Source: a virus. Taken from it: a DNA stretch of 64,000 bases. The notes beneath the pieces were generated by a model. That model worked only from the letters and a program-made list of their open reading frames with translations. It was not told the origin of the DNA and made no database searches. Shown in pieces: positions 1 through 64,000 of the stretch. Made by a program: the position numbers and the translations under genes. The stretch lies in the IMG/VR virus record IMGVR_UViG_3300021600_000005, positions 1 through 64,000 of that record; one strand, given 5' to 3'. Positions within the stretch are counted from its first letter, which is position 1. Each line of letters starts with the position of its first letter.

Positions 1-82
1 CCTATTTTGAATTGGGGTCTATATGTAAAAAAAAAATTTTGGAAAAAATTTATATATATATGGGTTGGTATATTTATTATAG

Positions 83-784
83 ATGAAAAGATTAATTATA
101 ACAGAGGAAGAAAAGATAAGTATAAAAGGTTTATATGAACAAAAGGCTTTATTAAATATTTTAAAGGGACTTGGTAAAAACCTTGGTTTGGGGTTTGAAA
201 AAAAAGTTGGACTTGGGGTATCAAAACAAATTGCAAAATCCCCAACTAAAATAAAATTAAAACCGGTATTAGGTTTGGGTAAGGAACATATAGTATATGA
301 ATCTGCAATATTCCCTAATAAAATAATTAAAGTTGAATTAACACCAGGTACTATCAATAAGTGGTATACTATTTTTAACAATAGACCTGATATTTTTCCA
401 AAGATATATAAGACCATACAATTGGTTGATAAGGAAGGTAAAAAATTAACTGGTGTTGTTATGGAAAAATTAAACACTTCAAAATTTACAAAGTTGTGGT
501 ATGAGATTGAAGATGAAATGTATCTATTCTATAAAAACTCACCAACCTTAGATAAAGAAGGTTCATTGGAGGGGATTGTTAAATATATCAAAGAACCTAA
601 GGTTAAAAAACAATGGGAAGAACTTTTAATATATGTAAAGAAAGAAAAACCTGAGTTAAGTAAAAGTATTGATGAGTTTTCAAAAATGGTGAATGAGTTA
701 TATAAGATTAAAACAAATCCGGATATTAGAAAATATAATTTTGGTTATGACAATAACGGCGTTTTAAAATGTTTGGATATATAA
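83..784 (+). CDS. Protein-kinase-like protein with IxE leader
   Basis: A 233-residue protein that starts with the leader MKRLIITE; a TATTTAT box (71-77) lies 5 bases before the ATG. The rest resembles a minimal kinase fold. A glycine-rich loop GLGKEHIVYE lies near residue 64, and a candidate ATP-binding lysine K83 sits in NKIIKVEL. A hinge-like VVMEKL follows. A catalytic-loop-like stretch has D214 and N219 at the D-x4-N spacing, and the protein ends in LDI, where D232 matches the DFG aspartate. Activation segment and large C-lobe are absent. If the leader is cleaved in the prohead, this would be a packaged phosphotransferase. The fold assignment is inference from motif order. Confidence 0.6.
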   Translation: MKRLIITEEEKISIKGLYEQKALLNILKGLGKNLGLGFEKKVGLGVSKQIAKSPTKIKLKPVLGLGKEHIVYESAIFPNKIIKVELTPGTINKWYTIFNNRPDIFPKIYKTIQLVDKEGKKLTGVVMEKLNTSKFTKLWYEIEDEMYLFYKNSPTLDKEGSLEGIVKYIKEPKVKKQWEELLIYVKKEKPELSKSIDEFSKMVNELYKIKTNPDIRKYNFGYDNNGVLKCLDI

Positions 785-786
785 AA

Positions 787-927
787 ATGACATGTCTCCC
801 GGTCCAAACTCCCTTCGGTCGTGGTCAATCCCCCCGCCCCCTTTTTTTGGAATATGAAATATGAAAAAATTTTAATTCTTAACTATTGAACTTTAATGGT
901 AATTTATTATTTTTATAATAAAAAAAT
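787..927 (+). repeat. C-rich intergenic element, copy A
   Basis: Non-coding gap. Positions about 796-848 contain GGTCCAAAC, CCC, GGTCG and TCAATC, then a long C run and seven T. Related copies lie at 5172-5212 and 7652-7700, with a shorter version at 2256-2278. The C-run plus T-run could end transcription, but there is no clear hairpin. Function unknown. Confidence 0.5.
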
Positions 928-2250
928 ATGTCATTAAACTTAAAACATTACGATTTTATTGAGATTGGTACTTCAGATTTTGACACATTAATTGGGGACT
1001 CAAATGATGACACGGTTGGTATTAGTATTGAACCGATAAAATATTATATTAACAGATTACCCAATAAACAGAATGTAATAAAAGTTCAAGCTGCTTTATC
1101 TACAGAAGATGGTGAGGTTGATGTCTACTATATTGAGGATTGGAAAATAGAAAAAAATAATTTACCTTGGTGGGTTAGAGGTAGTAATTCAATTAATAAT
1201 GCCCACCCTTTCGTAATTAAAGAATTAGGTGAAGAATTATATAATAGTTTGGTTACCATAGAAAAAGTACCAACAATTAGTTGGGGAACATTAATTGACA
1301 CTTACGGTGTTGAGTCAATAGGTTATTTAAAAATTGACACTGAAGGACACGACCATATTATTTTTAGGGATTTTTTGAACTATTGTGAAAAACATTCATT
1401 TCCAATTCCAAGTAAGATAACATTAGAGTATCACGATGGGGTTTCAAATAAAATTGAGATTGATAAATTAATTTCGGAGTTATCCGGATATCACATTACC
1501 AATCACAATAGTGATATTACTTTAATTAAACCTCAAATTCCAAGAATAATTCATCAAACATTTAAAACAAATAATTTACCAACTGAATTAAATGTGGTTG
1601 TTAAAAGATTACAAGATATGAACCCCACTTTTGAATACCGATATTATGACGATGAGGGTTGTATTGAATTTATTAAAGAAAATTACGATGAGGAAACATT
1701 AAATCTTTATTTAAGTATCAATTCAATTTATGGGGCAGCAAGAGCAGATTTCTTTAGATATCTTTTAATGTACAAGGTTGGTGGTGTCTATTTAGATATT
1801 AAGAGTTGTACTACAATTCCATTGGAAGAAACGTTATTACCTACCGATGAATATTTGTTAACTCATTGGGAAGGTTTAGATTGGGCTGACGAATTAAATT
1901 ATCAATTTGGGGAATTTCAAAATTGGCATATCATTTGTCGACCTAAACATCCGTTCTTACATCGTGTTATTGAAATCGTTAAAGAAAATATTAAAAATTA
2001 TATTGATGGGGATAGTAAATTAGATGTGTTAAGAGTTACCGGACCTATTGCATATAGTCGAGGTATTCTTGAATTATTATCAACCCATAAAACAAACCAA
2101 TTTAATTCTCCGGTAAGAGAATTTTTATTGGAAAATGAGATTGGGTTAGGGTATGTTCAAACCTCAACACATCACTATCATATTTATGATAAATCATTCT
2201 CAAAAGATGAACCTTTAATTATAAAAGACGTTTTAGGTAAAACGGAGTAG
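928..2250 (+). CDS. FkbM-type methyltransferase fused to GT32-like glycosyltransferase
   Basis: A 440-residue two-domain protein. Residues about 1-195 look like an FkbM-family SAM-dependent methyltransferase (DFIEIGTSDFDT near the start, YLKIDTEGHD near residue 133, then KITLEYHDG). Residues about 205-395 look like a GT32/OCH1-type glycosyltransferase: it opens with IPRIIHQTF and carries AARADFFRYLLMY followed by GGVYLDIKS. The usual DxD is written D-I-K here, so the metal-binding motif is atypical. It has no IxE leader and no TATTTAT box. It probably modifies a surface glycan or a virion sugar. The two activities follow from family motifs; the substrate is unknown. Confidence 0.75.
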   Translation: MSLNLKHYDFIEIGTSDFDTLIGDSNDDTVGISIEPIKYYINRLPNKQNVIKVQAALSTEDGEVDVYYIEDWKIEKNNLPWWVRGSNSINNAHPFVIKELGEELYNSLVTIEKVPTISWGTLIDTYGVESIGYLKIDTEGHDHIIFRDFLNYCEKHSFPIPSKITLEYHDGVSNKIEIDKLISELSGYHITNHNSDITLIKPQIPRIIHQTFKTNNLPTELNVVVKRLQDMNPTFEYRYYDDEGCIEFIKENYDEETLNLYLSINSIYGAARADFFRYLLMYKVGGVYLDIKSCTTIPLEETLLPTDEYLLTHWEGLDWADELNYQFGEFQNWHIICRPKHPFLHRVIEIVKENIKNYIDGDSKLDVLRVTGPIAYSRGILELLSTHKTNQFNSPVREFLLENEIGLGYVQTSTHHYHIYDKSFSKDEPLIIKDVLGKTE

Positions 2251-2300
2251 TCTTTTGATTTAATCCCCCCTTTTTTTGGGATTAAAGATATTTATTTGAT

Positions 2301-2669
2301 ATGAGAATTATTATTACGGAGAACAAGTTGGTGAATATGGTTAACAACACATTGGGGTATGACTTGTCGGATAAGATTGACATGATTACTGATTACTGGG
2401 ATGCCGATGTTCTTATACGCCGTATGTTTGAAAATAAAACAACATTTACCAAACTATTAAATCATTGGGGACCCATGTTTTGGATTAGTACCCCCAAGGA
2501 TGGTAGATGGTTGGCACAACAACGTGAAGGTCGTAAATGGTTTATTTTTAAAGGTGGTTGGGACCGGCGTTGGGGTATTGATGAACACCAATTATTATCT
2601 TATATGGGTCTTGGTATGTTTGGGGTGCCGCTTGATACTATTATTGATAACTTTGTAAAAGAAAAATAA
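2301..2669 (+). CDS. Small unknown protein with IxE leader
   Basis: A 122-residue protein beginning MRIIITE, with a TATTTAT box at 2289-2295, exactly 5 bases before the ATG. The body is aromatic-rich, with several Trp-Gly pairs (HWGPMFW, FKGGWDRRWG), and has no motif I recognise. A hairpin followed by T residues at 2675-2704 closes the unit. Confidence 0.85.
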   Translation: MRIIITENKLVNMVNNTLGYDLSDKIDMITDYWDADVLIRRMFENKTTFTKLLNHWGPMFWISTPKDGRWLAQQREGRKWFIFKGGWDRRWGIDEHQLLSYMGLGMFGVPLDTIIDNFVKEK

Positions 2670-2674
2670 AATGA

Positions 2675-2704
2675 CACCCTCTTCAATAGAAGGAGGTTTT
2701 ATAT
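2675..2704 (+). terminator. Terminator after 2301-2669
   Basis: An imperfect stem (CCTCTTC against GAAGGAGG with one bulged G and loop AATA) is followed by TTTT. It lies in the 47-base gap before the next gene. Confidence 0.5.
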
Positions 2705-2716
2705 ACGTGAATAACA

Positions 2717-3484
2717 ATGACACTACAAGAAAACATACAAAGAATAAGGGAAATGATGATTTCCGAGGAGATGGTCCAATCGGATGCATGGAAATCAATC
2801 AAGAAAACATTAGACATTCTTAAAGAGAAAAAAAAGGTTTTAATTTTAAGTTGTTCCAATAGATATAATTTTGATGAAAAAAATATAGACATACCAAAGT
2901 CTAAGATGATAGCCATGTACCTTAATGATGAGTTGGGGGATAAGTCAGTATTGATTGATGTTCCAGAACTTAATATTGTTCCTTGTGAGGGTAATGTATC
3001 AAAAAAAGATGGTAATAGTTGTGGATTACTAAAATCAGCTCTTAAAGACAAGAAAAAGAACCCATCCGGAGACCATAGATGTTGGGCAAGTATTAACAAT
3101 CCAAAGGATGAGTTATGGAAGATATCCAAAGAGTTATTTGAATCGGATGCGGTTATATTCTTTAGTTCAATTAGATGGGGACAAACCAATATGTTCTACC
3201 AAAACTTAATTGAAAGATTAAATTGGATTGAAAATAGACACACAACATTGGGGGAATCAAATATAGTAAAAGACATTGAGACTGGGTTCATTTGTGTTGG
3301 TCAGAATTGGAATGGGGAGAACGTCACTAAAATACAAAAGGATGTTCATAAGTTCTACGGATTCAAACCAAACGATGATTTATATTGGAACTGGCAGTAT
3401 ACCAAAAATGTGAATGATGAAACTCAAAAATCATATAAGGATTCATATAAGAAGTTTATTAAAGATACTAAATTACCTAAATAA
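2717..3484 (+). CDS. Flavodoxin/NADPH-dependent FMN reductase-like protein with leader
   Basis: A 255-residue protein. Residues 1-20 (MTLQENIQRIREMMISEE) form a leader of the MNLQE type. The body resembles the flavodoxin-like FMN reductase fold: a first beta strand KKVLILSCSNR with a phosphate-binding-loop-like turn, a central VIFFSSIRWGQTNMFYQNLIER segment matching the family's flavin-contact region, and a late FICVGQNWNG strand. The middle has extra cysteines (PCEGN, NSCGLL, HRCWAS). It likely binds FMN and does redox chemistry. The leader suggests it may travel in the head. No TATTTAT box is seen just upstream. Confidence 0.65.
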   Translation: MTLQENIQRIREMMISEEMVQSDAWKSIKKTLDILKEKKKVLILSCSNRYNFDEKNIDIPKSKMIAMYLNDELGDKSVLIDVPELNIVPCEGNVSKKDGNSCGLLKSALKDKKKNPSGDHRCWASINNPKDELWKISKELFESDAVIFFSSIRWGQTNMFYQNLIERLNWIENRHTTLGESNIVKDIETGFICVGQNWNGENVTKIQKDVHKFYGFKPNDDLYWNWQYTKNVNDETQKSYKDSYKKFIKDTKLPK

Positions 3485-3562
3485 TAATTTTCCATTCACT
3501 ATTGTTTATTTTTCTTTTTCTAAAGAATGTAAGTGATATATTTATTATTAAACAATTTTAAT

Positions 3563-4141
3563 ATGGGAAAGATTATTAAACTTACAGAAGGAGATTTGAT
3601 TAAATTAATAAAACGTGTTCTTGAGGAAGGGGAAATCACTGAGAAGTGTTGGTCTGGTTATAAACAAAAAGGGATGAAGACCATGTATGGAAAACGATAT
3701 CCAAATTGTGTAAAGAATGAATCTGAAGATGTGGAAACAAATGAAGCGTCAAGTCCTGCTCAACAATCTGCCATCGCCATCAATATGAAAAAGAAGGGAT
3801 TTAAACCCAAAAATGAAAGTTTATATGAGGACGAATATGGTTCGGTTGAATTGGTTAACTATAGTGAAGAATTTATCAATGAGGCGGTATATCATGGACG
3901 TAAGGTTCAACTTGGAAAGATTATGCAAGGCGACATAAAAAAGTCCAAGGTGTATGTTAAAAATGATAAGGGTAAAGTTGTTAAGGTTAACTTTGGGTTT
4001 GGTGGAAAATCTGCTCATGGTAAACGAATGGTCATTAAAAAAAATAATCCCGCTAGACGTAAATCTTTTAGAGCTCGTATGAAATGTGATACTCCAGGTC
4101 CAAGATGGAAACCAAGATATTGGGCATGTCGAACTTGGTAA
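3563..4141 (+). CDS. Leader-bearing protein with C-terminal KPRYWACRTW motif
   Basis: A 192-residue protein. I chose the ATG at 3563 over the one at 3533 because it begins the leader MGKIIKLTEGDLIKLIKRVL; a TATTTAT box (about 3539-3545) lies upstream. After the leader comes CWSGYKQKGMKTMYGKRYPNCV, a Cys-framed module. The C-terminus is strongly basic, with RRKSFRARMKCDTPGPRWKPRYWACRTW-type composition. From memory, similar KSFRAR...YW-C-W endings recur in phage proteins, but I cannot name the family. Nucleic-acid or capsid contact is plausible. Confidence 0.75.
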   Translation: MGKIIKLTEGDLIKLIKRVLEEGEITEKCWSGYKQKGMKTMYGKRYPNCVKNESEDVETNEASSPAQQSAIAINMKKKGFKPKNESLYEDEYGSVELVNYSEEFINEAVYHGRKVQLGKIMQGDIKKSKVYVKNDKGKVVKVNFGFGGKSAHGKRMVIKKNNPARRKSFRARMKCDTPGPRWKPRYWACRTW

Positions 4142-4150
4142 TAAATTATT

Positions 4151-4181
4151 AACCCCATCTCTAATAAAGGTGGGGTTTTTT
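4151..4181 (+). terminator. Rho-independent terminator, copy 1
   Basis: AACCCCA pairs with TGGGGTT around a 13-base loop and is followed by T6. The same hairpin, loop included, recurs at 4605-4636. Confidence 0.85.
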
Positions 4182-4215
4182 GTTTTATGTTATATTTATA
4201 TATAAAATATATATT

Positions 4216-4584
4216 ATGAAACATTTATTAAATAATTTAACGGAGCAAGAAAAAAATTCAATCCGTGAACAACATACAGGGGGAATGAAAGTGAGTAATT
4301 ACAGATTTAAGGAATTATTAGAAAATAAATTGGGTAACTCTAAACCATTGGTTGAAAAATTTTACGATGAGGATGACACCGATTTTGAGGATGAAGAACT
4401 TTATAGTGGAGCTCCTGAAAGACTAGTTAAACATATGGATAGTGGTAAAATTGTTGGTACACATAAACATGGTGTAGGTTATACTCCTAATGAACATGGA
4501 ATACGTTTGGGACATTCAAGTCACCCCACTTCAATTCCTAATTTTACAAAATTTGACGATGAGGACGATTACGATTTTGAGTAA
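4216..4584 (+). CDS. Acidic protein with MKHLLNNLTE leader
   Basis: A 122-residue protein; the ATG at 4216 begins MKHLLNNLTEQEKNSIREQH, which holds two I/L-x-E sites (LTE, IRE). A TATTTAT sequence lies in the A+T-rich leader before 4200. The rest is acidic (DEDDTDFEDEE, FDDEDDYDFE) with a His/Gly-rich centre (KIVGTHKHGVGYTPNEHG). No enzyme motif. Strong terminators lie on both sides, so it is a single-gene unit. Confidence 0.8.
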   Translation: MKHLLNNLTEQEKNSIREQHTGGMKVSNYRFKELLENKLGNSKPLVEKFYDEDDTDFEDEELYSGAPERLVKHMDSGKIVGTHKHGVGYTPNEHGIRLGHSSHPTSIPNFTKFDDEDDYDFE

Positions 4585-4604
4585 TTAACAACCTTGTACC
4601 TATT

Positions 4605-4636
4605 AACCCCATCTCTAATAAAGGTGGGGTTTTTTA
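4605..4636 (+). terminator. Rho-independent terminator, copy 2
   Basis: Same sequence as the terminator at 4151-4181, including the loop; T6 follows. Confidence 0.85.
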
Positions 4637-4664
4637 TTTAAATAATATTTCTTATATTTGTATT

Positions 4665-5132
4665 ATGATATCTGAAAAATTAAAATCAATTATATTTGAT
4701 AAGTTATATCAGGATTTAAAACATTGTGAGATAATTTCTTACGATAAAAGTATATTTTTTATTGATAGGGATAATAAGTATTGGTATTTTGAATATGAAA
4801 AGGGTGGGACATTATGGTGGAGATACACATTCTTTAATGTTTTTTTTCAATTATTTTCTATAACATATAAGGAATTCCAACCCGTTCTTGGTGAGTGGGT
4901 GGAAGAGGTATTAAATTGTAAGGTATTAACAACAACCAGAAGCCACCTAAACGCTTCCAAATGGATGGAAGAGGTATTAAATTGTAAGGTATTAACAACC
5001 ATAAAAACGTGGCACAACCATTCTATTATGGTGGAAGAGGTATTAAATTGTAAGGTATTAACAACCAAAGGAACCCCCTACCTTGAAAAACATTTGGAAG
5101 ATGTGTTAAATTATAATGAATCTAAAACTTAA
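4665..5132 (+). CDS. WVEETLNLK-family protein with four C-terminal repeats
   Basis: A 155-residue protein related to the genes at 26635, 26984, 39931, 40283 and 40620: its FFQLFSITYKEFQPVLGEW matches their FLESMFSLEYKELQSITKDW. The family's closing motif, W-x-EE-x-LNxK, is repeated here: EEVLNCKVLTT occurs three times about 22 residues apart, then once in decayed form (LEDVLNYN). The DNA units (about 4899-4940, 4963-5001, 5030-5067) are nearly identical. Promoter-like TATATTTG at 4653-4660 lies 4 bases before the ATG, unlike its relatives. The leader is only MISE. Confidence 0.8.
   Translation: MISEKLKSIIFDKLYQDLKHCEIISYDKSIFFIDRDNKYWYFEYEKGGTLWWRYTFFNVFFQLFSITYKEFQPVLGEWVEEVLNCKVLTTTRSHLNASKWMEEVLNCKVLTTIKTWHNHSIMVEEVLNCKVLTTKGTPYLEKHLEDVLNYNESKT
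4899..5104 (+). repeat. Tandem coding repeat (EEVLNCKVLTT units)
   Basis: Three near-identical ~38-base units and a degenerate fourth, separated by unrelated ~25-base spacers, all in frame in the gene at 4665. Spacers differ while units are conserved. Confidence 0.9.
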
Positions 5133-5171
5133 GAATCGTTTTGTATAATAGCCTTATTTATTAGGTAATTG

Positions 5172-5212
5172 ATATCTCGCACGGTCGTAATCAATCCCCC
5201 ACCCCTTTTTTT
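5172..5212 (+). repeat. C-rich intergenic element, copy B
   Basis: Contains ACGGTCGTAATCAATC, then CCCCCACCCC and T7. It is the second copy of the element at 796-848. Confidence 0.5.
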
Positions 5213-5271
5213 AAAGATTGTATATTATTCATTTGAAAAAGAATGTAAGTAATGTATTTATAGATATTATT

Positions 5272-5703
5272 ATGAACCTACAAGAACAAATATCAAAAAT
5301 ACAATCAATGATGGGGAAGAAAAAAGATTCTTCCGTTAAGGTTTTTAATTACAAAAACTACACACTTATTCTGTCTAAAAATCCTTGTGATATATTTACA
5401 CATTTTAAAGTAGAAGATTTACACGGACTAAACTATCAAAAATGTTTGAAACATAAAAATACAAAAGAAAGCGCATATATTGCGGGGCTCACAAATAAAT
5501 CACCAAAAACAAAAAAAGATTTTTTATTTTTAAACTTAAATAGATTAGGTAAAGATGAAGAAAAGATGGGGCTAATTATGCACGAGACAATGCACTTATC
5601 ATTAGAGTTACACAAACATGATGTTAATAAAAAAGAAGAAGAAATAATTACTTGGGCAGAAAAAGAGGCTTATAAAATTTATAATATTATAAAAAAATTA
5701 TGA
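5272..5703 (+). CDS. HExxH metalloprotease with MNLQE leader
   Basis: A 143-residue protein. The ATG at 5272 starts MNLQEQISKIQSMMG, nearly the same leader as the next gene; an upstream ATG at 5218 would add an unlikely extension. H104-E-T-M-H108 in LIMHETMHLSLELH is a zinc-protease signature, and a later Glu-rich helix (EEEIITWAEKEAY) may give the third ligand. TATTTAT lies about 15 bases upstream. Its stop overlaps the next start (ATGA), so the two are translationally linked. Substrate unknown. Confidence 0.75.
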   Translation: MNLQEQISKIQSMMGKKKDSSVKVFNYKNYTLILSKNPCDIFTHFKVEDLHGLNYQKCLKHKNTKESAYIAGLTNKSPKTKKDFLFLNLNRLGKDEEKMGLIMHETMHLSLELHKHDVNKKEEEIITWAEKEAYKIYNIIKKL

Positions 5704-6359
5704 ACCTACAAGAGAACATACAAAGGATTAAATCCATGATGGGATTACTTGTTGAAGAACAACAACGGTCCTATGAAAGTAAACCAATTATTTTGATTGG
5801 ACCTCAAGGAACGGGTAAATCAACTACCGCAAAGGCTTTATCTAAAAAGTTAGGAATTCCATTAGTTACGACTGATATGTCGATGATTGATAAAAAGTAT
5901 GTGAATTTATGTAAAGACGAGCCAGGTGTAGAAGTAAAAATTAAAGAACATCCAACATTAGGAACATACAATGAATCAAATGACGAATATGTTTTTTGTG
6001 TATTAAATAAATTAATGGATGAATATGGTGATAAACAAATTGTTTTAGATGTAGGTGGAACCCACGCATATGCTAGTGAAAAACTATCCTCCGATATTAT
6101 AAAACTATATAGTCAATCACCTAATTTATTTGTGTTTAATGTAAGTGGTGATGAAGATGAGACTTATGAGTTTTTAAAAAAGAGACGTGAAGGTAGAGGT
6201 GAAGAAACTAAAGGTGAGGATGATAAAAAATTCAGAGACACGATTGATAAGTTGAAGAATTATTATAAAGGAACTCAAAAAATATCAATCATAAAGAAAG
6301 ATAAATCTGAAAAAACAACTGATGAATTAGTTGATGAAATAATGACAAAATTATCTTAA
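5700..6359 (+). CDS. P-loop kinase-like protein with MNLQE leader
   Basis: A 219-residue protein. Leader MNLQENIQRIKSMMGLLVEE is followed by a Walker A motif GPQGTGKST at residues 34-42, then AKALSKKLGIPLVTTD, which resembles shikimate kinase and other small NMP-kinase-fold enzymes. IVLDVGGT is a Walker-B-like strand. The lid may be the Arg/Glu-rich KKRREGRGEE. It follows the metalloprotease with an ATGA overlap. The substrate cannot be told; a small-molecule or polynucleotide kinase is possible. Confidence 0.7.
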   Translation: MNLQENIQRIKSMMGLLVEEQQRSYESKPIILIGPQGTGKSTTAKALSKKLGIPLVTTDMSMIDKKYVNLCKDEPGVEVKIKEHPTLGTYNESNDEYVFCVLNKLMDEYGDKQIVLDVGGTHAYASEKLSSDIIKLYSQSPNLFVFNVSGDEDETYEFLKKRREGRGEETKGEDDKKFRDTIDKLKNYYKGTQKISIIKKDKSEKTTDELVDEIMTKLS

Positions 6360-6360
6360 A

Positions 6361-6735
6361 ATGAACCTACAAGAAACCATAAGAAGAATATTAAGGGAAG
6401 AAAGAAAACCATCTAATTTTTTAAGAAGAAGAGTGGAAATGTTGGATTATGAAGTCGAATCTAATTTTTATGAAATTGAACATAGAATAGAGACGTACAG
6501 TGGTATTGATATATGTATAATATATAAAAACGGGGTAAGCTTATTTGAAACAATTATGGAGAATTCAATTAGTAATATGTATTATAATCATTATTCTAAT
6601 ATAGATGATAATTATGATAATTCAAAAGAATGGGCCCATGAATATCTTGATATGGTTAATTATATTAGAAACAAATACCAAGACAAAATAATAAAGTATT
6701 ACGAAGATAATTGTCCCTCTCCAAAATTAAAGTAA
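6361..6735 (+). CDS. LRRR-family small protein with MNLQE leader
   Basis: A 124-residue protein: leader MNLQETIRRILREE, then FLRRR and a mostly helical body ending in IIKYYEDNC. It belongs to a paralog set (6361, 6737, 12537, 12912, 13737) that shares leader + LRRR + helices + a C-terminal I-x-x-YY/FY-x-x-x-C pattern. It starts one base after the preceding stop. Confidence 0.8.
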   Translation: MNLQETIRRILREERKPSNFLRRRVEMLDYEVESNFYEIEHRIETYSGIDICIIYKNGVSLFETIMENSISNMYYNHYSNIDDNYDNSKEWAHEYLDMVNYIRNKYQDKIIKYYEDNCPSPKLK

Positions 6736-6736
6736 T

Positions 6737-7009
6737 ATGAAATATATCATAACTGAATCTCAAAATAATAAATGGTGGTTATTACGAAGACATGATATTG
6801 TAAATCATTCTTTTAAAAAAGCCATTTCAACTATCAATCCTTGTGGTGAAAAATCATTTGATACGTTTAAATATAAAATTTATCGAGTTTTTAATTTTTA
6901 TATGAGTATGATGGATAATGAAATTTCTGATTATGATGAAGTAAAATTTGTGTTTATTGAAATGTTTAATGATAAGTTAACTGAGATATATGATAATAAA
7001 GAATGTTAG
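6737..7009 (+). CDS. LRRR-family small protein with MKYIITE leader
   Basis: A 90-residue protein: MKYIITESQNN, then WWLLRRHD, the conserved PC-like motif NPCGE, and a KLTEIYDNKEC ending. Same paralog set as 6361. It is the last gene of the 5272-7009 operon, with a one-base gap to the gene before. Confidence 0.8.
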   Translation: MKYIITESQNNKWWLLRRHDIVNHSFKKAISTINPCGEKSFDTFKYKIYRVFNFYMSMMDNEISDYDEVKFVFIEMFNDKLTEIYDNKEC

Positions 7010-7060
7010 AATCTGTTAATTAATTGTGAGTTTGATATATTTATATAATAAATATATATT

Positions 7061-7558
7061 ATGAAAAAAATTATAAGATTAACTGAATCCGATTTAATGA
7101 GATTGGTTAAAAGAGTTATTAATGAACAAATTAAAACCAGTAATGGACCATCAAAGCCTACTGATTCTTACAAAGGGAAAACGGTTAACTTTTATGCAGA
7201 TAATGATAATAAAATGTTTTTTAAAACTGGTGAAATTATTGATGTTTATTCGAAAAGAAATGGTGAAATTAGGTTGGAAATTAATTTTAAAAATTTAAAA
7301 CCTGGCACGCCAACCAGTGAATTTGTGGGAGATACAAGACTTAAATTTAATTGCGCTTTTTCGAACAATGGTTTTGGGGAAGTTAGCACAACAGGCGTTT
7401 TTGGAAAACTTAATCCAAAAATTGCTTATTCGAACTCTTTATCAGATAAATTAAAGAAAGACTTTTGTATGACAAATAAATCCGGAGTACAAGTTCCAAA
7501 GGCAGACTTTGCTTCTACAAACGATTCTCAAGATGATTCTCAAGATGATTTAAGTTAG
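7061..7558 (+). CDS. Protein with the MKKIIRLTESDL leader
   Basis: A 165-residue protein whose first 22 residues almost match those of the minus-strand gene at 9284-9826, although the rest is unrelated. I/L-x-E sites fall at LTE and INE. A TATTTAT box lies about 20 bases before the ATG. The body is beta-rich with no named motif, and the C-terminus is a short DDSQ repeat. A hairpin terminator follows at 7600-7625. Confidence 0.8.
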   Translation: MKKIIRLTESDLMRLVKRVINEQIKTSNGPSKPTDSYKGKTVNFYADNDNKMFFKTGEIIDVYSKRNGEIRLEINFKNLKPGTPTSEFVGDTRLKFNCAFSNNGFGEVSTTGVFGKLNPKIAYSNSLSDKLKKDFCMTNKSGVQVPKADFASTNDSQDDSQDDLS

Positions 7559-7599
7559 TAGATTAAAATAACAACTAAAGAATATTATTAAACATTATT

Positions 7600-7625
7600 A
7601 CCCACCCCATAAAGGTGGGTTTTTG
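7600..7625 (+). terminator. Rho-independent terminator
   Basis: ACCCACC pairs with GGTGGGT and is followed by a T-rich run. Confidence 0.8.
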
Positions 7626-7651
7626 TTTTATATTGTATTTTGTTAACTTGT

Positions 7652-7700
7652 ATGGTCCAAACCCCCCCTTTGGTCGTAATCAATCTCCCCCCTTTTTTCC
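7652..7700 (+). repeat. C-rich intergenic element, copy C
   Basis: Third copy of the element at 796-848: GGTCCAAACC, a C run, TTTGGTCGTAATCAATC, another C run and T6. Confidence 0.5.
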
Positions 7701-7733
7701 AAACTTTTTCTGTTGCGTTTATATTTATGTTAT

Positions 7734-8687
7734 ATGCAAAGATTTATTATAACTGAAGAGGATAAAAGAAACATACTTGGAATGTATGGTTTAATTAATG
7801 AACAAAACTCAGAACCCCCAATATGTTCAAATACAGGGTGTAAAGGAACTTATACAGGTCCTGAATTTGAAAATGATAATGATATAGCCCATGATTATTC
7901 AAATGTAATTACTAAATCCGTGGCGGCTAAATTAAAAGAACTTTACAAAAGTGGAGATTACGTTAAAGTAAACTTTGACGGAATTAAATTATCTACAAAA
8001 GGAATGGGTACGGGAAATGTGGTCTACGAAGTAGAAATACCTTTTGAAAGTGTTAATAATAAATGTGATGCAAGGACAGGATTTGCTCATGTGGGTGGAT
8101 GGGGACATCCCGGAGCCGGAGTTAACAAAAGAAAAGAAGAGATTTTTAATGATACTACAAAAGATTCTGTTAGAACAAATCCTGTGGTAGGAACAATTAA
8201 TGATATGGAATTCTCAAAAAAAACATCAACAGATGAAGGTCTTGTCGAATATTGGATTCAATGGAAACATTCTTCATTACAAAGTGATTGTGGTCAAAAA
8301 ACTACAAACGGAACATCAGAAAAAGAAAAAGTAACAACAAGTACAGATGAAAAAAAATCAGGTGCTAATTTTAGAAGTGATAGTTTAAGTGGGTTAATAA
8401 ATCAAATTAACCAAGGAGAATTGGTTGATAGTAAAACAAACGGATTTGATTTAAGTAAACCAGTTACTATAGATTTCAAAGAGCATATATATATGTTACA
8501 CGCTCCTGGAGGTAAAGATGGGTTCTTCACTTTAAAATTAGCGTTGAACATTTCTAAGGAACATGAATTAGGACAGTTCCCATCTAAAAAATCTTTAGAA
8601 AACCAAGGTTATACAGTTTGGGATGATGGAACATTCCAACTAAAAGGAGAAGGTGTAAGAGATTGGGCGTTAATGTATAAAAAATAA
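7734..8687 (+). CDS. 317-residue protein with IITE leader
   Basis: The ATG at 7734 is chosen because TATTTAT (7722-7728) lies exactly 5 bases upstream and it opens the leader MQRFIITEEDKRNILGMYGL; a second site is INE. The body has a Cys-Gly module (PPICSNTGCKGTYTGPEF), a HVGGWGHPGAG loop, and a Ser/Thr/Lys linker before a C-terminal domain. No family name can be given. Possible two-domain head cargo. Confidence 0.8.
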   Translation: MQRFIITEEDKRNILGMYGLINEQNSEPPICSNTGCKGTYTGPEFENDNDIAHDYSNVITKSVAAKLKELYKSGDYVKVNFDGIKLSTKGMGTGNVVYEVEIPFESVNNKCDARTGFAHVGGWGHPGAGVNKRKEEIFNDTTKDSVRTNPVVGTINDMEFSKKTSTDEGLVEYWIQWKHSSLQSDCGQKTTNGTSEKEKVTTSTDEKKSGANFRSDSLSGLINQINQGELVDSKTNGFDLSKPVTIDFKEHIYMLHAPGGKDGFFTLKLALNISKEHELGQFPSKKSLENQGYTVWDDGTFQLKGEGVRDWALMYKK

Positions 8688-8762
8688 CCTAATAGTTTAA
8701 TCCTAGATAAAGGTGGGGTTTTTGTTTTACACTTGACAATTAAAAAAATAATTAAAAATAAA

Positions 8763-8794
8763 TTTGGATATATTAATTTCATTTAATATCTTTA
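8763..8794 (+). promoter_or_regulatory. Bacteroidota-type promoter for 8799
   Basis: TTTG (8763-8766), 20 bases, TATCTTTA (8787-8794). The ATG follows 4 bases later, so the predicted mRNA has little or no leader. Confidence 0.65.
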
Positions 8795-8798
8795 CAGT

Positions 8799-9260
8799 AT
8801 GAAAAATATATCGATAACATTAATATTAGTTGTTTTATCAACTATTGGTTTTGGACAAACCCCTTTTAAAAGTTTAACAGTTCACATAGATACCACACAA
8901 TTTATGTCTTGGGAATTAGGTTTGAATTATAAAACGGCAAAAGACCAAAATAAAATAAAAAATGAAAAACTTTATCTTTTTAATCATAATATTATTGTTG
9001 ATTTAATATCCAAAACGGTAACCGTTTTTTCGGTAACTGAAAACACAGTAAACGATGTATGGAAACTTAAAAGTTTTGAAGTTTATAAAACAGGGTACTT
9101 TTTTGAATTCTGGGAAGAAGGAATTGTTCAAAATTACAAAGCGTTGATTTGTGAAAATGTAGGGGGAACCTATTCATTTATAGAACAAGACGGTTTAAAT
9201 AAAAAAACTAAAATATGTGGGGGACAATATGATAGGGATGTAAAAATTACTATAAAATAA
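8799..9260 (+). CDS. Secreted protein of unknown function
   Basis: A 153-residue protein with a signal peptide (MKNISITLILVVLSTIGFG, cleavage likely before QTPF). The mature part has beta-strand character and no motif I recognise. It is driven by a host-type promoter and lacks an IxE leader, so it is probably made early and exported, perhaps acting on the envelope of the infected cell. Confidence 0.75.
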   Translation: MKNISITLILVVLSTIGFGQTPFKSLTVHIDTTQFMSWELGLNYKTAKDQNKIKNEKLYLFNHNIIVDLISKTVTVFSVTENTVNDVWKLKSFEVYKTGYFFEFWEEGIVQNYKALICENVGGTYSFIEQDGLNKKTKICGGQYDRDVKITIK

Positions 9261-9292
9261 AAAAGGGGAATTACATTCCTTTTTTATTTTGT
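9258..9292. terminator. Bidirectional terminator
   Basis: A5 G4 AA pairs with TTCC T6 around a short loop, between the convergent genes 8799 (+) and 9284 (-). Confidence 0.7.
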
Positions 9293-9826
9293 TATTCTAG
9301 ATTGCAATAGTGTTGAATAGTATTTAAAAACATCAGAGTCAAATTTATATTTTACCAAGAAATCAACACCATTGGAAAAACTATCTAACGTATCATAGTC
9401 TGGATTATAAACACTTAAAGCATTATAATCAATTGTTTTAAGTAAATTTTTTGCTTTTTCTAAGGTTATTGGGGAGGATTCTCCTGTTATGGCGTTAAGT
9501 GTTAATAATACCTCTACGACACTGAATATTTGATTTGAGATTGTCTTTGGTTTAGTAGATAAAGACGACTTAAAATTTTCTGAGTTCTCTCCAAAAACGT
9601 TTTTTAAAAAGTCTTTATGTGAATACTTGCCAAAGTTATTGGACGGCCAAGTAAAACGGGATATTGATTCTTCATCTTTAAGTTGTGGTAACTTATAGGT
9701 TAAATCGCCAATTTCAAGCCCCTTACTTTGATTACTTAATGGTTTTACATTATCCGTTTGTTCATTAATAACTCGTCTTACTAATCTAATCAAATCAGAC
9801 TCTGTTAATCTTATAATTTTTTTCAT
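9284..9826 (-). CDS. Protein with the MKKIIRLTESDL leader
   Basis: A 180-residue protein. Leader MKKIIRLTESDLIRLVRRVI plus NEQ matches that of 7061, while the rest differs. On the coding strand TATATTTAT lies upstream in the divergent gap with 9900. The body is helical and Ser/Lys-rich, function unknown. Confidence 0.8.
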   Translation of the reverse strand: MKKIIRLTESDLIRLVRRVINEQTDNVKPLSNQSKGLEIGDLTYKLPQLKDEESISRFTWPSNNFGKYSHKDFLKNVFGENSENFKSSLSTKPKTISNQIFSVVEVLLTLNAITGESSPITLEKAKNLLKTIDYNALSVYNPDYDTLDSFSNGVDFLVKYKFDSDVFKYYSTLLQSRITK

Positions 9827-9899
9827 AATATTATTTTTAATCTATTATAAATATATGATAGAACTAAAATATATAACAATTAAAGAATATTTATATTAA

Positions 9900-10256
9900 A
9901 TGAAATACATTATTAGTGAACATAAACTTGATAAATTAATCTTTGAATTTATTGATGATTTTTTTAAAAAACATAGACAAATTATTGATTCATATATAAT
10001 GTATAATCAAAGCGGATTTTATGAGCATGAAGATTTTGAGGCTACAATTGAATATGACCATGAAGACAAAAGGTTATATATTGACAAAAACTTTGTCATG
10101 TTAATTGCTAACATGTTTGGTCTTACCCCCCAACAGTCTCAATTAAAAATTTACGATTGGTTTACAGTAACCGAAAATATTTTTCCAAAGTATATGGAGT
10201 CACCATATTTAGAAGGGTTTTGGAGACAAAATGCCCCTCGTAGGGATGGGAATTAA
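9900..10256 (+). CDS. Small acidic protein with MKYIISE leader
   Basis: A 118-residue protein with a TATTTAT box at 9888-9894 (5-base spacing). After the leader: a helix, an acidic strand region (YEHEDFEATIEYDHEDKR), then FVMLIANMFGLTPQQSQLKIYDW. This layout (leader, helix, strands, 'xxMFGL...W') recurs in 11647, 15656, 19731 and the 39931 array, and suggests one divergent small-domain family. Confidence 0.8.
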   Translation: MKYIISEHKLDKLIFEFIDDFFKKHRQIIDSYIMYNQSGFYEHEDFEATIEYDHEDKRLYIDKNFVMLIANMFGLTPQQSQLKIYDWFTVTENIFPKYMESPYLEGFWRQNAPRRDGN

Positions 10257-10299
10257 AGTTAATTTATCTTTTTTTTATTAATTAATGTATTTATGTGAT

Positions 10300-11595
10300 A
10301 TGAGAATATTAATTAAAGAAAACCAATATGGGTTATTATTAGAACAATTAAATATTTCTTTGAAGTATAATGATATTGTTGACGCGTCGTCAGGTCCTGG
10401 TACTGACCCGGATAAAATATTAAACGCCCTTAATGACATTAAAGACGTTAAAGAATTTAAAACTTTGTTATCTATGTTTAAAGATAAAAAAACCGGATAT
10501 AAAAGTTTTGAAGAAATGGTTAATCAAGAGTACGATAGGTTTAATTATGATGATATTGTAAAATTAAAAGATAGACTATATTCTTTAGGGGTTATAGTTT
10601 CGTTTAGAAAGGCGGAAAATAATTTTGGTCAAAATTTATTTGCGGGCAATTTTAAAATTCAAAGTTATCTGACACGTACTTCAAAAACATCAGAAATTTC
10701 TAAAAAAAACAATATTTTACATGACAAAGAGTTATATGAAAGATATATTAATACATATGAACCTTTATTATCACAAGCAAAAAAATATTGGATTGATTGG
10801 TTATCTAATCCAATTACTAAAGAAAAATTTATTAAAAATTGGTCAGATAGAAATTATAGTAGTGATGATGTTAATAACATTTTTAAAAATTATTTAAATT
10901 CACTAAATAAACTTAAATTATTTTTTTATGATAAGTCAACAAAAACCATCAACAATGTTGATATTGATGACCGTGAAAAAGGAGCTTATGCGTTTGTAGA
11001 TAAAGAGTCACCAAATAATGTTTATATTAATTGTTTCTTGAGTAAGAAAGATGATGACAAATTAGGAACAATGATTCACGAAATTCAACATTTAATTTAT
11101 TTTATACACCCATTAAATCCTGACGTTAAAGTTGGAGAGTTATTTGTTAATAAAAATACTAAAAAAATAGAACCTTTTGATTTTTTTAATAATTTTAGTA
11201 CGGTTTATAATAATAATCATAAAATGAATTATAGTTTGTCCCAAAACATTATAAACACCTCCAAAATTTATAATGTTGATTCTAAAATATTGCAAAATTT
11301 ACTTGTTGTTGCAACCAAAAATGAAAAAAACGGCCCAGGGTATTCTTGTAATGAAAATGAAAAAATGTCTAATATTAGTGCAATAAGAAAATTGTTTAAT
11401 ATTAAACCAGGACAAGACATAACAGTAAAAATGTTGACACCATATATTAAAGGTCAAAAAAAAGATTTAAATGTTTCTTGGTTATTAATTTGTTGGGCTT
11501 TAAAGGATTTCCCAGATATCTCTGAATTGGTTAATAAAATAAACCAATTGGCTTACCAAGATTTTCAAAAACAAAATAATACAAAACTTGTATAA
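10300..11595 (+). CDS. HExxH metalloprotease, 431 residues, with leader
   Basis: The ATG at 10300 lies 5 bases after TATTTAT (10288-10294) and opens MRILIKENQYGLLLEQ (IKE, LLE sites). H260-E-I-Q-H264 in GTMIHEIQHLIYFIHP is a zinc-binding signature; a stretch before it (DREKGAYAFVDKESPNNVYINCF) resembles the strand that often precedes the active helix. A long C-terminal region follows. It is the largest of the five leader-bearing metalloproteases. Confidence 0.75.
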   Translation: MRILIKENQYGLLLEQLNISLKYNDIVDASSGPGTDPDKILNALNDIKDVKEFKTLLSMFKDKKTGYKSFEEMVNQEYDRFNYDDIVKLKDRLYSLGVIVSFRKAENNFGQNLFAGNFKIQSYLTRTSKTSEISKKNNILHDKELYERYINTYEPLLSQAKKYWIDWLSNPITKEKFIKNWSDRNYSSDDVNNIFKNYLNSLNKLKLFFYDKSTKTINNVDIDDREKGAYAFVDKESPNNVYINCFLSKKDDDKLGTMIHEIQHLIYFIHPLNPDVKVGELFVNKNTKKIEPFDFFNNFSTVYNNNHKMNYSLSQNIINTSKIYNVDSKILQNLLVVATKNEKNGPGYSCNENEKMSNISAIRKLFNIKPGQDITVKMLTPYIKGQKKDLNVSWLLICWALKDFPDISELVNKINQLAYQDFQKQNNTKLV

Positions 11596-11634
11596 CTAAC
11601 TTTTGACTCAACCCCTTTTTTTTATTAATTACCA

Positions 11635-11641
11635 TATTTAT
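11635..11641 (+). promoter_or_regulatory. TATTTAT box (example)
   Basis: A typical case of the recurring box: 7-mer, 5 bases, ATG. The same spacing (4-5) is seen upstream of 83, 2301, 7734, 9900, 10300, 12044, 12912, 13737, 15656, 18603, 20212, 22334, 24609, 39931, 40283, 44329 and 56189 on the plus strand, and 26943 on the minus strand. Confidence 0.65.
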
Positions 11642-11646
11642 GTAAT

Positions 11647-12012
11647 ATGAAATTTATAATAACCGAATCTAGGATAGACCAAATTATTGTTAACTATTTG
11701 GATGAAAATTTTATTCCTAATTATGGTTGGGCAACTATTGATTATTATAGAAGTCAAGTTGCAAAGTGGAATAATTATAATTTTTTAATTGAGGACGATG
11801 AAGCGTATGCGTATTATAGGGAATATGATGGAAATCAAAACGTTTTGGCTGTAAACGATTGGTTAACAGATAAATTAACAGCTTTATTTGGTAATAAGTG
11901 GCCACCAGTTTTTAAAGACTGGTTTGAAGATGCTACCAGTCTTAAGGTTAAAACATTTTTATATGAAAGGGAACATTTTATTAATAACGATAACGATACA
12001 AGTTTTTCATAA
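11647..12012 (+). CDS. Small acidic protein with MKFIITE leader
   Basis: A 121-residue protein; TATTTAT at 11635-11641 gives 5-base spacing. Trp/Tyr-rich body with NDWLTDKLTALFGNKWPPVFKDW, matching the layout of 9900. No catalytic motif. Confidence 0.8.
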   Translation: MKFIITESRIDQIIVNYLDENFIPNYGWATIDYYRSQVAKWNNYNFLIEDDEAYAYYREYDGNQNVLAVNDWLTDKLTALFGNKWPPVFKDWFEDATSLKVKTFLYEREHFINNDNDTSFS

Positions 12013-12043
12013 TTTTTAATATGATTATAAAATATTTATAAAA

Positions 12044-12535
12044 ATGGATTTAGAACTACTAACAAAAGAACAAATAAGGGGAATTCAATTAGCTCTTAAA
12101 GCTTGTAGTAAGGAGTATCCATTTATTAAAGGATTCTTTTTAGAAAAAGATAATGTCAATTATAAAACCGTTTTATTTATTGTGTTATTAGTTGATTATG
12201 AACTTGTGTCAAAGTTTTATAATCGTGAAATAAATTACAGAGGGTATCTCAGGAATACAGACACGTATAACACATTTGGAATCCCATTTGAATGGGGGGA
12301 ACCAAGTACTAAAGAATATAAATTTAATCTTGATTTTTGGTCAAATGAAAAAAGTAAAGTTCAAGATTTATTAGAATTGTTTATAAACGCGTTACCAGAA
12401 AAATATAAATGCTCTACTGGTTCACTGAGGGTCACCATACCACATATCCAAGGGTATTGTCAAATTGGAACTCCATGTGTTGACAATAATATTGATGACG
12501 TGTATGGAAAAGTTTTTTTATTGGGGAAAGATTAA
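12044..12535 (+). CDS. Unknown protein, paralog of 19222
   Basis: A 163-residue protein; TATTTAT at 12033-12039 (4 bases). It shares DYELVSKFYNREI with DYEILRQMYNQEW in 19222-19713, along with a similar length and layout. The N-terminus MDLELLTKEQIRG is leader-like but lacks a clean IxE. Function unknown. Confidence 0.8.
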   Translation: MDLELLTKEQIRGIQLALKACSKEYPFIKGFFLEKDNVNYKTVLFIVLLVDYELVSKFYNREINYRGYLRNTDTYNTFGIPFEWGEPSTKEYKFNLDFWSNEKSKVQDLLELFINALPEKYKCSTGSLRVTIPHIQGYCQIGTPCVDNNIDDVYGKVFLLGKD

Positions 12536-12536
12536 T

Positions 12537-12890
12537 ATGAAACTACGAGAATCCATAAAAAGAATAATAAGGGAAGAAAAAAATGTATCCCCAAGACTTT
12601 TGAGAAGAATTTCTGGGAATGACTTGGAACAAATTTTTATTAATTGTTATTATGAAGCATTAAAGGATGTGGTTCATGAGAAATTCTATTATGAAACCAA
12701 TAGATTGGTTCGGCTTATAAATAGGACAATAAGTTATATGATGGATGAGTTTCACCCTATGTTATATAATACAATACCTGAAGGAGAAATGTGGTATGAT
12801 GAAATACATAATGGATTAGAACGCCACTATAAAGGTCGAATAATTAATTTGTATAATAACAAGACCCCCCGTTCTGACTTTAATTATTAA
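12537..12890 (+). CDS. LRRR-family protein with IREE leader
   Basis: A 117-residue protein. The ATG at 12537, one base after the previous stop, opens MKLRESIKRIIREEKN; the longer reading frame from 12465 overlaps the gene before and is rejected. LLRRISGNDL and the ending HYKGRIINLYNNK fit the LRRR set. Confidence 0.8.
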   Translation: MKLRESIKRIIREEKNVSPRLLRRISGNDLEQIFINCYYEALKDVVHEKFYYETNRLVRLINRTISYMMDEFHPMLYNTIPEGEMWYDEIHNGLERHYKGRIINLYNNKTPRSDFNY

Positions 12891-12911
12891 ACAAGAGGTA
12901 TATTTATTATC

Positions 12912-13238
12912 ATGAACATAATAATCACAGAAAGACAAGTTAAGTTAATAATGGAGAGTTCTCCTTCAGCTAGACTTCGTAGAAGATTGTTTGACAAAAA
13001 TTTTCTTCAAGACTTTTTAGATTACGATATTTTAGAATATGAAAATCCTTGTGATTGGGATAATGTTGGAGAATTTGTTGGAGATGTTTGTGATACTCTG
13101 GCAATCCAAACTATTGATTATTTTACAGAACAAACAGGAGAAAAATTATCACCAAAAGAATCTGATTATTTTTATTATTATTGTCTTGATAACTTTGGTA
13201 AGCACATTGAAACTTTTTACAAAAAAAAATGTGCGTAA
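12912..13238 (+). CDS. LRRR-family protein with MNIIITE leader
   Basis: A 108-residue protein; TATTTAT at 12901-12907 (4 bases). ARLRRRLFDKNFLQDF, ENPCDW and FGKHIETFYKKKC are the shared landmarks of the set. Acidic body, function unknown. Confidence 0.85.
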   Translation: MNIIITERQVKLIMESSPSARLRRRLFDKNFLQDFLDYDILEYENPCDWDNVGEFVGDVCDTLAIQTIDYFTEQTGEKLSPKESDYFYYYCLDNFGKHIETFYKKKCA

Positions 13239-13287
13239 TATGTAAATATTAATTTACTTATTTAAATAAAAAACGTATTATTGGAAT

Positions 13288-13644
13288 ATGAAAAAATATC
13301 TTACACTTAAAAACTTGGGATGGGTGTTAACCGCCTTAGTAACGATTATGATGGGAATGTCTGGAGTTTCTAAATTAATGGGAACCGAAGAGATGATTAA
13401 AAACTTTACATACATGAACCTTTTACCTTACCTTGCTTTGTTTGGGGTCTTGGAACTTGCTGGTGTTGTAATGTTAATAATCCCTAAAACGTCTAAGTAT
13501 GGTGCAGTATTACTTTCTTCTTATTTGTCTGGTGCGGTGGCAATCCACTTGAGTATGATGGGAGGAACTGGAATAATGGTACCATTCCTAATTGGTTTGA
13601 TTGTATGGGGAGCCCATTGTTTGAGAACTTATAGTATCAAATAA
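13288..13644 (+). CDS. DoxX-like four-helix membrane protein
   Basis: A 118-residue protein with four hydrophobic segments. SGVSKLMGTEEMIKNFTYMNLLPYL and the following LELAGVVMLI match the DoxX-like family of small quinone-related or unknown membrane proteins. It is less A+T-rich than its neighbours and has no IxE leader or TATTTAT box, so it looks like a gene acquired from a bacterium. The physiological role in infection is unknown. Confidence 0.75.
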   Translation: MKKYLTLKNLGWVLTALVTIMMGMSGVSKLMGTEEMIKNFTYMNLLPYLALFGVLELAGVVMLIIPKTSKYGAVLLSSYLSGAVAIHLSMMGGTGIMVPFLIGLIVWGAHCLRTYSIK

Positions 13645-13662
13645 TACCCATAACAAAACATT

Positions 13663-13702
13663 AAACCCTCCATCTTTAATTAGTTGGGGGGTTTATTTTT
13701 TT
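13663..13702 (+). terminator. Terminator after 13288-13644
   Basis: AAACCCTCCA pairs with TTGGGGGGTTT, followed by a T-rich run. Confidence 0.75.
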
Positions 13703-13736
13703 TCAAACCTTTTTACCCTATTGTATATTTATAATT

Positions 13737-14081
13737 GTGAAAATATTAATAACTGAATCACAAAATAATTTTTTATGGTTACGTAGAAGATTAAAAGATT
13801 CTGACCTCATGGACCATTTAAGAGAAATTGTGGTGGAAGGTTTTGATTATTCATTCCCATGTGATTATGTTAATGATATTAATAACCCTCTTGAACGTTA
13901 TGATGAGTATTTATCGGATTTAACAACTGGGTCAATATGGACCTTTTATTATTCATATGATGAACTTTATAGTTCCGGAGACAACTTAAAAAAACTTGAA
14001 TTATTTTTATTTAATTTAATTAAAACACGGTTTGGGAAATTAATAAAAACTAATTTTTTAGATTCTATTGAAGAGTGCTAA
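13737..14081 (+). CDS. LRRR-family protein with GTG start
   Basis: A 114-residue protein starting with GTG at 13737, fixed by TATTTAT at 13726-13732 (4 bases) and the leader MKILITESQNN. FLWLRRRLKDSDL, FPCDY and RFGKLIKTNF match the set. First gene of the run 13737-15233. Confidence 0.8.
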   Translation: MKILITESQNNFLWLRRRLKDSDLMDHLREIVVEGFDYSFPCDYVNDINNPLERYDEYLSDLTTGSIWTFYYSYDELYSSGDNLKKLELFLFNLIKTRFGKLIKTNFLDSIEEC

Positions 14082-14100
14082 GAAAAAAAATAATTATTTT

Positions 14101-14526
14101 ATGAAAATTATAATTAACGAACAACAATACCAACAATTATTTGAATCCGATTCTAAAAAAATAGAGTTTTATCAATCATATGTTAATAATTCGTTAAAAA
14201 ATATAATTAATAACTGTGAAAAGGAAGAGCGTTATTATTATAATAATATATGTGATTATGTTAGCTCAATTAACAATATTAAAGTTGTGAGTGTCACAAA
14301 ATCCAGTATAAGTCCTACAACTAAAAAACCATTAATTAATGTTAAAACTCCAATCGTTATTGATATTATGATTAATTATGAATCTATTGTAGATTTATCT
14401 TTTGATGATTTCACACATCAATTAAGGTATGAGATATCTCATCTTTTTGGAAGTATGCCCACAAATAGACCTAATTTTAATATTATTTATCAAAGTAATA
14501 ATCTTAATAAAAATCATAATTGGTAA
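14101..14526 (+). CDS. Small protein with MKIIINE leader
   Basis: A 141-residue protein. The ATG at 14101 opens MKIIINEQQYQQLFE (INE, LFE). The C-terminal half (TPIVIDIMINYESIV...LRYEISHLFG) resembles the alternating strands and helices of the next gene, suggesting related domains. The stop overlaps the next start (TAATG). Confidence 0.8.
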   Translation: MKIIINEQQYQQLFESDSKKIEFYQSYVNNSLKNIINNCEKEERYYYNNICDYVSSINNIKVVSVTKSSISPTTKKPLINVKTPIVIDIMINYESIVDLSFDDFTHQLRYEISHLFGSMPTNRPNFNIIYQSNNLNKNHNW

Positions 14527-14867
14527 TGAAATATGTTTTAACAGATAAACAGAAAAACGCATTATATTGGGTTATTGATAATTTAATAAAATCAACATTT
14601 CAAAGTATTATTGAAGATTCTGAAGAATGGGGGCTTGGAGAAATGCATGAATTTGAATTAGTTAATTCAATACAGGACATAAAAATAAATAGAATTGTTA
14701 CTCATACTAATATTAAAGTTTATGTTGACATATACACTCCAATGGCTAATGTATTTGAACGAGAAGATTATTTTGAAATTATTTCAGAATATACTTATCG
14801 AATTTCTGAAACTATACCTAATGTACAAATAATTATAAATGACATTATTTTAGATGAACATAATTAA
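14526..14867 (+). CDS. Small protein with MKYVLTD leader
   Basis: A 113-residue protein. The ATG at 14526 shares one base with the preceding stop. The leader ends in LTD rather than LTE, so cleavage, if any, would be atypical. The body has KVYVDIYTP followed by YRISETIPNVQIIIND, an alpha/beta pattern like 14101. Confidence 0.8.
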   Translation: MKYVLTDKQKNALYWVIDNLIKSTFQSIIEDSEEWGLGEMHEFELVNSIQDIKINRIVTHTNIKVYVDIYTPMANVFEREDYFEIISEYTYRISETIPNVQIIINDIILDEHN

Positions 14868-14879
14868 TTTTAAAAAAAA

Positions 14880-15233
14880 ATGAAATACCTTATAACTGAG
14901 AATAGAGTAAATGAAACTATTAAAAAATATATTATGACAATGTACCCAATTGTTTATGATGTTAAGTTTAATATTGTCAAAAAAGTTTTAGGGTTCAGTG
15001 AAGGGATGCCGGTAGTTGAAAAAACAGTTATTGTTGTTATTTTTAATGATTCAAATAATGACCTTAATACTGATTTATTGTATTCGACACGTGAGGAAAT
15101 TATAAATTTAGTAGACACAACATTTAATTTAGAACATAGGTTATATGGTAGTAACTGGGATTTTAAATTTTTTAAATTATCTGTTGTTCAACTTGGGACA
15201 TTAACTGCTGGAGATAAAGGTTATCTAAAATAG
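14880..15233 (+). CDS. Small protein with MKYLITE leader
   Basis: A 117-residue protein in the same operon, 12 bases after the previous stop. Strand-rich centre (KTVIVVIFND) and no recognised motif. Ends the 13737-15233 run. Confidence 0.8.
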   Translation: MKYLITENRVNETIKKYIMTMYPIVYDVKFNIVKKVLGFSEGMPVVEKTVIVVIFNDSNNDLNTDLLYSTREEIINLVDTTFNLEHRLYGSNWDFKFFKLSVVQLGTLTAGDKGYLK

Positions 15234-15243
15234 ATTAGACAAT

Positions 15244-15441
15244 CTATAGTTCTATTTCACAATCTTTTTTTAATATTCCTTTTAAATTACCTTCATGGTT
15301 TACATAATAATCTCTAACACATATTGAGTCAATCGTAAACAATTCTCCAATATTATTACAATACCAATAATTTTCACTTTGACATGTGACTACCCTGATT
15401 TTTATTTTTTCATTCCAAAAATTTCTTTGTTCGTATAACAT
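15244..15441 (-). CDS. Small Cys-containing protein, start uncertain
   Basis: A 65-residue reading from the internal ATG at 15441; the frame stays open to 15588, where it would overlap the divergent plus-strand gene at 15515 and add a hydrophobic segment that could be a signal anchor. Cysteines in VVTCQSENYWYC and DSICVRDYY suggest an exported disulfide-bonded protein. Function unknown. Confidence 0.5.
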   Translation of the reverse strand: MLYEQRNFWNEKIKIRVVTCQSENYWYCNNIGELFTIDSICVRDYYVNHEGNLKGILKKDCEIEL

Positions 15442-15514
15442 AAATAATAATATTAAATATTGGATTAAAATCAATTTTTTTAATACATTTATATTAATTA
15501 AAATTAATACATAA

Positions 15515-15640
15515 ATGGAAAAAAATAATGATAAAAAACCAGTTTTGGCTGAAGTGTTAATAATGGGATTGTGTTTGGTAATAGTCATGTGCGTTTCATT
15601 TTTTATTATTTATTTACTTCGCAATAATGTGGACATGTAG
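15515..15640 (+). CDS. 41-residue single-span membrane protein
   Basis: MEKNNDKKP followed by one long hydrophobic helix and the tail RNNVDM. It precedes the leader-bearing gene at 15656. Holin-like or accessory membrane peptides have this form, but nothing fixes a role. Confidence 0.55.
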   Translation: MEKNNDKKPVLAEVLIMGLCLVIVMCVSFFIIYLLRNNVDM

Positions 15641-15655
15641 ATATATTTATGGAAG

Positions 15656-16030
15656 ATGAAATATATTATAAATGAAAAAAAATACGATTTAATTTTTAAA
15701 GAATATTTAAACGATATGTTTTCTAATTTTAAAATTAGTATTTTTTTAAAACCAAAAACATCAAAAAATCCATTAAAAAATGGCAGAATTGATTTTAAAC
15801 TTAACGGTAAATTAAAAGCAACTGTATTTTTTTCAAACGATAATTTTATTAATGAAATAATGATTGAGGATAAAATTTACGATGGGATTTTTAATTTTTT
15901 TTCCATGTCAAATTACTACGACATTCAAAAACATTTACTAATGTGGTTTAAAGGTTTTAATATTTTAGAAAATTATAATTTTGATTTATTATCAAGTATT
16001 AATATATTTGATAATGAAGAATACGTTTAG
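15656..16030 (+). CDS. Small protein with MKYIINE leader
   Basis: A 124-residue protein; TATTTAT 15644-15650 (5 bases). Layout leader, helix EYLNDMFS, strands, then FNFFSMSNYYDIQKHLLMWF. EYLNDMFS closely matches DWLNDMFS of the 39931 array, supporting a common small-domain family. Confidence 0.8.
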   Translation: MKYIINEKKYDLIFKEYLNDMFSNFKISIFLKPKTSKNPLKNGRIDFKLNGKLKATVFFSNDNFINEIMIEDKIYDGIFNFFSMSNYYDIQKHLLMWFKGFNILENYNFDLLSSINIFDNEEYV

Positions 16031-16059
16031 TTCAGTTTTTAATCGTATATTTGTAAAAT

Positions 16060-16536
16060 ATGAAAATATCCGAAAAAAAAATAATCCAAATTGAGGAAAC
16101 CTTAAAAGATTTTAAATCTTTAATACCAAGGTTTAAAGAAATTAAAGATAATCCTATTTTACTTAAAATGTTTTGCTCTAGAAATAGAAATCCTTTATAT
16201 GATATAACTAGTATTTCTTATTTTAAAACAGGTTTAGTTTCTGAGGGATTAATAAAGAGCGGAGGTAAAGGGGTTGATGACCATTACATTCAAAGAGCTT
16301 TCTCTACGAAGATTATCTTTAATTTGTTATGTGAAAACCCCAACATGGGAGTTGATGAATTTATTTTATTAATTAAAAAATACTCATCAACAATTTCAAT
16401 AACAAAAGACGAACACAAAAAAATAACATTGTTAACTAGAAATACTAGTGAAATTAATTATCATGTTTATGATAAAATTGGAATTTTAGTTCCAGGTCTT
16501 TTAGAACATATGAACGTTAAATTACACACAAATTAA
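16060..16536 (+). CDS. Unknown protein behind a host-type promoter
   Basis: A 158-residue protein. TATATTTG at 16046-16053 lies 6 bases before the ATG. Basic, helical, with CSRNRNPLYDITS and GVDDHYIQRAFSTKIIFNLL. No leader, so probably an early cytoplasmic protein. Family unknown. Confidence 0.75.
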   Translation: MKISEKKIIQIEETLKDFKSLIPRFKEIKDNPILLKMFCSRNRNPLYDITSISYFKTGLVSEGLIKSGGKGVDDHYIQRAFSTKIIFNLLCENPNMGVDEFILLIKKYSSTISITKDEHKKITLLTRNTSEINYHVYDKIGILVPGLLEHMNVKLHTN

Positions 16537-16593
16537 AAAATTAACTTTATTCTTATTAAAAAGTTGATTATACTTATATAAAACAAATATCAT

Positions 16594-17001
16594 ATGAAAA
16601 AAACAATTTTAATTTTCTTGTTAGCGGCGTCATTAGTTACGTCAGCACAAGACGGAACTTCAGTTAGTAGTACTAACTCAAGTGATAAAATAAAAGAATA
16701 TGTTACATTAGTCTCTGACGCGATTAATAATGGGCATGTCGGTGATTCTCATTTAATCTCATTAGAAAGTGAAATTAAATGTCTTTTAACTGAAGACCAA
16801 GTTATGACTGTTGATATTAACTTATCACGACCAAATGTTCGTCAATCACTTTGTCATAACGAATGGCCTGAAGTTATTACAATCTCTAAAGACGATTTGA
16901 ATAAATTCGGTTCAAGTTACCAAACTTACCAAAAAAAATTCCCAAGTACGTCTTCGTCTAAAGGAAGCACTAGTCCGGTAAAAACTCAAACTACTCGTTA
17001 A
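16594..17001 (+). CDS. Exported protein of unknown function
   Basis: A 135-residue protein with a clear signal peptide (MKKTILIFLLAASLVTSA, then QDG). Ser/Thr-rich ends flank a central region with two cysteines (KCLL, SLCHNEW). A weak hairpin terminator follows at 17011-17046. Confidence 0.75.
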   Translation: MKKTILIFLLAASLVTSAQDGTSVSSTNSSDKIKEYVTLVSDAINNGHVGDSHLISLESEIKCLLTEDQVMTVDINLSRPNVRQSLCHNEWPEVITISKDDLNKFGSSYQTYQKKFPSTSSSKGSTSPVKTQTTR

Positions 17002-17010
17002 TTAAATTAA

Positions 17011-17046
17011 AAACTTGGTCTATTAACATATAGGCTAAGTTTTTTT
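17011..17046 (+). terminator. Imperfect terminator
   Basis: AAACTTGGTCTA pairs imperfectly with TAGGCTAAGTTT and is followed by T6. Confidence 0.55.
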
Positions 17047-17058
17047 ATTTGTTATAAT

Positions 17059-17397
17059 ATGAAACTAATATCGATTTTATTAATTTTATTAACAAGTTGC
17101 ACGATTTCACGACTAACTACAGATGAGTTAATAAATTGGCAAGTTGAAAAAGATACAATATTTTATCAAAACAAGCCCGTTGCAAAAATAGTTGTTTATT
17201 CAAAAGCGTCTTTAATTCCTATAAACAGTACATGTGACCGTTCAAAAGATTATAAAAATAAAGAACAATACGAATTAATTCATGGAATTAACGCATTAGA
17301 AACTTTAATAGTCCGAATTAATAAAGAAGTTGAAATGACTAAATTATTAAAAAAATTTACAGATACCAAATATAAAGAACTTAATTATTATAGATAA
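17059..17397 (+). CDS. Lipoprotein
   Basis: A 112-residue protein with lipobox LTSC after MKLISILLIL. The mature part is charged and has a second Cys (NSTCDRSKDY). Small phage lipoproteins can act in superinfection exclusion or as outer spanins; the sequence does not decide. Confidence 0.7.
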   Translation: MKLISILLILLTSCTISRLTTDELINWQVEKDTIFYQNKPVAKIVVYSKASLIPINSTCDRSKDYKNKEQYELIHGINALETLIVRINKEVEMTKLLKKFTDTKYKELNYYR

Positions 17398-17400
17398 ATT

Positions 17401-17667
17401 ATGACAACAACAAAACAAATTATTATACTTGGAGCCGCCATAGTACTTTCAAGTTCATTTATGTGGATACCACGATTTCAACCAGTAAATATAAACACCC
17501 CTAACACAACAAAAAAAGATGTGTGTGTGGATTTAATAGATTCGTTAACTGAAATTATTGTTGACCAAAAAGACCAAATACATTTTTTAAGAGACGAACT
17601 TCAATATAAAGAATCTGAGATTAGTTATTGGGGACACAAATACGATTCAATTAAAGTAATAAAATAA
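17401..17667 (+). CDS. Membrane-anchored coiled-coil protein
   Basis: An 88-residue protein: N-terminal hydrophobic segment (IIILGAAIVLSSSFMWI), then a periplasmic-looking coiled coil (VDQKDQIHFLRDELQYKESEI). It follows the lipoprotein by 3 bases. Lipoprotein plus anchored coiled coil is a spanin-like arrangement, but the pair is not a confident spanin call. Confidence 0.65.
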   Translation: MTTTKQIIILGAAIVLSSSFMWIPRFQPVNINTPNTTKKDVCVDLIDSLTEIIVDQKDQIHFLRDELQYKESEISYWGHKYDSIKVIK

Positions 17668-18365
17668 TGAACGATTCGATTTGTTTAGTAATTGCACATG
17701 CCAATACAAATTATAGAAAAAGGTTATTAAATGAATGTTTAAATTCTATTAATACTCCAATTGTTTTATCTACAAATTATCCGGTTAACGAAGAAACTCA
17801 ACAATTATGTGATAATTATCTTTATAATAAAAATAACCCTTTATTATATAAAGAAGATTATGACAAATATAACGTAATTTATAATTATTGGAAGTTAGAC
17901 AGTAATGGAGATAAAGTAACAATACCATTTGAATTTGAACACGGTTATGCTGTTTATTGTTTAATAAAAGATGGATTAGACCTTATAGAAAAACTAGGTT
18001 ATAAAAAAGTCCATATAATAAACTATGATTATCAAATTTCAAGTGATACCCTTAATGATAATTCAAAATCTTTAGATGATTTTGATATGGTTGTTTATGA
18101 GTACGATAAACAAATTTATGGGGTTAATAGTTATTGTTCTGGTTTTATTTCATCAAAATTAGAACATATATTACCATTTTTTAGCCAATTTAAAGATTTA
18201 GAATCTTATTATACCTCAGGTGAGTATTTTACTCTTTTAGAAATAAAATTAAAAAAATATTTAGACCTCCAAAATTTAAATATTTCTAAAAAGTTATTTG
18301 ATAATTTACAAGAAAACAACAAATTAAATCAAGAAGGTCTTCTTGAATTTTCAAAAGAAAAATAA
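17667..18365 (+). CDS. Glycosyltransferase-like phage protein
   Basis: A 232-residue protein overlapping the previous stop by one base. NDSICLVIAHANTNYRKRLLNECL, then TPIVLSTNYPV, a central HGYAVYCLIKDGLDLIEKLGYKKVHIINYDYQIS and a GVNSYCSGFIS segment. The YDY after the strand VHIIN could be a D-x-D-like site. It resembles glycosyltransferase-like proteins of other large phages as I remember them. Moderate confidence only. Confidence 0.5.
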   Translation: MNDSICLVIAHANTNYRKRLLNECLNSINTPIVLSTNYPVNEETQQLCDNYLYNKNNPLLYKEDYDKYNVIYNYWKLDSNGDKVTIPFEFEHGYAVYCLIKDGLDLIEKLGYKKVHIINYDYQISSDTLNDNSKSLDDFDMVVYEYDKQIYGVNSYCSGFISSKLEHILPFFSQFKDLESYYTSGEYFTLLEIKLKKYLDLQNLNISKKLFDNLQENNKLNQEGLLEFSKEK

Positions 18366-18388
18366 AAAAATATAAATAAAAAAAACTT

Positions 18389-18577
18389 ATGAACGACGAA
18401 CAAAAATCAGTAATATACGAACAATTGTTGTCTCAACACGACAACGTTTCAAATCAAATCTCCGCAATTAAAGGGGAGGATATTAATTTAAATGAATCTC
18501 AAGAAAATCGAATTAATGTTTTAAAAACAAAACAAATAGATATAATGAGACAAATGCAAAAATTAGTAGGACAATAA
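18389..18577 (+). CDS. 62-residue coiled-coil protein
   Basis: Mostly Gln/Glu/Asn-rich helix (MNDEQKSVIYEQLLSQHDNV). No leader site of the IxE type. Function unknown. Confidence 0.65.
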   Translation: MNDEQKSVIYEQLLSQHDNVSNQISAIKGEDINLNESQENRINVLKTKQIDIMRQMQKLVGQ

Positions 18578-18602
18578 CTATTTTTATTGGTATTTATTGG
18601 AT

Positions 18603-19244
18603 ATGAAAATAATAATATCCGAAAATAAGTTTTCTAAAATCGCAATAGAACTTCTTAATACTTATGGGTATGTTGGTGCCGCTAAATTAACAAGCAAATC
18701 GCTTTGTGAATTTTTATTATCAATTAAAACTCCAATAAATATTGATTCGGATATGGCACATTCTTTCATTATATCAGCGTTTATAGATGGTGAATTACAA
18801 AACCAAATGGGGGATTTTAAATTACATTATGACAATTTTGAAGGTGTTTTATATTGGTTTTATGAAAACGATAACTTAAATGGTCCTGAATCAGGTTTAA
18901 AATTACCTTATTCTAAATATCATGAAAGAATGGTATCTATGTGTACACCTTTTTGGGATGGTATGTTTATTATTCCAGTGGAAAGTAGTTTTTATCGCAA
19001 TCGTAATTTTAAATCTGAAGAAGATTATTTAGACTCTATTGAATTGAGAAGTAAATTAATAGGTAAAGAAAGTTATACATATTTTAATTCTGGGAACGAA
19101 ATTATAACATGGTTTAATGATTTTTATATTCCTAATGTTTATGATATATTATTAAACACTCATTTACCTAAATACCGATTACTTTATAAGAAATCAGGTT
19201 TAAACGAATCAATTAATTATAATGAACACAAATCTAATAACTGA
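18603..19244 (+). CDS. 213-residue protein with MKIIISE leader
   Basis: ATG chosen at 18603: TATTTAT at 18591-18597 gives 5-base spacing and the leader is canonical. The body includes FEGVLYWFYENDN, CTPFWDGMFIIP and EIITWFNDFYIP. Its end overlaps the next gene by 23 bases. No recognised family. Confidence 0.8.
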   Translation: MKIIISENKFSKIAIELLNTYGYVGAAKLTSKSLCEFLLSIKTPINIDSDMAHSFIISAFIDGELQNQMGDFKLHYDNFEGVLYWFYENDNLNGPESGLKLPYSKYHERMVSMCTPFWDGMFIIPVESSFYRNRNFKSEEDYLDSIELRSKLIGKESYTYFNSGNEIITWFNDFYIPNVYDILLNTHLPKYRLLYKKSGLNESINYNEHKSNN

Positions 19245-19713
19245 TATACAAAAAAATGGATTGGACCTTGTTTTTAAATACATAAAAAAAACAAACCCTT
19301 TTGTTGTGTCATACAGAATATCAAAAGATAATAAAGACAGTTATAGATACTCGTTATATTTAGAATATGGTGTTGATTATGAAATATTAAGACAAATGTA
19401 TAATCAAGAATGGGCGAGTGAGTCTCATAAAAAAGATTACTATAATAATACTATGAAGGATTATTCGTTTATTGGAAATCCGTTTTATCCTCATCATCTT
19501 AATAATAAAACTGAGGAATATGAAAAATATTTTAACGATTTTTTTTATTTAAAAAAAAATATAGAAGCGGAAATGAATGAATTCTATAGAGAAATTCCGG
19601 ATGAAAAACAAATATTTGTAATAAGAGACAAATATTATAATGACATTGAACCTTTTAATTTGGTTACTTTATCTATTGATAATTTTTATTCGGATAAAAA
19701 AGTTAATAAATAA
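19222..19713 (+). CDS. Paralog of 12044-12535
   Basis: A 163-residue protein. N-terminus MNTNLITDIQKNG ends in ITD, a near match to the leader pattern. Shares the DYE...YNxEW landmark and length with 12044. Translationally coupled to 18603. Confidence 0.8.
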   Translation: MNTNLITDIQKNGLDLVFKYIKKTNPFVVSYRISKDNKDSYRYSLYLEYGVDYEILRQMYNQEWASESHKKDYYNNTMKDYSFIGNPFYPHHLNNKTEEYEKYFNDFFYLKKNIEAEMNEFYREIPDEKQIFVIRDKYYNDIEPFNLVTLSIDNFYSDKKVNK

Positions 19714-19730
19714 CATTATAAATTAATTTT

Positions 19731-20153
19731 ATGAAATTTATTATAAATGAAAATAATTTAATAAAAGGGTTTAATAATTATATGGATTATGAGCTTAGTA
19801 AATTATTAAAATTTAATCGTATCCCTACTCGACCATCAAGTATTTTTTTTTACGATAAACACAGCGGTGAAATAATTTTTGAAATTGATAATTCAAAAAA
19901 AACAAAACGAACTTTTTTTATAATTAATTGGGGGTTTTTTGAAACCCTTAATAATATGTTTCCTTATAATTCACCTGGTCTTGGTAAAATCGGAGTTGAT
20001 TCTAAAAAATTATTGATTAATTGGGCTAAAGAAAAATTAAGTGATTTAATTTTTTATGATGATGTTATTTTTGATTTCGACGAATATGATATGACTTCAA
20101 ATTCAATTTTTGATATGGCTCATATACAAGGTGTTGATTTAAACAATAATTAA
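19731..20153 (+). CDS. Small protein with MKFIINE leader
   Basis: A 140-residue protein, last of the 18603-20153 operon. FFIINWGFFETLNNMFPY...KKLLINWAKEKL repeats the hydrophobic 'LxxMF...W' layout of 9900 and 39931. Function unknown. Confidence 0.8.
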   Translation: MKFIINENNLIKGFNNYMDYELSKLLKFNRIPTRPSSIFFYDKHSGEIIFEIDNSKKTKRTFFIINWGFFETLNNMFPYNSPGLGKIGVDSKKLLINWAKEKLSDLIFYDDVIFDFDEYDMTSNSIFDMAHIQGVDLNNN

Positions 20154-20211
20154 TATTAAAAAACTTATTGTATTTTTATTAAATTTTAAAACTATTGCGG
20201 TATTTATTGTT

Positions 20212-20508
20212 ATGTCAATAAAGTCCCAATATTCTAAATTATTAAACGATATTGTTTTAGTTAAAAACAAAGAAGAATTTGAAAATATTAAGGATGAGGT
20301 GAAAGATTTTGTTGAAAAAAACCAAGACAATGAAGAGTTACGGAGTTCTTTAAAAAATTTAAATCAGTTGGTTAAACTTATGGGGGTTAAGATAAATAAT
20401 AAAAGAAAATTACAGTTTGAATGTAATAATGTTTTAATAACCCAAGACCAATTAAAAATGGTTGTCGAAAACCTATCTGGAAAAACAACTCCAAGCACTC
20501 CTTTTTAA
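20212..20508 (+). CDS. 98-residue helical protein
   Basis: TATTTAT at 20201-20207 (4 bases). Charged helices (EFENIKDEVKDFVEKNQDNEE) and a C-terminal QDQLKMVVENLSG. It lacks an IxE leader but uses the late-type box. Confidence 0.75.
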   Translation: MSIKSQYSKLLNDIVLVKNKEEFENIKDEVKDFVEKNQDNEELRSSLKNLNQLVKLMGVKINNKRKLQFECNNVLITQDQLKMVVENLSGKTTPSTPF

Positions 20509-20554
20509 TTAAAAATTTTATTGATTAAATCAATAATTTAGATTACATTTGTTT

Positions 20555-20809
20555 ATGAAAAAACTTGTAATTTTATTTTTAATTGTTTTATTTTCTTGTG
20601 GTCAAAATAATAAAATTGAGCCTGGAGATATTGTCCAAAAATGTGTAATTGTTTCTAAAAAAAACAAACTCCCACAATCAACTATTGAGTTTGATGTTAA
20701 ATGGGTCTACACGACAGATTGCGGATTTTCGTTATTTACATTAGACGAAAAATCTTACGAAATTGGTGACACTATTATTTACGTAATTAAAAAAAAGGTA
20801 AAAGAATAA
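20555..20809 (+). CDS. Small lipoprotein
   Basis: 84 residues from the ATG at 20555. Lipobox LFSC; cysteines in KCVIVS and TDCGFS. TACATTTG at 20544-20551 is only 3 bases before the ATG, a host-type promoter element implying a leaderless mRNA. Confidence 0.7.
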   Translation: MKKLVILFLIVLFSCGQNNKIEPGDIVQKCVIVSKKNKLPQSTIEFDVKWVYTTDCGFSLFTLDEKSYEIGDTIIYVIKKKVKE

Positions 20810-20810
20810 T

Positions 20811-21071
20811 ATGAAAAAAATTATAACAAAAATACAATTTAAAATTACTGATTGGTTATATCGTAAAAGAATTATTTTCCCTCAATTATTAGAAAATAAG
20901 AACATTCATGTTTTAGATACGGTAACTTTAGATAATGTTTATCTTGAATATGTTAGTCAAACTACTAAAGAAATAAACGAATTAAAAATGTACGGTTCGG
21001 TTTTAAATAGAAATGATTTTGTTAATGAATTAACAAATGATAAAAGATTTGCAAACAAATGGTTAAAGTAA
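20811..21071 (+). CDS. Unknown basic protein
   Basis: 86 residues, one base after the lipoprotein stop. N-terminal MKKIITKIQFKITDWLYRKR is amphipathic and basic. No motif recognised. Confidence 0.65.
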   Translation: MKKIITKIQFKITDWLYRKRIIFPQLLENKNIHVLDTVTLDNVYLEYVSQTTKEINELKMYGSVLNRNDFVNELTNDKRFANKWLK

Positions 21072-21074
21072 GTT

Positions 21075-21317
21075 ATGGAAAATAAAAAATGGTCAAGAGA
21101 AGATGCCGAACAAAATAAAAACAAAATACTTGAAGAGTTAAAAGAATTGCCCACATCAGAAAGTAATTTAGAATGGGTGACAAAAGAACTTATTCAACTT
21201 ATTGATGAAGAAGAATTAAGGCAAGAAATGTTTTCAATTCCAAAAAATCTAATTATAAATACCCCAAATGATTCTGAGTTAGGAGAAAAAGTTAGGGCTT
21301 ATTACAACAAACTTTAA
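21075..21317 (+). CDS. Unknown acidic helical protein
   Basis: 80 residues, strongly charged (QNKNKILEELKELPTSES). Tightly spaced within the 20555-21980 operon. Confidence 0.65.
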   Translation: MENKKWSREDAEQNKNKILEELKELPTSESNLEWVTKELIQLIDEEELRQEMFSIPKNLIINTPNDSELGEKVRAYYNKL

Positions 21318-21322
21318 AAAAT

Positions 21323-21415
21323 ATGAAAACAAAAATAAAACAAATTTTAATAAAATTAGAACAGTGGTTTAATAAACATTGCGCCTGGTTTTTTACTAAC
21401 GGGAATAAAATATGA
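21323..21415 (+). CDS. 30-residue peptide gene
   Basis: MKTKIKQILIKLEQWFNKHC and a short tail; amphipathic. Its stop overlaps the next start (ATGA), which supports it as a real translated frame. Confidence 0.45.
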   Translation: MKTKIKQILIKLEQWFNKHCAWFFTNGNKI

Positions 21416-21711
21416 AAAACATATTAATATTCGTAATGTTATTATTAAGTTTAACAACGTCATCGCAAACCAAACATATGGATTCTGTTGATTGTGTAAG
21501 AACAATTAACATGTATAAAAAATTAGAAGTTAAGTTACAAAATAATATAAATTATCAGAATACCAATTTAAAATTAAAGTTGAGCGAAATTGATTTATTA
21601 AATGAAAGTATTATAAACAAAAACAAACGACTTAAACGACAAAGAATATGTATGTGGACTTCAATCACGGCTAATTTTGTGTTAGGTTATTTTATTGTGA
21701 TAAAAAAATGA
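21412..21711 (+). CDS. Signal peptide, coiled coil, C-terminal membrane span
   Basis: 99 residues: signal peptide ending near TSSQ, a coiled coil (LKLSEIDLLNESIINKNKRLKR), and a C-terminal hydrophobic span (SITANFVLGYFIV). Such a layout can connect membranes. Overlaps genes on both sides by 4 bases. Confidence 0.65.
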   Translation: MKNILIFVMLLLSLTTSSQTKHMDSVDCVRTINMYKKLEVKLQNNINYQNTNLKLKLSEIDLLNESIINKNKRLKRQRICMWTSITANFVLGYFIVIKK

Positions 21712-21980
21712 TAAATGAAATTAAACTTGATTCAGATGTTTTATTGTTTAAATATTATATAATTAGGGACAATAAATTAAATTATACTGATAATTTAAAC
21801 GATGTTTTTATTGATGAAAAATATTGTCATTTTTATAAATCACCTTCAATCCCACATGAGTTAATTTTATTTTTACATAGTAAAACTAACGAAAGTTTAA
21901 AAAACTTTGATTCAGATATAAATAAAATTATTAGTCCGGATTATCCTACACTGGAAAATATTTTTAATTTAATAAAATAA
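21708..21980 (+). CDS. Unknown 90-residue protein
   Basis: Acidic alpha/beta protein without motif, ATGA overlap with 21412. Last of the closely packed group. Confidence 0.65.
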   Translation: MINEIKLDSDVLLFKYYIIRDNKLNYTDNLNDVFIDEKYCHFYKSPSIPHELILFLHSKTNESLKNFDSDINKIISPDYPTLENIFNLIK

Positions 21981-21993
21981 AAAAGTTTATTGT

Positions 21994-22305
21994 ATGTCTA
22001 AAAAATATTTAAAAATAATTAAAGAATATAAAGATGCTACCTTTCATGAAATTTGGGAAGGGGTTAGAGATAATTTTATTTTTGGGTTCTTAGGTGCTAT
22101 TTTAGTTGTTTTTATTGCCACTAAAACAGATTTTGCGGTATTAGTTGGGTATTTGTGTTATTATTTATACATGGGTAAAATAGTTAACCGTCCCAAGTAT
22201 ATTACTAGTTTGGGACGATTAATAGTATTTCCATTCCCATCCGCATTTGGCGCTTTTACTGGATATAAATTATCATATTTTTTTATTGAATTTATTAGTA
22301 AATAA
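21994..22305 (+). CDS. Small membrane protein
   Basis: 103 residues with two or three hydrophobic spans (FIFGFLGAILVVFIA, FAVLVGYLCYYLYMG, AFGAFTGYKLSYFFI). Candidate holin by size and topology, but no family match. Confidence 0.6.
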   Translation: MSKKYLKIIKEYKDATFHEIWEGVRDNFIFGFLGAILVVFIATKTDFAVLVGYLCYYLYMGKIVNRPKYITSLGRLIVFPFPSAFGAFTGYKLSYFFIEFISK

Positions 22306-22333
22306 TTTTTTTATTATTTAACTATTTATGAGA

Positions 22334-22723
22334 ATGAAAGTTGAGGTTAATTATATTAATTCAGGTATACCTGAGAAAGATTACCCAATCGTAAATAAAT
22401 TTATATCGTTTCTTCAAGAAAAATACCCACTTAATAATGATTTAAAAATCATATTTTTAGGTGAAAGAACAAATAATATGACTACAGGTTCTAGAAATTC
22501 TAAACACGTCATTAAAGTTTTATCTAAAAATAGGATTAAAAGAGACATATTTAGAACAATTGCTCATGAATGGGTTCACGAATATGAATGTGATGTTCTA
22601 GATATTAAACATACAAGTGATATTGGAGGTAAAAATGAAAATATCGCTAACGCTCAATCCGGAATTGCAATTAAAACATTTGAAAAGTTATTTCCTAAAC
22701 TTGAAAAACATTTATATCAATAA
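22334..22723 (+). CDS. HExxH metalloprotease-like protein
   Basis: 129 residues from the ATG at 22334; the ATG at 22328 lies inside the TATTTAT box (22323-22329), and the second gives the usual 4-base spacing. H78-E-W-V-H82 followed by EYECDVLDIKH is a zinc-binding arrangement with a possible later ligand. It has no clear IxE leader, unlike the other four HExxH proteins. Confidence 0.65.
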   Translation: MKVEVNYINSGIPEKDYPIVNKFISFLQEKYPLNNDLKIIFLGERTNNMTTGSRNSKHVIKVLSKNRIKRDIFRTIAHEWVHEYECDVLDIKHTSDIGGKNENIANAQSGIAIKTFEKLFPKLEKHLYQ

Positions 22724-23286
22724 GTTATAGAAACCCATTTTATTTGGTAATTTTTATTTTCATCACAAAACTTAGCGTATTTGTTAATTATAGGTCTTCC
22801 TGTGTTATAAGCTCCGCAAACAATCTCCCAGTCACCGTATTTTTCATATAAATAAGAAAGTAGTTTCATACTAGTTTCCACATTAAGTTCAATATCGGTT
22901 TTTAATTTTTTTGTATTTGTTTTTTTACCATTAATAAATGTTGCGGTTGATGGCATAATTTGCATTGGTCCAACCGCACCACTTCGTGATGTCCTATTAG
23001 GGTTATATTTCCAATCAAACGGGCCTCGATAAGCGGTTTCTAAAAATGCAATATTAAACGCCACGTGTTTTGGGACGCAATATTTTGTTGATAATTTATC
23101 AATAAAGTCAAACATGACTATTGAATTTGGATAAATAATTGTGGAGTCTCTTTTACCATTTAAAATAATAACATGTGAGGTTTTATTAACTTTACATGGA
23201 ATTAACGATAGTAAAAAAATAATTGGTAATGTTAAAATTAAATAAAATAGTATTTTTTTTCTTAATGTCATTTTTTTTAAAAACAT
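22717..23286 (-). CDS. Lytic transglycosylase (SLT-type)
   Basis: 189 residues: N-terminal membrane anchor or signal (ILFYLILTLPIIFLLSLIP), then a lysozyme-like domain. The catalytic Glu lies in AFLETAY, followed by GAVGPMQIMPSTA and CGAYNTG, the standard SLT landmarks. Cuts peptidoglycan glycan strands with anhydro-product formation. As an anchored enzyme it may act in lysis or in local wall opening. Its 3' end overlaps the convergent protease gene by 7 bases. Confidence 0.85.
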   Translation of the reverse strand: MFLKKMTLRKKILFYLILTLPIIFLLSLIPCKVNKTSHVIILNGKRDSTIIYPNSIVMFDFIDKLSTKYCVPKHVAFNIAFLETAYRGPFDWKYNPNRTSRSGAVGPMQIMPSTATFINGKKTNTKKLKTDIELNVETSMKLLSYLYEKYGDWEIVCGAYNTGRPIINKYAKFCDENKNYQIKWVSITY

Positions 23287-23298
23287 AATAATTAATTT

Positions 23299-24576
23299 TT
23301 AACTAATCAATTTTTTACTTTTTTTGTCTCTATGAAAATTAATTGTGAATCTATGGACCTCTTCTTGAATTTTTGATAAGTAAAAAAACTCCTCTGAACT
23401 TTCAATTTTAATTTCTGAACTATCACATAAATGTATTGTTTCTGATTTATGATTATTATTTTTTGATATTGATATTAAATCTATTTTATCTAACAAATTT
23501 AATCTGGTAAGAACTGTTTTACCAACGTTTAATTGACCTTTACCACCATCAATTAATATCATTGAAGGTAAGACACCCTTCTCATCTAAAAGTCTTTTTA
23601 ATCGTCTATAAATGACTTCATCAAACGATGCATAATCATCTGGGCCAACAACATTTTTTAAATTATATTTACGATAAGAACTTTTTTCAGGTAACCCATT
23701 AACAAATCTTACGGAAGCCGAAACAATACAATCACCATTATGGTGTGAATTATCAAAAGATTCTATTATCAGAGGAGTGTTTTTTAAATTTAATATTTTT
23801 TTTATATTTTTAGTTAAATTTATACTTTTTTGAATTCTTGATGGTTCTAAAAGAATTTTTATTTTTTCAAGTTCGTCAATTTTAAATTTTATTTGTAGAG
23901 CTTTTTCAAACTCAAAAGAGTCTGAGCACGATTTCATTATTTTCCAAAGATGAGTTTCTACTTTTTTATAATTAAACGTTAAAATTTCTTTTGCCAAATC
24001 ACAATTTTTTTTATAATCAAATTTATTAATTTTAGATTCGCATGGAGCCGAACATCTATTAATGTGAAATTCAAGACAAGATTTAAATTTTTTATTTTCA
24101 ATATTATTTTTAGATAAATTATAAGAACAATTCCTAAGATTCACTATTCTATGTATAGTTTCATAAACTTCATGACAAGTATTACTACTAGAAAACTCAC
24201 AGATAATTTCATTAGTCGAAGTTTTAATTGGGGTTATTTCTAATTTTGGAAAATCTCCACAAGAAAAACTAATCCCCCATTTTTTAGTTCTGTCATCTTT
24301 ACCTTTAACATTAAATTTTGGTCGATATAGTTTAATCAAATCGTCTTCAAGTAAAATCGCTTCGTTTTCGTTAATTGTACTAATAAAATCCACATCTTTA
24401 ATTCTTTCTAATAAAGCTTTTGTTTTAAGTTCGATTGGGTTTGGTCTAAAATAAGACATAACTCTATTTGGCAAATATTTTGATTTACCAACATATATTA
24501 TTTTTTCTTTTTCATCTTTAAATAAATAACAACCAGGTGTTTCTGGAATTAATGATAATTTTATTTTAAGTGACAT
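23299..24576 (-). CDS. uvrC: UvrC-like excinuclease subunit lacking the HhH domain
   Basis: 425 residues against about 600 for full UvrC. In order: GIY-YIG nuclease domain (GCYLFKDEKEKIIYVGKS), UVR-like segment (FEFEKALQIKFKIDELE), and the RNase-H-like nuclease domain with IESFDNSHHNG, LIDGGKGQL and EEVHRFTINFHR. It stops 7 residues beyond that, so the C-terminal helix-hairpin-helix DNA-binding domain is absent. No UvrA or UvrB gene is in the window; it may work with host UvrAB or alone as a nuclease. Confidence 0.85.
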   Translation of the reverse strand: MSLKIKLSLIPETPGCYLFKDEKEKIIYVGKSKYLPNRVMSYFRPNPIELKTKALLERIKDVDFISTINENEAILLEDDLIKLYRPKFNVKGKDDRTKKWGISFSCGDFPKLEITPIKTSTNEIICEFSSSNTCHEVYETIHRIVNLRNCSYNLSKNNIENKKFKSCLEFHINRCSAPCESKINKFDYKKNCDLAKEILTFNYKKVETHLWKIMKSCSDSFEFEKALQIKFKIDELEKIKILLEPSRIQKSINLTKNIKKILNLKNTPLIIESFDNSHHNGDCIVSASVRFVNGLPEKSSYRKYNLKNVVGPDDYASFDEVIYRRLKRLLDEKGVLPSMILIDGGKGQLNVGKTVLTRLNLLDKIDLISISKNNNHKSETIHLCDSSEIKIESSEEFFYLSKIQEEVHRFTINFHRDKKSKKLIS

Positions 24577-24608
24577 TTTATAAAGTTATTATATGTATAT
24601 TTATTATT

Positions 24609-25103
24609 ATGTCAAATTTAAGTAAATTAACGGATAAAGAAAAAAAAATTGTTAAAATAATTGTTAATAATTTTTCATTAGAAAGCCTTAAAGAAGAAAT
24701 TGAGTTGTTTGTTACTGATGGTGACCCTCCAGAGTCTATATCAAACTTATTTAAACTAATGAGTTTAACTAAATATAACAGATATGGTATACAATATGTA
24801 AATTATTGTTGTGAAAATTATTTAGAGCTTAAAGAAAATATTTTTGACGCTCCAATAAGTAGAACTAATGACTTTGAAATAAAACTTAATACTACTGAGA
24901 CTGAAATAGTGTACAAAAAACACACATTAACAATAGAATGTCCTACTTTTTTACTAAAACGTAGAATGGAATACCTTAAGGAAACTTTTTGGGAGTACGA
25001 CCCAGACTCAATGATTCAAGATTATGGTGAAAGTGAAATTATTGATGAAGATTTTGACAAACCTAAAGACCTAGGTCCATCATTCGGTAATGTTATTAAT
25101 TAA
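24609..25103 (+). CDS. Unknown 164-residue protein
   Basis: The ATG at 24609 lies 4 bases after TATTTAT (24598-24604); the longer frame from 24570 overlaps uvrC divergently and is rejected. Acidic C-terminus. No leader of the IxE type (MSNLSKLTDKEK). The 3' ends of this gene and the FKBP gene overlap. Confidence 0.75.
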   Translation: MSNLSKLTDKEKKIVKIIVNNFSLESLKEEIELFVTDGDPPESISNLFKLMSLTKYNRYGIQYVNYCCENYLELKENIFDAPISRTNDFEIKLNTTETEIVYKKHTLTIECPTFLLKRRMEYLKETFWEYDPDSMIQDYGESEIIDEDFDKPKDLGPSFGNVIN

Positions 25104-25521
25104 CACTAACAACTTCTAAATCAAAAATTAATTTTTTACCTGCTAAAGGATGGTTAGCATCAATAGTTACTTTTTCATCTGTCACTTTTGTTACTCTTAC
25201 AGTAATTGGTCCATTTTGACCCATACCTTGCAAAGATTCTCCAACGGTTACTCCTTCAGGAGCTTGGTTTTTATCTAGTTCGGTAATAAAATCTTCTTTA
25301 ACTGGTCCATAAGCGTCTTCATGTTCAATATGGATTGTTTTCTTTTCACCAACCGACATATTAATTAACCCATCTTCAAATCCTTTAATAAGACTTCCTT
25401 GACCTAACGTTACTTTTAATGGTTCACGGTCTGATTTTAATGACGTATCAAAGATAGTCCCATCTTCTAATTTACCTGTGTAGTTTACAACTACTAAATC
25501 ACCTTTTTTAATTTTTTCCAT
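25096..25521 (-). CDS. FKBP-type peptidyl-prolyl isomerase, SlyD-like
   Basis: 141 residues. VVVNYTGKLEDGTIFDTS opens the FKBP fold; LGQGSLIKGFEDGLINMSVGEKK and the closing DANHPLAGKKLIFDLEVV are SlyD landmarks, with the insert-in-flap region between. It lacks the His-rich tail of some SlyD proteins. Catalyses prolyl isomerisation and has chaperone activity in its family; joins DnaK and the Clp ATPase as phage-encoded folding factors. Confidence 0.9.
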   Translation of the reverse strand: MEKIKKGDLVVVNYTGKLEDGTIFDTSLKSDREPLKVTLGQGSLIKGFEDGLINMSVGEKKTIHIEHEDAYGPVKEDFITELDKNQAPEGVTVGESLQGMGQNGPITVRVTKVTDEKVTIDANHPLAGKKLIFDLEVVSVN

Positions 25522-25611
25522 TATTCTTTTTTTAAAAAATTAGATATTTTTTTTTATTTTTAAAGATAAAAATATATCTTTGTGTCAATATTTATTATAA
25601 ATCAAAATCTT

Positions 25612-25800
25612 ATGTCAAATTCAGAAATAGTTGAAGAAATTTTATTTTGTGTACATCAAAACAAAATTATAAATGAATTTCAAAACAAAGTAAAAGAATT
25701 AGAAAAATCTCATCCGAGTTTTCATTTTTTTGATTTAGCCCAAATGGCTTATTTTTTACTTGAAAAAGAAAAAGTGGTTATAACAAATCAACAGCACTAA
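25612..25800 (+). CDS. Small helical protein
   Basis: 62 residues from the ATG at 25612. Both a host-type TATCTTTG (about 25574-25581) and a TATTTAT sequence lie upstream. Helical, QNKIINEFQNKVKELEK. Unknown. Confidence 0.65.
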   Translation: MSNSEIVEEILFCVHQNKIINEFQNKVKELEKSHPSFHFFDLAQMAYFLLEKEKVVITNQQH

Positions 25801-26047
25801 TAACCTCAACCCCTTCATTAAACCCCATAAATTTCCAAGAATCGGAAATTAAATAGTATAGTCCGTCAGGATATGCGTTTGTTAATAGTTTTGGGTCGTT
25901 TAAAAATAATTTACAATCAATAACATATTTTTTTTTATTTGTCGAATAAAAAATATTATTAACTTTTATTTTAGAGTCTTCTCCAAATAGGAGTATTTTT
26001 TCTGGTTCATTTAAATGATTTATAACTTTTTCAAATGAACGTTTCAT
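25778..26047 (-). CDS. Unknown 89-residue protein
   Basis: Convergent with 25612 and overlapping its 3' end by 23 bases. Strand-rich, no motif. Confidence 0.6.
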   Translation of the reverse strand: MKRSFEKVINHLNEPEKILLFGEDSKIKVNNIFYSTNKKKYVIDCKLFLNDPKLLTNAYPDGLYYLISDSWKFMGFNEGVEVISAVDLL

Positions 26048-26118
26048 ATTATGTAAATATTAGTAAGATTATTTAAAAAATCTATTGACAGTGCAATATA
26101 TTTATTGTAAATTTTAAT

Positions 26119-26409
26119 ATGTATTTAGAAATAATTTTAACGTTAATTTTATTATTAATGGTTTGGATACCAGTAATGATAATCCTATGGTGGTTCAAAG
26201 TAGGTAGAAAAATAATTAAAACTTTTTCAGGGATGAAAAATGTTTTAAATCAAAAACCTAATATTGAGACCCCCCCAATTCATAATATAACAACGGAGCA
26301 AAAAATTGAACCTCCGTTAAAAAATCAACAACCACCTATGCCGGATATTGCTCAACTTATGGGGATGGTGGACCAGTTTGGAAAAATGTTTGGAAACAAT
26401 AGGAAATAA
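26119..26409 (+). CDS. Membrane-anchored Pro/Gln-rich protein
   Basis: 96 residues: N-terminal transmembrane helix (IILTLILLLMVWIPVMIILWW), then a Pro/Gln-rich linker and a PDIAQLMGMVDQFGKMFG helix. TATTTAT lies 14 or more bases upstream. Confidence 0.7.
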   Translation: MYLEIILTLILLLMVWIPVMIILWWFKVGRKIIKTFSGMKNVLNQKPNIETPPIHNITTEQKIEPPLKNQQPPMPDIAQLMGMVDQFGKMFGNNRK

Positions 26410-26410
26410 T

Positions 26411-26638
26411 ATGGAAATAATGATTTTAAAAAAAGAATATGAATGGGTTTTAAAAATATTAAACTCTTCTATTAATTTATATCAAATAAAAACATCTGAA
26501 AATTTATTTAATGCGTTTATTAATAAATGGGATGATGAAATATCTGATGAAAAAAAAATAACTTTATTTTATGAATTTAAAAAAAATAAGTTATCAAAAT
26601 GTGATGAAATTGGTTTTTCAACCTTTAAAATTTATTAA
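26411..26638 (+). CDS. Small unknown protein
   Basis: 75 residues; ATG at 26411 one base after the previous stop. Charged helices. Ends against the convergent gene 26635. Confidence 0.65.
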   Translation: MEIMILKKEYEWVLKILNSSINLYQIKTSENLFNAFINKWDDEISDEKKITLFYEFKKNKLSKCDEIGFSTFKIY

Positions 26639-26943
26639 GGATAATTATTCATATGTAGGTATATAGTTGAGGTAGTTATATAACCCTTCAAATTTAATGT
26701 TTCCTCCACCCAGTCTTTTGTAATCGACTGAAGTTCTTTATATTCAAGTGAAAACATGGATTCTAAAAATGACCAAATTGTATCATAATCAAAATAAAAT
26801 TGTTTATTTATCCTATCTATCTGAGCAAGTCTTTTTTTATTTTTAACATAATAAGAACCAATAATTTCAACATCAGAAAACATATCGTTTAACCAATCCT
26901 TAACCAATCTTGCCCTTTGCGTTTTTGTTATGTTAATTTTCAT
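26635..26943 (-). CDS. WVEETLNLK-family protein (minus copy 1)
   Basis: 102 residues: MKINITKTQRARLVKDWLNDMFS, then FDYDTIWSFLESMFSLEYKELQSITKDWVEETLNLK. TATTTAT lies 5 bases upstream on the coding strand (26949-26955). About 85 per cent of positions are shared with 26984 and the 39931 array by eye. Function unknown. Confidence 0.85.
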   Translation of the reverse strand: MKINITKTQRARLVKDWLNDMFSDVEIIGSYYVKNKKRLAQIDRINKQFYFDYDTIWSFLESMFSLEYKELQSITKDWVEETLNLKGYITTSTIYLHMNNYP

Positions 26944-26983
26944 TTAATATAAATACTTTAAAATTTAACGACTCTTTCACCGA

Positions 26984-27289
26984 TTATGTCCTCCATATAG
27001 TAGTATTGGGATTATAAGTAGTTTTATGGCCCTTCAAATTTAATGTTTCTTCCACCCAGTCTTCTGTAATAGCTTGCAGTTCCCTATATTCAAGTGAAAA
27101 CACGGATTCTAAAAATAACCAAATTGTATTATAATCAAACCAAAACTCCTTATTTTTTTTATCATGGAAACCAATGTTTTTTTTATTTTTAACATAATAA
27201 GACCCAAGTATTTCAGCATCAGAAAACATATCGTTTAACCAATCCTTAACCAATCTTGCCCTTTGTGTTTTTGTTATGTTAATTTTCAT
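26984..27289 (-). CDS. WVEETLNLK-family protein (minus copy 2)
   Basis: 101 residues, a paralog of 26635; starts 8 bases after the endolysin stop, in the same orientation, with no TATTTAT box of its own. The copies differ mainly in the central strand region after SYYVKN. Confidence 0.85.
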   Translation of the reverse strand: MKINITKTQRARLVKDWLNDMFSDAEILGSYYVKNKKNIGFHDKKNKEFWFDYNTIWLFLESVFSLEYRELQAITEDWVEETLNLKGHKTTYNPNTTIWRT

Positions 27290-27296
27290 TTTCTTA

Positions 27297-28118
27297 TTAA
27301 GAAAGTGATGAATATATTTTTTTAAATTCTTTCAATCTATGGTCTAAACCTATTGTTCCACCATTTACTCGTTTTGTTACAGCGATTACTGTAGAATCGT
27401 CAGAGCCTTTATCACAAATAGACCAAAGTTTATTAGAGTCAAAGAAAAACGCAGCTGACGCTAACGGATATTTAGTTGCAACTAATTCTGGATTTTTCAT
27501 AATATCGTCATCAACAGTTTTATCAAATTTTGAATAATTATCTTTACCGGTTAATTGAATATATCCTCTGCCGCAAAATAAATAACCTTCTTTAGTTAAT
27601 TCATTACCATTACCCATTCTATTTCCATAAACAAGGGAGGCGATTTTTTCTGGATTACGAGCGTATGATTCACTTAAATTACCCGGAAAATATTTAGGGA
27701 ATATTTTTTTAAGTCCATCAGAGCTGTAATTTAAATTTTCTTTAACCGCTTTAAATCCTCCAGATTCATGACTACATTGAGCCAAAAAATGAGACAATCT
27801 TAAATTGTTTGTAATATTAAATTTAATAGCCGTTTCAGGTATTTGAGAAATTACCAAATCTGGAATTAGGCCTTTTAATTTATCTAGTTTTAACCCTTCT
27901 ACTTTTGGAGTAGATACAGTTTCATTTATGGGTGATAAATTAATTCCCATTTTTTCCAAAGTTGATTGACCGGCAATCCCGTCTGAAATTAAACCGTTTT
28001 TAGTTTGCCATTCTTTTAATGTTTTTTCTGTGTTAGGGCCAAAGACACCATCAAGTGTTAACCCTAATTTTGATTGAAGTTGTTTAACAATTTCACCATT
28101 TGAACCTAATTTTACCAT
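27297..28118 (-). CDS. Endolysin: peptidoglycan-binding domain plus GH19 glycosidase
   Basis: 273 residues. Residues about 1-65 form a PG-binding repeat (LGLTLDGVFGPNTEKTLKEWQ). The GH19 chitinase/lysozyme-like domain follows: HFLAQCSHESGGF holds the catalytic Glu, then YGNRMGNGNELTKEGYLFCGRGYIQLTGKDNY. It hydrolyses the glycan backbone of the wall. No signal peptide, so a holin is expected for release. TATTTAT lies about 18 bases upstream, fitting late expression. Confidence 0.9.
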   Translation of the reverse strand: MVKLGSNGEIVKQLQSKLGLTLDGVFGPNTEKTLKEWQTKNGLISDGIAGQSTLEKMGINLSPINETVSTPKVEGLKLDKLKGLIPDLVISQIPETAIKFNITNNLRLSHFLAQCSHESGGFKAVKENLNYSSDGLKKIFPKYFPGNLSESYARNPEKIASLVYGNRMGNGNELTKEGYLFCGRGYIQLTGKDNYSKFDKTVDDDIMKNPELVATKYPLASAAFFFDSNKLWSICDKGSDDSTVIAVTKRVNGGTIGLDHRLKEFKKIYSSLS

Positions 28119-28263
28119 AAATAATTTTTATTAATAAATATCCAAATAATTTTTTTATGGTATTTAATAAATTTTATAAAATTTTATGATTGTTTAATGT
28201 AATTTAAAATATTTATATGTAAATACTATAATTAAAAATTAATAAGAACTAAACACTAAAAAT

Positions 28264-28518
28264 ATGGACGCACAAACTATAGTTATTATTACCGCTTTAA
28301 TAGGAATTCTTAAAGGAAAGGATGTGTGGGAGTATTTTAAATTTAGAATTGAAAATAAAAGTAAAGGTAACGATAAAATTATTGACATTTATGAAAAAAG
28401 AATTTTATCTCTTGAATCAGAAATAAAAGAATTAAGGGATAAACAAGATGAATTACTTAAAAGAATGGAAAGTAAAATATTAAAAAGCCGAGGAACTAAA
28501 AAAGAGGTTTTAGGGTAA
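28264..28518 (+). CDS. Small membrane protein with coiled-coil tail
   Basis: 84 residues: N-terminal hydrophobic segment (TIVIITALIGILKG), then a long charged coiled coil. Divergent from the endolysin; a holin or spanin-like role is possible but unproven. Confidence 0.65.
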   Translation: MDAQTIVIITALIGILKGKDVWEYFKFRIENKSKGNDKIIDIYEKRILSLESEIKELRDKQDELLKRMESKILKSRGTKKEVLG

Positions 28519-28550
28519 TTTATTTGTCTTTGTCAAATGAATCATTGTCT

Positions 28551-29099
28551 TTATAATCCGGAATCAGCAATAGGGATGCCATTGCTAACGACATCGAAAA
28601 CCGAAACAACCTGCACCCGACCAAAGTAAGTTTTAGGCTGCCACACCAATACATCAGACAAAAGAAACTTCTCTTGTGCCTTTTTGTATGTTCCAGATGG
28701 ATTTGCAGGGATAAACCAATGCTGAAAAATAATCCTTTTACTTGCTACTCTTGAAAGTTCAGTTAGTAAATCGTGATTCCATTGAAACTTTCCGTTGTAT
28801 GGTGGGTCGCAAATAACCGTTTCAAATTCGTTATCCTTTACAAAGTCTTTCATATTTGAAGCATCGCAAATTATATCAGGTTTATTTTCAGCATCAGCAT
28901 CTAATCGAACATCTCCAAGCATTGATTTACCACTACAAACGTGCAATGTTCTACCGATGAACAATCCTTGCAAAACATCTTCAATGCTATCGTTCCAAAG
29001 TTTCTTTTTAACTCTGTAAATGTGGCTCGTTCCTGCCAACGGCACACTTCCTTTTGTCTTGTCAATAGCAGGTTGATTTTTGTAAGTTACATTTCCCAT
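28551..29099 (-). CDS. DNA methyltransferase-like protein with DPPY motif
   Basis: 182 residues. VICDPPYNGKF is motif IV of adenine-N6/cytosine-N4 methyltransferases; TLHVCSGKSMLGDVRLDAD resembles the SAM-binding motif I, placed before it. Short for a stand-alone modification enzyme, with no target-recognition domain visible. It is clearly less A+T-rich than its neighbours and lies next to an attC-like hairpin (29156-29224), which suggests recent acquisition. Confidence 0.75.
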   Translation of the reverse strand: MGNVTYKNQPAIDKTKGSVPLAGTSHIYRVKKKLWNDSIEDVLQGLFIGRTLHVCSGKSMLGDVRLDADAENKPDIICDASNMKDFVKDNEFETVICDPPYNGKFQWNHDLLTELSRVASKRIIFQHWFIPANPSGTYKKAQEKFLLSDVLVWQPKTYFGRVQVVSVFDVVSNGIPIADSGL

Positions 29100-29267
29100 A
29101 TTTATTATTTATTTAAGTTTTCGTTTCAAAATCCGCAACGGCATATAACAGCGGTTTTGTGCTATTTGCCCCATCAACATTTGTGGTAACTTGAAACTTT
29201 GTGCAAGGGGCAAACAGACACAAAGTCAGTACGGTCATAATTATAGTTAATATTATTGTCACAACTT
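29100..29267. other. Gap with attC-like imperfect inverted repeat
   Basis: TTTGTG (29156-29161) and TTTGCCCC (29165-29172) pair with GGGGCAAA (29207-29214) and CACAAA (29219-29224); the spacers are 3 and 4 bases, giving an asymmetric two-box stem like an integron attC site. The sequence is more G+C-rich than the phage average, like the methyltransferase beside it. Confidence 0.45.
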
Positions 29268-29519
29268 TTATTTTTTTATTATTGGATTAATTATTATCAC
29301 TTCTGATTCGGTTTCAATTATTACTCTTGCCCCACAAGATAGTATTGGTTTAGCATCACACCCCTCACCACCATATATTATTTTACTCGGACCTAAAATT
29401 TCAACTTCATTACAATAAGTATTTTTTTTACCTTGTTTAACTGTAATCACAGGTAAATCAGTTCCTTTAGTTTTGTTAGAACGAATATTATGTTGGTTAA
29501 CATGTATTCTTGTTTTCAT
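29268..29519 (-). CDS. Conserved small phage protein next to thyA
   Basis: 83 residues: TRIHVNQHNIRSNKTKGTDLPVITVK, then EVEILGPSKIIYGGEGCDAKPILSCGARVIIETESEV. I recall this pattern as a widespread phage protein of unknown function. It follows thyA by 3 bases. Confidence 0.75.
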   Translation of the reverse strand: MKTRIHVNQHNIRSNKTKGTDLPVITVKQGKKNTYCNEVEILGPSKIIYGGEGCDAKPILSCGARVIIETESEVIIINPIIKK

Positions 29520-29522
29520 AAC

Positions 29523-30740
29523 TTAATTACTTAAAGGGGCTTTAATTGTTGGGTGTGATTGATAGTTTATAAGTTTGAAGTTATCATAAACATATTCATC
29601 AAACTTTAAATCAGGATTAGTGACCATAACTAAGGTTGGTAACTTAAATGATTCTCTACTGATTTGTTCTTTAGCTTGCTCAATATGATTGAGATACAAG
29701 TGAGTATCACCTAAGTTTCCAATTAGCTCATCAGGAACCATATTAACTTCTTTAGCAATAATTTCTAATAACAATCCATAACTTGCAATGTTAAATGGTA
29801 AACCTAAGAATGTATCTACTGAACGTTGATTCCACATTAAAGAGATTGCTCTGGTTGGAATGTTATAATCATCAAATAAACTATTCCACCCATTTTCATC
29901 CGTTGGGAAAACATCCTTAATCCAAGATGATTTGTCGTAAATGTTTTTACGTTCTTGTGAACTCAACTCTTTTGTATAAACTTGAAATCCATAATGACAA
30001 GGTGGAAGAGTCATTTGGTCTAATTCTCCAACATTCCAGCTTGAAACCATTAATCGTCTTGAGTCTGGATTTGTTTTAAGGTCGTTGATTAGATTTGCGA
30101 TTTGGTCTATTGAATTATTTTGGTGCGTTACTTTAACATCATATTTACTATAATCTCCACCATCACGAATTAAGTCCATAACTTTAACTTTGTCAGAACT
30201 TTTTACATTTTCTAAATCATAATTTATTACGTTTTTTTTACCCCAACTTCTCCATTGCTTACCATAAATTGGACCTAACTCACCCCACTTATTTTCCCAT
30301 TCTTTATCTGTTTTAATTTTATTGACAAAATCTTCTTTACTATATGGAATCTTAACTTCAGGACTATTAACATATCTCTTATAAGCATCGCCGTCCCAAA
30401 TATGACAATCATTATCAACTAAATACTTAATATTAGTATCTCCTTTTAAAAACCATAACAATTCAGTTACAATAGTTTTAAATGCCATCTTCTTAGTTGT
30501 AAGCAATGGAAATCCTTCACTCATCTTATGACGTATCTGTCTTCCAAAGATACTGATTGTTCCAGTCCCTGTTCTGTCCGACTTGGTTACTCCATTATCT
30601 AAGATGTCTTGGAGTAGGTCTGTGTATTGTTTATCTAATTTATTCATAACTTTTTCTTTTTGTGCGTAAGATAATACAGATGGCATACCACTATAATGAC
30701 ACCACAACTCACCTAAATTATCTTCATTATCTTCTTTCAT
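29523..30740 (-). CDS. thyA: Thymidylate synthase ThyA
   Basis: 405 residues from the ATG at 30740, chosen because it overlaps the previous gene's stop as ATGA; a start at 30647 would give the usual N-terminus MNKLDKQYTDLLQDIL. Landmarks: DRTGTGT, the catalytic Cys in LPPCHYGFQVY, WNQRSVDTFLGLPFNIASYG, and a C-terminal NYQSHPTIKAPLSN. Converts dUMP to dTMP with methylene-tetrahydrofolate. The 31-residue N-terminal extension and several internal inserts make it longer than the ~264-residue bacterial enzyme. Confidence 0.93.
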   Translation of the reverse strand: MKEDNEDNLGELWCHYSGMPSVLSYAQKEKVMNKLDKQYTDLLQDILDNGVTKSDRTGTGTISIFGRQIRHKMSEGFPLLTTKKMAFKTIVTELLWFLKGDTNIKYLVDNDCHIWDGDAYKRYVNSPEVKIPYSKEDFVNKIKTDKEWENKWGELGPIYGKQWRSWGKKNVINYDLENVKSSDKVKVMDLIRDGGDYSKYDVKVTHQNNSIDQIANLINDLKTNPDSRRLMVSSWNVGELDQMTLPPCHYGFQVYTKELSSQERKNIYDKSSWIKDVFPTDENGWNSLFDDYNIPTRAISLMWNQRSVDTFLGLPFNIASYGLLLEIIAKEVNMVPDELIGNLGDTHLYLNHIEQAKEQISRESFKLPTLVMVTNPDLKFDEYVYDNFKLINYQSHPTIKAPLSN

Positions 30741-31084
30741 TTTACAAACAATTGAATTCCTAGTATGGTAAGGGCTAATATTAAACAAATAATTGTTTTT
30801 GTATTAAAAGGTTCATTAAAAAGATACCAACTAAAGTAAGTAAATACTATTGCTCCTAATGAAAATCCTATTAATCTTGATGGCCACATTTGACCTTCAT
30901 ATGCAATTACCATATTCTTTACTGAATACATAAAAAACATTGATGCCGGTATACCCATTAAAACAACCAACCAGTAATTGTTTTTAAACCAATCATACTT
31001 CATTTGTCCCTGTAATTGAAAGAAAGTTACGATTTGAGCAAGAATGCCAAACACAATACCGATTATAAGTTTTCCTACGTTCAT
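30737..31084 (-). CDS. Four-helix DMT-like membrane protein
   Basis: 115 residues with four hydrophobic helices. GIVFGILAQIVTFFQLQGQ and WPSRLIGFSLGAIVFTYFSW match a small drug/metabolite-transporter-like family that I remember from other large phages. ATGA overlap with thyA downstream. Confidence 0.75.
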   Translation of the reverse strand: MNVGKLIIGIVFGILAQIVTFFQLQGQMKYDWFKNNYWLVVLMGIPASMFFMYSVKNMVIAYEGQMWPSRLIGFSLGAIVFTYFSWYLFNEPFNTKTIICLILALTILGIQLFVK

Positions 31085-31108
31085 TTTATTTTAATAACTT
31101 TCTATTAT

Positions 31109-31744
31109 TTAATCCCACCACCACGACATACGTTCATTTAAAATTTTAAACAAAAGACTATGAGCTTTTTGTTGGTTATAATGACCGATATTCATAGCGA
31201 TTCTTTGTTTTATTTCAACTGTGTTTTCTTCTTCTCCTATTTTAATATTAAAAATTTGAAGTTTTTTGTTGGATAAAACTTTTTTATATGAAAGTGGGTA
31301 CTTTTTAAAATACGAATCAAAGTCTTCGTGTATTATCTTTATGTCTAATGTTTTATTTTCAGTATCTCCAGGAATATCTAAAAAATTATATTCGGTTTTT
31401 TCATAGTCTGAGTATTCAATTGAATAGAAATCTTCTTGTACTCGTTGAATAAGATTCAAACATAAAGTCATATCTCGATTGTCTCGTTCAACTTCACTAT
31501 GTCTATTAGACGTAACAATATATTTACGTTGTAGTTCAATCTTACGTTTTAACACTTCAAAAATATAATTACTATCCCAATGTCTATCATTAAAAATAAC
31601 TGAAAACCAATCAATAAGATTTTTTACACCTCTTAAAAATTCTAAAAACCATACCGGTAAATAATTTTTCCAGGAGTTTCTATCCCAAGCGCTATCTTTC
31701 GGCATTGGAAGTTTTTTGATTATTTTGTTATTATAAATGTCCAT
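31109..31744 (-). CDS. Conserved phage protein ending SWWWD
   Basis: 211 residues, Trp-rich at both ends (SAWDRNSWKNYLPVWF; ERMSWWWD). Helical centre. Upstream on the coding strand is a host-type TATCTTTA. Function unknown. Confidence 0.7.
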   Translation of the reverse strand: MDIYNNKIIKKLPMPKDSAWDRNSWKNYLPVWFLEFLRGVKNLIDWFSVIFNDRHWDSNYIFEVLKRKIELQRKYIVTSNRHSEVERDNRDMTLCLNLIQRVQEDFYSIEYSDYEKTEYNFLDIPGDTENKTLDIKIIHEDFDSYFKKYPLSYKKVLSNKKLQIFNIKIGEEENTVEIKQRIAMNIGHYNQQKAHSLLFKILNERMSWWWD

Positions 31745-31800
31745 TTTTTACGTTAAATATTTTATAAAGATATGTAAAAAATATTAATAATCAAATAAAA

Positions 31801-33162
31801 TCATTTTTTTAAAAACACATTCAAATCTTCAGGAGTCCCCAGTCCCCACATTTTTTCAATATCAAAAGTTCTAATTTTTTTACAATCTTTAATTGCTTGG
31901 TTAAAAACGGGACAAATATAAAATTCATCATTCACTCTGATATTTTTCTTAATCATTTCTTCTGAGTATTTTACATAGTCAGAACCTTTTTTCCAAAAAT
32001 AAATTCCAGCGGTTGCAATATTTGATATTGGGTTTTTTTCTGCAACCTCTGTTACATAACCATTGTCATCAATTTTAGCAAATGACCATTTTGGATGAGT
32101 GGAACGGAATGTAACAATACCTCCATCAGAATTTGTTTCCATCATTTTGTACATAAATTCATTTGAATCCCATTCAATAAATTGGTCAGAATTCGCAATT
32201 AAAAGCGGATTTTCATTATTAATATAATCTTTGGTTAATAAAGTTGTGCAAGCGGCTCCTTCAGTTAATTTATCTACCTCAACAATTTTACAATTAGGTG
32301 AAATTAATTTTAATAACGCGTCTAAGTTATATTTTTCCCTATGTGATTTTTGAACAATATAAATAAAATTGGCATTAATATTAAGATTTTCGGTTACTAC
32401 TTTAATCATTGGTTCTCCGTTAATTTCAATTAATGGTTTTGGAAAAGAATATCCGGCTTTTTCAAATCTTGAACCGGCTCCCGCCATCGGAATTAAAACG
32501 TTTAATTTATTGTCAGACCATTTTGGGATTATCATAATTTTGTTTTTGTTTAATTTATTTTTTATTTTTTCAATTGTTAAATCTGAAGGATTGTTAACCC
32601 TTAAAACATTTGCGTTACTTCTACCGGCAGCTAAAAGCCCTGGAGGGGAATCCTCAACAATTAAAGTTTCTTCAGGTAAAACTCCCATTGTACTCATGGT
32701 TTTCCAATACATTTCAGGATGAGGTTTACTATTTTTAACGTCTTCATTTGAAATAATTAAATCCATGTATTCAATAATACCAATTTTTGATAACATAACC
32801 AACACAGACCTTCTAATTGAATTTGAAGCGCATGATAATCGATATCCCATTTTTCTTAATTCTTTGAACAATTCAATCATTTTAATGTTTGGTTGTAATT
32901 CGGAAATTAAGTTAATTGTTAAATTTTGTTTTTGATTCCAAATATCATCATATGTATTTGGATTTAGACCTTTATTAACTGTTAGTAATTCTAATTTTTG
33001 ATAGGTTTTTAAACCGTCATATATTGATAAATGTTCTGTTTCGGATATAACATATTTTTCAGTATTGCAAACTTCTCTCAAAGATTGGTTTAATGTTTGA
33101 AAATGTATTTGTTTAGCGTCAACTAAAACCCCATCTAAATCAAATATTATTAATTTAATCAT
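31801..33162 (-). CDS. Fused HAD phosphatase and sugar nucleotidyltransferase
   Basis: 453 residues. Residues 1-205 form a HAD phosphatase of the beta-phosphoglucomutase type (IIFDLDGVLVDAK, ASNSIRRSV, VEDSPPGLLAA). Residues about 220-453 form a nucleotidyltransferase: LIPMAGAGSRFEKAGYSFPKPLIEINGEPM is the NTP-binding signature, with a DQF in place of the usual metal-binding DxD-type. Probably makes an NDP-sugar and dephosphorylates a sugar phosphate in the same pathway. Overlaps 33155 by 8 bases. Confidence 0.85.
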   Translation of the reverse strand: MIKLIIFDLDGVLVDAKQIHFQTLNQSLREVCNTEKYVISETEHLSIYDGLKTYQKLELLTVNKGLNPNTYDDIWNQKQNLTINLISELQPNIKMIELFKELRKMGYRLSCASNSIRRSVLVMLSKIGIIEYMDLIISNEDVKNSKPHPEMYWKTMSTMGVLPEETLIVEDSPPGLLAAGRSNANVLRVNNPSDLTIEKIKNKLNKNKIMIIPKWSDNKLNVLIPMAGAGSRFEKAGYSFPKPLIEINGEPMIKVVTENLNINANFIYIVQKSHREKYNLDALLKLISPNCKIVEVDKLTEGAACTTLLTKDYINNENPLLIANSDQFIEWDSNEFMYKMMETNSDGGIVTFRSTHPKWSFAKIDDNGYVTEVAEKNPISNIATAGIYFWKKGSDYVKYSEEMIKKNIRVNDEFYICPVFNQAIKDCKKIRTFDIEKMWGLGTPEDLNVFLKK

Positions 33163-33589
33163 TTTTATATCTTTTAATAAAATCTGAGCAAATACCTTCG
33201 CATTTGTTCACATTTTCATTGTATAATTCTGGTTTGACAGCAATGCTACCAATAATTGGTTGAGTCCCAGGATAAGCCCATATGTAATTTTTAGAAGTTA
33301 ATGTTACAGTATCTTCTTCATGCCAAAAATAATGTATATCATATTTTTTCATTTCCACTAACGCGTCCAAATTTTTGGCGTGGCACCATAATTTTTTATT
33401 CATCAAAAACTTATAATCCACATCATATTTTGCTTCATCATGTCCTAACATAAATTTTCCATTAATATACCAAACATCAATTTCAACATCGTAACCTAAC
33501 TTAATTGCCGATTCAATATATGTAGGGGTATTTTCAAGTTCATGAAATTCACCATCAATATTTCCTCTGTGAGATATTAGTATTGTCAT
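33155..33589 (-). CDS. Glycerophosphodiesterase-like protein
   Basis: 144 residues. SHRGN at the start, then LENTPTYIESAIKLGYDVEIDVW and GKFMLGHDE match the active-site region of glycerophosphodiester phosphodiesterases, but the protein is half the usual length. It lies between genes for sugar activation and sugar transfer, so the substrate may be a sugar phosphodiester. Confidence 0.7.
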   Translation of the reverse strand: MTILISHRGNIDGEFHELENTPTYIESAIKLGYDVEIDVWYINGKFMLGHDEAKYDVDYKFLMNKKLWCHAKNLDALVEMKKYDIHYFWHEEDTVTLTSKNYIWAYPGTQPIIGSIAVKPELYNENVNKCEGICSDFIKRYKND

Positions 33590-34359
33590 ATTTTTGTTGG
33601 TATGTTTACATCAATATTTGGGGTTTTCCAAGGACTATCCCTTACATTTAACCTACGTAATAATCCCCAAGTAGCATATTCTAAACCATACGCATAAAGT
33701 TTAGTTTTTAACCCTAATTCTTCAGTTCTATATTTCCAAATAGCGTGGCAAGAGGTTATATTTGTTTCATCCATTCCGTGATTTTTAATAAATTTAAAAT
33801 AATCGTTTTCTAAATTAAAATAACTATCAAGTTTATCGTAAATTAATCCAATATTTTTCATGTTTTCATAACCAGAAATAAACCATCCATCATTAAATCC
33901 CCACCCTTCGTCTAAAAGATGCCAATGACTAACGTAAAAATTTTCAGGGGATAACAAACTAAAATCAATCTTCTCATAAAAAACAGTATCAAATCTTGAA
34001 ATTAATACCATATCATATGAATCATCAATCAATTCCATTGTTTTTTTAAGTGAATAAAATCTTGAATAATTGTTATTTAAATAATTTTTGGTATTCCAAG
34101 GACCATCCGGTACAAAATTGTAATCTTTGTACGGATGGTCAAACAATCTTTGTTTTTCAAGAATAAATTTTTTTGGGTTAACTGTGCTAATTAATCTTTC
34201 GCTTTCTTGTGTAGAATCGTCCCATCCATGAAAAAATATGTCCGTATTTTCTGTAATTACATTTTTTTTTAAATAATCAAAAGGGATTTTAAATCCTTGT
34301 ATTTCATCTCGACTATTTTTGCCTGTAAATTTACCGTAGAAACATAAAGCAATTTTCAT
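33586..34359 (-). CDS. Glycosyltransferase-like protein
   Basis: 257 residues. MKIALCFYGKFTGKN, TDIFFHGWDD, YDMVLISRFDTVFYE (a D-x-D-like RFDTVF) and a GWGFNDGWFISG acceptor-like loop are typical of GT-A-like enzymes in phage and capsule clusters. Overlaps the next gene by 4 bases. Confidence 0.7.
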   Translation of the reverse strand: MKIALCFYGKFTGKNSRDEIQGFKIPFDYLKKNVITENTDIFFHGWDDSTQESERLISTVNPKKFILEKQRLFDHPYKDYNFVPDGPWNTKNYLNNNYSRFYSLKKTMELIDDSYDMVLISRFDTVFYEKIDFSLLSPENFYVSHWHLLDEGWGFNDGWFISGYENMKNIGLIYDKLDSYFNLENDYFKFIKNHGMDETNITSCHAIWKYRTEELGLKTKLYAYGLEYATWGLLRRLNVRDSPWKTPNIDVNIPTKI

Positions 34360-34380
34360 ATATAAACAATTTAATATAAA

Positions 34381-35244
34381 TTATATTAATTCTTTTATTT
34401 CCTCAATAGTGAATTGTTCAACTTCAGATGAAAATGGACCGTCTTCTAATATTTTTTCATGAAAATTTTCTCCAGGTTGGAGACCAATAACATTTATTTT
34501 TTGTTTTGCGTTTTTTTGACCATATTTTTGATACATTGTTTCAAGTAAATTTTCAATACTCATTGATTTCATACCAGGGACATATGGTTTTGATGTGTTG
34601 CAATTATCTAAACAACTAAAAATTAAATCAATTGCTTGGTCAACTGTCCAAAAAAATCTTGTTGCTTTAGGTTCGGTAACTATTACAGGTTTATCATTTT
34701 GTATTAATTCTTTCCATTTACACAATACAGACCCTGTTGAATAAAGAACATTTCCATATCTAACTATTCTGTAATCACATTTAGGGTTTAATTCTTGATA
34801 TTGTGAACAAAGTCTTTCCATTAATAATTTACTAGCCCCATAAACACCAACAACTTGAGCCGCCTTATCCGTTGAAATACTAATAAAGAATTCTAAGTTT
34901 TCGTTTAGAGAACAATCTAATAGATTCATAGTACCTATTGTATTAGATTTAACGCATTCTCTAACTTGTTTTTCAGCTAAACCAACATGTTTTGATGCCG
35001 CCAAATGAAAAACGGCTTTAACATCTTTCATTGCTTGTTTTGAGTCAAATGGGTCAGAAATGTCCCCTGTTAAGATTTCAACATCAGGAAATTCTGATTT
35101 CAAATCAATTAATTTGCCTTCATTTCTGGCAATTGTCCGTACATTAGCTCCTAGTTTAAGTAATTCTTTTATTAAAGGTTTCCCTAAAAATCCTGAACCA
35201 CCGGTTACTAAAACTAATTTGTTTTTTAAATCGTATTTTTCCAT
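34381..35244 (-). CDS. NAD-dependent sugar epimerase/dehydratase
   Basis: 287 residues of the extended SDR superfamily, CapD/FlaA1-like. VLVTGGSGFLGKPLI binds NAD; YGASKLLMERL holds the catalytic Y-x3-K; ISTDKAA precedes it. Acts on a UDP-sugar in surface polysaccharide synthesis. Flanked by glycosyltransferases. Confidence 0.88.
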   Translation of the reverse strand: MEKYDLKNKLVLVTGGSGFLGKPLIKELLKLGANVRTIARNEGKLIDLKSEFPDVEILTGDISDPFDSKQAMKDVKAVFHLAASKHVGLAEKQVRECVKSNTIGTMNLLDCSLNENLEFFISISTDKAAQVVGVYGASKLLMERLCSQYQELNPKCDYRIVRYGNVLYSTGSVLCKWKELIQNDKPVIVTEPKATRFFWTVDQAIDLIFSCLDNCNTSKPYVPGMKSMSIENLLETMYQKYGQKNAKQKINVIGLQPGENFHEKILEDGPFSSEVEQFTIEEIKELI

Positions 35245-35257
35245 TTAAATTAAATTT

Positions 35258-36076
35258 TTATTTACCAAATATTTCAATTTCCCAACCACCAAGAACATTA
35301 TAAAACCAAGCATCGTTCATTAATGGTTCGAATTTTTTTATTCTATCATTTTCATGTTTTAATTTTTCCATTTGTTCGATATCTTCTTGTCTAATCGCTC
35401 TAACATTTATCATTCCGGGCCATTGATTACTTAAACATTCTATTTTTTTAATTGCCCATCTATCAACAGAACCAATAACTTTATATCCATCACCGTTTGC
35501 AAAAGACATACTTCCTATTGTTTCCCATCCCCAAGGTGTCCAATTTCTTTTAATATTTTTTAAAAACCATTTTCGATTCCAGATAGAAAAAGCCGCTGCG
35601 TTTTGATATAAATTAACATTACCTGGTGCAGAGTCAATAAGAGATATAAATTCAATACCGTTTTTTTCAACGTATGGTTTTACATGATTTTTATCTCGAG
35701 CGTGTTGTAAAGAAGGTTGTAAATCAATTCTACCTACATTTTCGTTTAACAATTCCAAACAAGTTTCAAAAACTTCAATGTCAACAGGTCTTGCTATCAT
35801 AAAATCATCTAATCCAAAAACAAAATATTCGTCTTTAATACTTGAAAAAAAATCAATTAAATAATTTGACCAACCATCAGCTCCCCCAACCTGTTCTTTT
35901 CCCATTGAGATAAATTCAAAATTACTTTCTAATTTAAAATCTGGAGGGGTAAAACCTAAAATTTTAACATTTATATCTTTACTCCAATATTTGTTAAAAA
36001 AATATTGGAAATATTTTACAATGAATATATTACTATCACATGTTGAAATGTATACATTCAATTTATTGGTTGTCAT
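35258..36076 (-). CDS. Putative glycosyltransferase
   Basis: 272 residues. LNVYISTCDSNIFIVKYFQYFFNKYW opens the chain; EYFVFGLDDFMIA supplies a DDF motif in the expected place for a metal site. From memory such proteins occur in phage sugar clusters. First gene of the 31801-36076 sugar block. Confidence 0.6.
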   Translation of the reverse strand: MTTNKLNVYISTCDSNIFIVKYFQYFFNKYWSKDINVKILGFTPPDFKLESNFEFISMGKEQVGGADGWSNYLIDFFSSIKDEYFVFGLDDFMIARPVDIEVFETCLELLNENVGRIDLQPSLQHARDKNHVKPYVEKNGIEFISLIDSAPGNVNLYQNAAAFSIWNRKWFLKNIKRNWTPWGWETIGSMSFANGDGYKVIGSVDRWAIKKIECLSNQWPGMINVRAIRQEDIEQMEKLKHENDRIKKFEPLMNDAWFYNVLGGWEIEIFGK

Positions 36077-36086
36077 AACTTTTATA

Positions 36087-36512
36087 TTAATTTATTTTAT
36101 TCATGTGTCTAATATAGTTTATTAATAAACTATCTATGTTTGCTTTACCAACTGGATTAGCTGATTGTATATTGTATAATGGTAATGATTTATTATTATC
36201 TAAACAATAGTCAACTAACCATTTAGCACAATCAAACCCTGTTTTTTCTTTTTGTTTTAATAATCTTGACTTTTTCTTAGTCATGCCTTTGGACCTTGCA
36301 TCTAAAGACACGTCCATCCCTAAATCGTGGTCAAAACATATTGCTTCAGGTAATTCGTTATTTTTAATCCAATTAATAAATTCGTTATAAGACTTAACCC
36401 ATTCTATATGTTTTAAATCATCATTTAATATTGGACTAAATGTAACAACCCAGTGATTTTCAAACGGGTTTCTTACATCATCTAACCAAAGCAATGTCCC
36501 CTTATTTTTCAT
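36087..36512 (-). CDS. Receiver-like (cyclic-phosphate-processing type) protein
   Basis: 141 residues. LLWLDDVRNPF, then ICFDHDLG, TGFDCAKWLVDYC and IQSANPVGKANI match the cPPRec family of stand-alone receiver-like domains, proposed to act on cyclic phosphate ends or nucleotides. The assignment is from remembered motifs. Confidence 0.65.
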   Translation of the reverse strand: MKNKGTLLWLDDVRNPFENHWVVTFSPILNDDLKHIEWVKSYNEFINWIKNNELPEAICFDHDLGMDVSLDARSKGMTKKKSRLLKQKEKTGFDCAKWLVDYCLDNNKSLPLYNIQSANPVGKANIDSLLINYIRHMNKIN

Positions 36513-37180
36513 AAGTTTTTTATTTCTTGTTTAACTTCATTCCAATAATTAAATCTTTTAGTTTCCCATTGAACATTATCACTTCCATTCCAATTATAAC
36601 ATTCATTGATAATTTCGTAAACTGCGATTGTCGCCGCATGTTTACCACCATCTATTGTTAGGAGACATTCGTTTTCGTATTTTTCAACTAGTTCTATTGC
36701 TTTTTCTTTTGGTGTCATAGTTTTATTTTCTTCAATATGTTCATATGCTCCATCTCTTTCTAATTCTTCAGGTGTTGCAAATGGTTTTAGACATTGTTCT
36801 TTCCAATATTGTTCTTCTAACTCCTCTGTCCAATCTTCAGTGTGTTCATATGCTCCATCTGGACCAATTTGAAAGTCATCACTAATATATGGTTCATCTT
36901 CTAAACCATCATTTAACGTTACATCCCAATCCTTTAATTCAGATTCTTCAGGTGTAATTATCTTAGCGTATTTAGGAAAGTGCTCAGGTCCGTTGTTATC
37001 ATAGCCAGCGACCATTTCAAATTCTACTTCTAAACCTTCATTAGAGTCGTATAGTTTTAACCCATCTATATGGCCATTGTCTACTAATGGATACTGGTTG
37101 ATTAGTTTAGCGTCTGGTCCTTCTTTAACCACTTGCTTTACTACCCACCCACGATTTGTTTTATTTAATATTCCTTTCAT
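36509..37180 (-). CDS. Acidic protein with internal DGAYEH repeat
   Basis: 223 residues. DGAYEHTED and DGAYEHIEE mark an internal duplication in the middle. The C-terminus (KEKAIELVEKY...YWNEVKQEI) is a helical module seen in many phage hypotheticals as I remember them. Overlaps both neighbours by 4 bases. Confidence 0.7.
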   Translation of the reverse strand: MKGILNKTNRGWVVKQVVKEGPDAKLINQYPLVDNGHIDGLKLYDSNEGLEVEFEMVAGYDNNGPEHFPKYAKIITPEESELKDWDVTLNDGLEDEPYISDDFQIGPDGAYEHTEDWTEELEEQYWKEQCLKPFATPEELERDGAYEHIEENKTMTPKEKAIELVEKYENECLLTIDGGKHAATIAVYEIINECYNWNGSDNVQWETKRFNYWNEVKQEIKNL

Positions 37181-37860
37181 ATTTCAATTATATTTCCGTT
37201 ACTACTTAATTTACCAAACTTACCATCAGTTACTACACTTCCATTACTATAGATTGTATCACCTATTGATAGTTTCATTGTTCCTGCATTAATGATGTCT
37301 TCGCTATTGTGGATATGACCAAACAAACATAGTTTAGGTTTTAAATTTAACATACGCTTTTTAAGTGAAGTATCACCACAAAATTCTAATTTACCAGTTA
37401 CATCATAAGATAAGTCTAGTATTCCTTTTGGTGGTCCATGTACAACTACAATATTAGTATCATCAGGAATATGTTTCCAAACCTCAGAAGTCTTAGCTCT
37501 ATTCTTATTGAATGCCCATCCATTACCAAATGTTGGTGTGATTGGAGAACCCCATATTTTAATCCCTTCTATTTCAATCCAATCATTCTCCAAGTATATA
37601 ATACCTGCTCTTTCAAAGTCATCTTTTTTAATAAAGTTTCTTTCAATACAAACGTCGTGATTACCTGCTACAAATACTTTATATTTGATTGGTAATAAGC
37701 TATACCAAGATATAAAACTTTGCATTTCATCTTCACTTAGGTAAGGGTCTCTTGGATTAGTAGCGTCTCCACTATGAATCACAATGTCAATATTTTCTGG
37801 AATATCTAATAACTCATGATATGTGTGAGTGTCCGATATATGCCATACTGTTTGTTTCAT
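37177..37860 (-). CDS. Calcineurin-like metallophosphoesterase
   Basis: 227 residues with all five metal-site blocks: ISDTHTYHE, HSGDATN, GNHDVC, VVVHGPP and FGHIHNSED. A di-metal hydrolase for a phosphoester, perhaps a nucleotide or cyclic nucleotide. Lies next to the receiver-like gene, so a joint role in nucleotide repair or signalling is possible. Confidence 0.85.
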   Translation of the reverse strand: MKQTVWHISDTHTYHELLDIPENIDIVIHSGDATNPRDPYLSEDEMQSFISWYSLLPIKYKVFVAGNHDVCIERNFIKKDDFERAGIIYLENDWIEIEGIKIWGSPITPTFGNGWAFNKNRAKTSEVWKHIPDDTNIVVVHGPPKGILDLSYDVTGKLEFCGDTSLKKRMLNLKPKLCLFGHIHNSEDIINAGTMKLSIGDTIYSNGSVVTDGKFGKLSSNGNIIEI

Positions 37861-37861
37861 G

Positions 37862-38209
37862 TTATTTAGTTATTAGTTCGTAAGTTGAATTTTGTGTTTG
37901 AAATTTAATGTATCCTTCTCTTTGTTCCACTATCTCAGTAATTACCGTTGTAAGCCAAGTATAACTTACTGGATGTGGATTTAATATTAATGACCTCCCA
38001 ATAGACGGTTCATCATGTATTTCTTTACCTGTAGATTCACCAATTTCATTCCATTCAACCCAACCAATATTTGAACCTACATTAATTAAACCATCGTTTA
38101 ATCTTTTTAAGGTATATTTTGACGGTTCATCTATTGGTACGATTGAATCGGATATTCTTGGTACGATTGAATCAGCATCATATTTATTTTGTTTTCCTAT
38201 TTTGTTCAT
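37862..38209 (-). CDS. Conserved small phage protein
   Basis: 115 residues. SIGRSLILNPHPVSYTWLTTVITEI and KFQTQNSTYELI resemble a phage protein of unknown function I have seen near phosphoesterases. One base from the phosphoesterase gene. Confidence 0.65.
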   Translation of the reverse strand: MNKIGKQNKYDADSIVPRISDSIVPIDEPSKYTLKRLNDGLINVGSNIGWVEWNEIGESTGKEIHDEPSIGRSLILNPHPVSYTWLTTVITEIVEQREGYIKFQTQNSTYELITK

Positions 38210-38222
38210 ATTAGTCTTGTTT

Positions 38223-38324
38223 TTAAAATGACCATACTAAAAAAGGTATACTTAAAAATAACACTATTCCTAGTATTAATAATAAATGTGCTCCAACATA
38301 TTCTATTTTTTCTTTTGTTATCAT
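38223..38324 (-). CDS. 33-residue membrane peptide
   Basis: MITKEKIEYVGAHLL followed by one hydrophobic helix ending WSF. Start overlaps the stop of the gene before (ATGA), supporting translation. Confidence 0.5.
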   Translation of the reverse strand: MITKEKIEYVGAHLLLILGIVLFLSIPFLVWSF

Positions 38325-38425
38325 TTTGTTATTAAATTTAATGAGTTTATTGATAAAAACAAAACACCAATAGTGGTAAAACCAATAATTAAAATTATTA
38401 GTATTTCAATCGGTGTTAAAAACAT
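38321..38425 (-). CDS. 34-residue membrane peptide
   Basis: MFLTPIEILIILIIGFTTIG and a short tail: a single transmembrane helix. Starts one base beyond the stop of 38427 and overlaps 38223 by 4 bases. Confidence 0.5.
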   Translation of the reverse strand: MFLTPIEILIILIIGFTTIGVLFLSINSLNLITK

Positions 38426-38426
38426 T

Positions 38427-38537
38427 TTATTTATTTTCATATTTTCCAATTTTAATTAGTAATCCTAAAGATATTAACAATACCACAGCTCCAATTATTT
38501 TACTTGCGGCTTCATATGTATTATTAGATATTTCCAT
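38427..38537 (-). CDS. 36-residue membrane peptide
   Basis: MEISNNTYEAASKIIGAVVL, then a hydrophobic helix and a KIGKYENK tail. First of a chain of three tiny single-span genes with almost no spacing. Confidence 0.5.
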   Translation of the reverse strand: MEISNNTYEAASKIIGAVVLLISLGLLIKIGKYENK

Positions 38538-38605
38538 TTTAGTTTAACAATTAATTTATTCTTTCAAAGATACATTAAAATTTAAATATAAACAAATAAA
38601 TTTAT

Positions 38606-38785
38606 TTATAATTTAGTTCTTTTAACTTTTTTACCAACAGGCAGTTCGTTTGATTTATATTTTACCTCAACTTCATATGGGTTTATTGAACTTATTTTTG
38701 AATTATATTTCCATATGAATTTAGCAACGTCATTTTCAGAAATAACTTCCCATTTAAAATTATTTAACGTTTTATTTTTTTCCAT
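38606..38785 (-). CDS. 59-residue basic protein
   Basis: MEKNKTLNNFKWEVISENDV, then Lys-rich (VGKKVKRTKL). Same orientation as the three membrane peptides and divergent from the protease gene at 38843. Unknown. Confidence 0.55.
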   Translation of the reverse strand: MEKNKTLNNFKWEVISENDVAKFIWKYNSKISSINPYEVEVKYKSNELPVGKKVKRTKL

Positions 38786-38842
38786 TTAACAATGATAGTT
38801 AAAAAATAGATAAAAACCTAATTAAATGTATTTATAAGAGGT

Positions 38843-39886
38843 ATGAATATTATAATTAAAGAACATCAATATTTAAAAATATTAACTGAATCTTTAGGGG
38901 TTTCTAGAGCAAGTTTACATTATGTTAATGTGATTTATAAAATATTGGAACCTACGGTCTTAAAATTTTTAAATTCAAATCGTGATTTAAATGAAAAAAT
39001 AAATATTGATTTAAATGATTTAAAGGAAGTTTATCAAGATTTTCCTGAAGATTATATTGAATTTCCAATTGAACAAATTGTTATTAATCTTAATTGTAAA
39101 AAAATAAATAAAATTAATGACAATGCGAATTTTTTTTCTGGGGGAGGGGCTTATAGTATTAGACCAAAAAAAGAAAAAACAACCCATGTAAAAATTCCAT
39201 CTAAATTCTTACCAAAATATGTTACAGACGAAATAAATAAAACTATTATTTCTGAGTTTGATTTTACGGTTACTATATTTAAAAACTATGAAGAAACTAA
39301 TAAAGACGATTTATTGTTTTTATTACGTGATGCAATATCTCATGAATGTAACCATATGTTTGAGTATTATAAAAGAAACGAAAACAATGCTCCCGATGTG
39401 GATAACAGATTTACCTGGTCAGGAGTTAAAAATTACAACGTACCTAAAAACATTTGGAATATTTGGGAACAATTTACAACAATGCTTTATTTTTCTCAAC
39501 CACAAGAAATGAATGCTATGACACAAGAAGTTTATAGTGTTAGTTTAAGGAAATCTTTTGAAGAATTTAAACAAGGTGGTTATTGGCGCTCCGCAATTGT
39601 TATGGAAAATTTTGACGCTGACGAATTTATGGACAATTTAGTTAATGAGATTAATAAATATAATCCAGACTATATTAAACCTATACTAATAAATTTAAGA
39701 AATTGGTTTATAAAAGATTATGTAAATTATGGGGTTTCTGAAAAACTTCCAATAAATCAAAAACTTTTAAGTAAAAAAGAAATTTTTAGTTTGACAAAAT
39801 TTTTTGAACCAAGAATACGGTTAGCCGGTAAAAAACTTAAATCTAATTTCATTAGGACTTTTTCTATCCCTAGAGAATCGATATAA
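38843..39886 (+). CDS. HExxH metalloprotease with MNIIIKE leader
   Basis: 347 residues. Leader MNIIIKEHQYLKILTE (IKE, LTE); TATTTAT at 38829-38835, 7 bases before the ATG. H167-E-C-N-H171 in AISHECNHMFEYYKR, with a downstream EMNAMTQEVY that may provide the third ligand. Three WVEETLNLK-family genes follow, the first preceded by a remnant of that family's tail. Confidence 0.75.
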   Translation: MNIIIKEHQYLKILTESLGVSRASLHYVNVIYKILEPTVLKFLNSNRDLNEKINIDLNDLKEVYQDFPEDYIEFPIEQIVINLNCKKINKINDNANFFSGGGAYSIRPKKEKTTHVKIPSKFLPKYVTDEINKTIISEFDFTVTIFKNYEETNKDDLLFLLRDAISHECNHMFEYYKRNENNAPDVDNRFTWSGVKNYNVPKNIWNIWEQFTTMLYFSQPQEMNAMTQEVYSVSLRKSFEEFKQGGYWRSAIVMENFDADEFMDNLVNEINKYNPDYIKPILINLRNWFIKDYVNYGVSEKLPINQKLLSKKEIFSLTKFFEPRIRLAGKKLKSNFIRTFSIPRESI

Positions 39887-39930
39887 TGACTGGTCAGAAG
39901 AAACATTAAATTTTAAGGTATTTATATAAA

Positions 39931-40245
39931 ATGAAAATTAACATAACTAAAACACAAAGAGCAAGATTGGTTAAGGATTGGTTAAACGATATGTTTTCTG
40001 GTGCTGAAATAAAAAATACTGATTATGGTAATTCTTATTATATTAAAAATGAAAAAAACCTTGCTTTTCAGAATAAAAAAAATAAAGATTTTCGGTTTGA
40101 TTACGACCTAATTTGGTCATTTTTAGAATCCATTTTTTCACTTGAATATGAAGAACTGCAATCTATCACAAAAGACTGGTTGGACGAGACATTAAATTTG
40201 AAGGGATATACAACATCTTATTTACGCAACTTATCTTGGACATAG
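39931..40245 (+). CDS. WVEETLNLK-family protein (array 1)
   Basis: 104 residues: MKINITKTQRARLVKDWLND start, central strand region with an extra insert, then FLESIFSLEYEELQSITKDW and LDETLNLKGYTT. TATTTAT at 39919-39925 (5 bases). After its TAG the frame continues as LGETLNLKVFI and a second stop. Confidence 0.85.
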   Translation: MKINITKTQRARLVKDWLNDMFSGAEIKNTDYGNSYYIKNEKNLAFQNKKNKDFRFDYDLIWSFLESIFSLEYEELQSITKDWLDETLNLKGYTTSYLRNLSWT

Positions 40246-40282
40246 TTGGGCGAGACATTAAATTTGAAGGTATTTATATAAA

Positions 40283-40582
40283 ATGAAAATTAACATAACT
40301 AAAACACAAAGGGCAAGATTGGTTAAGGATTGGTTAAACGATATGTTTTCTGATACTGAAATAATTGATTCTTATTATGTTAAAAATGGAAAAAAAATTG
40401 CTTTTCGGGAGAAAGAAAATAAAGAGTTTTGGTTTGATTATGACTTAATTTGGTCATTTTTAGAATCCATGTTTTCACTTAAATATAAAGAACTGCAAGC
40501 TATTACAGAAGACTGGGTGGATGAAACATTAAATTTTAGGGGTTATACAACTTCGCCTCACATGTATCTCGAACAACGTTAG
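40283..40582 (+). CDS. WVEETLNLK-family protein (array 2)
   Basis: 99 residues, same layout as 39931; TATTTAT box with 5-base spacing. After its TAG the same frame reads VDETLNLKVII and stops, again a decayed tail repeat. Confidence 0.85.
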   Translation: MKINITKTQRARLVKDWLNDMFSDTEIIDSYYVKNGKKIAFREKENKEFWFDYDLIWSFLESMFSLKYKELQAITEDWVDETLNFRGYTTSPHMYLEQR

Positions 40583-40619
40583 GTGGATGAAACATTAAAT
40601 TTGAAAGTAATTATATAAA

Positions 40620-40925
40620 ATGAAAATTAACATAACAAAAACACAAAGAGCAAGATTGGTTAAGGAATGGTTAAACGATATGTTTTCTGATGTTGAAATT
40701 ATTGGTTCTTTTGATAATAGAGGAGTGACTTATAGTAAAAACGGAGAAAATATTGCTTTCCAGGATAAAAAAGATAAAGACTTTTGGTTTGATTATGATA
40801 TAATTTGGTTATTTTTAGAATCTATGTTTTCGCTCGAATATGAAGAACTGCAATCCATTACAGAAGACTGGTTGGAAAAAACATTAAATTTGAAAGGTTA
40901 TAGAACGTCAGGGGCTCCAGTGTAA
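40620..40925 (+). CDS. WVEETLNLK-family protein (array 3)
   Basis: 101 residues. The upstream box is a variant (TAATTAT). After the stop the tail motif recurs in another frame. A terminator follows at 40979-41002. Confidence 0.85.
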   Translation: MKINITKTQRARLVKEWLNDMFSDVEIIGSFDNRGVTYSKNGENIAFQDKKDKDFWFDYDIIWLFLESMFSLEYEELQSITEDWLEKTLNLKGYRTSGAPV

Positions 40926-40978
40926 TTAAACACATTTGTTGGATGAGACATTAAATTTAAGGGACAAACAAGTATATT

Positions 40979-41002
40979 AACTGACATTATGTCAGTTTTT
41001 TT
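40979..41002 (+). terminator. Terminator after the array
   Basis: AACTGACAT and ATGTCAGTT form a perfect 9-base-pair inverted repeat around a single T, followed by T-rich sequence. Such a tight loop must open a few pairs to fold. Confidence 0.7.
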
Positions 41003-41084
41003 ATGCTTGGTATAATTTTTAATATGTGGGGTTTGTGCTTGACACATTAAAATTAAAAATATATATTTTAATAAAAAATTATTT

Positions 41085-42956
41085 ATGGGTAAAATTATTG
41101 GTATTGATTTAGGAACTACGAATTCGTGTGTTTCTGTAATGGAAAATGGGGAACCTGTTGTTATAACAAATAACGAAGGAAAAAGAACCACCCCCTCAAT
41201 TGTTGGTTTTTTAAAAGATGGTGAAAGAAAAATTGGTGACCCGGCAAAAAGACAATCGGTTACAAATCCAACTAACACTGTTTATTCAATAAAAAGATTT
41301 ATGGGGTTAAATTTTGACGAATCAAAATCAGAAATTAAAAAAGTACCTTATAAAGTTGTTAAAGGTGATAATAATACAACTAGAGTTGATATTGACGGAA
41401 AATTATATTCTCCTCAAGAAATTTCATCAGTTATTTTACAAAAAATGAAACAAACTGCTGAAGATTATTTAGGTCAAGAAGTGACTGAAGCGGTTATTAC
41501 AGTTCCGGCTTATTTTAACGACGCTCAACGTCAATCAACAAAAGAAGCCGCAGAAATTGTTGGGTTAAAAGTTGCTAGAATTATTAATGAGCCTACAGCT
41601 GCCGCCTTAGCTTATGGTTTTGACAAAAAAGATAAAGATATGAAAATCGTTGTTTTTGATTGTGGTGGAGGAACTCACGATGTTTCAGTGTTACAATTAG
41701 GAGATGGTATTTTTGAAGTGTTATCTACTGACGGAAATACTCATTTAGGTGGAGATGATTTTGATGACGTTATTATTGACTATTTAGTAAAAGAGTTTAA
41801 AAAAGATAATGGTATTGACCTTAAAAAAGATTCAATGGCGTTACAACGATTGAGAGAGGCGGCTGAAAAAGCTAAAATAGAACTTTCTTCGTCGATTTCA
41901 ACTGAAATTAATTTACCTTACATTATGCCGGTAGACGGTATTCCTAAACATTTGGTTACTAATTTAACAAGGTCAAAATTTGAACAATTAGTTAATGATT
42001 TAGTTAAAAAAACAATTAACCCATGTAAATCCGCTTTAGAAAAGGCTAAATTAAAAGTATCGGATATTGATGAAATTATTCTTGTTGGGGGGTCAACTCG
42101 TATTCCAGTTATTCAACAAGCGGTGAAAGACTTTTTTGGTAAAGAACCGTCAAAAAGTGTTAATCCTGATGAAGTTGTTGCTCTTGGAGCCGCAATTCAA
42201 GGGGGAGTATTAGGTGGTGACGTTAAAGATGTTTTATTATTAGATGTTACTCCGTTATCCTTAGGTATTGAAACTATGGGAGGTGTTTTTACTAAATTAA
42301 TAGATTCAAATACAACTATTCCAACCAGACAGTCTCAAGTATTTTCGACAGCTGTTGATAATCAACCAAGTGTAGAAATACATGTTTTGCAAGGCGAACG
42401 TCCAATGTCATCCGATAACAAAACAATTGGAAGATTTCATTTAGATGGACTTCCTCCGGCTCGTAGAGGAACACCTCAAATTGAAGTGGTTTTTGATATT
42501 GACGCTAATGGTATTATAAATGTTTCAGCAATTGATAAAGCGACTGATAAAAAACAATCAATACGTATTGAATCATCTACTGGTTTATCAAAAGAAGAAA
42601 TTCAAAAAATGAAACAAGACGCTGAGTTAAACGCCGAATCAGACAAAAAGAAAAAAGAAGATGTTGAAACGTTAAATACTGCGGACAACTTAATGTTTCA
42701 AACTGAGAAAACTTTAAATGAAAGTGAAACTAAAATTCCATCGGATAAAAAAACTGAAATTGATAACACAATTAAAGAACTAAGACAACATCATTTAGAA
42801 AAAAATATTCCAATGGTTGAAAAATTAATGGGTGAACTTAATGAACAAATTCAAAAAGTTGTTAGTGTGATGTACGAATCAAAAGAACCTCAAGATAATT
42901 CCACAGAAAATTCTGGTGAAAACTTAACAGATGTTGAGTTTGAAAACGTTAAATAA
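41085..42956 (+). CDS. dnaK: Hsp70 chaperone DnaK
   Basis: 623 residues, full length for Dna[21 protein letters not shown] starts the ATPase domain; the second phosphate motif reads [13 protein letters not shown], where bacterial DnaK usually has [20 protein letters not shown] and LVGGSTRIP are standard; the substrate domain has [13 protein letters not shown]; the tail ends DVEFENVK. Assists folding with DnaJ and GrpE, neither of which is encoded here as a full gene. No TATTTAT box. A phage-encoded complete DnaK is unusual. Confidence 0.97.
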
Positions 42957-42960
42957 AATG

Positions 42961-42992
42961 ACCCCTTCTTAAAAAAGAGGGGGTTTTTATTT
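42961..42992. terminator. Terminator after dnaK
   Basis: ACCCCTTCTT pairs with AAGAGGGGGT, followed by T5. Also fits the end of the convergent gene at 42987. Confidence 0.8.
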
Positions 42993-43202
42993 TTTCTTAG
43001 AGGTAAACTTATCAACTGATGAAAGTCCAAGACATCCAAATGCTAATAAAGCGACTGATTCTACTAATATATTAGAAGGAGCTTGGTCTAATGATGAAAA
43101 TGAGTTATGATACATTGTAACACAAAGTGCTACCGTACAAAAAAGACCACAAACTCTTTTCATTGATAATTTACCTGTTTCGTCAAAAAATAATTGCTTC
43201 AT
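42987..43202 (-). CDS. Small two-helix membrane protein, holin-like
   Basis: 71 residues: KRVCGLFCTVALCVTMYH and VESVALLAFGCLGLSSV are two spans, with a Lys-rich C-terminus (DKFTSKKK). This size and topology fits a holin, but no family is certain. Confidence 0.65.
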   Translation of the reverse strand: MKQLFFDETGKLSMKRVCGLFCTVALCVTMYHNSFSSLDQAPSNILVESVALLAFGCLGLSSVDKFTSKKK

Positions 43203-43248
43203 AATGTTTTTTATTATAAATATTTACATTTTTTATTAAAGAACTATA

Positions 43249-43383
43249 TTAACGACCTTGTCCTTTATATTTTTTTGGTTTTTCCGATTTTGGACCAAAA
43301 CTTTTTTTTAATTTTCCTGATTTTTTAACACCAAAAGTCACTTTCTTTGAGCCAGAGTCTTTTGAAACTTTAGATTTTGCCAT
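43249..43383 (-). CDS. 44-residue very basic protein
   Basis: MAKSKVSKDSGSKKVTFGVK and a Lys/Gly/Pro tail ending GQGR, about one third Lys. It could bind nucleic acid. Same strand as the membrane gene before it. Confidence 0.6.
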   Translation of the reverse strand: MAKSKVSKDSGSKKVTFGVKKSGKLKKSFGPKSEKPKKYKGQGR

Positions 43384-43530
43384 AAATTATTTTTTTAAAA
43401 TAAATATTGTTAAAACCATTTACTTTTAAAATATTGTTAAAATTATTTTATTTTTAATTAATATTTTTCAATTAATTTTTAATAAAATAAATTCAAACTA
43501 TCATATATTTATTTAAAAAGAATTTCTTAA

Positions 43531-44031
43531 ATGAAAAAAAATATTTTTAATATAGTTGAACTTCGTAAAACTGTGAGAAAACACATTTTAGAACAAATAG
43601 AAAATAAAGAAGAAACAAAACAAAGATGTTTAACTTCTAATGTAATAGCTTTAGATAATATTGTAGGTCCTTCAAAAATTTTTACAAACTATAATTCAAA
43701 CACATTGAAAAGAAATGGTGGTATTCATGGTATGGTGGACACTTTGGATTTATTAAAAACATTAAGATTACATCCACATATTTCAGATTCCGGTGAACAT
43801 TTAGCGTACGATTTAATGAATCATTTAAATACGTTTAGAAATAAACATTATTTAGATGAAACAAATTCTCAATGTCAAAAAGCAATGGATAAAGTTATTG
43901 AACTTTATAAAGAAAATGAACATGGTGAAGATTTAGTTAAAGATATCGAAAAAGTTTTATCCCACGCCCATCCAAGCCCTAGAGCTAAGGAATACTTAAA
44001 AAGGTGTATAATTTTAGTTAAAGAAAAATAG
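43531..44031 (+). CDS. 166-residue protein with leader
   Basis: Leader MKKNIFNIVELRKTVRKHIL then EQ (IVE, ILE sites); TATTTAT lies about 18 bases upstream. Body His-rich (LRLHPHISDSGEHLAYDLMNHL; LSHAHPSPRAKEYLKRC). No metal motif of known type. Confidence 0.75.
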   Translation: MKKNIFNIVELRKTVRKHILEQIENKEETKQRCLTSNVIALDNIVGPSKIFTNYNSNTLKRNGGIHGMVDTLDLLKTLRLHPHISDSGEHLAYDLMNHLNTFRNKHYLDETNSQCQKAMDKVIELYKENEHGEDLVKDIEKVLSHAHPSPRAKEYLKRCIILVKEK

Positions 44032-44071
44032 TCCCCTTTAATAAAGGGTTTAGGACCGTTATCGTTATGGT

Positions 44072-44109
44072 AACAAAAAAGGGGAAAGCTCGCTACTGTC
44101 CCCTTTTTA
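44072..44109. terminator. Bidirectional terminator
   Basis: A6 GGGGA pairs with TCCCC T5 around a 13-base loop, between the convergent genes 43531 and 44113. The 30 bases before it also contain small hairpins. Confidence 0.75.
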
Positions 44110-44112
44110 AAT

Positions 44113-44298
44113 TTAGTCATCATTATTACTAATAACTATTTGTAACCAAATATCGAACGTTAAAAATAATATCCACCAATTATTTTTTTGTTGGGTCATT
44201 TCATACGGACTATTATATGAGGTAATTAAAAATCTAAAAACCAAAATAAAAATAATGATTCGAACTATAGTTAAGATTATTTTAAAAAAAATTTTCAT
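44113..44298 (-). CDS. 61-residue membrane protein
   Basis: Two hydrophobic spans (IILTIVRIIIFILVFRFLI; WWILFLTFDIWLQIVI). Divergent from 44329. Unknown. Confidence 0.6.
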   Translation of the reverse strand: MKIFFKIILTIVRIIIFILVFRFLITSYNSPYEMTQQKNNWWILFLTFDIWLQIVISNNDD

Positions 44299-44328
44299 GT
44301 TAATTAATTATAGGTATATTTATGAATA

Positions 44329-45300
44329 ATGACAAATAATTTTAATAATTTAATTCGTAAAGCAGTAAAAGAATATGTAAACCCCTCTATGTCATTATGT
44401 GAAAATGTAAAAATATCAAAAGATTTAAAATACCATTTAGATAATAAAATTACTTTAAGTGAAAATATATTTAGGGGGGGTTCTAAAAATTTTTTTAATT
44501 TAATTAAGGAAGTAAGAAGTTTATATAATAAAAATTTAATTAAATTAAATGATGACGATTGTTGGATTGTTGAATCTGATTTAAATAAAAACGTTATTTT
44601 AGAAAATGAGAACTTATTTAGAGTGTATGATAACAGCGCAGGAGTAAGAGTTAATGGTAATGATATAGATTTGAGTTATTTTGAAAATATAAAAAAAATT
44701 TTACAAAAATTAATTAATAGGGAATTAATACCTAAATTAATAGAACAAAATAAAGTTTATGATGATTTTACGGACCTACAAATAAACATTAAAAAAATTT
44801 TGGTGGCTAAAAACCAGGATATGAATAGAAATTTGATTGTTATTGATATCATTCCGTGGTCTAATATTACTTGGGGTAGAGTTATATCTGGAGTATGGGA
44901 ATTATTAGAAATCCTTGGGATTTCAAAACATGATTTTGTAGTTGAATATCTTAAACCTACTCACAATCGAATAAGTAGATTATCTGATTATTATGCCGAA
45001 GAATATATAGTTGTTGAAAATAAACAATCTTTACCATTTAGTGAAGAAATTAAAGACGGTAAAAAAATAAGAACATTTTTAGAAAATGTTAGTTTTGAAG
45101 AATTAAAATGGCGTTTTGATAATGAAGATAGAATTATACGACCTTTAAATGAAACTAACTGGCAATACCAATCAGATAACAAATTGCCAATTTTATTAGA
45201 AAATAATAAAACTATATATATTCCAAAAGGAAAGTATCATAGACTTATTAAAGGTTCTGGAGAACTAAAAGTTGAAATTTCAACTAAAGGAACATATTAA
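44329..45300 (+). CDS. Unknown 323-residue protein
   Basis: TATTTAT at 44318-44324 (4 bases). N-terminal helix MTNNFNNLIRKAVKEYVNPS then LCE, a possible longer leader. Basic N-terminal half, later WSNITWGRVISGVWELLEILG and a C-terminal beta region with IPKGKYHRLIKGSG, which could be a small cupin-like or SH3-like unit. No firm family. Confidence 0.75.
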   Translation: MTNNFNNLIRKAVKEYVNPSMSLCENVKISKDLKYHLDNKITLSENIFRGGSKNFFNLIKEVRSLYNKNLIKLNDDDCWIVESDLNKNVILENENLFRVYDNSAGVRVNGNDIDLSYFENIKKILQKLINRELIPKLIEQNKVYDDFTDLQINIKKILVAKNQDMNRNLIVIDIIPWSNITWGRVISGVWELLEILGISKHDFVVEYLKPTHNRISRLSDYYAEEYIVVENKQSLPFSEEIKDGKKIRTFLENVSFEELKWRFDNEDRIIRPLNETNWQYQSDNKLPILLENNKTIYIPKGKYHRLIKGSGELKVEISTKGTY

Positions 45301-45449
45301 AAATATTCATAGATTTAATCCAAAGGTTAACAATTTTAATGTAACACCAATTATACGCATCGAAAAGTTTTTCTTTCATATTTACTATTTATAAGTAATT
45401 ATAATTATGTTGTTAAAAAGAAATTTAATCAACATAAAAAAGAAATAAT

Positions 45450-46043
45450 ATGGATTTAAATAATAAAATAAACATTACCGAATCTAAAATGTTGAGAGTC
45501 CCTATAAGGACAATTGTTAAAGACATTGTTGAAATTTTAAAACTTAAAAAAGTAGGGACTTTTAATTTACCGTCAGATAGTTTTTATAGTTTTCAAAATT
45601 CAATGAGTGATTTTTCAGTAGAATTATATTTAAAAAAGAAAAAAAAATTACCGTTACCAATTATTACCGGTAATTACATTCATGAAGAGGACGTTATTGA
45701 AATTATTATATTTTATAATCCTGAAACAATTGAAAAAAATTTATACTTTGTAATTGGCGAATTAAATGACATATTGGCTCATGAATTAACTCATATGAAG
45801 CAAGGATATAAAGGAGAATTACCTTCAGTTGAGCCAAATTTAACTCCGTTTGAGTACTATACACAAAAACATGAGATTGAATCCCAAGTTGAGGGGTTTA
45901 AAAGGGTGTCCAAATTAACAAATAAAAATTTTGAAGATGTTGCAACACAATGGTTTGAGACTCATAGAGACATTCATCATTTAACAAAAAAAGAAGAGAC
46001 GATAATTATAAATAAATTAATTGATTTTAAAAATGGAAATTGA
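45450..46043 (+). CDS. HExxH metalloprotease with NITE leader
   Basis: 197 residues. MDLNNKINITESKMLRVP contains the ITE site. H111-E-L-T-H115 in DILAHELTHMKQGYKGE, with HEIESQVEGF downstream offering a Glu ligand, fits a zincin. Overlaps the next gene by 11 bases. Confidence 0.75.
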   Translation: MDLNNKINITESKMLRVPIRTIVKDIVEILKLKKVGTFNLPSDSFYSFQNSMSDFSVELYLKKKKKLPLPIITGNYIHEEDVIEIIIFYNPETIEKNLYFVIGELNDILAHELTHMKQGYKGELPSVEPNLTPFEYYTQKHEIESQVEGFKRVSKLTNKNFEDVATQWFETHRDIHHLTKKEETIIINKLIDFKNGN

Positions 46044-46422
46044 ACAAGTAAATAAAAAATTAGAAATTCTTAAATATTTGTTTTGGTCATATACTCAAAC
46101 AAAAAGTGAAGAATATGAGATTGATATTGAAACAAGTTACAATCCAGATAGTACAAATAATCTTTTTAATTTTGAGGAGCTTTCGTGGAACATAAGAGTT
46201 ACACTTATGTGTCCTCCAGAAATAACCAGAATAAGTTATAAATTAAAGAACGCCGAAAATATAATAGAAAGTTTTTTTAAAAAATATTCGTTTGATTCAA
46301 ATAATCTTAAAATTTTAAATAGTCCTAGTGAAATGTACCCTATAATTTGTGAAAATTTAAATTATGAATTTGGTGATGAAACTTTAAAATTTAATTTAAA
46401 TTTTTTTATTAGTTGTAAATAA
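46033..46422 (+). CDS. Unknown 129-residue protein
   Basis: Starts at 46033 inside the end of the protease gene. Alpha/beta, with SWNIRVTLMCPPEITRISYKL. Possibly a partner or inhibitor of the protease because of the coupling, but nothing in the sequence shows this. Confidence 0.65.
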   Translation: MEIEQVNKKLEILKYLFWSYTQTKSEEYEIDIETSYNPDSTNNLFNFEELSWNIRVTLMCPPEITRISYKLKNAENIIESFFKKYSFDSNNLKILNSPSEMYPIICENLNYEFGDETLKFNLNFFISCK

Positions 46423-46437
46423 TAATTTAAACTTTTT

Positions 46438-47070
46438 TTACTTATCGGAAAACTTTTTAAAAATTGTTTTTATTAAACTTTCAATAGTTGAGCTAGACGC
46501 GGTAATAAATCCATAAGATGCTAGTCTAATACCAATTTCAGTTATTTGTTTTTCATTTAAACTACCCGATGTTGCAATATTAAATATAATTTCTAAAATT
46601 GGGATTATAAAAGTATAACTTAACATGTTTATTACTTTATGTATTGTAACTCCTAACCCGCTTAAAAAATTTATAAATGTTGTTTTAAGTTCGTCGCTTT
46701 TTTCAAGAGAGATTTTAAATTGAGTTAATAAATTTTCAGATTTTATTTTTTCAAAAATTTTTAATAAAATATCTTTATTATCTACATAATACGTACATAT
46801 AATTGCAGTAACAATTAAACTTACATTTAAAGAAGATAATTCTGGAAATTTACCTTCAACAAAATCAGAAACAGGTTGAAAAAAACCCCCTATACCTGCA
46901 CCCCAAGTAAATAAAAATTTAAAATCAAGTCCTGTTTGAGTTTCGGCTTTTTTTAAAATATTTTTAGCAAAACTATACTCGCGTTCAATTGAATCACCAA
47001 GTTTTTTACTTACATTTTCAATTAAAATTTTATTTTTTTGACTTTCGTTAATTAAAATTAATATTGACAT
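46438..47070 (-). CDS. Leader-bearing membrane protein
   Basis: 210 residues. Leader MSILILINESQKNKI (INE); TATTTAT 6 bases upstream on the coding strand (47077-47083). Then FLFTWGAGIGGFFQPVSDFVEG and several hydrophobic helices (SLIVTAIICTYYV; MLSYTFIIPILEIIF). I recall similar proteins in marine phages. A packaged membrane protein could help DNA entry or exclusion. Confidence 0.7.
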   Translation of the reverse strand: MSILILINESQKNKILIENVSKKLGDSIEREYSFAKNILKKAETQTGLDFKFLFTWGAGIGGFFQPVSDFVEGKFPELSSLNVSLIVTAIICTYYVDNKDILLKIFEKIKSENLLTQFKISLEKSDELKTTFINFLSGLGVTIHKVINMLSYTFIIPILEIIFNIATSGSLNEKQITEIGIRLASYGFITASSSTIESLIKTIFKKFSDK

Positions 47071-47114
47071 ACAATAATAAATACTTCAAACATATTTATT
47101 TAAAAATAATTTTT

Positions 47115-47348
47115 ATGAATCCAGAATTAAATATAGGTGATAATGTAAGATGTCTTTATATGCCAGATGAGCATAGTTCAGTACCCCCAGGTACTTTTGG
47201 CATTGTTAAAGGTGTTCATGTAATACTTGGAGTTAAACAATACGATGTAATCTGGGAAAATGGGTCTAAATTGGCGTTATTATCAGATGCTGATATCTGG
47301 GATAAAGGTGAAAGAACAAAAAAACACACAAATGAAAAATATAAATAA
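47115..47348 (+). CDS. Small SH3-like protein
   Basis: 77 residues from the ATG at 47115. LNIGDNVRCLYM...PPGTFGIVKGV...YDVIWENGSKLALL is a KOW/SH3-like barrel pattern found in small phage proteins. TATTTAT lies about 16 bases upstream. Confidence 0.7.
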   Translation: MNPELNIGDNVRCLYMPDEHSSVPPGTFGIVKGVHVILGVKQYDVIWENGSKLALLSDADIWDKGERTKKHTNEKYK

Positions 47349-47428
47349 CTATTTGAAAAAATGGTCACGTAAAGTATTACTAACTTACGTAAATTTATTT
47401 TTTTAATATATTTATAATAAAATTAATT

Positions 47429-48019
47429 ATGAGCGCATACTTTTTTAAAATGACAAATGAGGAGAAACAAAATATCCTTGACAAACATAAAACGGTTTAT
47501 GATGGGTTTGTTACCAATTATATTAAACCTAAACAACAAGAACTATATGTTCAAGATTTTGCCAACGATAAAGAAGGTATAACTATTAATAACAAAGGTG
47601 TTGTTACAAATTATAAAAATATGGGGATTAATGAAGGGATGGTTGAAAATGAAGAAAACGATTCTTACATGGTAAGTGTTGGAGAACAAATCGATATGAT
47701 TGGCGACGGAGAAAATGATTTGAAACACGGCACAGTTGGCGATGACATCATGGACCCTGAGTTATTTAACGATAATATAGAACAATGTGAACATTGTGGC
47801 GGTCTTGGCTATCATGAAGACACTGATGAGGAATGTGAAGAATGTGATGGAACTGGATTTTATGATAAATTATATAATCTTAAGGATGAAGATTCATTAA
47901 ATATGGATTTTCCTTATAGTGACGATATTAAATTAGATGTTGAAGAGGAATTACAAGAACCTTTAATGGAACAATTAGATAAAACATTAGATATGTTTAA
48001 AAGATTTAAAAATTACTAG
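47429..48019 (+). CDS. Protein with two DnaJ-type zinc motifs
   Basis: 196 residues. CEHCGGLGYHED and CEECDGTGFYD are two C-x-x-C-x-G-x-G repeats as in the DnaJ zinc centre (DnaJ has four). N-terminus MSAYFFKMTNEEKQNILDKH is leader-like without a clean IxE. No J-domain. TATTTAT lies about 15 bases upstream. It could assist the phage DnaK as a zinc-binding partner; that link is inference. Confidence 0.7.
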   Translation: MSAYFFKMTNEEKQNILDKHKTVYDGFVTNYIKPKQQELYVQDFANDKEGITINNKGVVTNYKNMGINEGMVENEENDSYMVSVGEQIDMIGDGENDLKHGTVGDDIMDPELFNDNIEQCEHCGGLGYHEDTDEECEECDGTGFYDKLYNLKDEDSLNMDFPYSDDIKLDVEEELQEPLMEQLDKTLDMFKRFKNY

Positions 48020-48021
48020 TA

Positions 48022-48351
48022 ATGCAAATTAAAGATTTGGTGTCTTATTATATTAATGATTCAACTAAAACTATTGAAGTTGGATTTAAATTAGAAAACG
48101 ACCTTGATGATGAAATTAGGGAAGATATTATTGAGTTACAAGAATGTGAAAATTTTGGTTATAAATTCATTAAAAATAATATATCTGAAATAAAAGACCT
48201 TTATGATGAGGAATTCTTTGATGAGGATGATGAATTTTTTGAAGACGATGATGAAAATAATAGTGAATTCAATAATCAAGAAGTCGCATCATTTTTAAAT
48301 GAATATTATTTAATCTACCCTGACAAAATGCCTAAACCTGAATTATTTTAA
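48022..48351 (+). CDS. Very acidic protein
   Basis: 109 residues with a run of Asp/Glu (YDEEFFDEDDEFFEDDDE). Two bases after 47429. A nucleic-acid mimic or scaffold-associated role is possible. Confidence 0.65.
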   Translation: MQIKDLVSYYINDSTKTIEVGFKLENDLDDEIREDIIELQECENFGYKFIKNNISEIKDLYDEEFFDEDDEFFEDDDENNSEFNNQEVASFLNEYYLIYPDKMPKPELF

Positions 48352-48352
48352 T

Positions 48353-48589
48353 ATGAGCCTTAATATAGACGAACTAATAAAATTAATGAAGAGATTTACC
48401 CCAAACGAAAATTTCAACGAATTTAATGAACAAGATTCTGCTGGGCAAACAACGGCTAGTAGTGAAAAACCTGAATACCCGACAGTTACAAAATGGGCAA
48501 CAGGAAGAAAATTTGGACCAACATATAACCCAGAACAAAAAACTTGGGCTTCAGGTGTTGTTAGAAGTAAAGCTAATACTTTACTATAA
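48353..48589 (+). CDS. Small conserved phage protein
   Basis: 78 residues. N-terminal helix then FNEFNEQ, a possible cleavage site, and a C-terminal VTKWATGRKFGPTYN...WASGVVRSKANTL, a module I recall from other phages. Last of the 47429 operon. Confidence 0.65.
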   Translation: MSLNIDELIKLMKRFTPNENFNEFNEQDSAGQTTASSEKPEYPTVTKWATGRKFGPTYNPEQKTWASGVVRSKANTLL

Positions 48590-48697
48590 AAAAATTAAAA
48601 TGAAAACGTTAAATAAAATGTTATCATAAAGATACTTTTTTGGGTAATAACCAATAAAGTTAAACCATCTAAAAGAAAGGGGTGTTTAATATCTAGC

Positions 48698-48727
48698 AAA
48701 AAGGTGTCCAAAAGACATCTTTTTGTC
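48698..48727 (+). terminator. Terminator before the tRNA
   Basis: AAAAAGGTGTC pairs with GACATCTTTTT (one G-T pair) around CAAAA. The stretch 48600-48697 before it holds small hairpins (TTGG/CCAA; TTAAAC/GTTTAA) but no gene I can support. Confidence 0.75.
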
Positions 48728-48781
48728 TTTTATAACGTTTGGTTTAGTGATTATAAATGATTATTATTTAGTAATTAAATT

Positions 48782-48853
48782 GCCCCCGTAGGTAAAGGGA
48801 TATACCAAAAATTTTCTAAATTTTCGTTTCTGGTTCGAGTCCAGACGGGGGTA
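48782..48853 (+). tRNA. tRNA-Arg (anticodon UCU)
   Basis: 72 bases that fold as a cloverleaf: acceptor GCCCCCG/CGGGGGT, D stem GGTA/TACC, anticodon stem AAAAT/ATTTT with loop TTTCTAA (anticodon TCT), T arm TCTGG-TTCGAGT-CCAGA, discriminator A. CCA is not encoded. It reads AGA, the favoured Arg codon of such an A+T-rich genome. It is the only complete tRNA I find in the window. Confidence 0.93.
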
Positions 48854-48875
48854 CAAAAAATAAGTTTAAAATAAA

Positions 48876-48907
48876 TTTGGTGGTTTTAAATAAAATGACT
48901 AAATTTG
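48876..48907 (+). promoter_or_regulatory. Bacteroidota-type promoter for a small RNA
   Basis: TTTG (48876-48879), 20 bases, TAAATTTG (48900-48907). No coding frame follows on this strand. Confidence 0.75.
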
Positions 48908-48913
48908 TATTGT

Positions 48914-49005
48914 GGTTGAGAAATCAACATAATTGAGACCGAATTAACTCAATTAGGGGTGAAAAAGAAAACGATTTAGATACTAAGTTCTCCCCCACAT
49001 TTTTT
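48914..49005 (+). ncRNA. Small structured RNA, about 90 nt
   Basis: Starts about 7 bases after a well-formed promoter. It has a hairpin GTTGA-GAAA-TCAAC (48915-48928, GNRA loop), a hairpin AATTGAG/CTCAATT (48931-48954), an A-rich stretch between GGGG and CCCCC, then T6. No start codon plus frame of note. Unknown family; its 3' end reaches the convergent gene at 49004. Confidence 0.6.
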
Positions 49006-49417
49006 AAATTTCAATAACATATTGATTTTCTGAGGTTCTAAATTGTAAATCTTCAGATTCCCTAAAAACAGTAATTACAAATAAGGACCAATAATATCCA
49101 ATATTATGAACTGGATTTATTGCCACGGCCAATTCTTTTTCTTTAGATTTAATGATAAAACGAGTTTGGTCTTTTATTAACCCGGTTAAAATACCTTCAG
49201 AGATTTGTTTTTTAGCCGCCTCAATAAAGTATTTAATTTCGCCATTTGTTATTTCTTTATCGTTATAGTCGTTAATGTCATCCCTTGTACTTCTTATAAA
49301 TGCGTGTCTAGTCCTATGAATTTCAAACACAAAAGTTATTTCAGAAGTAGAAACAAATTGTCCTATTTTTTTTTCTAGTAATAATGATTGAGTACTAACG
49401 ATATATTGAGCGTTCAT
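49004..49417 (-). CDS. Unknown protein, weakly RNase-toxin-like
   Basis: 137 residues. EIHRTRHAFIRSTRDDI, IKYFIEAAKKQI, FIIKSKEKELAVAINPV and LFVITVFRES follow the order of strands and helices seen in BECR-fold RNases (His/Arg near the start, then 'I-T-V' strand), but this is a weak visual likeness. Convergent with the small RNA. Confidence 0.55.
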   Translation of the reverse strand: MNAQYIVSTQSLLLEKKIGQFVSTSEITFVFEIHRTRHAFIRSTRDDINDYNDKEITNGEIKYFIEAAKKQISEGILTGLIKDQTRFIIKSKEKELAVAINPVHNIGYYWSLFVITVFRESEDLQFRTSENQYVIEI

Positions 49418-49473
49418 TATCTTAAATACTTTAAAAAATAAATTTGGTTAATTAAAAAAAAGTTTGTAATTTT

Positions 49474-49770
49474 ATGGTTATGAATAATATCGGATTAATA
49501 GGCAGTTTATTTTTAACGTTCTGTGCTGTACCAGAACTCATTAGAACGATTAAAAACAAAAAGTGTCACTTAGGGTGGGGTTTTCTTTTAATGTGGTTAT
49601 TTGGGGAAGTATTTTGTTTTTTCTACGGGTTTCAATTAAATGAAATTCCCTTAATCATCAATTATACATTTAATTTGTTAGTTGTGTCTTTAATGATGTT
49701 TTTTAAAATTAAAGAAAATTTGATTTATATAAAAAATATAATTATGTTTTCTACTCATAATAAAAATTAA
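49474..49770 (+). CDS. PQ-loop/SemiSWEET-like membrane protein
   Basis: 98 residues with three hydrophobic spans. GLIGSLFLTFCAVPELIRTIKNKK has the PQ-loop signature with PE in place of PQ, then WGFLLMWLFGEVFCFFYGF. SemiSWEETs are three-helix sugar transporters that work as dimers. A start at 49480 is equally possible. Role in infection unknown. Confidence 0.75.
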   Translation: MVMNNIGLIGSLFLTFCAVPELIRTIKNKKCHLGWGFLLMWLFGEVFCFFYGFQLNEIPLIINYTFNLLVVSLMMFFKIKENLIYIKNIIMFSTHNKN

Positions 49771-49781
49771 AAAAAAACAAC

Positions 49782-50012
49782 ATGCAGACCCTTATTTTTG
49801 ATACCACAAAAAAACAAGCAATTTTATTAAATGGAGCTAGAAGTTCTTCAACAGTTATCGAATCTTTTAACGATGTTTCAACAGTTAAAGTAAATGTTGC
49901 TCACTATGAAGTAATGCAAAAGATAGGTGAGGAATCAGATTGGCAAGACCGAAGTGCGATTCCTGTTATGAGAGTACCAATTTCTAACACAAATATGATA
50001 ATTTTAAAATAA
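49782..50012 (+). CDS. Unknown 76-residue protein
   Basis: Beta-rich: LIFDTTKKQAILLNGARSSS and PVMRVPISNTNMIIL. It has no leader. Starts a tight group 49782-50683 of short genes. Confidence 0.65.
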   Translation: MQTLIFDTTKKQAILLNGARSSSTVIESFNDVSTVKVNVAHYEVMQKIGEESDWQDRSAIPVMRVPISNTNMIILK

Positions 50013-50019
50013 CAATAAT

Positions 50020-50268
50020 ATGAAACATATCTTAAAACAAAATGAAAACGGAGACTTTATAATCATAGAGGAAAGTTTTGCCGAGCAACCAGATTTTTTA
50101 TACACTACTTCATTAGAACATAAAGAAATTTGGAATAAAAATTTTATGAAAGATGTTGATGTATTTAAGGGGGTTAGTCTTATATTGGACAATGACTTTA
50201 GTTTAACTGAAACACAAATTGATGATGAGACATATCAAGTCATTGCTAATCCAATAATTAAATCGTAA
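50020..50268 (+). CDS. Unknown 82-residue protein
   Basis: MKHILKQNENGDFIIIEESF, acidic and strand-rich. 7 bases after the previous stop. Confidence 0.6.
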   Translation: MKHILKQNENGDFIIIEESFAEQPDFLYTTSLEHKEIWNKNFMKDVDVFKGVSLILDNDFSLTETQIDDETYQVIANPIIKS

Positions 50269-50273
50269 ATAAA

Positions 50274-50345
50274 ATGATAAATAATTATAATTGGGTTTCA
50301 ACAACCACGTTTGAAGGTGTTAATTTTACTTATCATATAATTTGA
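50274..50345 (+). CDS. 23-residue peptide gene
   Basis: MINNYNWVSTTTFEGVNFTY and three more residues. Placed between closely packed genes, 5 bases after one stop and 5 before the next start. Weak support beyond context. Confidence 0.35.
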   Translation: MINNYNWVSTTTFEGVNFTYHII

Positions 50346-50350
50346 AAATT

Positions 50351-50683
50351 ATGAGCGGAGGTCATTTTGAATATAAACAACATTTTATCCAAGAAATTTA
50401 CAATGAAATTGACTTTATTGTGGAAAAAAACGGTAAAGAAAAAACTCCGGAAGAAATAAATGAAGAATGGGGGGATTCTAACTGGTATGAAAATTCAAAT
50501 GAAGGTAAATTTTATCGGAAATTTCCAGTAGAAATTATTAATGAATTTAAAAACGCCCAAAAAATCTTAAAACTAGCCGAAATTTATACCACCCGAATTG
50601 ATTGGTTATTATCGGGGGATGATAATGAATCTGATTTTTTAACTAGATTAAAAAAACAGATTAACGAACCACCAAAAATTTAA
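50351..50683 (+). CDS. SGGHFEY-family phage protein
   Basis: 110 residues from the ATG at 50351. MSGGHFEYKQHFIQEIYNEI opens a family I know from many phages and some bacteria, function unknown; the acidic WGDSNWYE stretch and TRIDWLLSGDD end are typical. Confidence 0.75.
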   Translation: MSGGHFEYKQHFIQEIYNEIDFIVEKNGKEKTPEEINEEWGDSNWYENSNEGKFYRKFPVEIINEFKNAQKILKLAEIYTTRIDWLLSGDDNESDFLTRLKKQINEPPKI

Positions 50684-50692
50684 AAAAATAAA

Positions 50693-50724
50693 TTTGGCAG
50701 TTCGGAATTAAATTTATATATTTG
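50693..50724 (+). promoter_or_regulatory. Bacteroidota-type promoter for 50745
   Basis: TTTG (50693-50696), 20 bases, TATATTTG (50717-50724), then a 20-base leader to the ATG. Confidence 0.75.
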
Positions 50725-50744
50725 TATCCTAAACTATATAAATT

Positions 50745-51485
50745 ATGACACAAGATACAATCACAAAAATTACAAATTATCAAGGAAATAACTCATTTTT
50801 AATTAAAATGAAAGAATCCTTTCAGAAATACGGAAACTTAACTCCAAATCAACTAACCGCAGTTGAAAATATCTTAGGTAAACCGACTCCAAAATCATTT
50901 GAGGAATTACCTGAAGAAGTGAAGGAAATCGCCTTATATAACGGTAATAATAAATTCTTAATTGATATTAAAACCAAGTTAATTGAGAAACGTTCTTTAA
51001 CTGAAAAACAAATTGAAGTGGCAATTAAACAAAATCGCCAGGAAAAAGACAAAAACAGAAAAGTGAAGATGAAAGTTCCAACCATTGGGGAAACTATTAA
51101 AATTGGTCGTAAAGTTGGAACCGGTCTTAAAGAAAAATATTCTTTAAAATTTAACCCAATTTTAATTGATATTACTAAAGTTCTTGCCTTAACTCCAAAA
51201 TCAGTTTTATTCTCTGGTAAAATGACCATAAAACGTGGTGATGTTTGTATGATTTGTGCAAAAACATTAACTGACGAATTTTCAATGTTAACTCGTATGG
51301 GTAAAACATGTGCTAAACATCTTAAAGTAGAATATATTACCGATTCATCACAAGCAGAAAGATTCCGTAACGAATATTTAAAAAAAGTGAATGAAATTGG
51401 AGAAATGGAATTTTGGGTACCGATTTCACAAATTGTAAAATGGGATGGTGACTCTAAAGTTATTTTAGATATTGTTCACGTTTAA
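50745..51485 (+). CDS. Protein with internal repeats and a zinc-ribbon-like motif
   Basis: 246 residues. Two similar N-terminal repeats (NNSFLIKMKESFQKYGNLTPNQ; NNKFLIDIKTKLIEKRSLTEKQ), then a basic linker and C-x2-C-x17-C-x2-H in MCMICAKTL...MGKTCAKH, which could hold zinc. Ends 12 bases before the tRNA-like RNA, so they may share a transcript. Nucleic-acid binding is a reasonable guess. Confidence 0.7.
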   Translation: MTQDTITKITNYQGNNSFLIKMKESFQKYGNLTPNQLTAVENILGKPTPKSFEELPEEVKEIALYNGNNKFLIDIKTKLIEKRSLTEKQIEVAIKQNRQEKDKNRKVKMKVPTIGETIKIGRKVGTGLKEKYSLKFNPILIDITKVLALTPKSVLFSGKMTIKRGDVCMICAKTLTDEFSMLTRMGKTCAKHLKVEYITDSSQAERFRNEYLKKVNEIGEMEFWVPISQIVKWDGDSKVILDIVHV

Positions 51486-51497
51486 TTTTTATAAAAT

Positions 51498-51797
51498 AGT
51501 CAGGTGGCGGAATGGTAGACGCAGGTATCTCAAGATATGATTACAAGGTTCGATTCCTGTTCTGATTACACAAGTCGAGTTGTGTTCGACTAATGTGCTC
51601 CCGCATGATAGAAGTGGTGTCACAACCACAGGGACCTGGGCTAACACTTGAATCTAAGTTGGTTGGTTGGTGTACCAGTAACAACAGTAAGTTAACACAC
51701 AAGTCCTAACCTCCCATTTACGTGGGTTGCCGCTGAAGTCTCAAGAAACTATTCGGTATTAGGGACAGTCAGAAATGATTGGACGTTTATTTTTTTA
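51498..51797 (+). ncRNA. RNA with a tRNA-Leu-like 5' domain, about 300 nt
   Basis: Positions 51498-51568 fold like a tRNA: acceptor AGTCAGG/TCTGATT (two G-T pairs), TG, D arm GCG-GAATGGTAGA-CGC as in tRNA-Leu, and T loop TTCGATT. The anticodon arm is instead a 5-pair stem GTATC/GATAT with tetraloop TCAA, there is no long variable arm, and the T stem needs a bulge. Downstream: GTCGA/TCGAC and GTGGT/ACCAC hairpins, and a final CAGTCA-GAAA-TGATTG hairpin (51766-51781) before a T-rich end. No open frame. It could be a tRNA-like functional RNA or a decayed tRNA-Leu joined to another RNA. Confidence 0.6.
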
Positions 51798-51849
51798 AAT
51801 TGTTAAAAAAAAATTAGTTTTTAATTAATAAAATAGTATCTTTGTTGTT

Positions 51850-52023
51850 ATGGAAGAACAGTTAATAAGAAAAATAAAAGGTGGGTTAATGGGGATTAAA
51901 ATGAAAACTAAACAACCTAAAGATGTTGCAGTGTTATTAAATAAGTTAAAACTTGTCAACAAATTAATGTATGAAGATTTATTGAACGATTATAAACAAA
52001 CTTTAAAATCGATTAATTTTTAA
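51850..52023 (+). CDS. 57-residue basic protein
   Basis: MEEQLIRKIKGGLMGIKMKT, then a helix with many Leu/Lys. A TATCTTTG element (about 51837-51844) lies 5 bases upstream. Unknown. Confidence 0.6.
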   Translation: MEEQLIRKIKGGLMGIKMKTKQPKDVAVLLNKLKLVNKLMYEDLLNDYKQTLKSINF

Positions 52024-52074
52024 TTAGACATATCTTTTTTGTAATAAGTTATATTTATTATAAATTATAAATTA

Positions 52075-52677
52075 ATGTCAACTCCCGTAATTGTAGCATT
52101 TATCACTGGTGTATTAGGTCCTATATTAGTATTATATATTAAAAGCTTTATAGATAAAAAAAACCCAAATGATATGGTTAGAGACACTCTTCGTGTTAGT
52201 GAACTAGTAACCACAAAAATAGAACAAATTAAAGACGAATTTGATTCGGATAGAGTTTGGATAACTCAATTTCATAATGGAGGTTCTTTTTACCCAACAG
52301 GTAAATCAATGGCCAAATTTAGTATTATTTATGAAAGCGTTGCTCCCGGAGCAACATCTATACAAAGTAATTTTCATAATATTCCAGTAAATTTATTTAG
52401 TAAATCAATAAATCAGTTATTAGAAAACGATTTAATTGAAGTTCCTGATTATAAAGATGAAGTAATTCACACTTTTGGTTTAAGATATGTTGCTCAAGAT
52501 ACTGGTTGTAAATCAGGTTATTTATTCGCTATTAAAACTATTGAAGGAAAATTTATTGGGACTTTAGGTCTTGATTATACAAAGAAAAAACATAAACTAG
52601 ACGAAGAGTCTATAATTCAGTTACAAGTACATGCATCTTCTTTAGGTGGGGTACTTATGACTCATTTATTAGGATAA
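52075..52677 (+). CDS. Membrane-anchored GAF-like protein
   Basis: 200 residues: N-terminal transmembrane helix (VIVAFITGVLGPILVLYI), then a GAF-like sensory fold with VWITQFHNGGSFYPTG and a closing FIGTLGLDYTKKKHKLDEESI. TATTTAT lies about 18 bases upstream. It may bind a small ligand at the cell membrane. Confidence 0.65.
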   Translation: MSTPVIVAFITGVLGPILVLYIKSFIDKKNPNDMVRDTLRVSELVTTKIEQIKDEFDSDRVWITQFHNGGSFYPTGKSMAKFSIIYESVAPGATSIQSNFHNIPVNLFSKSINQLLENDLIEVPDYKDEVIHTFGLRYVAQDTGCKSGYLFAIKTIEGKFIGTLGLDYTKKKHKLDEESIIQLQVHASSLGGVLMTHLLG

Positions 52678-52689
52678 AAAACAAATAAT

Positions 52690-53259
52690 ATGGATGATAT
52701 AATAAGTAATATACTAATTGGGGTTAATCCAAAGGTAAAGTCCGGTAGTTTTGGGATTGGTGAGAATACCGCAACTTATAATTGTAGTAGTAATGTTGAT
52801 GTTTCATCACCAGTTGGCGGTAAAATTGAAAAAATAAATGGAACTGAGGTCATTATTGTATCTAATGCGGGAAATAAGTATACAATTAATGGAGTTTCTA
52901 CTTCTTTGAGCGTAGGAGCCTCAGTATCTTCAGGGACTTCAATTGGTAAAACAAGTGGTAGACAGATAACCTTAAAATCCAGACAAGATTTATCAAGTTT
53001 AGAGTCTACAGATGAAAAAAAAGAAAATAATGTTAATAATACTGAAAACTCAGGCGAGTTAGGGTTTAATAGTGGTGAAACTCAAAAAATTTGGGATAAA
53101 ACCGTAGGTAAGATGATTGGCATTTCAAACATACCATATGATGTTGCTTCAAAACGTATAAAAAAGGCAATTAAAAAGGTAACCTTAAAAAAAGAATCTA
53201 TTGATATTAAAGATAATGTTTTATCTGAAGAATTAAAAAGAATCAAAAGTTTATTCTAA
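52690..53259 (+). CDS. Protein with M23/lipoyl-like beta domain
   Basis: 189 residues. SPVGGKIEKINGTEVIIVSNAGNKYTINGV and SVGASVSSGTSIGKTSGRQI follow the strand pattern of M23 peptidases, but the metal-binding His residues are missing, so it is at best a non-catalytic relative. A basic C-terminus follows. Possibly a virion-associated wall-binding protein. Confidence 0.5.
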   Translation: MDDIISNILIGVNPKVKSGSFGIGENTATYNCSSNVDVSSPVGGKIEKINGTEVIIVSNAGNKYTINGVSTSLSVGASVSSGTSIGKTSGRQITLKSRQDLSSLESTDEKKENNVNNTENSGELGFNSGETQKIWDKTVGKMIGISNIPYDVASKRIKKAIKKVTLKKESIDIKDNVLSEELKRIKSLF

Positions 53260-53313
53260 AAAAAATCCCCATTGTTAAATGAGGAATCAAAAAATCTATG
53301 TTTTTTTAAACTC

Positions 53314-53514
53314 TTAGTGAGTTGTGCTTGTAGCAACAACTGACATTGTTTCAACTGGTAGAACAACTGTAGAATCTACAACTTTGTTACAAGTGTCTTC
53401 ACAACATGTAACTGTGGTTGAATCTGTTGTTGTTGGTTTAGTTGAATCACCACTTACACAAGATGCAAGTGAAAGTGCGGTTACTAGGACTGATGTTAAA
53501 ATTACTTTTTTCAT
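53314..53514 (-). CDS. Small Thr/Cys-rich lipoprotein
   Basis: 66 residues: MKKVILTSVLVTALSLASC gives lipobox LASC; the mature part is Thr/Val-rich with CCEDTCNK. Convergent with 52690 and placed just before the promoter array of the large RNA. Confidence 0.7.
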   Translation of the reverse strand: MKKVILTSVLVTALSLASCVSGDSTKPTTTDSTTVTCCEDTCNKVVDSTVVLPVETMSVVATSTTH

Positions 53515-53601
53515 TTTTTATATTGTTTTTATTTACTCAATAAATATACTATTTCACCCAATAAGTCAACATTTATTAAAAAAATATTTTTTTTAATAAA
53601 A

Positions 53602-53901
53602 TTTGGTTTTTAATATAAAATGATTACATTTGTAGAACTTTGATAAAGTTTAATGTATTTATAAAACACGTAAAATTTATTAAAAAAAGATTTGACAGTT
53701 TAAAAAAAATGTCTTATTTTTGTAAAAGAATTGATAGTTTTTAATGTATTTGTAAGACATAAAAAAATATTAAAAAAAGATTTGGTAAATCAAAAAACTT
53801 TACCTAACTTTGTAAAAGAATTGATAGTTTTTAATGTGTTTGTAAAACATAAAAAAAATTAAAAAAAGATTTGGTAAATTAAAAAAAAATACCTAACTTT
53901 G
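53602..53901 (+). promoter_or_regulatory. Four tandem promoters for the large RNA
   Basis: Promoter pairs TTTG/-7 box: 53602/TACATTTG 53625-53632 (N19); 53691/TATTTTTG 53715-53722 (N20); 53781/TAACTTTG 53805-53812 (N20); 53870/TAACTTTG 53894-53901 (N20). The last three lie in ~90-base near-identical repeats. Each repeat also carries an imperfect palindrome such as ATGTGTTTGTAAAACAT (about 53834-53850), possibly an operator. Such stacking is usual for very highly expressed stable RNAs. Confidence 0.8.
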
Positions 53902-53907
53902 TAAAAG

Positions 53908-55275
53908 ATATCAGAAACGTCTGATTGTGTTCTTTGAAATATTATTATCCGTTTGACGGATTAAAATGAAACCTTCGGGTTAATTTTGAACTCCGTCAAT
54001 AAATGATAATCGGCCGTGTATGGTCGTTAAATAAACCACGAAAGTGGGATAAAGTGAATTTACTTGTGTTAGTAAGTTTGCGGTTTCTTTAGAAACTCGA
54101 GTACACAAGTGGGATATCATCCGACCTTTATTACTGAGGGCGACGCTTTAAGGAAAGTGGTTGGATGGTTTGGGAATGTGGATTCTCAAACTGAGTTCGG
54201 AAGAACAATAAAAGTAACCCATAGGAATCAAGTAAAAAATGTGGCACCAACCATATAATTGCGGGTTCCAATGTTAAAGAGGACTTAAAACCGAAAGGTA
54301 AGATAAAGAACAAGTGGTGTTGTTATTATCCTTACATATCATCCGCCAAGATGTATGTTTGAAGTAATCTTAAAATATTGAGATAGGGATATTTCACTGA
54401 GTAGAAAAGCATTTTGATTCTCAAAAGGAGTTGAAGCTTAAGATGGACCTCTACTTGGACGCATCCACGACACATAAAACTTATACCAAATTTTAAGTAA
54501 AATTAAACTAAATATAAGCAAAAGTGTTCATCAGGTTTTGATGAAAGTCGCCTACATAGTCATGGGTTGTCCATGGCATACTAAGACCGCAAGTCGAAGT
54601 ATATTTTTACCAAAAACCTCTAAGGAGTCGAATCCTGAGTTAACTCGCAAGGTTAAGGAGAGTGGAGTAGTAAAAGAGTAGTTGAAACCTTTAGGAGTGA
54701 TTAGTCTAACTAATCGGCGATGAGACTTACCATTCAAAAGATGGTGGAAACAAAGGGAACTAATAATCCTTTAAAAGATTCTCACATATAGGTGTATTCT
54801 CAGCCTAAATTAAATATTGTAACAAAAATTGTTTATTAAATTAAACACTGGAGATGATACCTCATTACAATACAAGTGGTTCCCAAGTTGTTTCCTTCAT
54901 AACAACAGCAATGAACTAAAACTTGCAAAAATAAAATGAAAGGTTTTTTATTGGTGATTTAGTTAATTTATCACATTTTGGTACCACATCCAAAAAGATT
55001 AAAAAATAAACACTTTTTATGACTTCGGATGTCACAGGTTAGTTCAAACCAAAAAAACTCATGTCACTTTTGTTTAGAAAGTTTTGTTTTATAAACAGTC
55101 TTCTATTTTAGTGGTTAACTAAAAATGAAACAATTGAATAAACGGTTTTGTTAGAATTACCAAAAAAAAGTAACGTCACAAACTACTTTCGTATAATATC
55201 CAATTTACGTTCTAACAACTGGGTAAAGGCTAAATAGGGAGGTTTGATTAGCCGTCAGACCTCCCTTTCTTTTTG
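53908..55275 (+). ncRNA. Giant structured non-coding RNA, about 1.37 kb
   Basis: No plus-strand frame of note over 1.3 kb in a genome otherwise packed with genes, and visibly less A+T-rich than the coding DNA. It runs from a four-promoter array to a strong terminator. Stable hairpins are plentiful: TCCG/CGGA (53948-53960), AACC-TTCG-GGTT (53970-53981), CCAC-GAAA-GTGG (54036-54047), GTTTC/GAAAC (54083-54096) and CCAT/ATGG (54730-54744). It lacks rRNA landmarks. Size, phage location and nearby tRNA/tmRNA recall giant phage RNAs such as GOLLD and ROOL, but I see no match I can vouch for. Confidence 0.85.
55236..55275 (+). terminator. Terminator of the giant RNA
   Basis: AGGGAGGT (55236-55243) pairs with ACCTCCCT (55259-55266), followed by TTCTTTTT. 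Confidence 0.9.
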
Positions 55276-55333
55276 AAAAATCTTTAATATTATTATGGTA
55301 CCCTTGAGGTATAAAAACTAAAAATTTAATAGC

Positions 55334-55669
55334 ATGGAAATGTATTATTTTTCTTTAGGTATTCTTTCGATTATTAGTCTAATTTTTTGTAGTCTAATTG
55401 TTTGGGGTTTAGTTAAGGTGATTAAAACAAAAAATGATTTAGAAAATTTCAAAGAGTCTTATAAATGGGATTTAGAATGTAACCATAGAAGATTTGATGA
55501 CAACAAAAGAGAGGTTAATCTTCATATGGAAGCTTTCAATAGAAATATTGAAGAGACCGTTAACAGTGTACACCGCTCAATTGATGAAAATTTTAATGAA
55601 TCTAGAAGTTACACCGACAAACGAATTGACAAATTTTTAAACAAGTCAATTGACTCTGAAAAGAATTAA
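55334..55669 (+). CDS. Membrane-anchored coiled-coil protein
   Basis: 111 residues: N-terminal span (SLGILSIISLIFCSLIVWGLV), then a highly charged coiled coil. Lies alone between the giant RNA and the tmRNA. Function unknown. Confidence 0.7.
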   Translation: MEMYYFSLGILSIISLIFCSLIVWGLVKVIKTKNDLENFKESYKWDLECNHRRFDDNKREVNLHMEAFNRNIEETVNSVHRSIDENFNESRSYTDKRIDKFLNKSIDSEKN

Positions 55670-55670
55670 C

Positions 55671-55699
55671 AAAAACCCCACTTATATGTGGGGTTTTTT
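55671..55699. terminator. Bidirectional terminator shared with the tmRNA
   Basis: AAAAACCCCAC and GTGGGGTTTTTT form a stem with T runs on both strands; it ends 55334 (+) and lies just past the tmRNA 3' end (-). Confidence 0.85.
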
Positions 55700-55702
55700 A
55701 AT

Positions 55703-56095
55703 TGGTGGAGGCGGAGGGCTCCGACTCCCTCGTCCAAGTAACCCCGATTAACCAGGACTACACGCTTAGTATAAAGTTTTCTAACTTTCCAAAAATACTT
55801 AATTCTCTTATTTTATAGTGGTTCGATTTATCAAGAACTTAACTTCCACTTGTCTCTTTTTGGGTAGAGTCCACACCATTGCAAGGACTTCTGTTCCTAG
55901 GTTATATGTCCGCCGACCCGAAACTGTTACTTAATCTAATTAAGCTACAGCAACTTCCTCAGTACGGATTAATCCAACTGATGAAAGTTTGTTGATGATG
56001 TTATCACCTGAAAAGTAAACCAGTTTTTACAAGGTTAGTTTAGCCTCGACGTGCCCCAATTAACAGAAAAAACCTGTCAAATCCAAAGCGCCCCC
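55703..56095 (-). ncRNA. ssrA: tmRNA (transfer-messenger RNA)
   Basis: 393 bases. The 5' end GGGGGCG pairs over 7 positions with CGCCTCC at the 3' end, followed by ACCA, so CCA is encoded. GGATTTGACAGG near the 5' end is the conserved tmRNA motif. The tag frame likely begins at GGT (GDNIINKL) and ends RTEEVAVA before TAA, about 22 residues, twice the usual 10-11; Bacteroidota tags also begin G/A-E/D-N. It rescues stalled ribosomes and marks products for proteolysis. Odd: the T loop reads AGTCGGAG on a GAGGG/CCCTC stem instead of TTCGANT. Confidence 0.9.
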
Positions 56096-56123
56096 AATAT
56101 GTTAATGAACGATTATTAAGATA

Positions 56124-56154
56124 CAAATATAATTATAATTTGACAATTATCAAA
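56124..56154 (-). promoter_or_regulatory. Bacteroidota-type promoter of the tmRNA
   Basis: On the minus strand TTTG (56154-56151), 19 bases, TATATTTG (56131-56124). The start would fall about 20 bases before the mature 5' end, so processing is expected. Confidence 0.8.
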
Positions 56155-56188
56155 TTTTTAATATTTATTCTTAAACATATTTATAAAT

Positions 56189-57589
56189 ATGCCAGAACAA
56201 GAAGAAGAAAATAAAAACTTAGCTTATGAACATTCTAGGGTTTTATATGATACTGACGATTTGATGTTAGTTGAAGTTGAAAATTACGATGGGGCTAAGT
56301 ATTTTGGACCTAATTTTGTAGAAAGAAATTATTTTAAAAATTATAATAATGGTGTCTTGTATTTTATTATTAATAAAAAAGAAATAACTAAAGAGTCTTT
56401 TAAATCGTCAACCTATACAATTTATATTGAGGGTAAGGGCAATGAAACCCATATTTTTAATCCTTTGGGGGATAAAATTTCATTGTCTGAAATTATTAAA
56501 ACATTTCCAGTTTTAGAAACTCGTTTAATAGAAATACTAGGTGTTAGTGGTATATATTCAGCATTATTATCAATAAAGAATGGGAATGAAACGACTTCAT
56601 ACCAATTACAAAGACATGATGATTTAATATCTGGGTTTAAATTTAAAGAAAAATCTCCCGGTAATAGTATGGTATCTTTAACGTTTGCTAATGAAAGTAA
56701 ATTTTTTGAGTTATTTGGATTTGATGAAAATGACATGTGGGCTTTAAACGTAATTATGAGTAGATATGGAGCCGATGATGTATTTTACTCAAATGACTAC
56801 GCATATTCAGATTTTAAAGAAGGATACCTTATTAGGGAGTTTTCTAATGAAAATATGGATAAAGTCAAAGAAATAATATCGTATTTAGAACCATCAATAC
56901 TTCCTATAAATGATGAAAATGATAAATTAGAGAATGTTTCACAGATTTTATTTAAAACTTTTGAAAGTGAATGTGAATCATTTATTAATGATTATTCAAG
57001 TATGATGAATAACTGCAAACAAAGCGCAGCTCTTGACGATGTATACGATGATTTAGGGGATGTTTTAATTAAATATGGAATGTTAACTAAAACACCACTA
57101 TATAAATATTACACAACTGTATCAACTCTTTTAGCTCTATATGATATGACAGGAGTAAAAGATGGAAGTATAACTGATGTTTTAACTAAGTTACTAAATG
57201 ATTCTCACGGCGGAGGATGGTCCGATAGTTTATATGAATACGATTGTAAAGATTTTGGTAGTGAAGAATTTAATAACGGCGTTTCTTGGGAATTAGATAA
57301 AATGTTAGAACAACTTTTAGATTCTGATAAATTTGCTAATTTAGAAGTGTATAGAAAGGCTCTTTCAATTTTAGATAAATACACTATAGGGTTTACCTAT
57401 GAACTTCCAAGAAATAAAAAGGAAAAGTTTAAAATTATGAGTCTTGACCCGGCAACAAACAAATTTACAATAAGATATTTTTCAAGCGAAAATACTTCTG
57501 GTATTGGGACTAGAAATAATCCTGGAGAATTAAGGTCATTCACTTTGGATGAATTTAACAATTTTTTACATACACCAGAACTTTTTTAA
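56189..57589 (+). CDS. Unknown 466-residue protein
   Basis: TATTTAT at 56178-56184 (4 bases), so late-type expression is likely. The acidic N-terminus (MPEQEEENKNLAYEHSRVLY) leads into DTDDLMLVEVENYDGAKYFG; the C-terminal part is helical, with a DSHGGGWSDSLYEYDC loop. No family I recognise. It may be a structural or packaged protein. Confidence 0.75.
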   Translation: MPEQEEENKNLAYEHSRVLYDTDDLMLVEVENYDGAKYFGPNFVERNYFKNYNNGVLYFIINKKEITKESFKSSTYTIYIEGKGNETHIFNPLGDKISLSEIIKTFPVLETRLIEILGVSGIYSALLSIKNGNETTSYQLQRHDDLISGFKFKEKSPGNSMVSLTFANESKFFELFGFDENDMWALNVIMSRYGADDVFYSNDYAYSDFKEGYLIREFSNENMDKVKEIISYLEPSILPINDENDKLENVSQILFKTFESECESFINDYSSMMNNCKQSAALDDVYDDLGDVLIKYGMLTKTPLYKYYTTVSTLLALYDMTGVKDGSITDVLTKLLNDSHGGGWSDSLYEYDCKDFGSEEFNNGVSWELDKMLEQLLDSDKFANLEVYRKALSILDKYTIGFTYELPRNKKEKFKIMSLDPATNKFTIRYFSSENTSGIGTRNNPGELRSFTLDEFNNFLHTPELF

Positions 57590-57625
57590 TTATTAATTAT
57601 TAAGATTTTTTAGTATATTTGTACT

Positions 57626-58459
57626 ATGGAAAGAAATTATGAATTATTAAAAAGTGTATTATCTGTAGCAACTCACACTTATCAGGAAGAATTAATGATT
57701 AATTTTATTGAAAATTGGTTAGTTGAAAATAATCTACCATATTTTGTTGATGATATGGGGAATATTTATGTAACAAAACAAACTGACCAAAATATTAAAT
57801 TTTTTCCATGTGTTGTCTCTCATACAGATACTGTACATAATATCGACACCATTAACATTCGAGAGACTATATTACCAAACACTCAAAATATAATGAAACC
57901 ATCTTTAAATGCCTTTAATAACGAAGGTAAACCAACTGGGATTGGCGGGGATGATAAATGTGGAGTTTACGCTTGTTTAGAATTACTTAAAGAATTACCT
58001 AATTTAAAGGCGGCGTTTTTTGTTTCAGAAGAAACTGGGTGTTATGGTTCAAGGTCAGCAAATAAATCATTTTTTGAAAATGTTGGTTATGCTATACAGT
58101 TTGACGCTCCTGGTAATAGAATGATTACTGAAATCTCTATGGGTACTAGGTTATTTGAACTAAATGGAGACTTTCATAAAATAACAAGTAATATTTTAAA
58201 TGAAGAATTTAACGGTACTGGAGAATATGGTTCACATCCATATACCGATATATATGCTTTAAAACATTTATTTGATTTTTCATGTATTAACATCTCTATT
58301 GGGTATTATAGATACCATACAAGAAATGAGTACGTGGTTATTGAAGATGTTTATAACGGTATTAATGTTGGAAAAAAAATAATTGAAGGACTGTCGTATA
58401 AAAAATACAAATATTTACCAGATTCAAATTATTTATTTAATACAAAAAAACAGTTTTAA
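57626..58459 (+). CDS. Di-zinc peptidase (M20/M42-like)
   Basis: 277 residues. VVSHTDTVH, GIGGDDKCGVYACLELL, FFVSEETGCYGS, IQFDAPGN and YYRYHTRNEYV give the H-D-E-D-H set of a co-catalytic zinc site, in order. Such enzymes trim peptides. Promoter element TATATTTG at 57614-57621, 4 bases before the ATG. Its stop overlaps the convergent Clp gene by 4 bases; it could recycle peptides released by Clp proteolysis (inference). Confidence 0.85.
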   Translation: MERNYELLKSVLSVATHTYQEELMINFIENWLVENNLPYFVDDMGNIYVTKQTDQNIKFFPCVVSHTDTVHNIDTINIRETILPNTQNIMKPSLNAFNNEGKPTGIGGDDKCGVYACLELLKELPNLKAAFFVSEETGCYGSRSANKSFFENVGYAIQFDAPGNRMITEISMGTRLFELNGDFHKITSNILNEEFNGTGEYGSHPYTDIYALKHLFDFSCINISIGYYRYHTRNEYVVIEDVYNGINVGKKIIEGLSYKKYKYLPDSNYLFNTKKQF

Positions 58460-60522
58460 TCAATCTTTTTTTTCTTTCTTGTTTTTTTTGGTTTTTCTTC
58501 AATTTCATTTTGATTATCAGGCAAAAGTATTTTAACCAAGTTGTTTTCTGAAGTCAAAGAATAGTTACCATTTTCGATAATGTTACCTTTAATAATTTCT
58601 TCAGATATAAAATCTTCTATTTTATCCTGAATAGCTCTTTTTATTGGTCTTGCACCATATGTTTCATCAAACCCAACTTCAGAAATTAAATTTAAGACTG
58701 TTTCATCAAAAGTTATATTATAATTTAAACCAATTAACCTTTTAGATAGAACATCCAATTCTATAGTTACTATTTTTTTAATATCTTCTTTAACCAACGC
58801 GTTAAAAATTACTATTTCATCAACTCTATTTAAAAATTCAGGAGAAAAAAAGTTTTTAAGTTCTTTTTTTAACACATCTCTACGATGTTCTTCTTCAGCA
58901 TATGAATTATTAATAGTTTTAAATCCAACTCCAGTTCCAAAATCTTGTAATTTTTTTGAACCAATATTAGAGGTCATAATGATTACACAATTTTTAAAAT
59001 TAATTTTTTTACCTAAACTATCCGTTAAATGTCCTTCATCTAGTACTTGAAGTAACGTTGAAAAAATATCTTTATGGGCTTTTTCAACCTCATCAAATAA
59101 AATTACAGAATACGGTCTATTTTTAACTTGTTCAGTTAATTGTCCTCCATCTTCATAACCAACATACCCACTAGGAGCTCCAATTAATCTTGATATAGTG
59201 TGTTTTTCTTGATATTCTGACATATCCACACGAATTAAATTATCTTCACTACCAAACATTTCTTTTGCTAATTTTTTGGCCAATAACGTTTTACCAACAC
59301 CTGTTGACCCGAGAAAAATAAAAGAACCAATTGGTTTATTAGGGTCTTTTATACCTAACCTATTTCTTCTAATTGATTTTGCAACTTTTAATACCGCTTC
59401 TTCCTGACCAATAACTTTACCAGATAAATTATCTGCCAATTTTGATAATAAAACTGTTTCGTCAAAATTTAATTTTGTAATTGGAATTTTAGTCATATTT
59501 GATACGACCTCATAAACCAAGTCAATTGTGATTATTTTCTTTTTTATTAAGAGTTCTTCTTCAAATTTTTTCTTTTCAGAACTTAATTTATCTAAAATTT
59601 TCTTTTCTTTATCTCTAAGATTTGCGGCCTCTTCATAGTTTTGTTTTTTAACAACATCTATTTTTTGTTGTTTAATTTTTTGCGCCTGTTCTTTCAAATC
59701 GTCAATAACAAATGGCATTTTAACTTCAACCTGACTACGAGCTCCAACTTCATCAATAATATCAAATGCTTTATCTGGGAATTCTCTGTCTGTAATATAT
59801 CTTTCAGACAAATCAACACATAACGATAAAACTTCATCACTATAGAGTACTTTATGAAAAGTTTCATATTTATCCTTAACATTTTTAAGGATTTCTAAGG
59901 TTTCTTTTTTACTTGTTGGGTCAATTATTACTTTTTGAAAACGTCTTTCTAATGCTCCATCTTTTTCAAAGTTTTTTCTATACTCATCTAATGTTGTTGC
60001 TCCAACACATTGAATTTCACCTCTAGCTAACGCTGGTTTAAATATATTAGAAGCGTCTAAAGAACCTGAAGAATTACCGGCTCCAACGATTGTGTGTATT
60101 TCATCAATAAAAACAATAATATTAGATTGAGACTGAAGTTCATCTATAATAACTTTCATTCTTTCTTCAAATTGACCTCTGTATTTAGTTCCGGCAACAA
60201 TTGAGGTCATATCTAATGAAACTACTCTTTTATCCGCTAAATTTCTTGGACAATCACCATTATATATTTTTATTGCTAACCCTTCAATAATAGCCGTTTT
60301 TCCACTTCCTGGAGCCCCAATAATAATTGGGTTATTTTTTTTACGTCTAGATAAAATTTGAGCAATTCTCATTATTTCACGTTCACGTCCAATTACCGGG
60401 TCAAGTTTACCTTCCTCCGCCAATTTTATTAAATCTCTACTAAAGTTATCTAAAACTGGTGTTGGGGAGTCAGAATCTTTTTTTGGTTTTTGTTTACCAT
60501 CATTTTCTACAGAATCGGTCAT
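58456..60522 (-). CDS. clpC: ClpC-like AAA+ unfoldase without the N-domain
   Basis: 688 residues against about 840. It begins with a ~20-residue charged segment, then enters ClpC at TPVLDNFSRDLIKLAEEGKLDP. First AAA+ domain: GAPGSGKT (near residue 69), FIDEIHTI. Short middle region with the coiled EEAANLRDKEKK (UVR-like). Second AAA+ domain: GSTGVGKTLLA, LFDEVEKAH. GVGFKT sits where ClpC has its ClpP-binding V/I-G-F loop. The adaptor- and phosphoarginine-binding N-domain is lost. Likely unfolds proteins into host ClpP, since no clpP is seen here. Confidence 0.93.
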   Translation of the reverse strand: MTDSVENDGKQKPKKDSDSPTPVLDNFSRDLIKLAEEGKLDPVIGREREIMRIAQILSRRKKNNPIIIGAPGSGKTAIIEGLAIKIYNGDCPRNLADKRVVSLDMTSIVAGTKYRGQFEERMKVIIDELQSQSNIIVFIDEIHTIVGAGNSSGSLDASNIFKPALARGEIQCVGATTLDEYRKNFEKDGALERRFQKVIIDPTSKKETLEILKNVKDKYETFHKVLYSDEVLSLCVDLSERYITDREFPDKAFDIIDEVGARSQVEVKMPFVIDDLKEQAQKIKQQKIDVVKKQNYEEAANLRDKEKKILDKLSSEKKKFEEELLIKKKIITIDLVYEVVSNMTKIPITKLNFDETVLLSKLADNLSGKVIGQEEAVLKVAKSIRRNRLGIKDPNKPIGSFIFLGSTGVGKTLLAKKLAKEMFGSEDNLIRVDMSEYQEKHTISRLIGAPSGYVGYEDGGQLTEQVKNRPYSVILFDEVEKAHKDIFSTLLQVLDEGHLTDSLGKKINFKNCVIIMTSNIGSKKLQDFGTGVGFKTINNSYAEEEHRRDVLKKELKNFFSPEFLNRVDEIVIFNALVKEDIKKIVTIELDVLSKRLIGLNYNITFDETVLNLISEVGFDETYGARPIKRAIQDKIEDFISEEIIKGNIIENGNYSLTSENNLVKILLPDNQNEIEEKPKKTRKKKKID

Positions 60523-60616
60523 ATGTTTTTTTTTAAAAATATAACTAATAAAAATAAAAAACTCAACCTATTAAAAATTAAGTTTATAATTTTATAAAAT
60601 TTAATATATTTAAATT

Positions 60617-60859
60617 ATGGCAATTAAAAAAGAAACAATAGAAGGTACAAAGATTATTAATGAAATTGATTCTAGTAACTTATCAAAAACCGAATACGAT
60701 ACTGAAACTAAAAAACTTTTAGTTGAGTTTAAAAATGGTTTAAAATATGAATATTATGAAGTCCCTCATAAACTACACGTTCAATTTAGAATGTCTGAAT
60801 CTCAAGGTAAATTTTTTAGTTTAAATATCTCAAAAACATATAAGTATAAAAAAATATAA
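60617..60859 (+). CDS. KTSC-domain protein
   Basis: 80 residues. SSNLSKTEYDTETKKLLVEFKNG followed by YEYYEVP and SQGKFFSLNISKTYKY fits the KTSC family, small proteins often linked to RNA-handling enzymes in bacteria and phage. The upstream box is a variant (TATTTAA). Confidence 0.8.
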   Translation: MAIKKETIEGTKIINEIDSSNLSKTEYDTETKKLLVEFKNGLKYEYYEVPHKLHVQFRMSESQGKFFSLNISKTYKYKKI

Positions 60860-60889
60860 TATTAATATTTATTATGATATTTATTGTCA

Positions 60890-62935
60890 ATGAGTAATTT
60901 AAAAAACATTTTATCTAGTTTTAAACTTAGAAATACTTTAAACCTTAAAATTTGGGAGTTATCAGATAAAGATAAGGATTCAAATAACACTACTAATAAT
61001 TATAAAATTTACCCTGAAGTCAGAGAAAGACTTTTAGAAATTGCTTATCGTTTTATAGATAGTTTTGACATTGAGGTTGTTATTGATGATATCATAATAA
61101 CAGGTTCGTTAGTTAATTTTAACTGGTCAAAATTTTCAGATGTTGATTTACACGTTTTAATAAATTTTAAACAATTTCCAGAAAAACATAGACCTCTTTA
61201 TGTTGAATTATTGGACCTTAAAAAAGTTCTATTTAATTTAAAGTATAATATAAAAGTTAAAGGATTTGATGTTGAATTATACGCTCAAGATAAATCAGTA
61301 ACTAGTTTTAGTTCTGGAGTTTATTCCGTATTGTTTGATAAGTGGGAAAGTTTCCCTAACAAAGAAAAAGTTGAAATTGATAAAGAAGCGATTTTGAATA
61401 AAACAAATCAATGGACACAAATTATTGATTCCGCAATTGAAGAGGCTTCCGATAAAAATTTAGAAGACGGGTTAAAAATACTTAACAAATTTAAAGATAA
61501 ATTAAAAAAATATAGAACAAGTGGATTAGAAGAAGGTGGTGAGTATTCAAATGAAAATTTAGTTTTTAAAGCCTTAAGAAGAAATGGGTACATTGGAAAA
61601 TTATATGATTTTAAAAATAAGTTAATGAGTAATAAATTATCATTAACTGAATCTTATTTAAATGAAGCGAACACCTATGGTTTCCCTGAAGGTAATGTTG
61701 ATTCGGGGAAGGTATTAACAGGCGGTGTTGGAGGTAATTGGGGTGGTTCTATGGATATTGCGTTAGAAATATTAAGTTTTGCTAAAGATTGTAAAGGAGG
61801 GGATATAGTTGTTTCATCACAAAAAAGAAGTAGGAAAAAAACCGCATCTGGTAATGTTTCCGACCATTACGTTGGTAATTTAGGGGCATATGCTGTAGAT
61901 ATACCTACGAGTGGGAAACAAGGAGATGAATTGCTCTCATGTATAATGGAAAAATGGAATGGGGGGTCTAATAAAGATTATAAGGGGGGTAAATGGTTAA
62001 ACGTTAATGTTGGAGAATATAGATACCAATTTGGTTGGAGGGTTAAGGACCACTATGACCATATTCATGTTGGGGTTAAAAAAAATAACATAAAGTCAGG
62101 AATTGATACTGATTCTGAAATAAAAAATGAATTAGTTACTGATGCAGAAAAATCAGAATTTTTAGAAGAACTTAAATCAATTGCAAATTCTGATAAAACA
62201 TTTAAAAATCTTAAAACAGATGGTAATAGAATCCCATACGACCCTGATGTTGAAATAATTCAAACTTCATTACAATTTTTAGGGTTTTTATTGCCAAAAT
62301 GGGGTGTTGATGGAAAATTTGGACCTGAAACCGAAGCGTCGTCAAATGGATTTAAATCAAAGTATCTTCCAATACTTAAAAAATTTAAACATTTAATATC
62401 GTCTGAAAAAAATGTTTTAACAAGTGATGATATAAAAGTATTATACGCTTCTTTACTTGAAGAAGGTTTTGAAGAGTCTGATTTAACCGGTATACAAAAA
62501 AAGTCTGATTTTAGTAAAATGGATATTGGAGATGATAAAGAATTTTATGAACAAATTCTTAACTGTGTAGGAGCCCCAATAACGGAAGAAAATTTAAAAT
62601 TTTTATATGCTTGGAGGCAAGCAGAAAATGCTAACGCTGCTAATAACCCTTTCAATACTACTATGCCATTTAAAAACGCCACACTTTACGGAACAAATAA
62701 GGCAAAAGTAAAAGAATATCAAACACGTCAAGATGGTCTTGAAGCAACTTGTAAAACACTTAACTTAAGTTATTATACATGTATTGTTGATGGACTTGTT
62801 AATGACATTGGGGCTGAACTTATTTCAACAAAATGTGACTCCGCATTAAAAAAATGGGGGACTCATGCAACTACTCCATTAATAACAAAGGTATTAAAAG
62901 GTAAAATTGACCCACCACCAATTGCTACATCATAA
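60890..62935 (+). CDS. Nucleotidyltransferase fused to M15-type peptidase and wall-lysis domains
   Basis: 681 residues from the ATG at 60890. Residues ~55-170: polymerase-beta-type nucleotidyltransferase (ITGSLVNFNWSKFSDVDLHV). Residues ~270-400: M15-like zinc peptidase, H326 in SDHYVGNLGAYAVDI and H391/H393 in DHIHVGV. Then a PG-binding repeat (LLPKWGVDGKFGPETEA) and a C-terminal lysozyme-like domain (LKFLYAWRQAENANAANNPFNTT). A leader-type site LTESYLNEAN with E259 separates the first and second parts and may be a prohead-protease cut. Probably a virion cell-wall-degrading protein. Confidence 0.75.
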   Translation: MSNLKNILSSFKLRNTLNLKIWELSDKDKDSNNTTNNYKIYPEVRERLLEIAYRFIDSFDIEVVIDDIIITGSLVNFNWSKFSDVDLHVLINFKQFPEKHRPLYVELLDLKKVLFNLKYNIKVKGFDVELYAQDKSVTSFSSGVYSVLFDKWESFPNKEKVEIDKEAILNKTNQWTQIIDSAIEEASDKNLEDGLKILNKFKDKLKKYRTSGLEEGGEYSNENLVFKALRRNGYIGKLYDFKNKLMSNKLSLTESYLNEANTYGFPEGNVDSGKVLTGGVGGNWGGSMDIALEILSFAKDCKGGDIVVSSQKRSRKKTASGNVSDHYVGNLGAYAVDIPTSGKQGDELLSCIMEKWNGGSNKDYKGGKWLNVNVGEYRYQFGWRVKDHYDHIHVGVKKNNIKSGIDTDSEIKNELVTDAEKSEFLEELKSIANSDKTFKNLKTDGNRIPYDPDVEIIQTSLQFLGFLLPKWGVDGKFGPETEASSNGFKSKYLPILKKFKHLISSEKNVLTSDDIKVLYASLLEEGFEESDLTGIQKKSDFSKMDIGDDKEFYEQILNCVGAPITEENLKFLYAWRQAENANAANNPFNTTMPFKNATLYGTNKAKVKEYQTRQDGLEATCKTLNLSYYTCIVDGLVNDIGAELISTKCDSALKKWGTHATTPLITKVLKGKIDPPPIATS

Positions 62936-63014
62936 TAATTAATTTTAATTATAACAATTTGAATTAATTATATATTTATATAAAAATAATTTATTTAAAA
63001 AAAAAATAAAAAAA

Positions 63015-64000
63015 ATGGGAAATTTAAGACCTATAGGAAGTGAAAAACTCACAGGAATGGAAAAAATTAATCGTATGATTGAAATTTCAAGATACAATGA
63101 GAGCATTCCTAAATCAATCAATGAAGATAAATCAGTTGAATTTAGTAAAACTTTAACTGATGGTAACAATTATATCATCCAAAAAGAAAAAAGTGGATAC
63201 GTAATTAAACGTACTATAACAGAATCAGATTCAAATTATGAGTATATTGAACCTATGAAAAATAGGAAATATTATTCTTCATATTCAACAGCGCTAAAAA
63301 GGTTGAATCTTATTTCAAATGAAATTAATAAAATTGAAGGTTCTAATGAAAACTTATCTCTTTTTGGAGAAAGTGATGAATCTACAAAATATTTTTTAAA
63401 ATTCGGAGAAAAAAACGAACAAACCGCTCCGGCAACAGCTCCAACCCCGGTTCCAGCTCCGGCTCCGGCTCCAGCACCAGTTCCAGAACCATTACCTACC
63501 GAAACCCCTTCACCTGAAGAAGATGAAGATTTAGATTTTGGTGATGAAATCGAAACTGATGATGATGATATGTCAAACGACGACGAACCTGTTACATTAA
63601 AAACAATTCAAAAATTAACTGGTAAGTTAGCTCAAAAATTAAGAGCGTTTTCTTCAGACGAAGAAAACAAAATGTCATCTAACGATGTTAAATACGTAAT
63701 CAATTCTGTTTTATCAGCGTTAGATTTAAATTCATTAGAAGATGAAGATAAAGAAGAAATTATGTCAAAATTTGAAGGTGGTGATGAGTTATCAGACGAA
63801 GAACCAATGGATAATAATGATATGAATGATGAAGATGACGATACCGATATGGGTGGAGAAGAAGTAACTTCTGAACCTCCGGCAAATCCTGAAGGTGAAA
63901 TGGGCGAATCTAACCATTACCGTTCATTTGATAGTGATGATAATTTTGGACATGATGATTTTGACCATAATGAGTTTGACACATACAAAAATTTACATCA
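63015..64000 (+). CDS. Acidic Pro/Ala-rich virion-like protein (cut by window end)
   Basis: Open from the ATG at 63015 to the window end (328 codons). MGNLRPIGSEKLTGMEKINR opens a basic helical part with NESIPKSINEDK; then a Pro/Ala tract (PAPAPAPAPVP), long Asp/Glu runs, and a helical segment TLKTIQKLTGKLAQKLRAF. Extreme acidity suits a prohead core/scaffold or head-associated protein. TATATTTAT lies about 40 bases upstream. Confidence 0.65.
   Translation, partial: MGNLRPIGSEKLTGMEKINRMIEISRYNESIPKSINEDKSVEFSKTLTDGNNYIIQKEKSGYVIKRTITESDSNYEYIEPMKNRKYYSSYSTALKRLNLISNEINKIEGSNENLSLFGESDESTKYFLKFGEKNEQTAPATAPTPVPAPAPAPAPVPEPLPTETPSPEEDEDLDFGDEIETDDDDMSNDDEPVTLKTIQKLTGKLAQKLRAFSSDEENKMSSNDVKYVINSVLSALDLNSLEDEDKEEIMSKFEGGDELSDEEPMDNNDMNDEDDDTDMGGEEVTSEPPANPEGEMGESNHYRSFDSDDNFGHDDFDHNEFDTYKNLH

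Follow-up and report, generated by a model that had tools for sequence, protein, structure and literature searches.

Shared N-terminal leaders as candidate capsid-targeting propeptides on unrelated enzymes of an uncultured T4-type phage

The principle of the T4 CTS system, in which a short conserved N-terminus is carried by unrelated proteins (IPI, IPII, IPIII and Alt), is already known. The CTS corresponds to the first 10 residues of IPIII, and the prohead protease gp21 has the published cleavage motif L/I-X-E (PMC9026906). Alt is a packaged ADP-ribosyltransferase (PMC9026906, PMC3012670). In the phages phiKZ, 201phi2-1 and SPN3US a gp21-related protease cuts many head proteins on the C-terminal side of Glu, and some of the inner-body or ejection proteins processed in this way are injected (PMC9026906, PMC13282480). 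Delivery with DNA has also been proposed for the polyvalent proteins of phages and conjugative elements, among whose domains are ART-PolyVal and peptidase domains (PMC5512222).

The DNA stretch analysed here (the window) comprises positions 1-64,000 of the 90,168-base virus record IMGVR_UViG_3300021600_000005. Using leader HMMs trained on this record and related viral contigs, we identified 27 leader-bearing genes in the 90-kb record, falling into four or five leader classes. As in T4, a short conserved N-terminus sits on unrelated proteins, its end matches the specificity of gp21, and T4-type head genes and an S77 protease are found in the same phage; the ART-like proteins among those behind the leaders (the cargo) are comparable to Alt. 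Unlike in T4, a single partial genome has no fewer than four or five leader classes and as many as 27 leader genes, orthologues have exchanged leaders, and packaging is so far predicted. The T4 CTS peptide itself presumably differs from the leaders described here. Glu-directed processing by a gp21-related protease, predicted for this phage, is a likeness to the phiKZ-type phages, but the record is T4-type (Portal_T4, Gp23), and phiKZ-type propeptides are not known to fall into a small set of common leader classes. ART-PolyVal and peptidase domains occur both in polyvalent proteins and in the cargo, whereas polyvalent proteins have several domains per chain and the cargo proteins are mostly short and have a common leader. 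The literature searched describes the T4 CTS and phiKZ-type proteolysis; these leaders were not found there, nor was any precedent for the number of cargo genes, the number of leader classes or the exchange at the predicted cleavage site.

We put the probability that the leaders are T4-like capsid-targeting propeptides for loading and injecting enzymes at roughly 80%. During head assembly the N-terminal peptide, in classes A and B an amphipathic helix, would anchor its protein in the core of the prohead. Cleavage after [L/I/V]-x-E by the gp21-type S77 protease would follow and set the mature enzyme free within the head, and the cargo would enter the next host cell together with the DNA at infection. 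We observe the leaders, their end motif, the protease and T4-type head genes, the site in the capsid protein and the exchange of leaders between orthologues; we infer that the proteins bind to the core and are cleaved, packaged and injected, and likewise what each cargo does in the host. If this reading is right, hundreds of phage proteins of unknown function would be probable injected effectors, recognisable from sequence alone.

Leader-bearing genes and their cargo

A sequence-only reading of this DNA had reported nearly the same leader on four genes, starting at 2717, 5272, 5700 and 6361. All four are present as placed, with the N-terminal sequences MTLQENIQRIREMMISEE, MNLQEQISKIQSMMG, MNLQENIQRIKSMMGLLVEE and MNLQETIRRILREE, respectively, and a fifth class A leader, MKLRESIKRIIREE, is found at 12537 (Table 1). 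That reading missed two genes between the named ones that bear other leaders, 3563 (class B) and 4216 (D-like), and also the spread of leaders over 27 genes of the record. Its domain calls stand in broad terms: the structure model of 2717, with a mean pLDDT of only 64, resembles FMN-reductase/flavodoxin structures of the SP1951, SsuE and YhdA type (Foldseek probability about 1.0, best E 4e-4), and 5700 is a P-loop kinase by an AAA/AAA_18/SKI match (E 3e-8). The call of 5272 as a zincin goes back to its HExxH motif (MHETMHLSLELH), since the protein has no Pfam match, and no family could be assigned to the 6361 protein. By eye, several further leader-like N-termini are seen, among them those at 4216 (MKHLLNNLTEQEKNSIREQ), 45450 (MDLNNKINITES) and 68988 (MKNLINEEIIRVKELMGILNEN). 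Gene 4665-5132, which has no recognised leader, contains three copies of a WMEEVLNCKVLTT-like repeat.

Table 1. Leaders and predicted protease sites located in the window (a slash marks the predicted cleavage position)
Feature	Position	Strand	Gene and remarks
Class D leader MKRLIITEEEKISIKGLYE/Q	83..139	+	83-784
Class C leader MRIIITENK	2301..2327	+	2301-2669
Class A1 leader MTLQENIQRIREMMISE	2717..2767	+	2717-3484, FMN-reductase/flavodoxin-like cargo; predicted cut after ISE
Class B leader MGKIIKLTEGDLIKLIKRVLEE	3563..3628	+	3563-4141
Second predicted protease site INE/A	3875..3886	+	codons 105-108 of 3563 protein
Class A1 leader MNLQEQISKIQSMMG	5272..5316	+	5272-5703, HExxH protein; without [LIV]xE cut site
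Class A1 leader MNLQENIQRIKSMMGLLVE	5700..5756	+	5700-6359, P-loop kinase; predicted cut after LVE
Class A2 leader MNLQETIRRILRE	6361..6399	+	6361-6735, RRR-motif protein; predicted cut after LRE
Class C leader MKYIITESQ	6737..6763	+	6737-7009
Class B leader MKKIIRLTESDLMRLVKRVINE/Q	7061..7126	+	7061-7558
Class D leader MQRFIITEEDKRNILGMYGLINE/Q	7734..7802	+	7734-8687
Class B leader MKKIIRLTESDLIRLVRRVINE/Q	9761..9826	-	9284-9826, minus strand
Class C leader MKYIISEHK	9900..9926	+	9900-10256
Class C leader MRILIKENQ	10300..10326	+	10300-11595, HExxH protein
Class C leader MKFIITESR	11647..11673	+	11647-12012
Class A2 leader MKLRESIKRIIRE	12537..12575	+	12537-12890, RR-motif protein
Class C leader MNIIITERQ	12912..12938	+	12912-13238, RRR-motif protein
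Class C leader MKIIINEQQ	14101..14127	+	14101-14526
Class C leader MKYLITENR	14880..14906	+	14880-15233
Class C leader MKYIINEKK	15656..15682	+	15656-16030
Class C leader MKIIISENK	18603..18629	+	18603-19244
Class C leader MKFIINENN	19731..19757	+	19731-20153
Class C leader MNIIIKEHQ	38843..38869	+	38843-39886, HExxH protein

Leaders were found on 21 of the 37 genes in the first 20 kb of the record and on 5 of the 16 after 79,000. The leader genes are concentrated at both record ends (79,000-90,168 and 1-20,200); in a circular genome, or one joined at this point, the two clusters would form a single block. Counting this record, we collected 807 leader genes (621 non-redundant) across 323 loci with five leader models. 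The class consensus sequences are MNLQENIQRIKEMMGVINE (A1), MNLQESIRRILREE (A2), MKKIIRLTESDLTRIVKRVINE (B) and MKxIITESQ (C), class D being looser and of the IITEEEK type. The conserved class A leader occurs far above chance expectation: a degenerate 30-nt pattern for its first ten residues matched at least 120 viral contig stretches and nothing in 257 Gb of bacterial and archaeal genomes. Matches to the class B pattern numbered at least 120 among viral stretches, with one more in a metagenome-assembled genome. A looser pattern for this class was present in 24 of 26 records and its reversed control in 0 of 26, these records being the source of loci already collected and mostly large leader-bearing contigs. 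No match to two leader peptides or to the 2717 protein was obtained in the 50,697 records of INPHARED, and none of the leader classes found here occurs in the cultured relative immuto; in this analysis the leaders were seen only in uncultured phages. The host of such leader-bearing phages is likely to belong to the Bacteroidota.

The cargo of the 621 non-redundant genes forms 332 clusters that are mutually unrelated at BLAST E<1e-4. The cargo proteins scanned with Pfam are mostly short and have at most one recognised effector domain, many being without any match. Across the leader set the domains include kinases, metallopeptidase-like, ART-like, HD, pterin dehydratase and FMN-reductase-like proteins, enzymes which, if the capsid-targeting reading is right, could be active during the first minutes of infection. 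Among the class A1 alignment representatives there was a single Pfam match to regions 2 and 4 of ECF sigma factors; a regex search for a sigma-factor cargo member found none.

The leader end and the T4-type head genes

Conservation of the leaders begins at Met and, in classes A and B, drops off at [L/I/V]-x-E. In class B the information falls from 3.43 bits at E22 to 0.98, 0.66 and then 0.46 at the positions that follow. Selecting genes with unrelated cargo on residues 1-10 or 1-12 alone and comparing the same genes further along, we find [LIVM]xE at the leader end in 54 of 61 class A genes, against 11 of 60 at position 45 and beyond (Fisher p 1e-15), and in 72 of 81 class B genes, against 9 of 80 (Fisher p 3e-25). 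The end of the leader in both classes matches the gp21 motif; an exception is 5272, with MMGKKKDSS and without an [LIV]xE. In the 3563 family, [LI][NT]E/A directly precedes the conserved C-terminal domain in 27/27 homologues, whatever lies upstream. A CWSGYKQKGMKTMYGKRYPNCV region of gene 3563-4141 is the source of the Synechococcus phage DNA matches of the 2717-6759 stretch, and it matches several phrogs of unknown function.

The record itself encodes a Peptidase_S77 protein (PF03420, the gp21 family; E 3e-24), Portal_T4 (PF07230; E 3e-75) and the Gp23 capsid protein (PF07068; E 3e-73). The capsid protein has LINE/A at residues 57-61, identical in all 48 of 48 aligned capsid proteins. Among leader contigs with a length of 80 kb or above, 37 of 51 have S77; of the control contigs, selected with a thymidylate synthase (thyA) motif, 7 of 31 do (p 1e-5). 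The single control contig with class B leaders does have S77. S77-negative leader contigs look like fragments, because all 38 of 38 are also without gp23 and a terminase match was obtained in just one of those tested, near the contig end. One of the 38, contig G085, repeats the leader matches of G064 with a shift of about 16.5 kb, and the part it would lack is where G064 has its S77 gene. S77-negative contigs may, however, bear a capsid type escaping the models used, and the co-occurrence of leaders and S77 could stem from common descent of one T4-type clade.

A different destination for the leaders has to be weighed against these results. They might address another part of the virion (tail, baseplate or shell surface) or a complex outside the head, with the [LIV]xE cut, if made at all, serving some other reason. 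The cargo does include peptidoglycan hydrolases (lysozyme, VanY and M23) that could be tail parts, and several leader classes stand side by side in one phage. Moreover, while class A and B leaders are amphipathic, with a helical moment above that of shuffled sequences, those of classes C and D were not amphipathic in the same test. Since class C conservation also runs on beyond E7 (S8/Q9), classes C and D may act differently; they are less certain as capsid-targeting leaders and could have another role. We nevertheless regard another destination as unlikely for the leaders as a whole: they end in the motif of the head protease, INE is also found at the capsid protein's own site, a gp23 capsid gene was not found on any leader contig lacking S77, and many of the recognised cargo domains are those of intracellular-type enzymes.

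Leader exchange and leader DNA

The sequence-only reading had held that leaders conserved where domains are not are hard to explain by common descent of whole genes, and the unrelated cargo clusters bear this out. More than one leader class is found in 22 of the 332, although single linkage may partly chain the largest of them, so that pairwise cases carry the weight. Two such cases are the clearest. The first is the cargo of L189 (class A1) and L316 (class B), which has 76% identity across 176 aa although the leaders differ. The second is the 7734 protein (class D), whose orthologues on L098, L180 and L199 have a class A1 leader instead; it is 45% identical to that of L199, the sequences switching at LINEQ and LLIEQ. 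Where orthologous cargo differs in its leader, the switch falls at or near the predicted cut. On L299 a 7734 homologue (a minus-strand ORF ending at 9647) has a lipoprotein-like signal peptide in place of the phage leader. Such leaderless homologues had been named as evidence that would tell against the sequence-only reading; among full-length homologues of 2717 none was found, 24 of 24 retaining an A1 leader, and exceptions such as that of 7734 concern other cargo. Pterin dehydratase cargo occurs with leaders A1, A2 and C. The native N-terminus of PCD enzymes resembles the leader, and this case is for that reason weak evidence of exchange.

The same reading had suggested comparing leader DNA for recombination junctions. 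In this comparison recent copying of cassettes is not strongly signalled, because the synonymous excess within loci is slight and the upstream DNA is unshared. Between leaders with unrelated cargo, synonymous-codon identity is 0.64 within a locus and 0.58 between contigs in class B, and 0.69 and 0.62 in class A1. Identity in the 30 nt upstream is 0.36-0.45 within and 0.36-0.41 between loci. These values point to selection acting on the peptide and to exchanges that are old or rare. One leader peptide is encoded with widely varying synonymous sites, even inside one genome. A role of the leaders at the nucleotide level, as translation-initiation or recombination cassettes whose peptide is incidental, could draw on the slight within-locus excess and on the first codons ATGAACCTACAAGA, which recur in three genes of the record, but it is made highly improbable by this variability, the unshared upstream DNA and the end of conservation at the protease motif. 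Equally improbable is a single old paralogous family that retained its N-terminus while the bodies diverged past recognition: some cargo clusters are indeed large paralogous families with shared leaders, e.g. the RRR-motif proteins, but the bodies are of unrelated folds (FMN-reductase-like, P-loop kinase, HD, pterin dehydratase and ART-like) and one cargo can have different leaders.

Within the capsid-targeting reading we tentatively entertain, without favouring it, a modular address system: several exchangeable leader classes would direct dozens of small enzymes to a single virion, and cargo would pass from one address to another by recombination. The classes would then perhaps serve different head layers or assembly times, and the enzyme payload delivered would be much larger than that of T4.

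Other features of the record

By sequence, the record also encodes DnaK, a Clp-type ATPase, a UvrC-like protein, FKBP and ThyA; the DnaK, ThyA, UvrC-like and Clp-type genes are all without a leader, a point in favour of the capsid-targeting reading. A cassette of sugar-nucleotide and glycosyltransferase-like genes occupies window positions 31109-36076. Five paralogues of MKINITKTQRARLVKDWLNDMF, at 26674-27292 and 39885-40906 of the window, are arranged as inverted repeats around about 13 kb, with arms of up to 273 nt at 89% and 84 nt at 96% identity. The DNA between them contains mostly minus-strand genes and its GC skew flips there; the flanked segment is possibly invertible or recombined.
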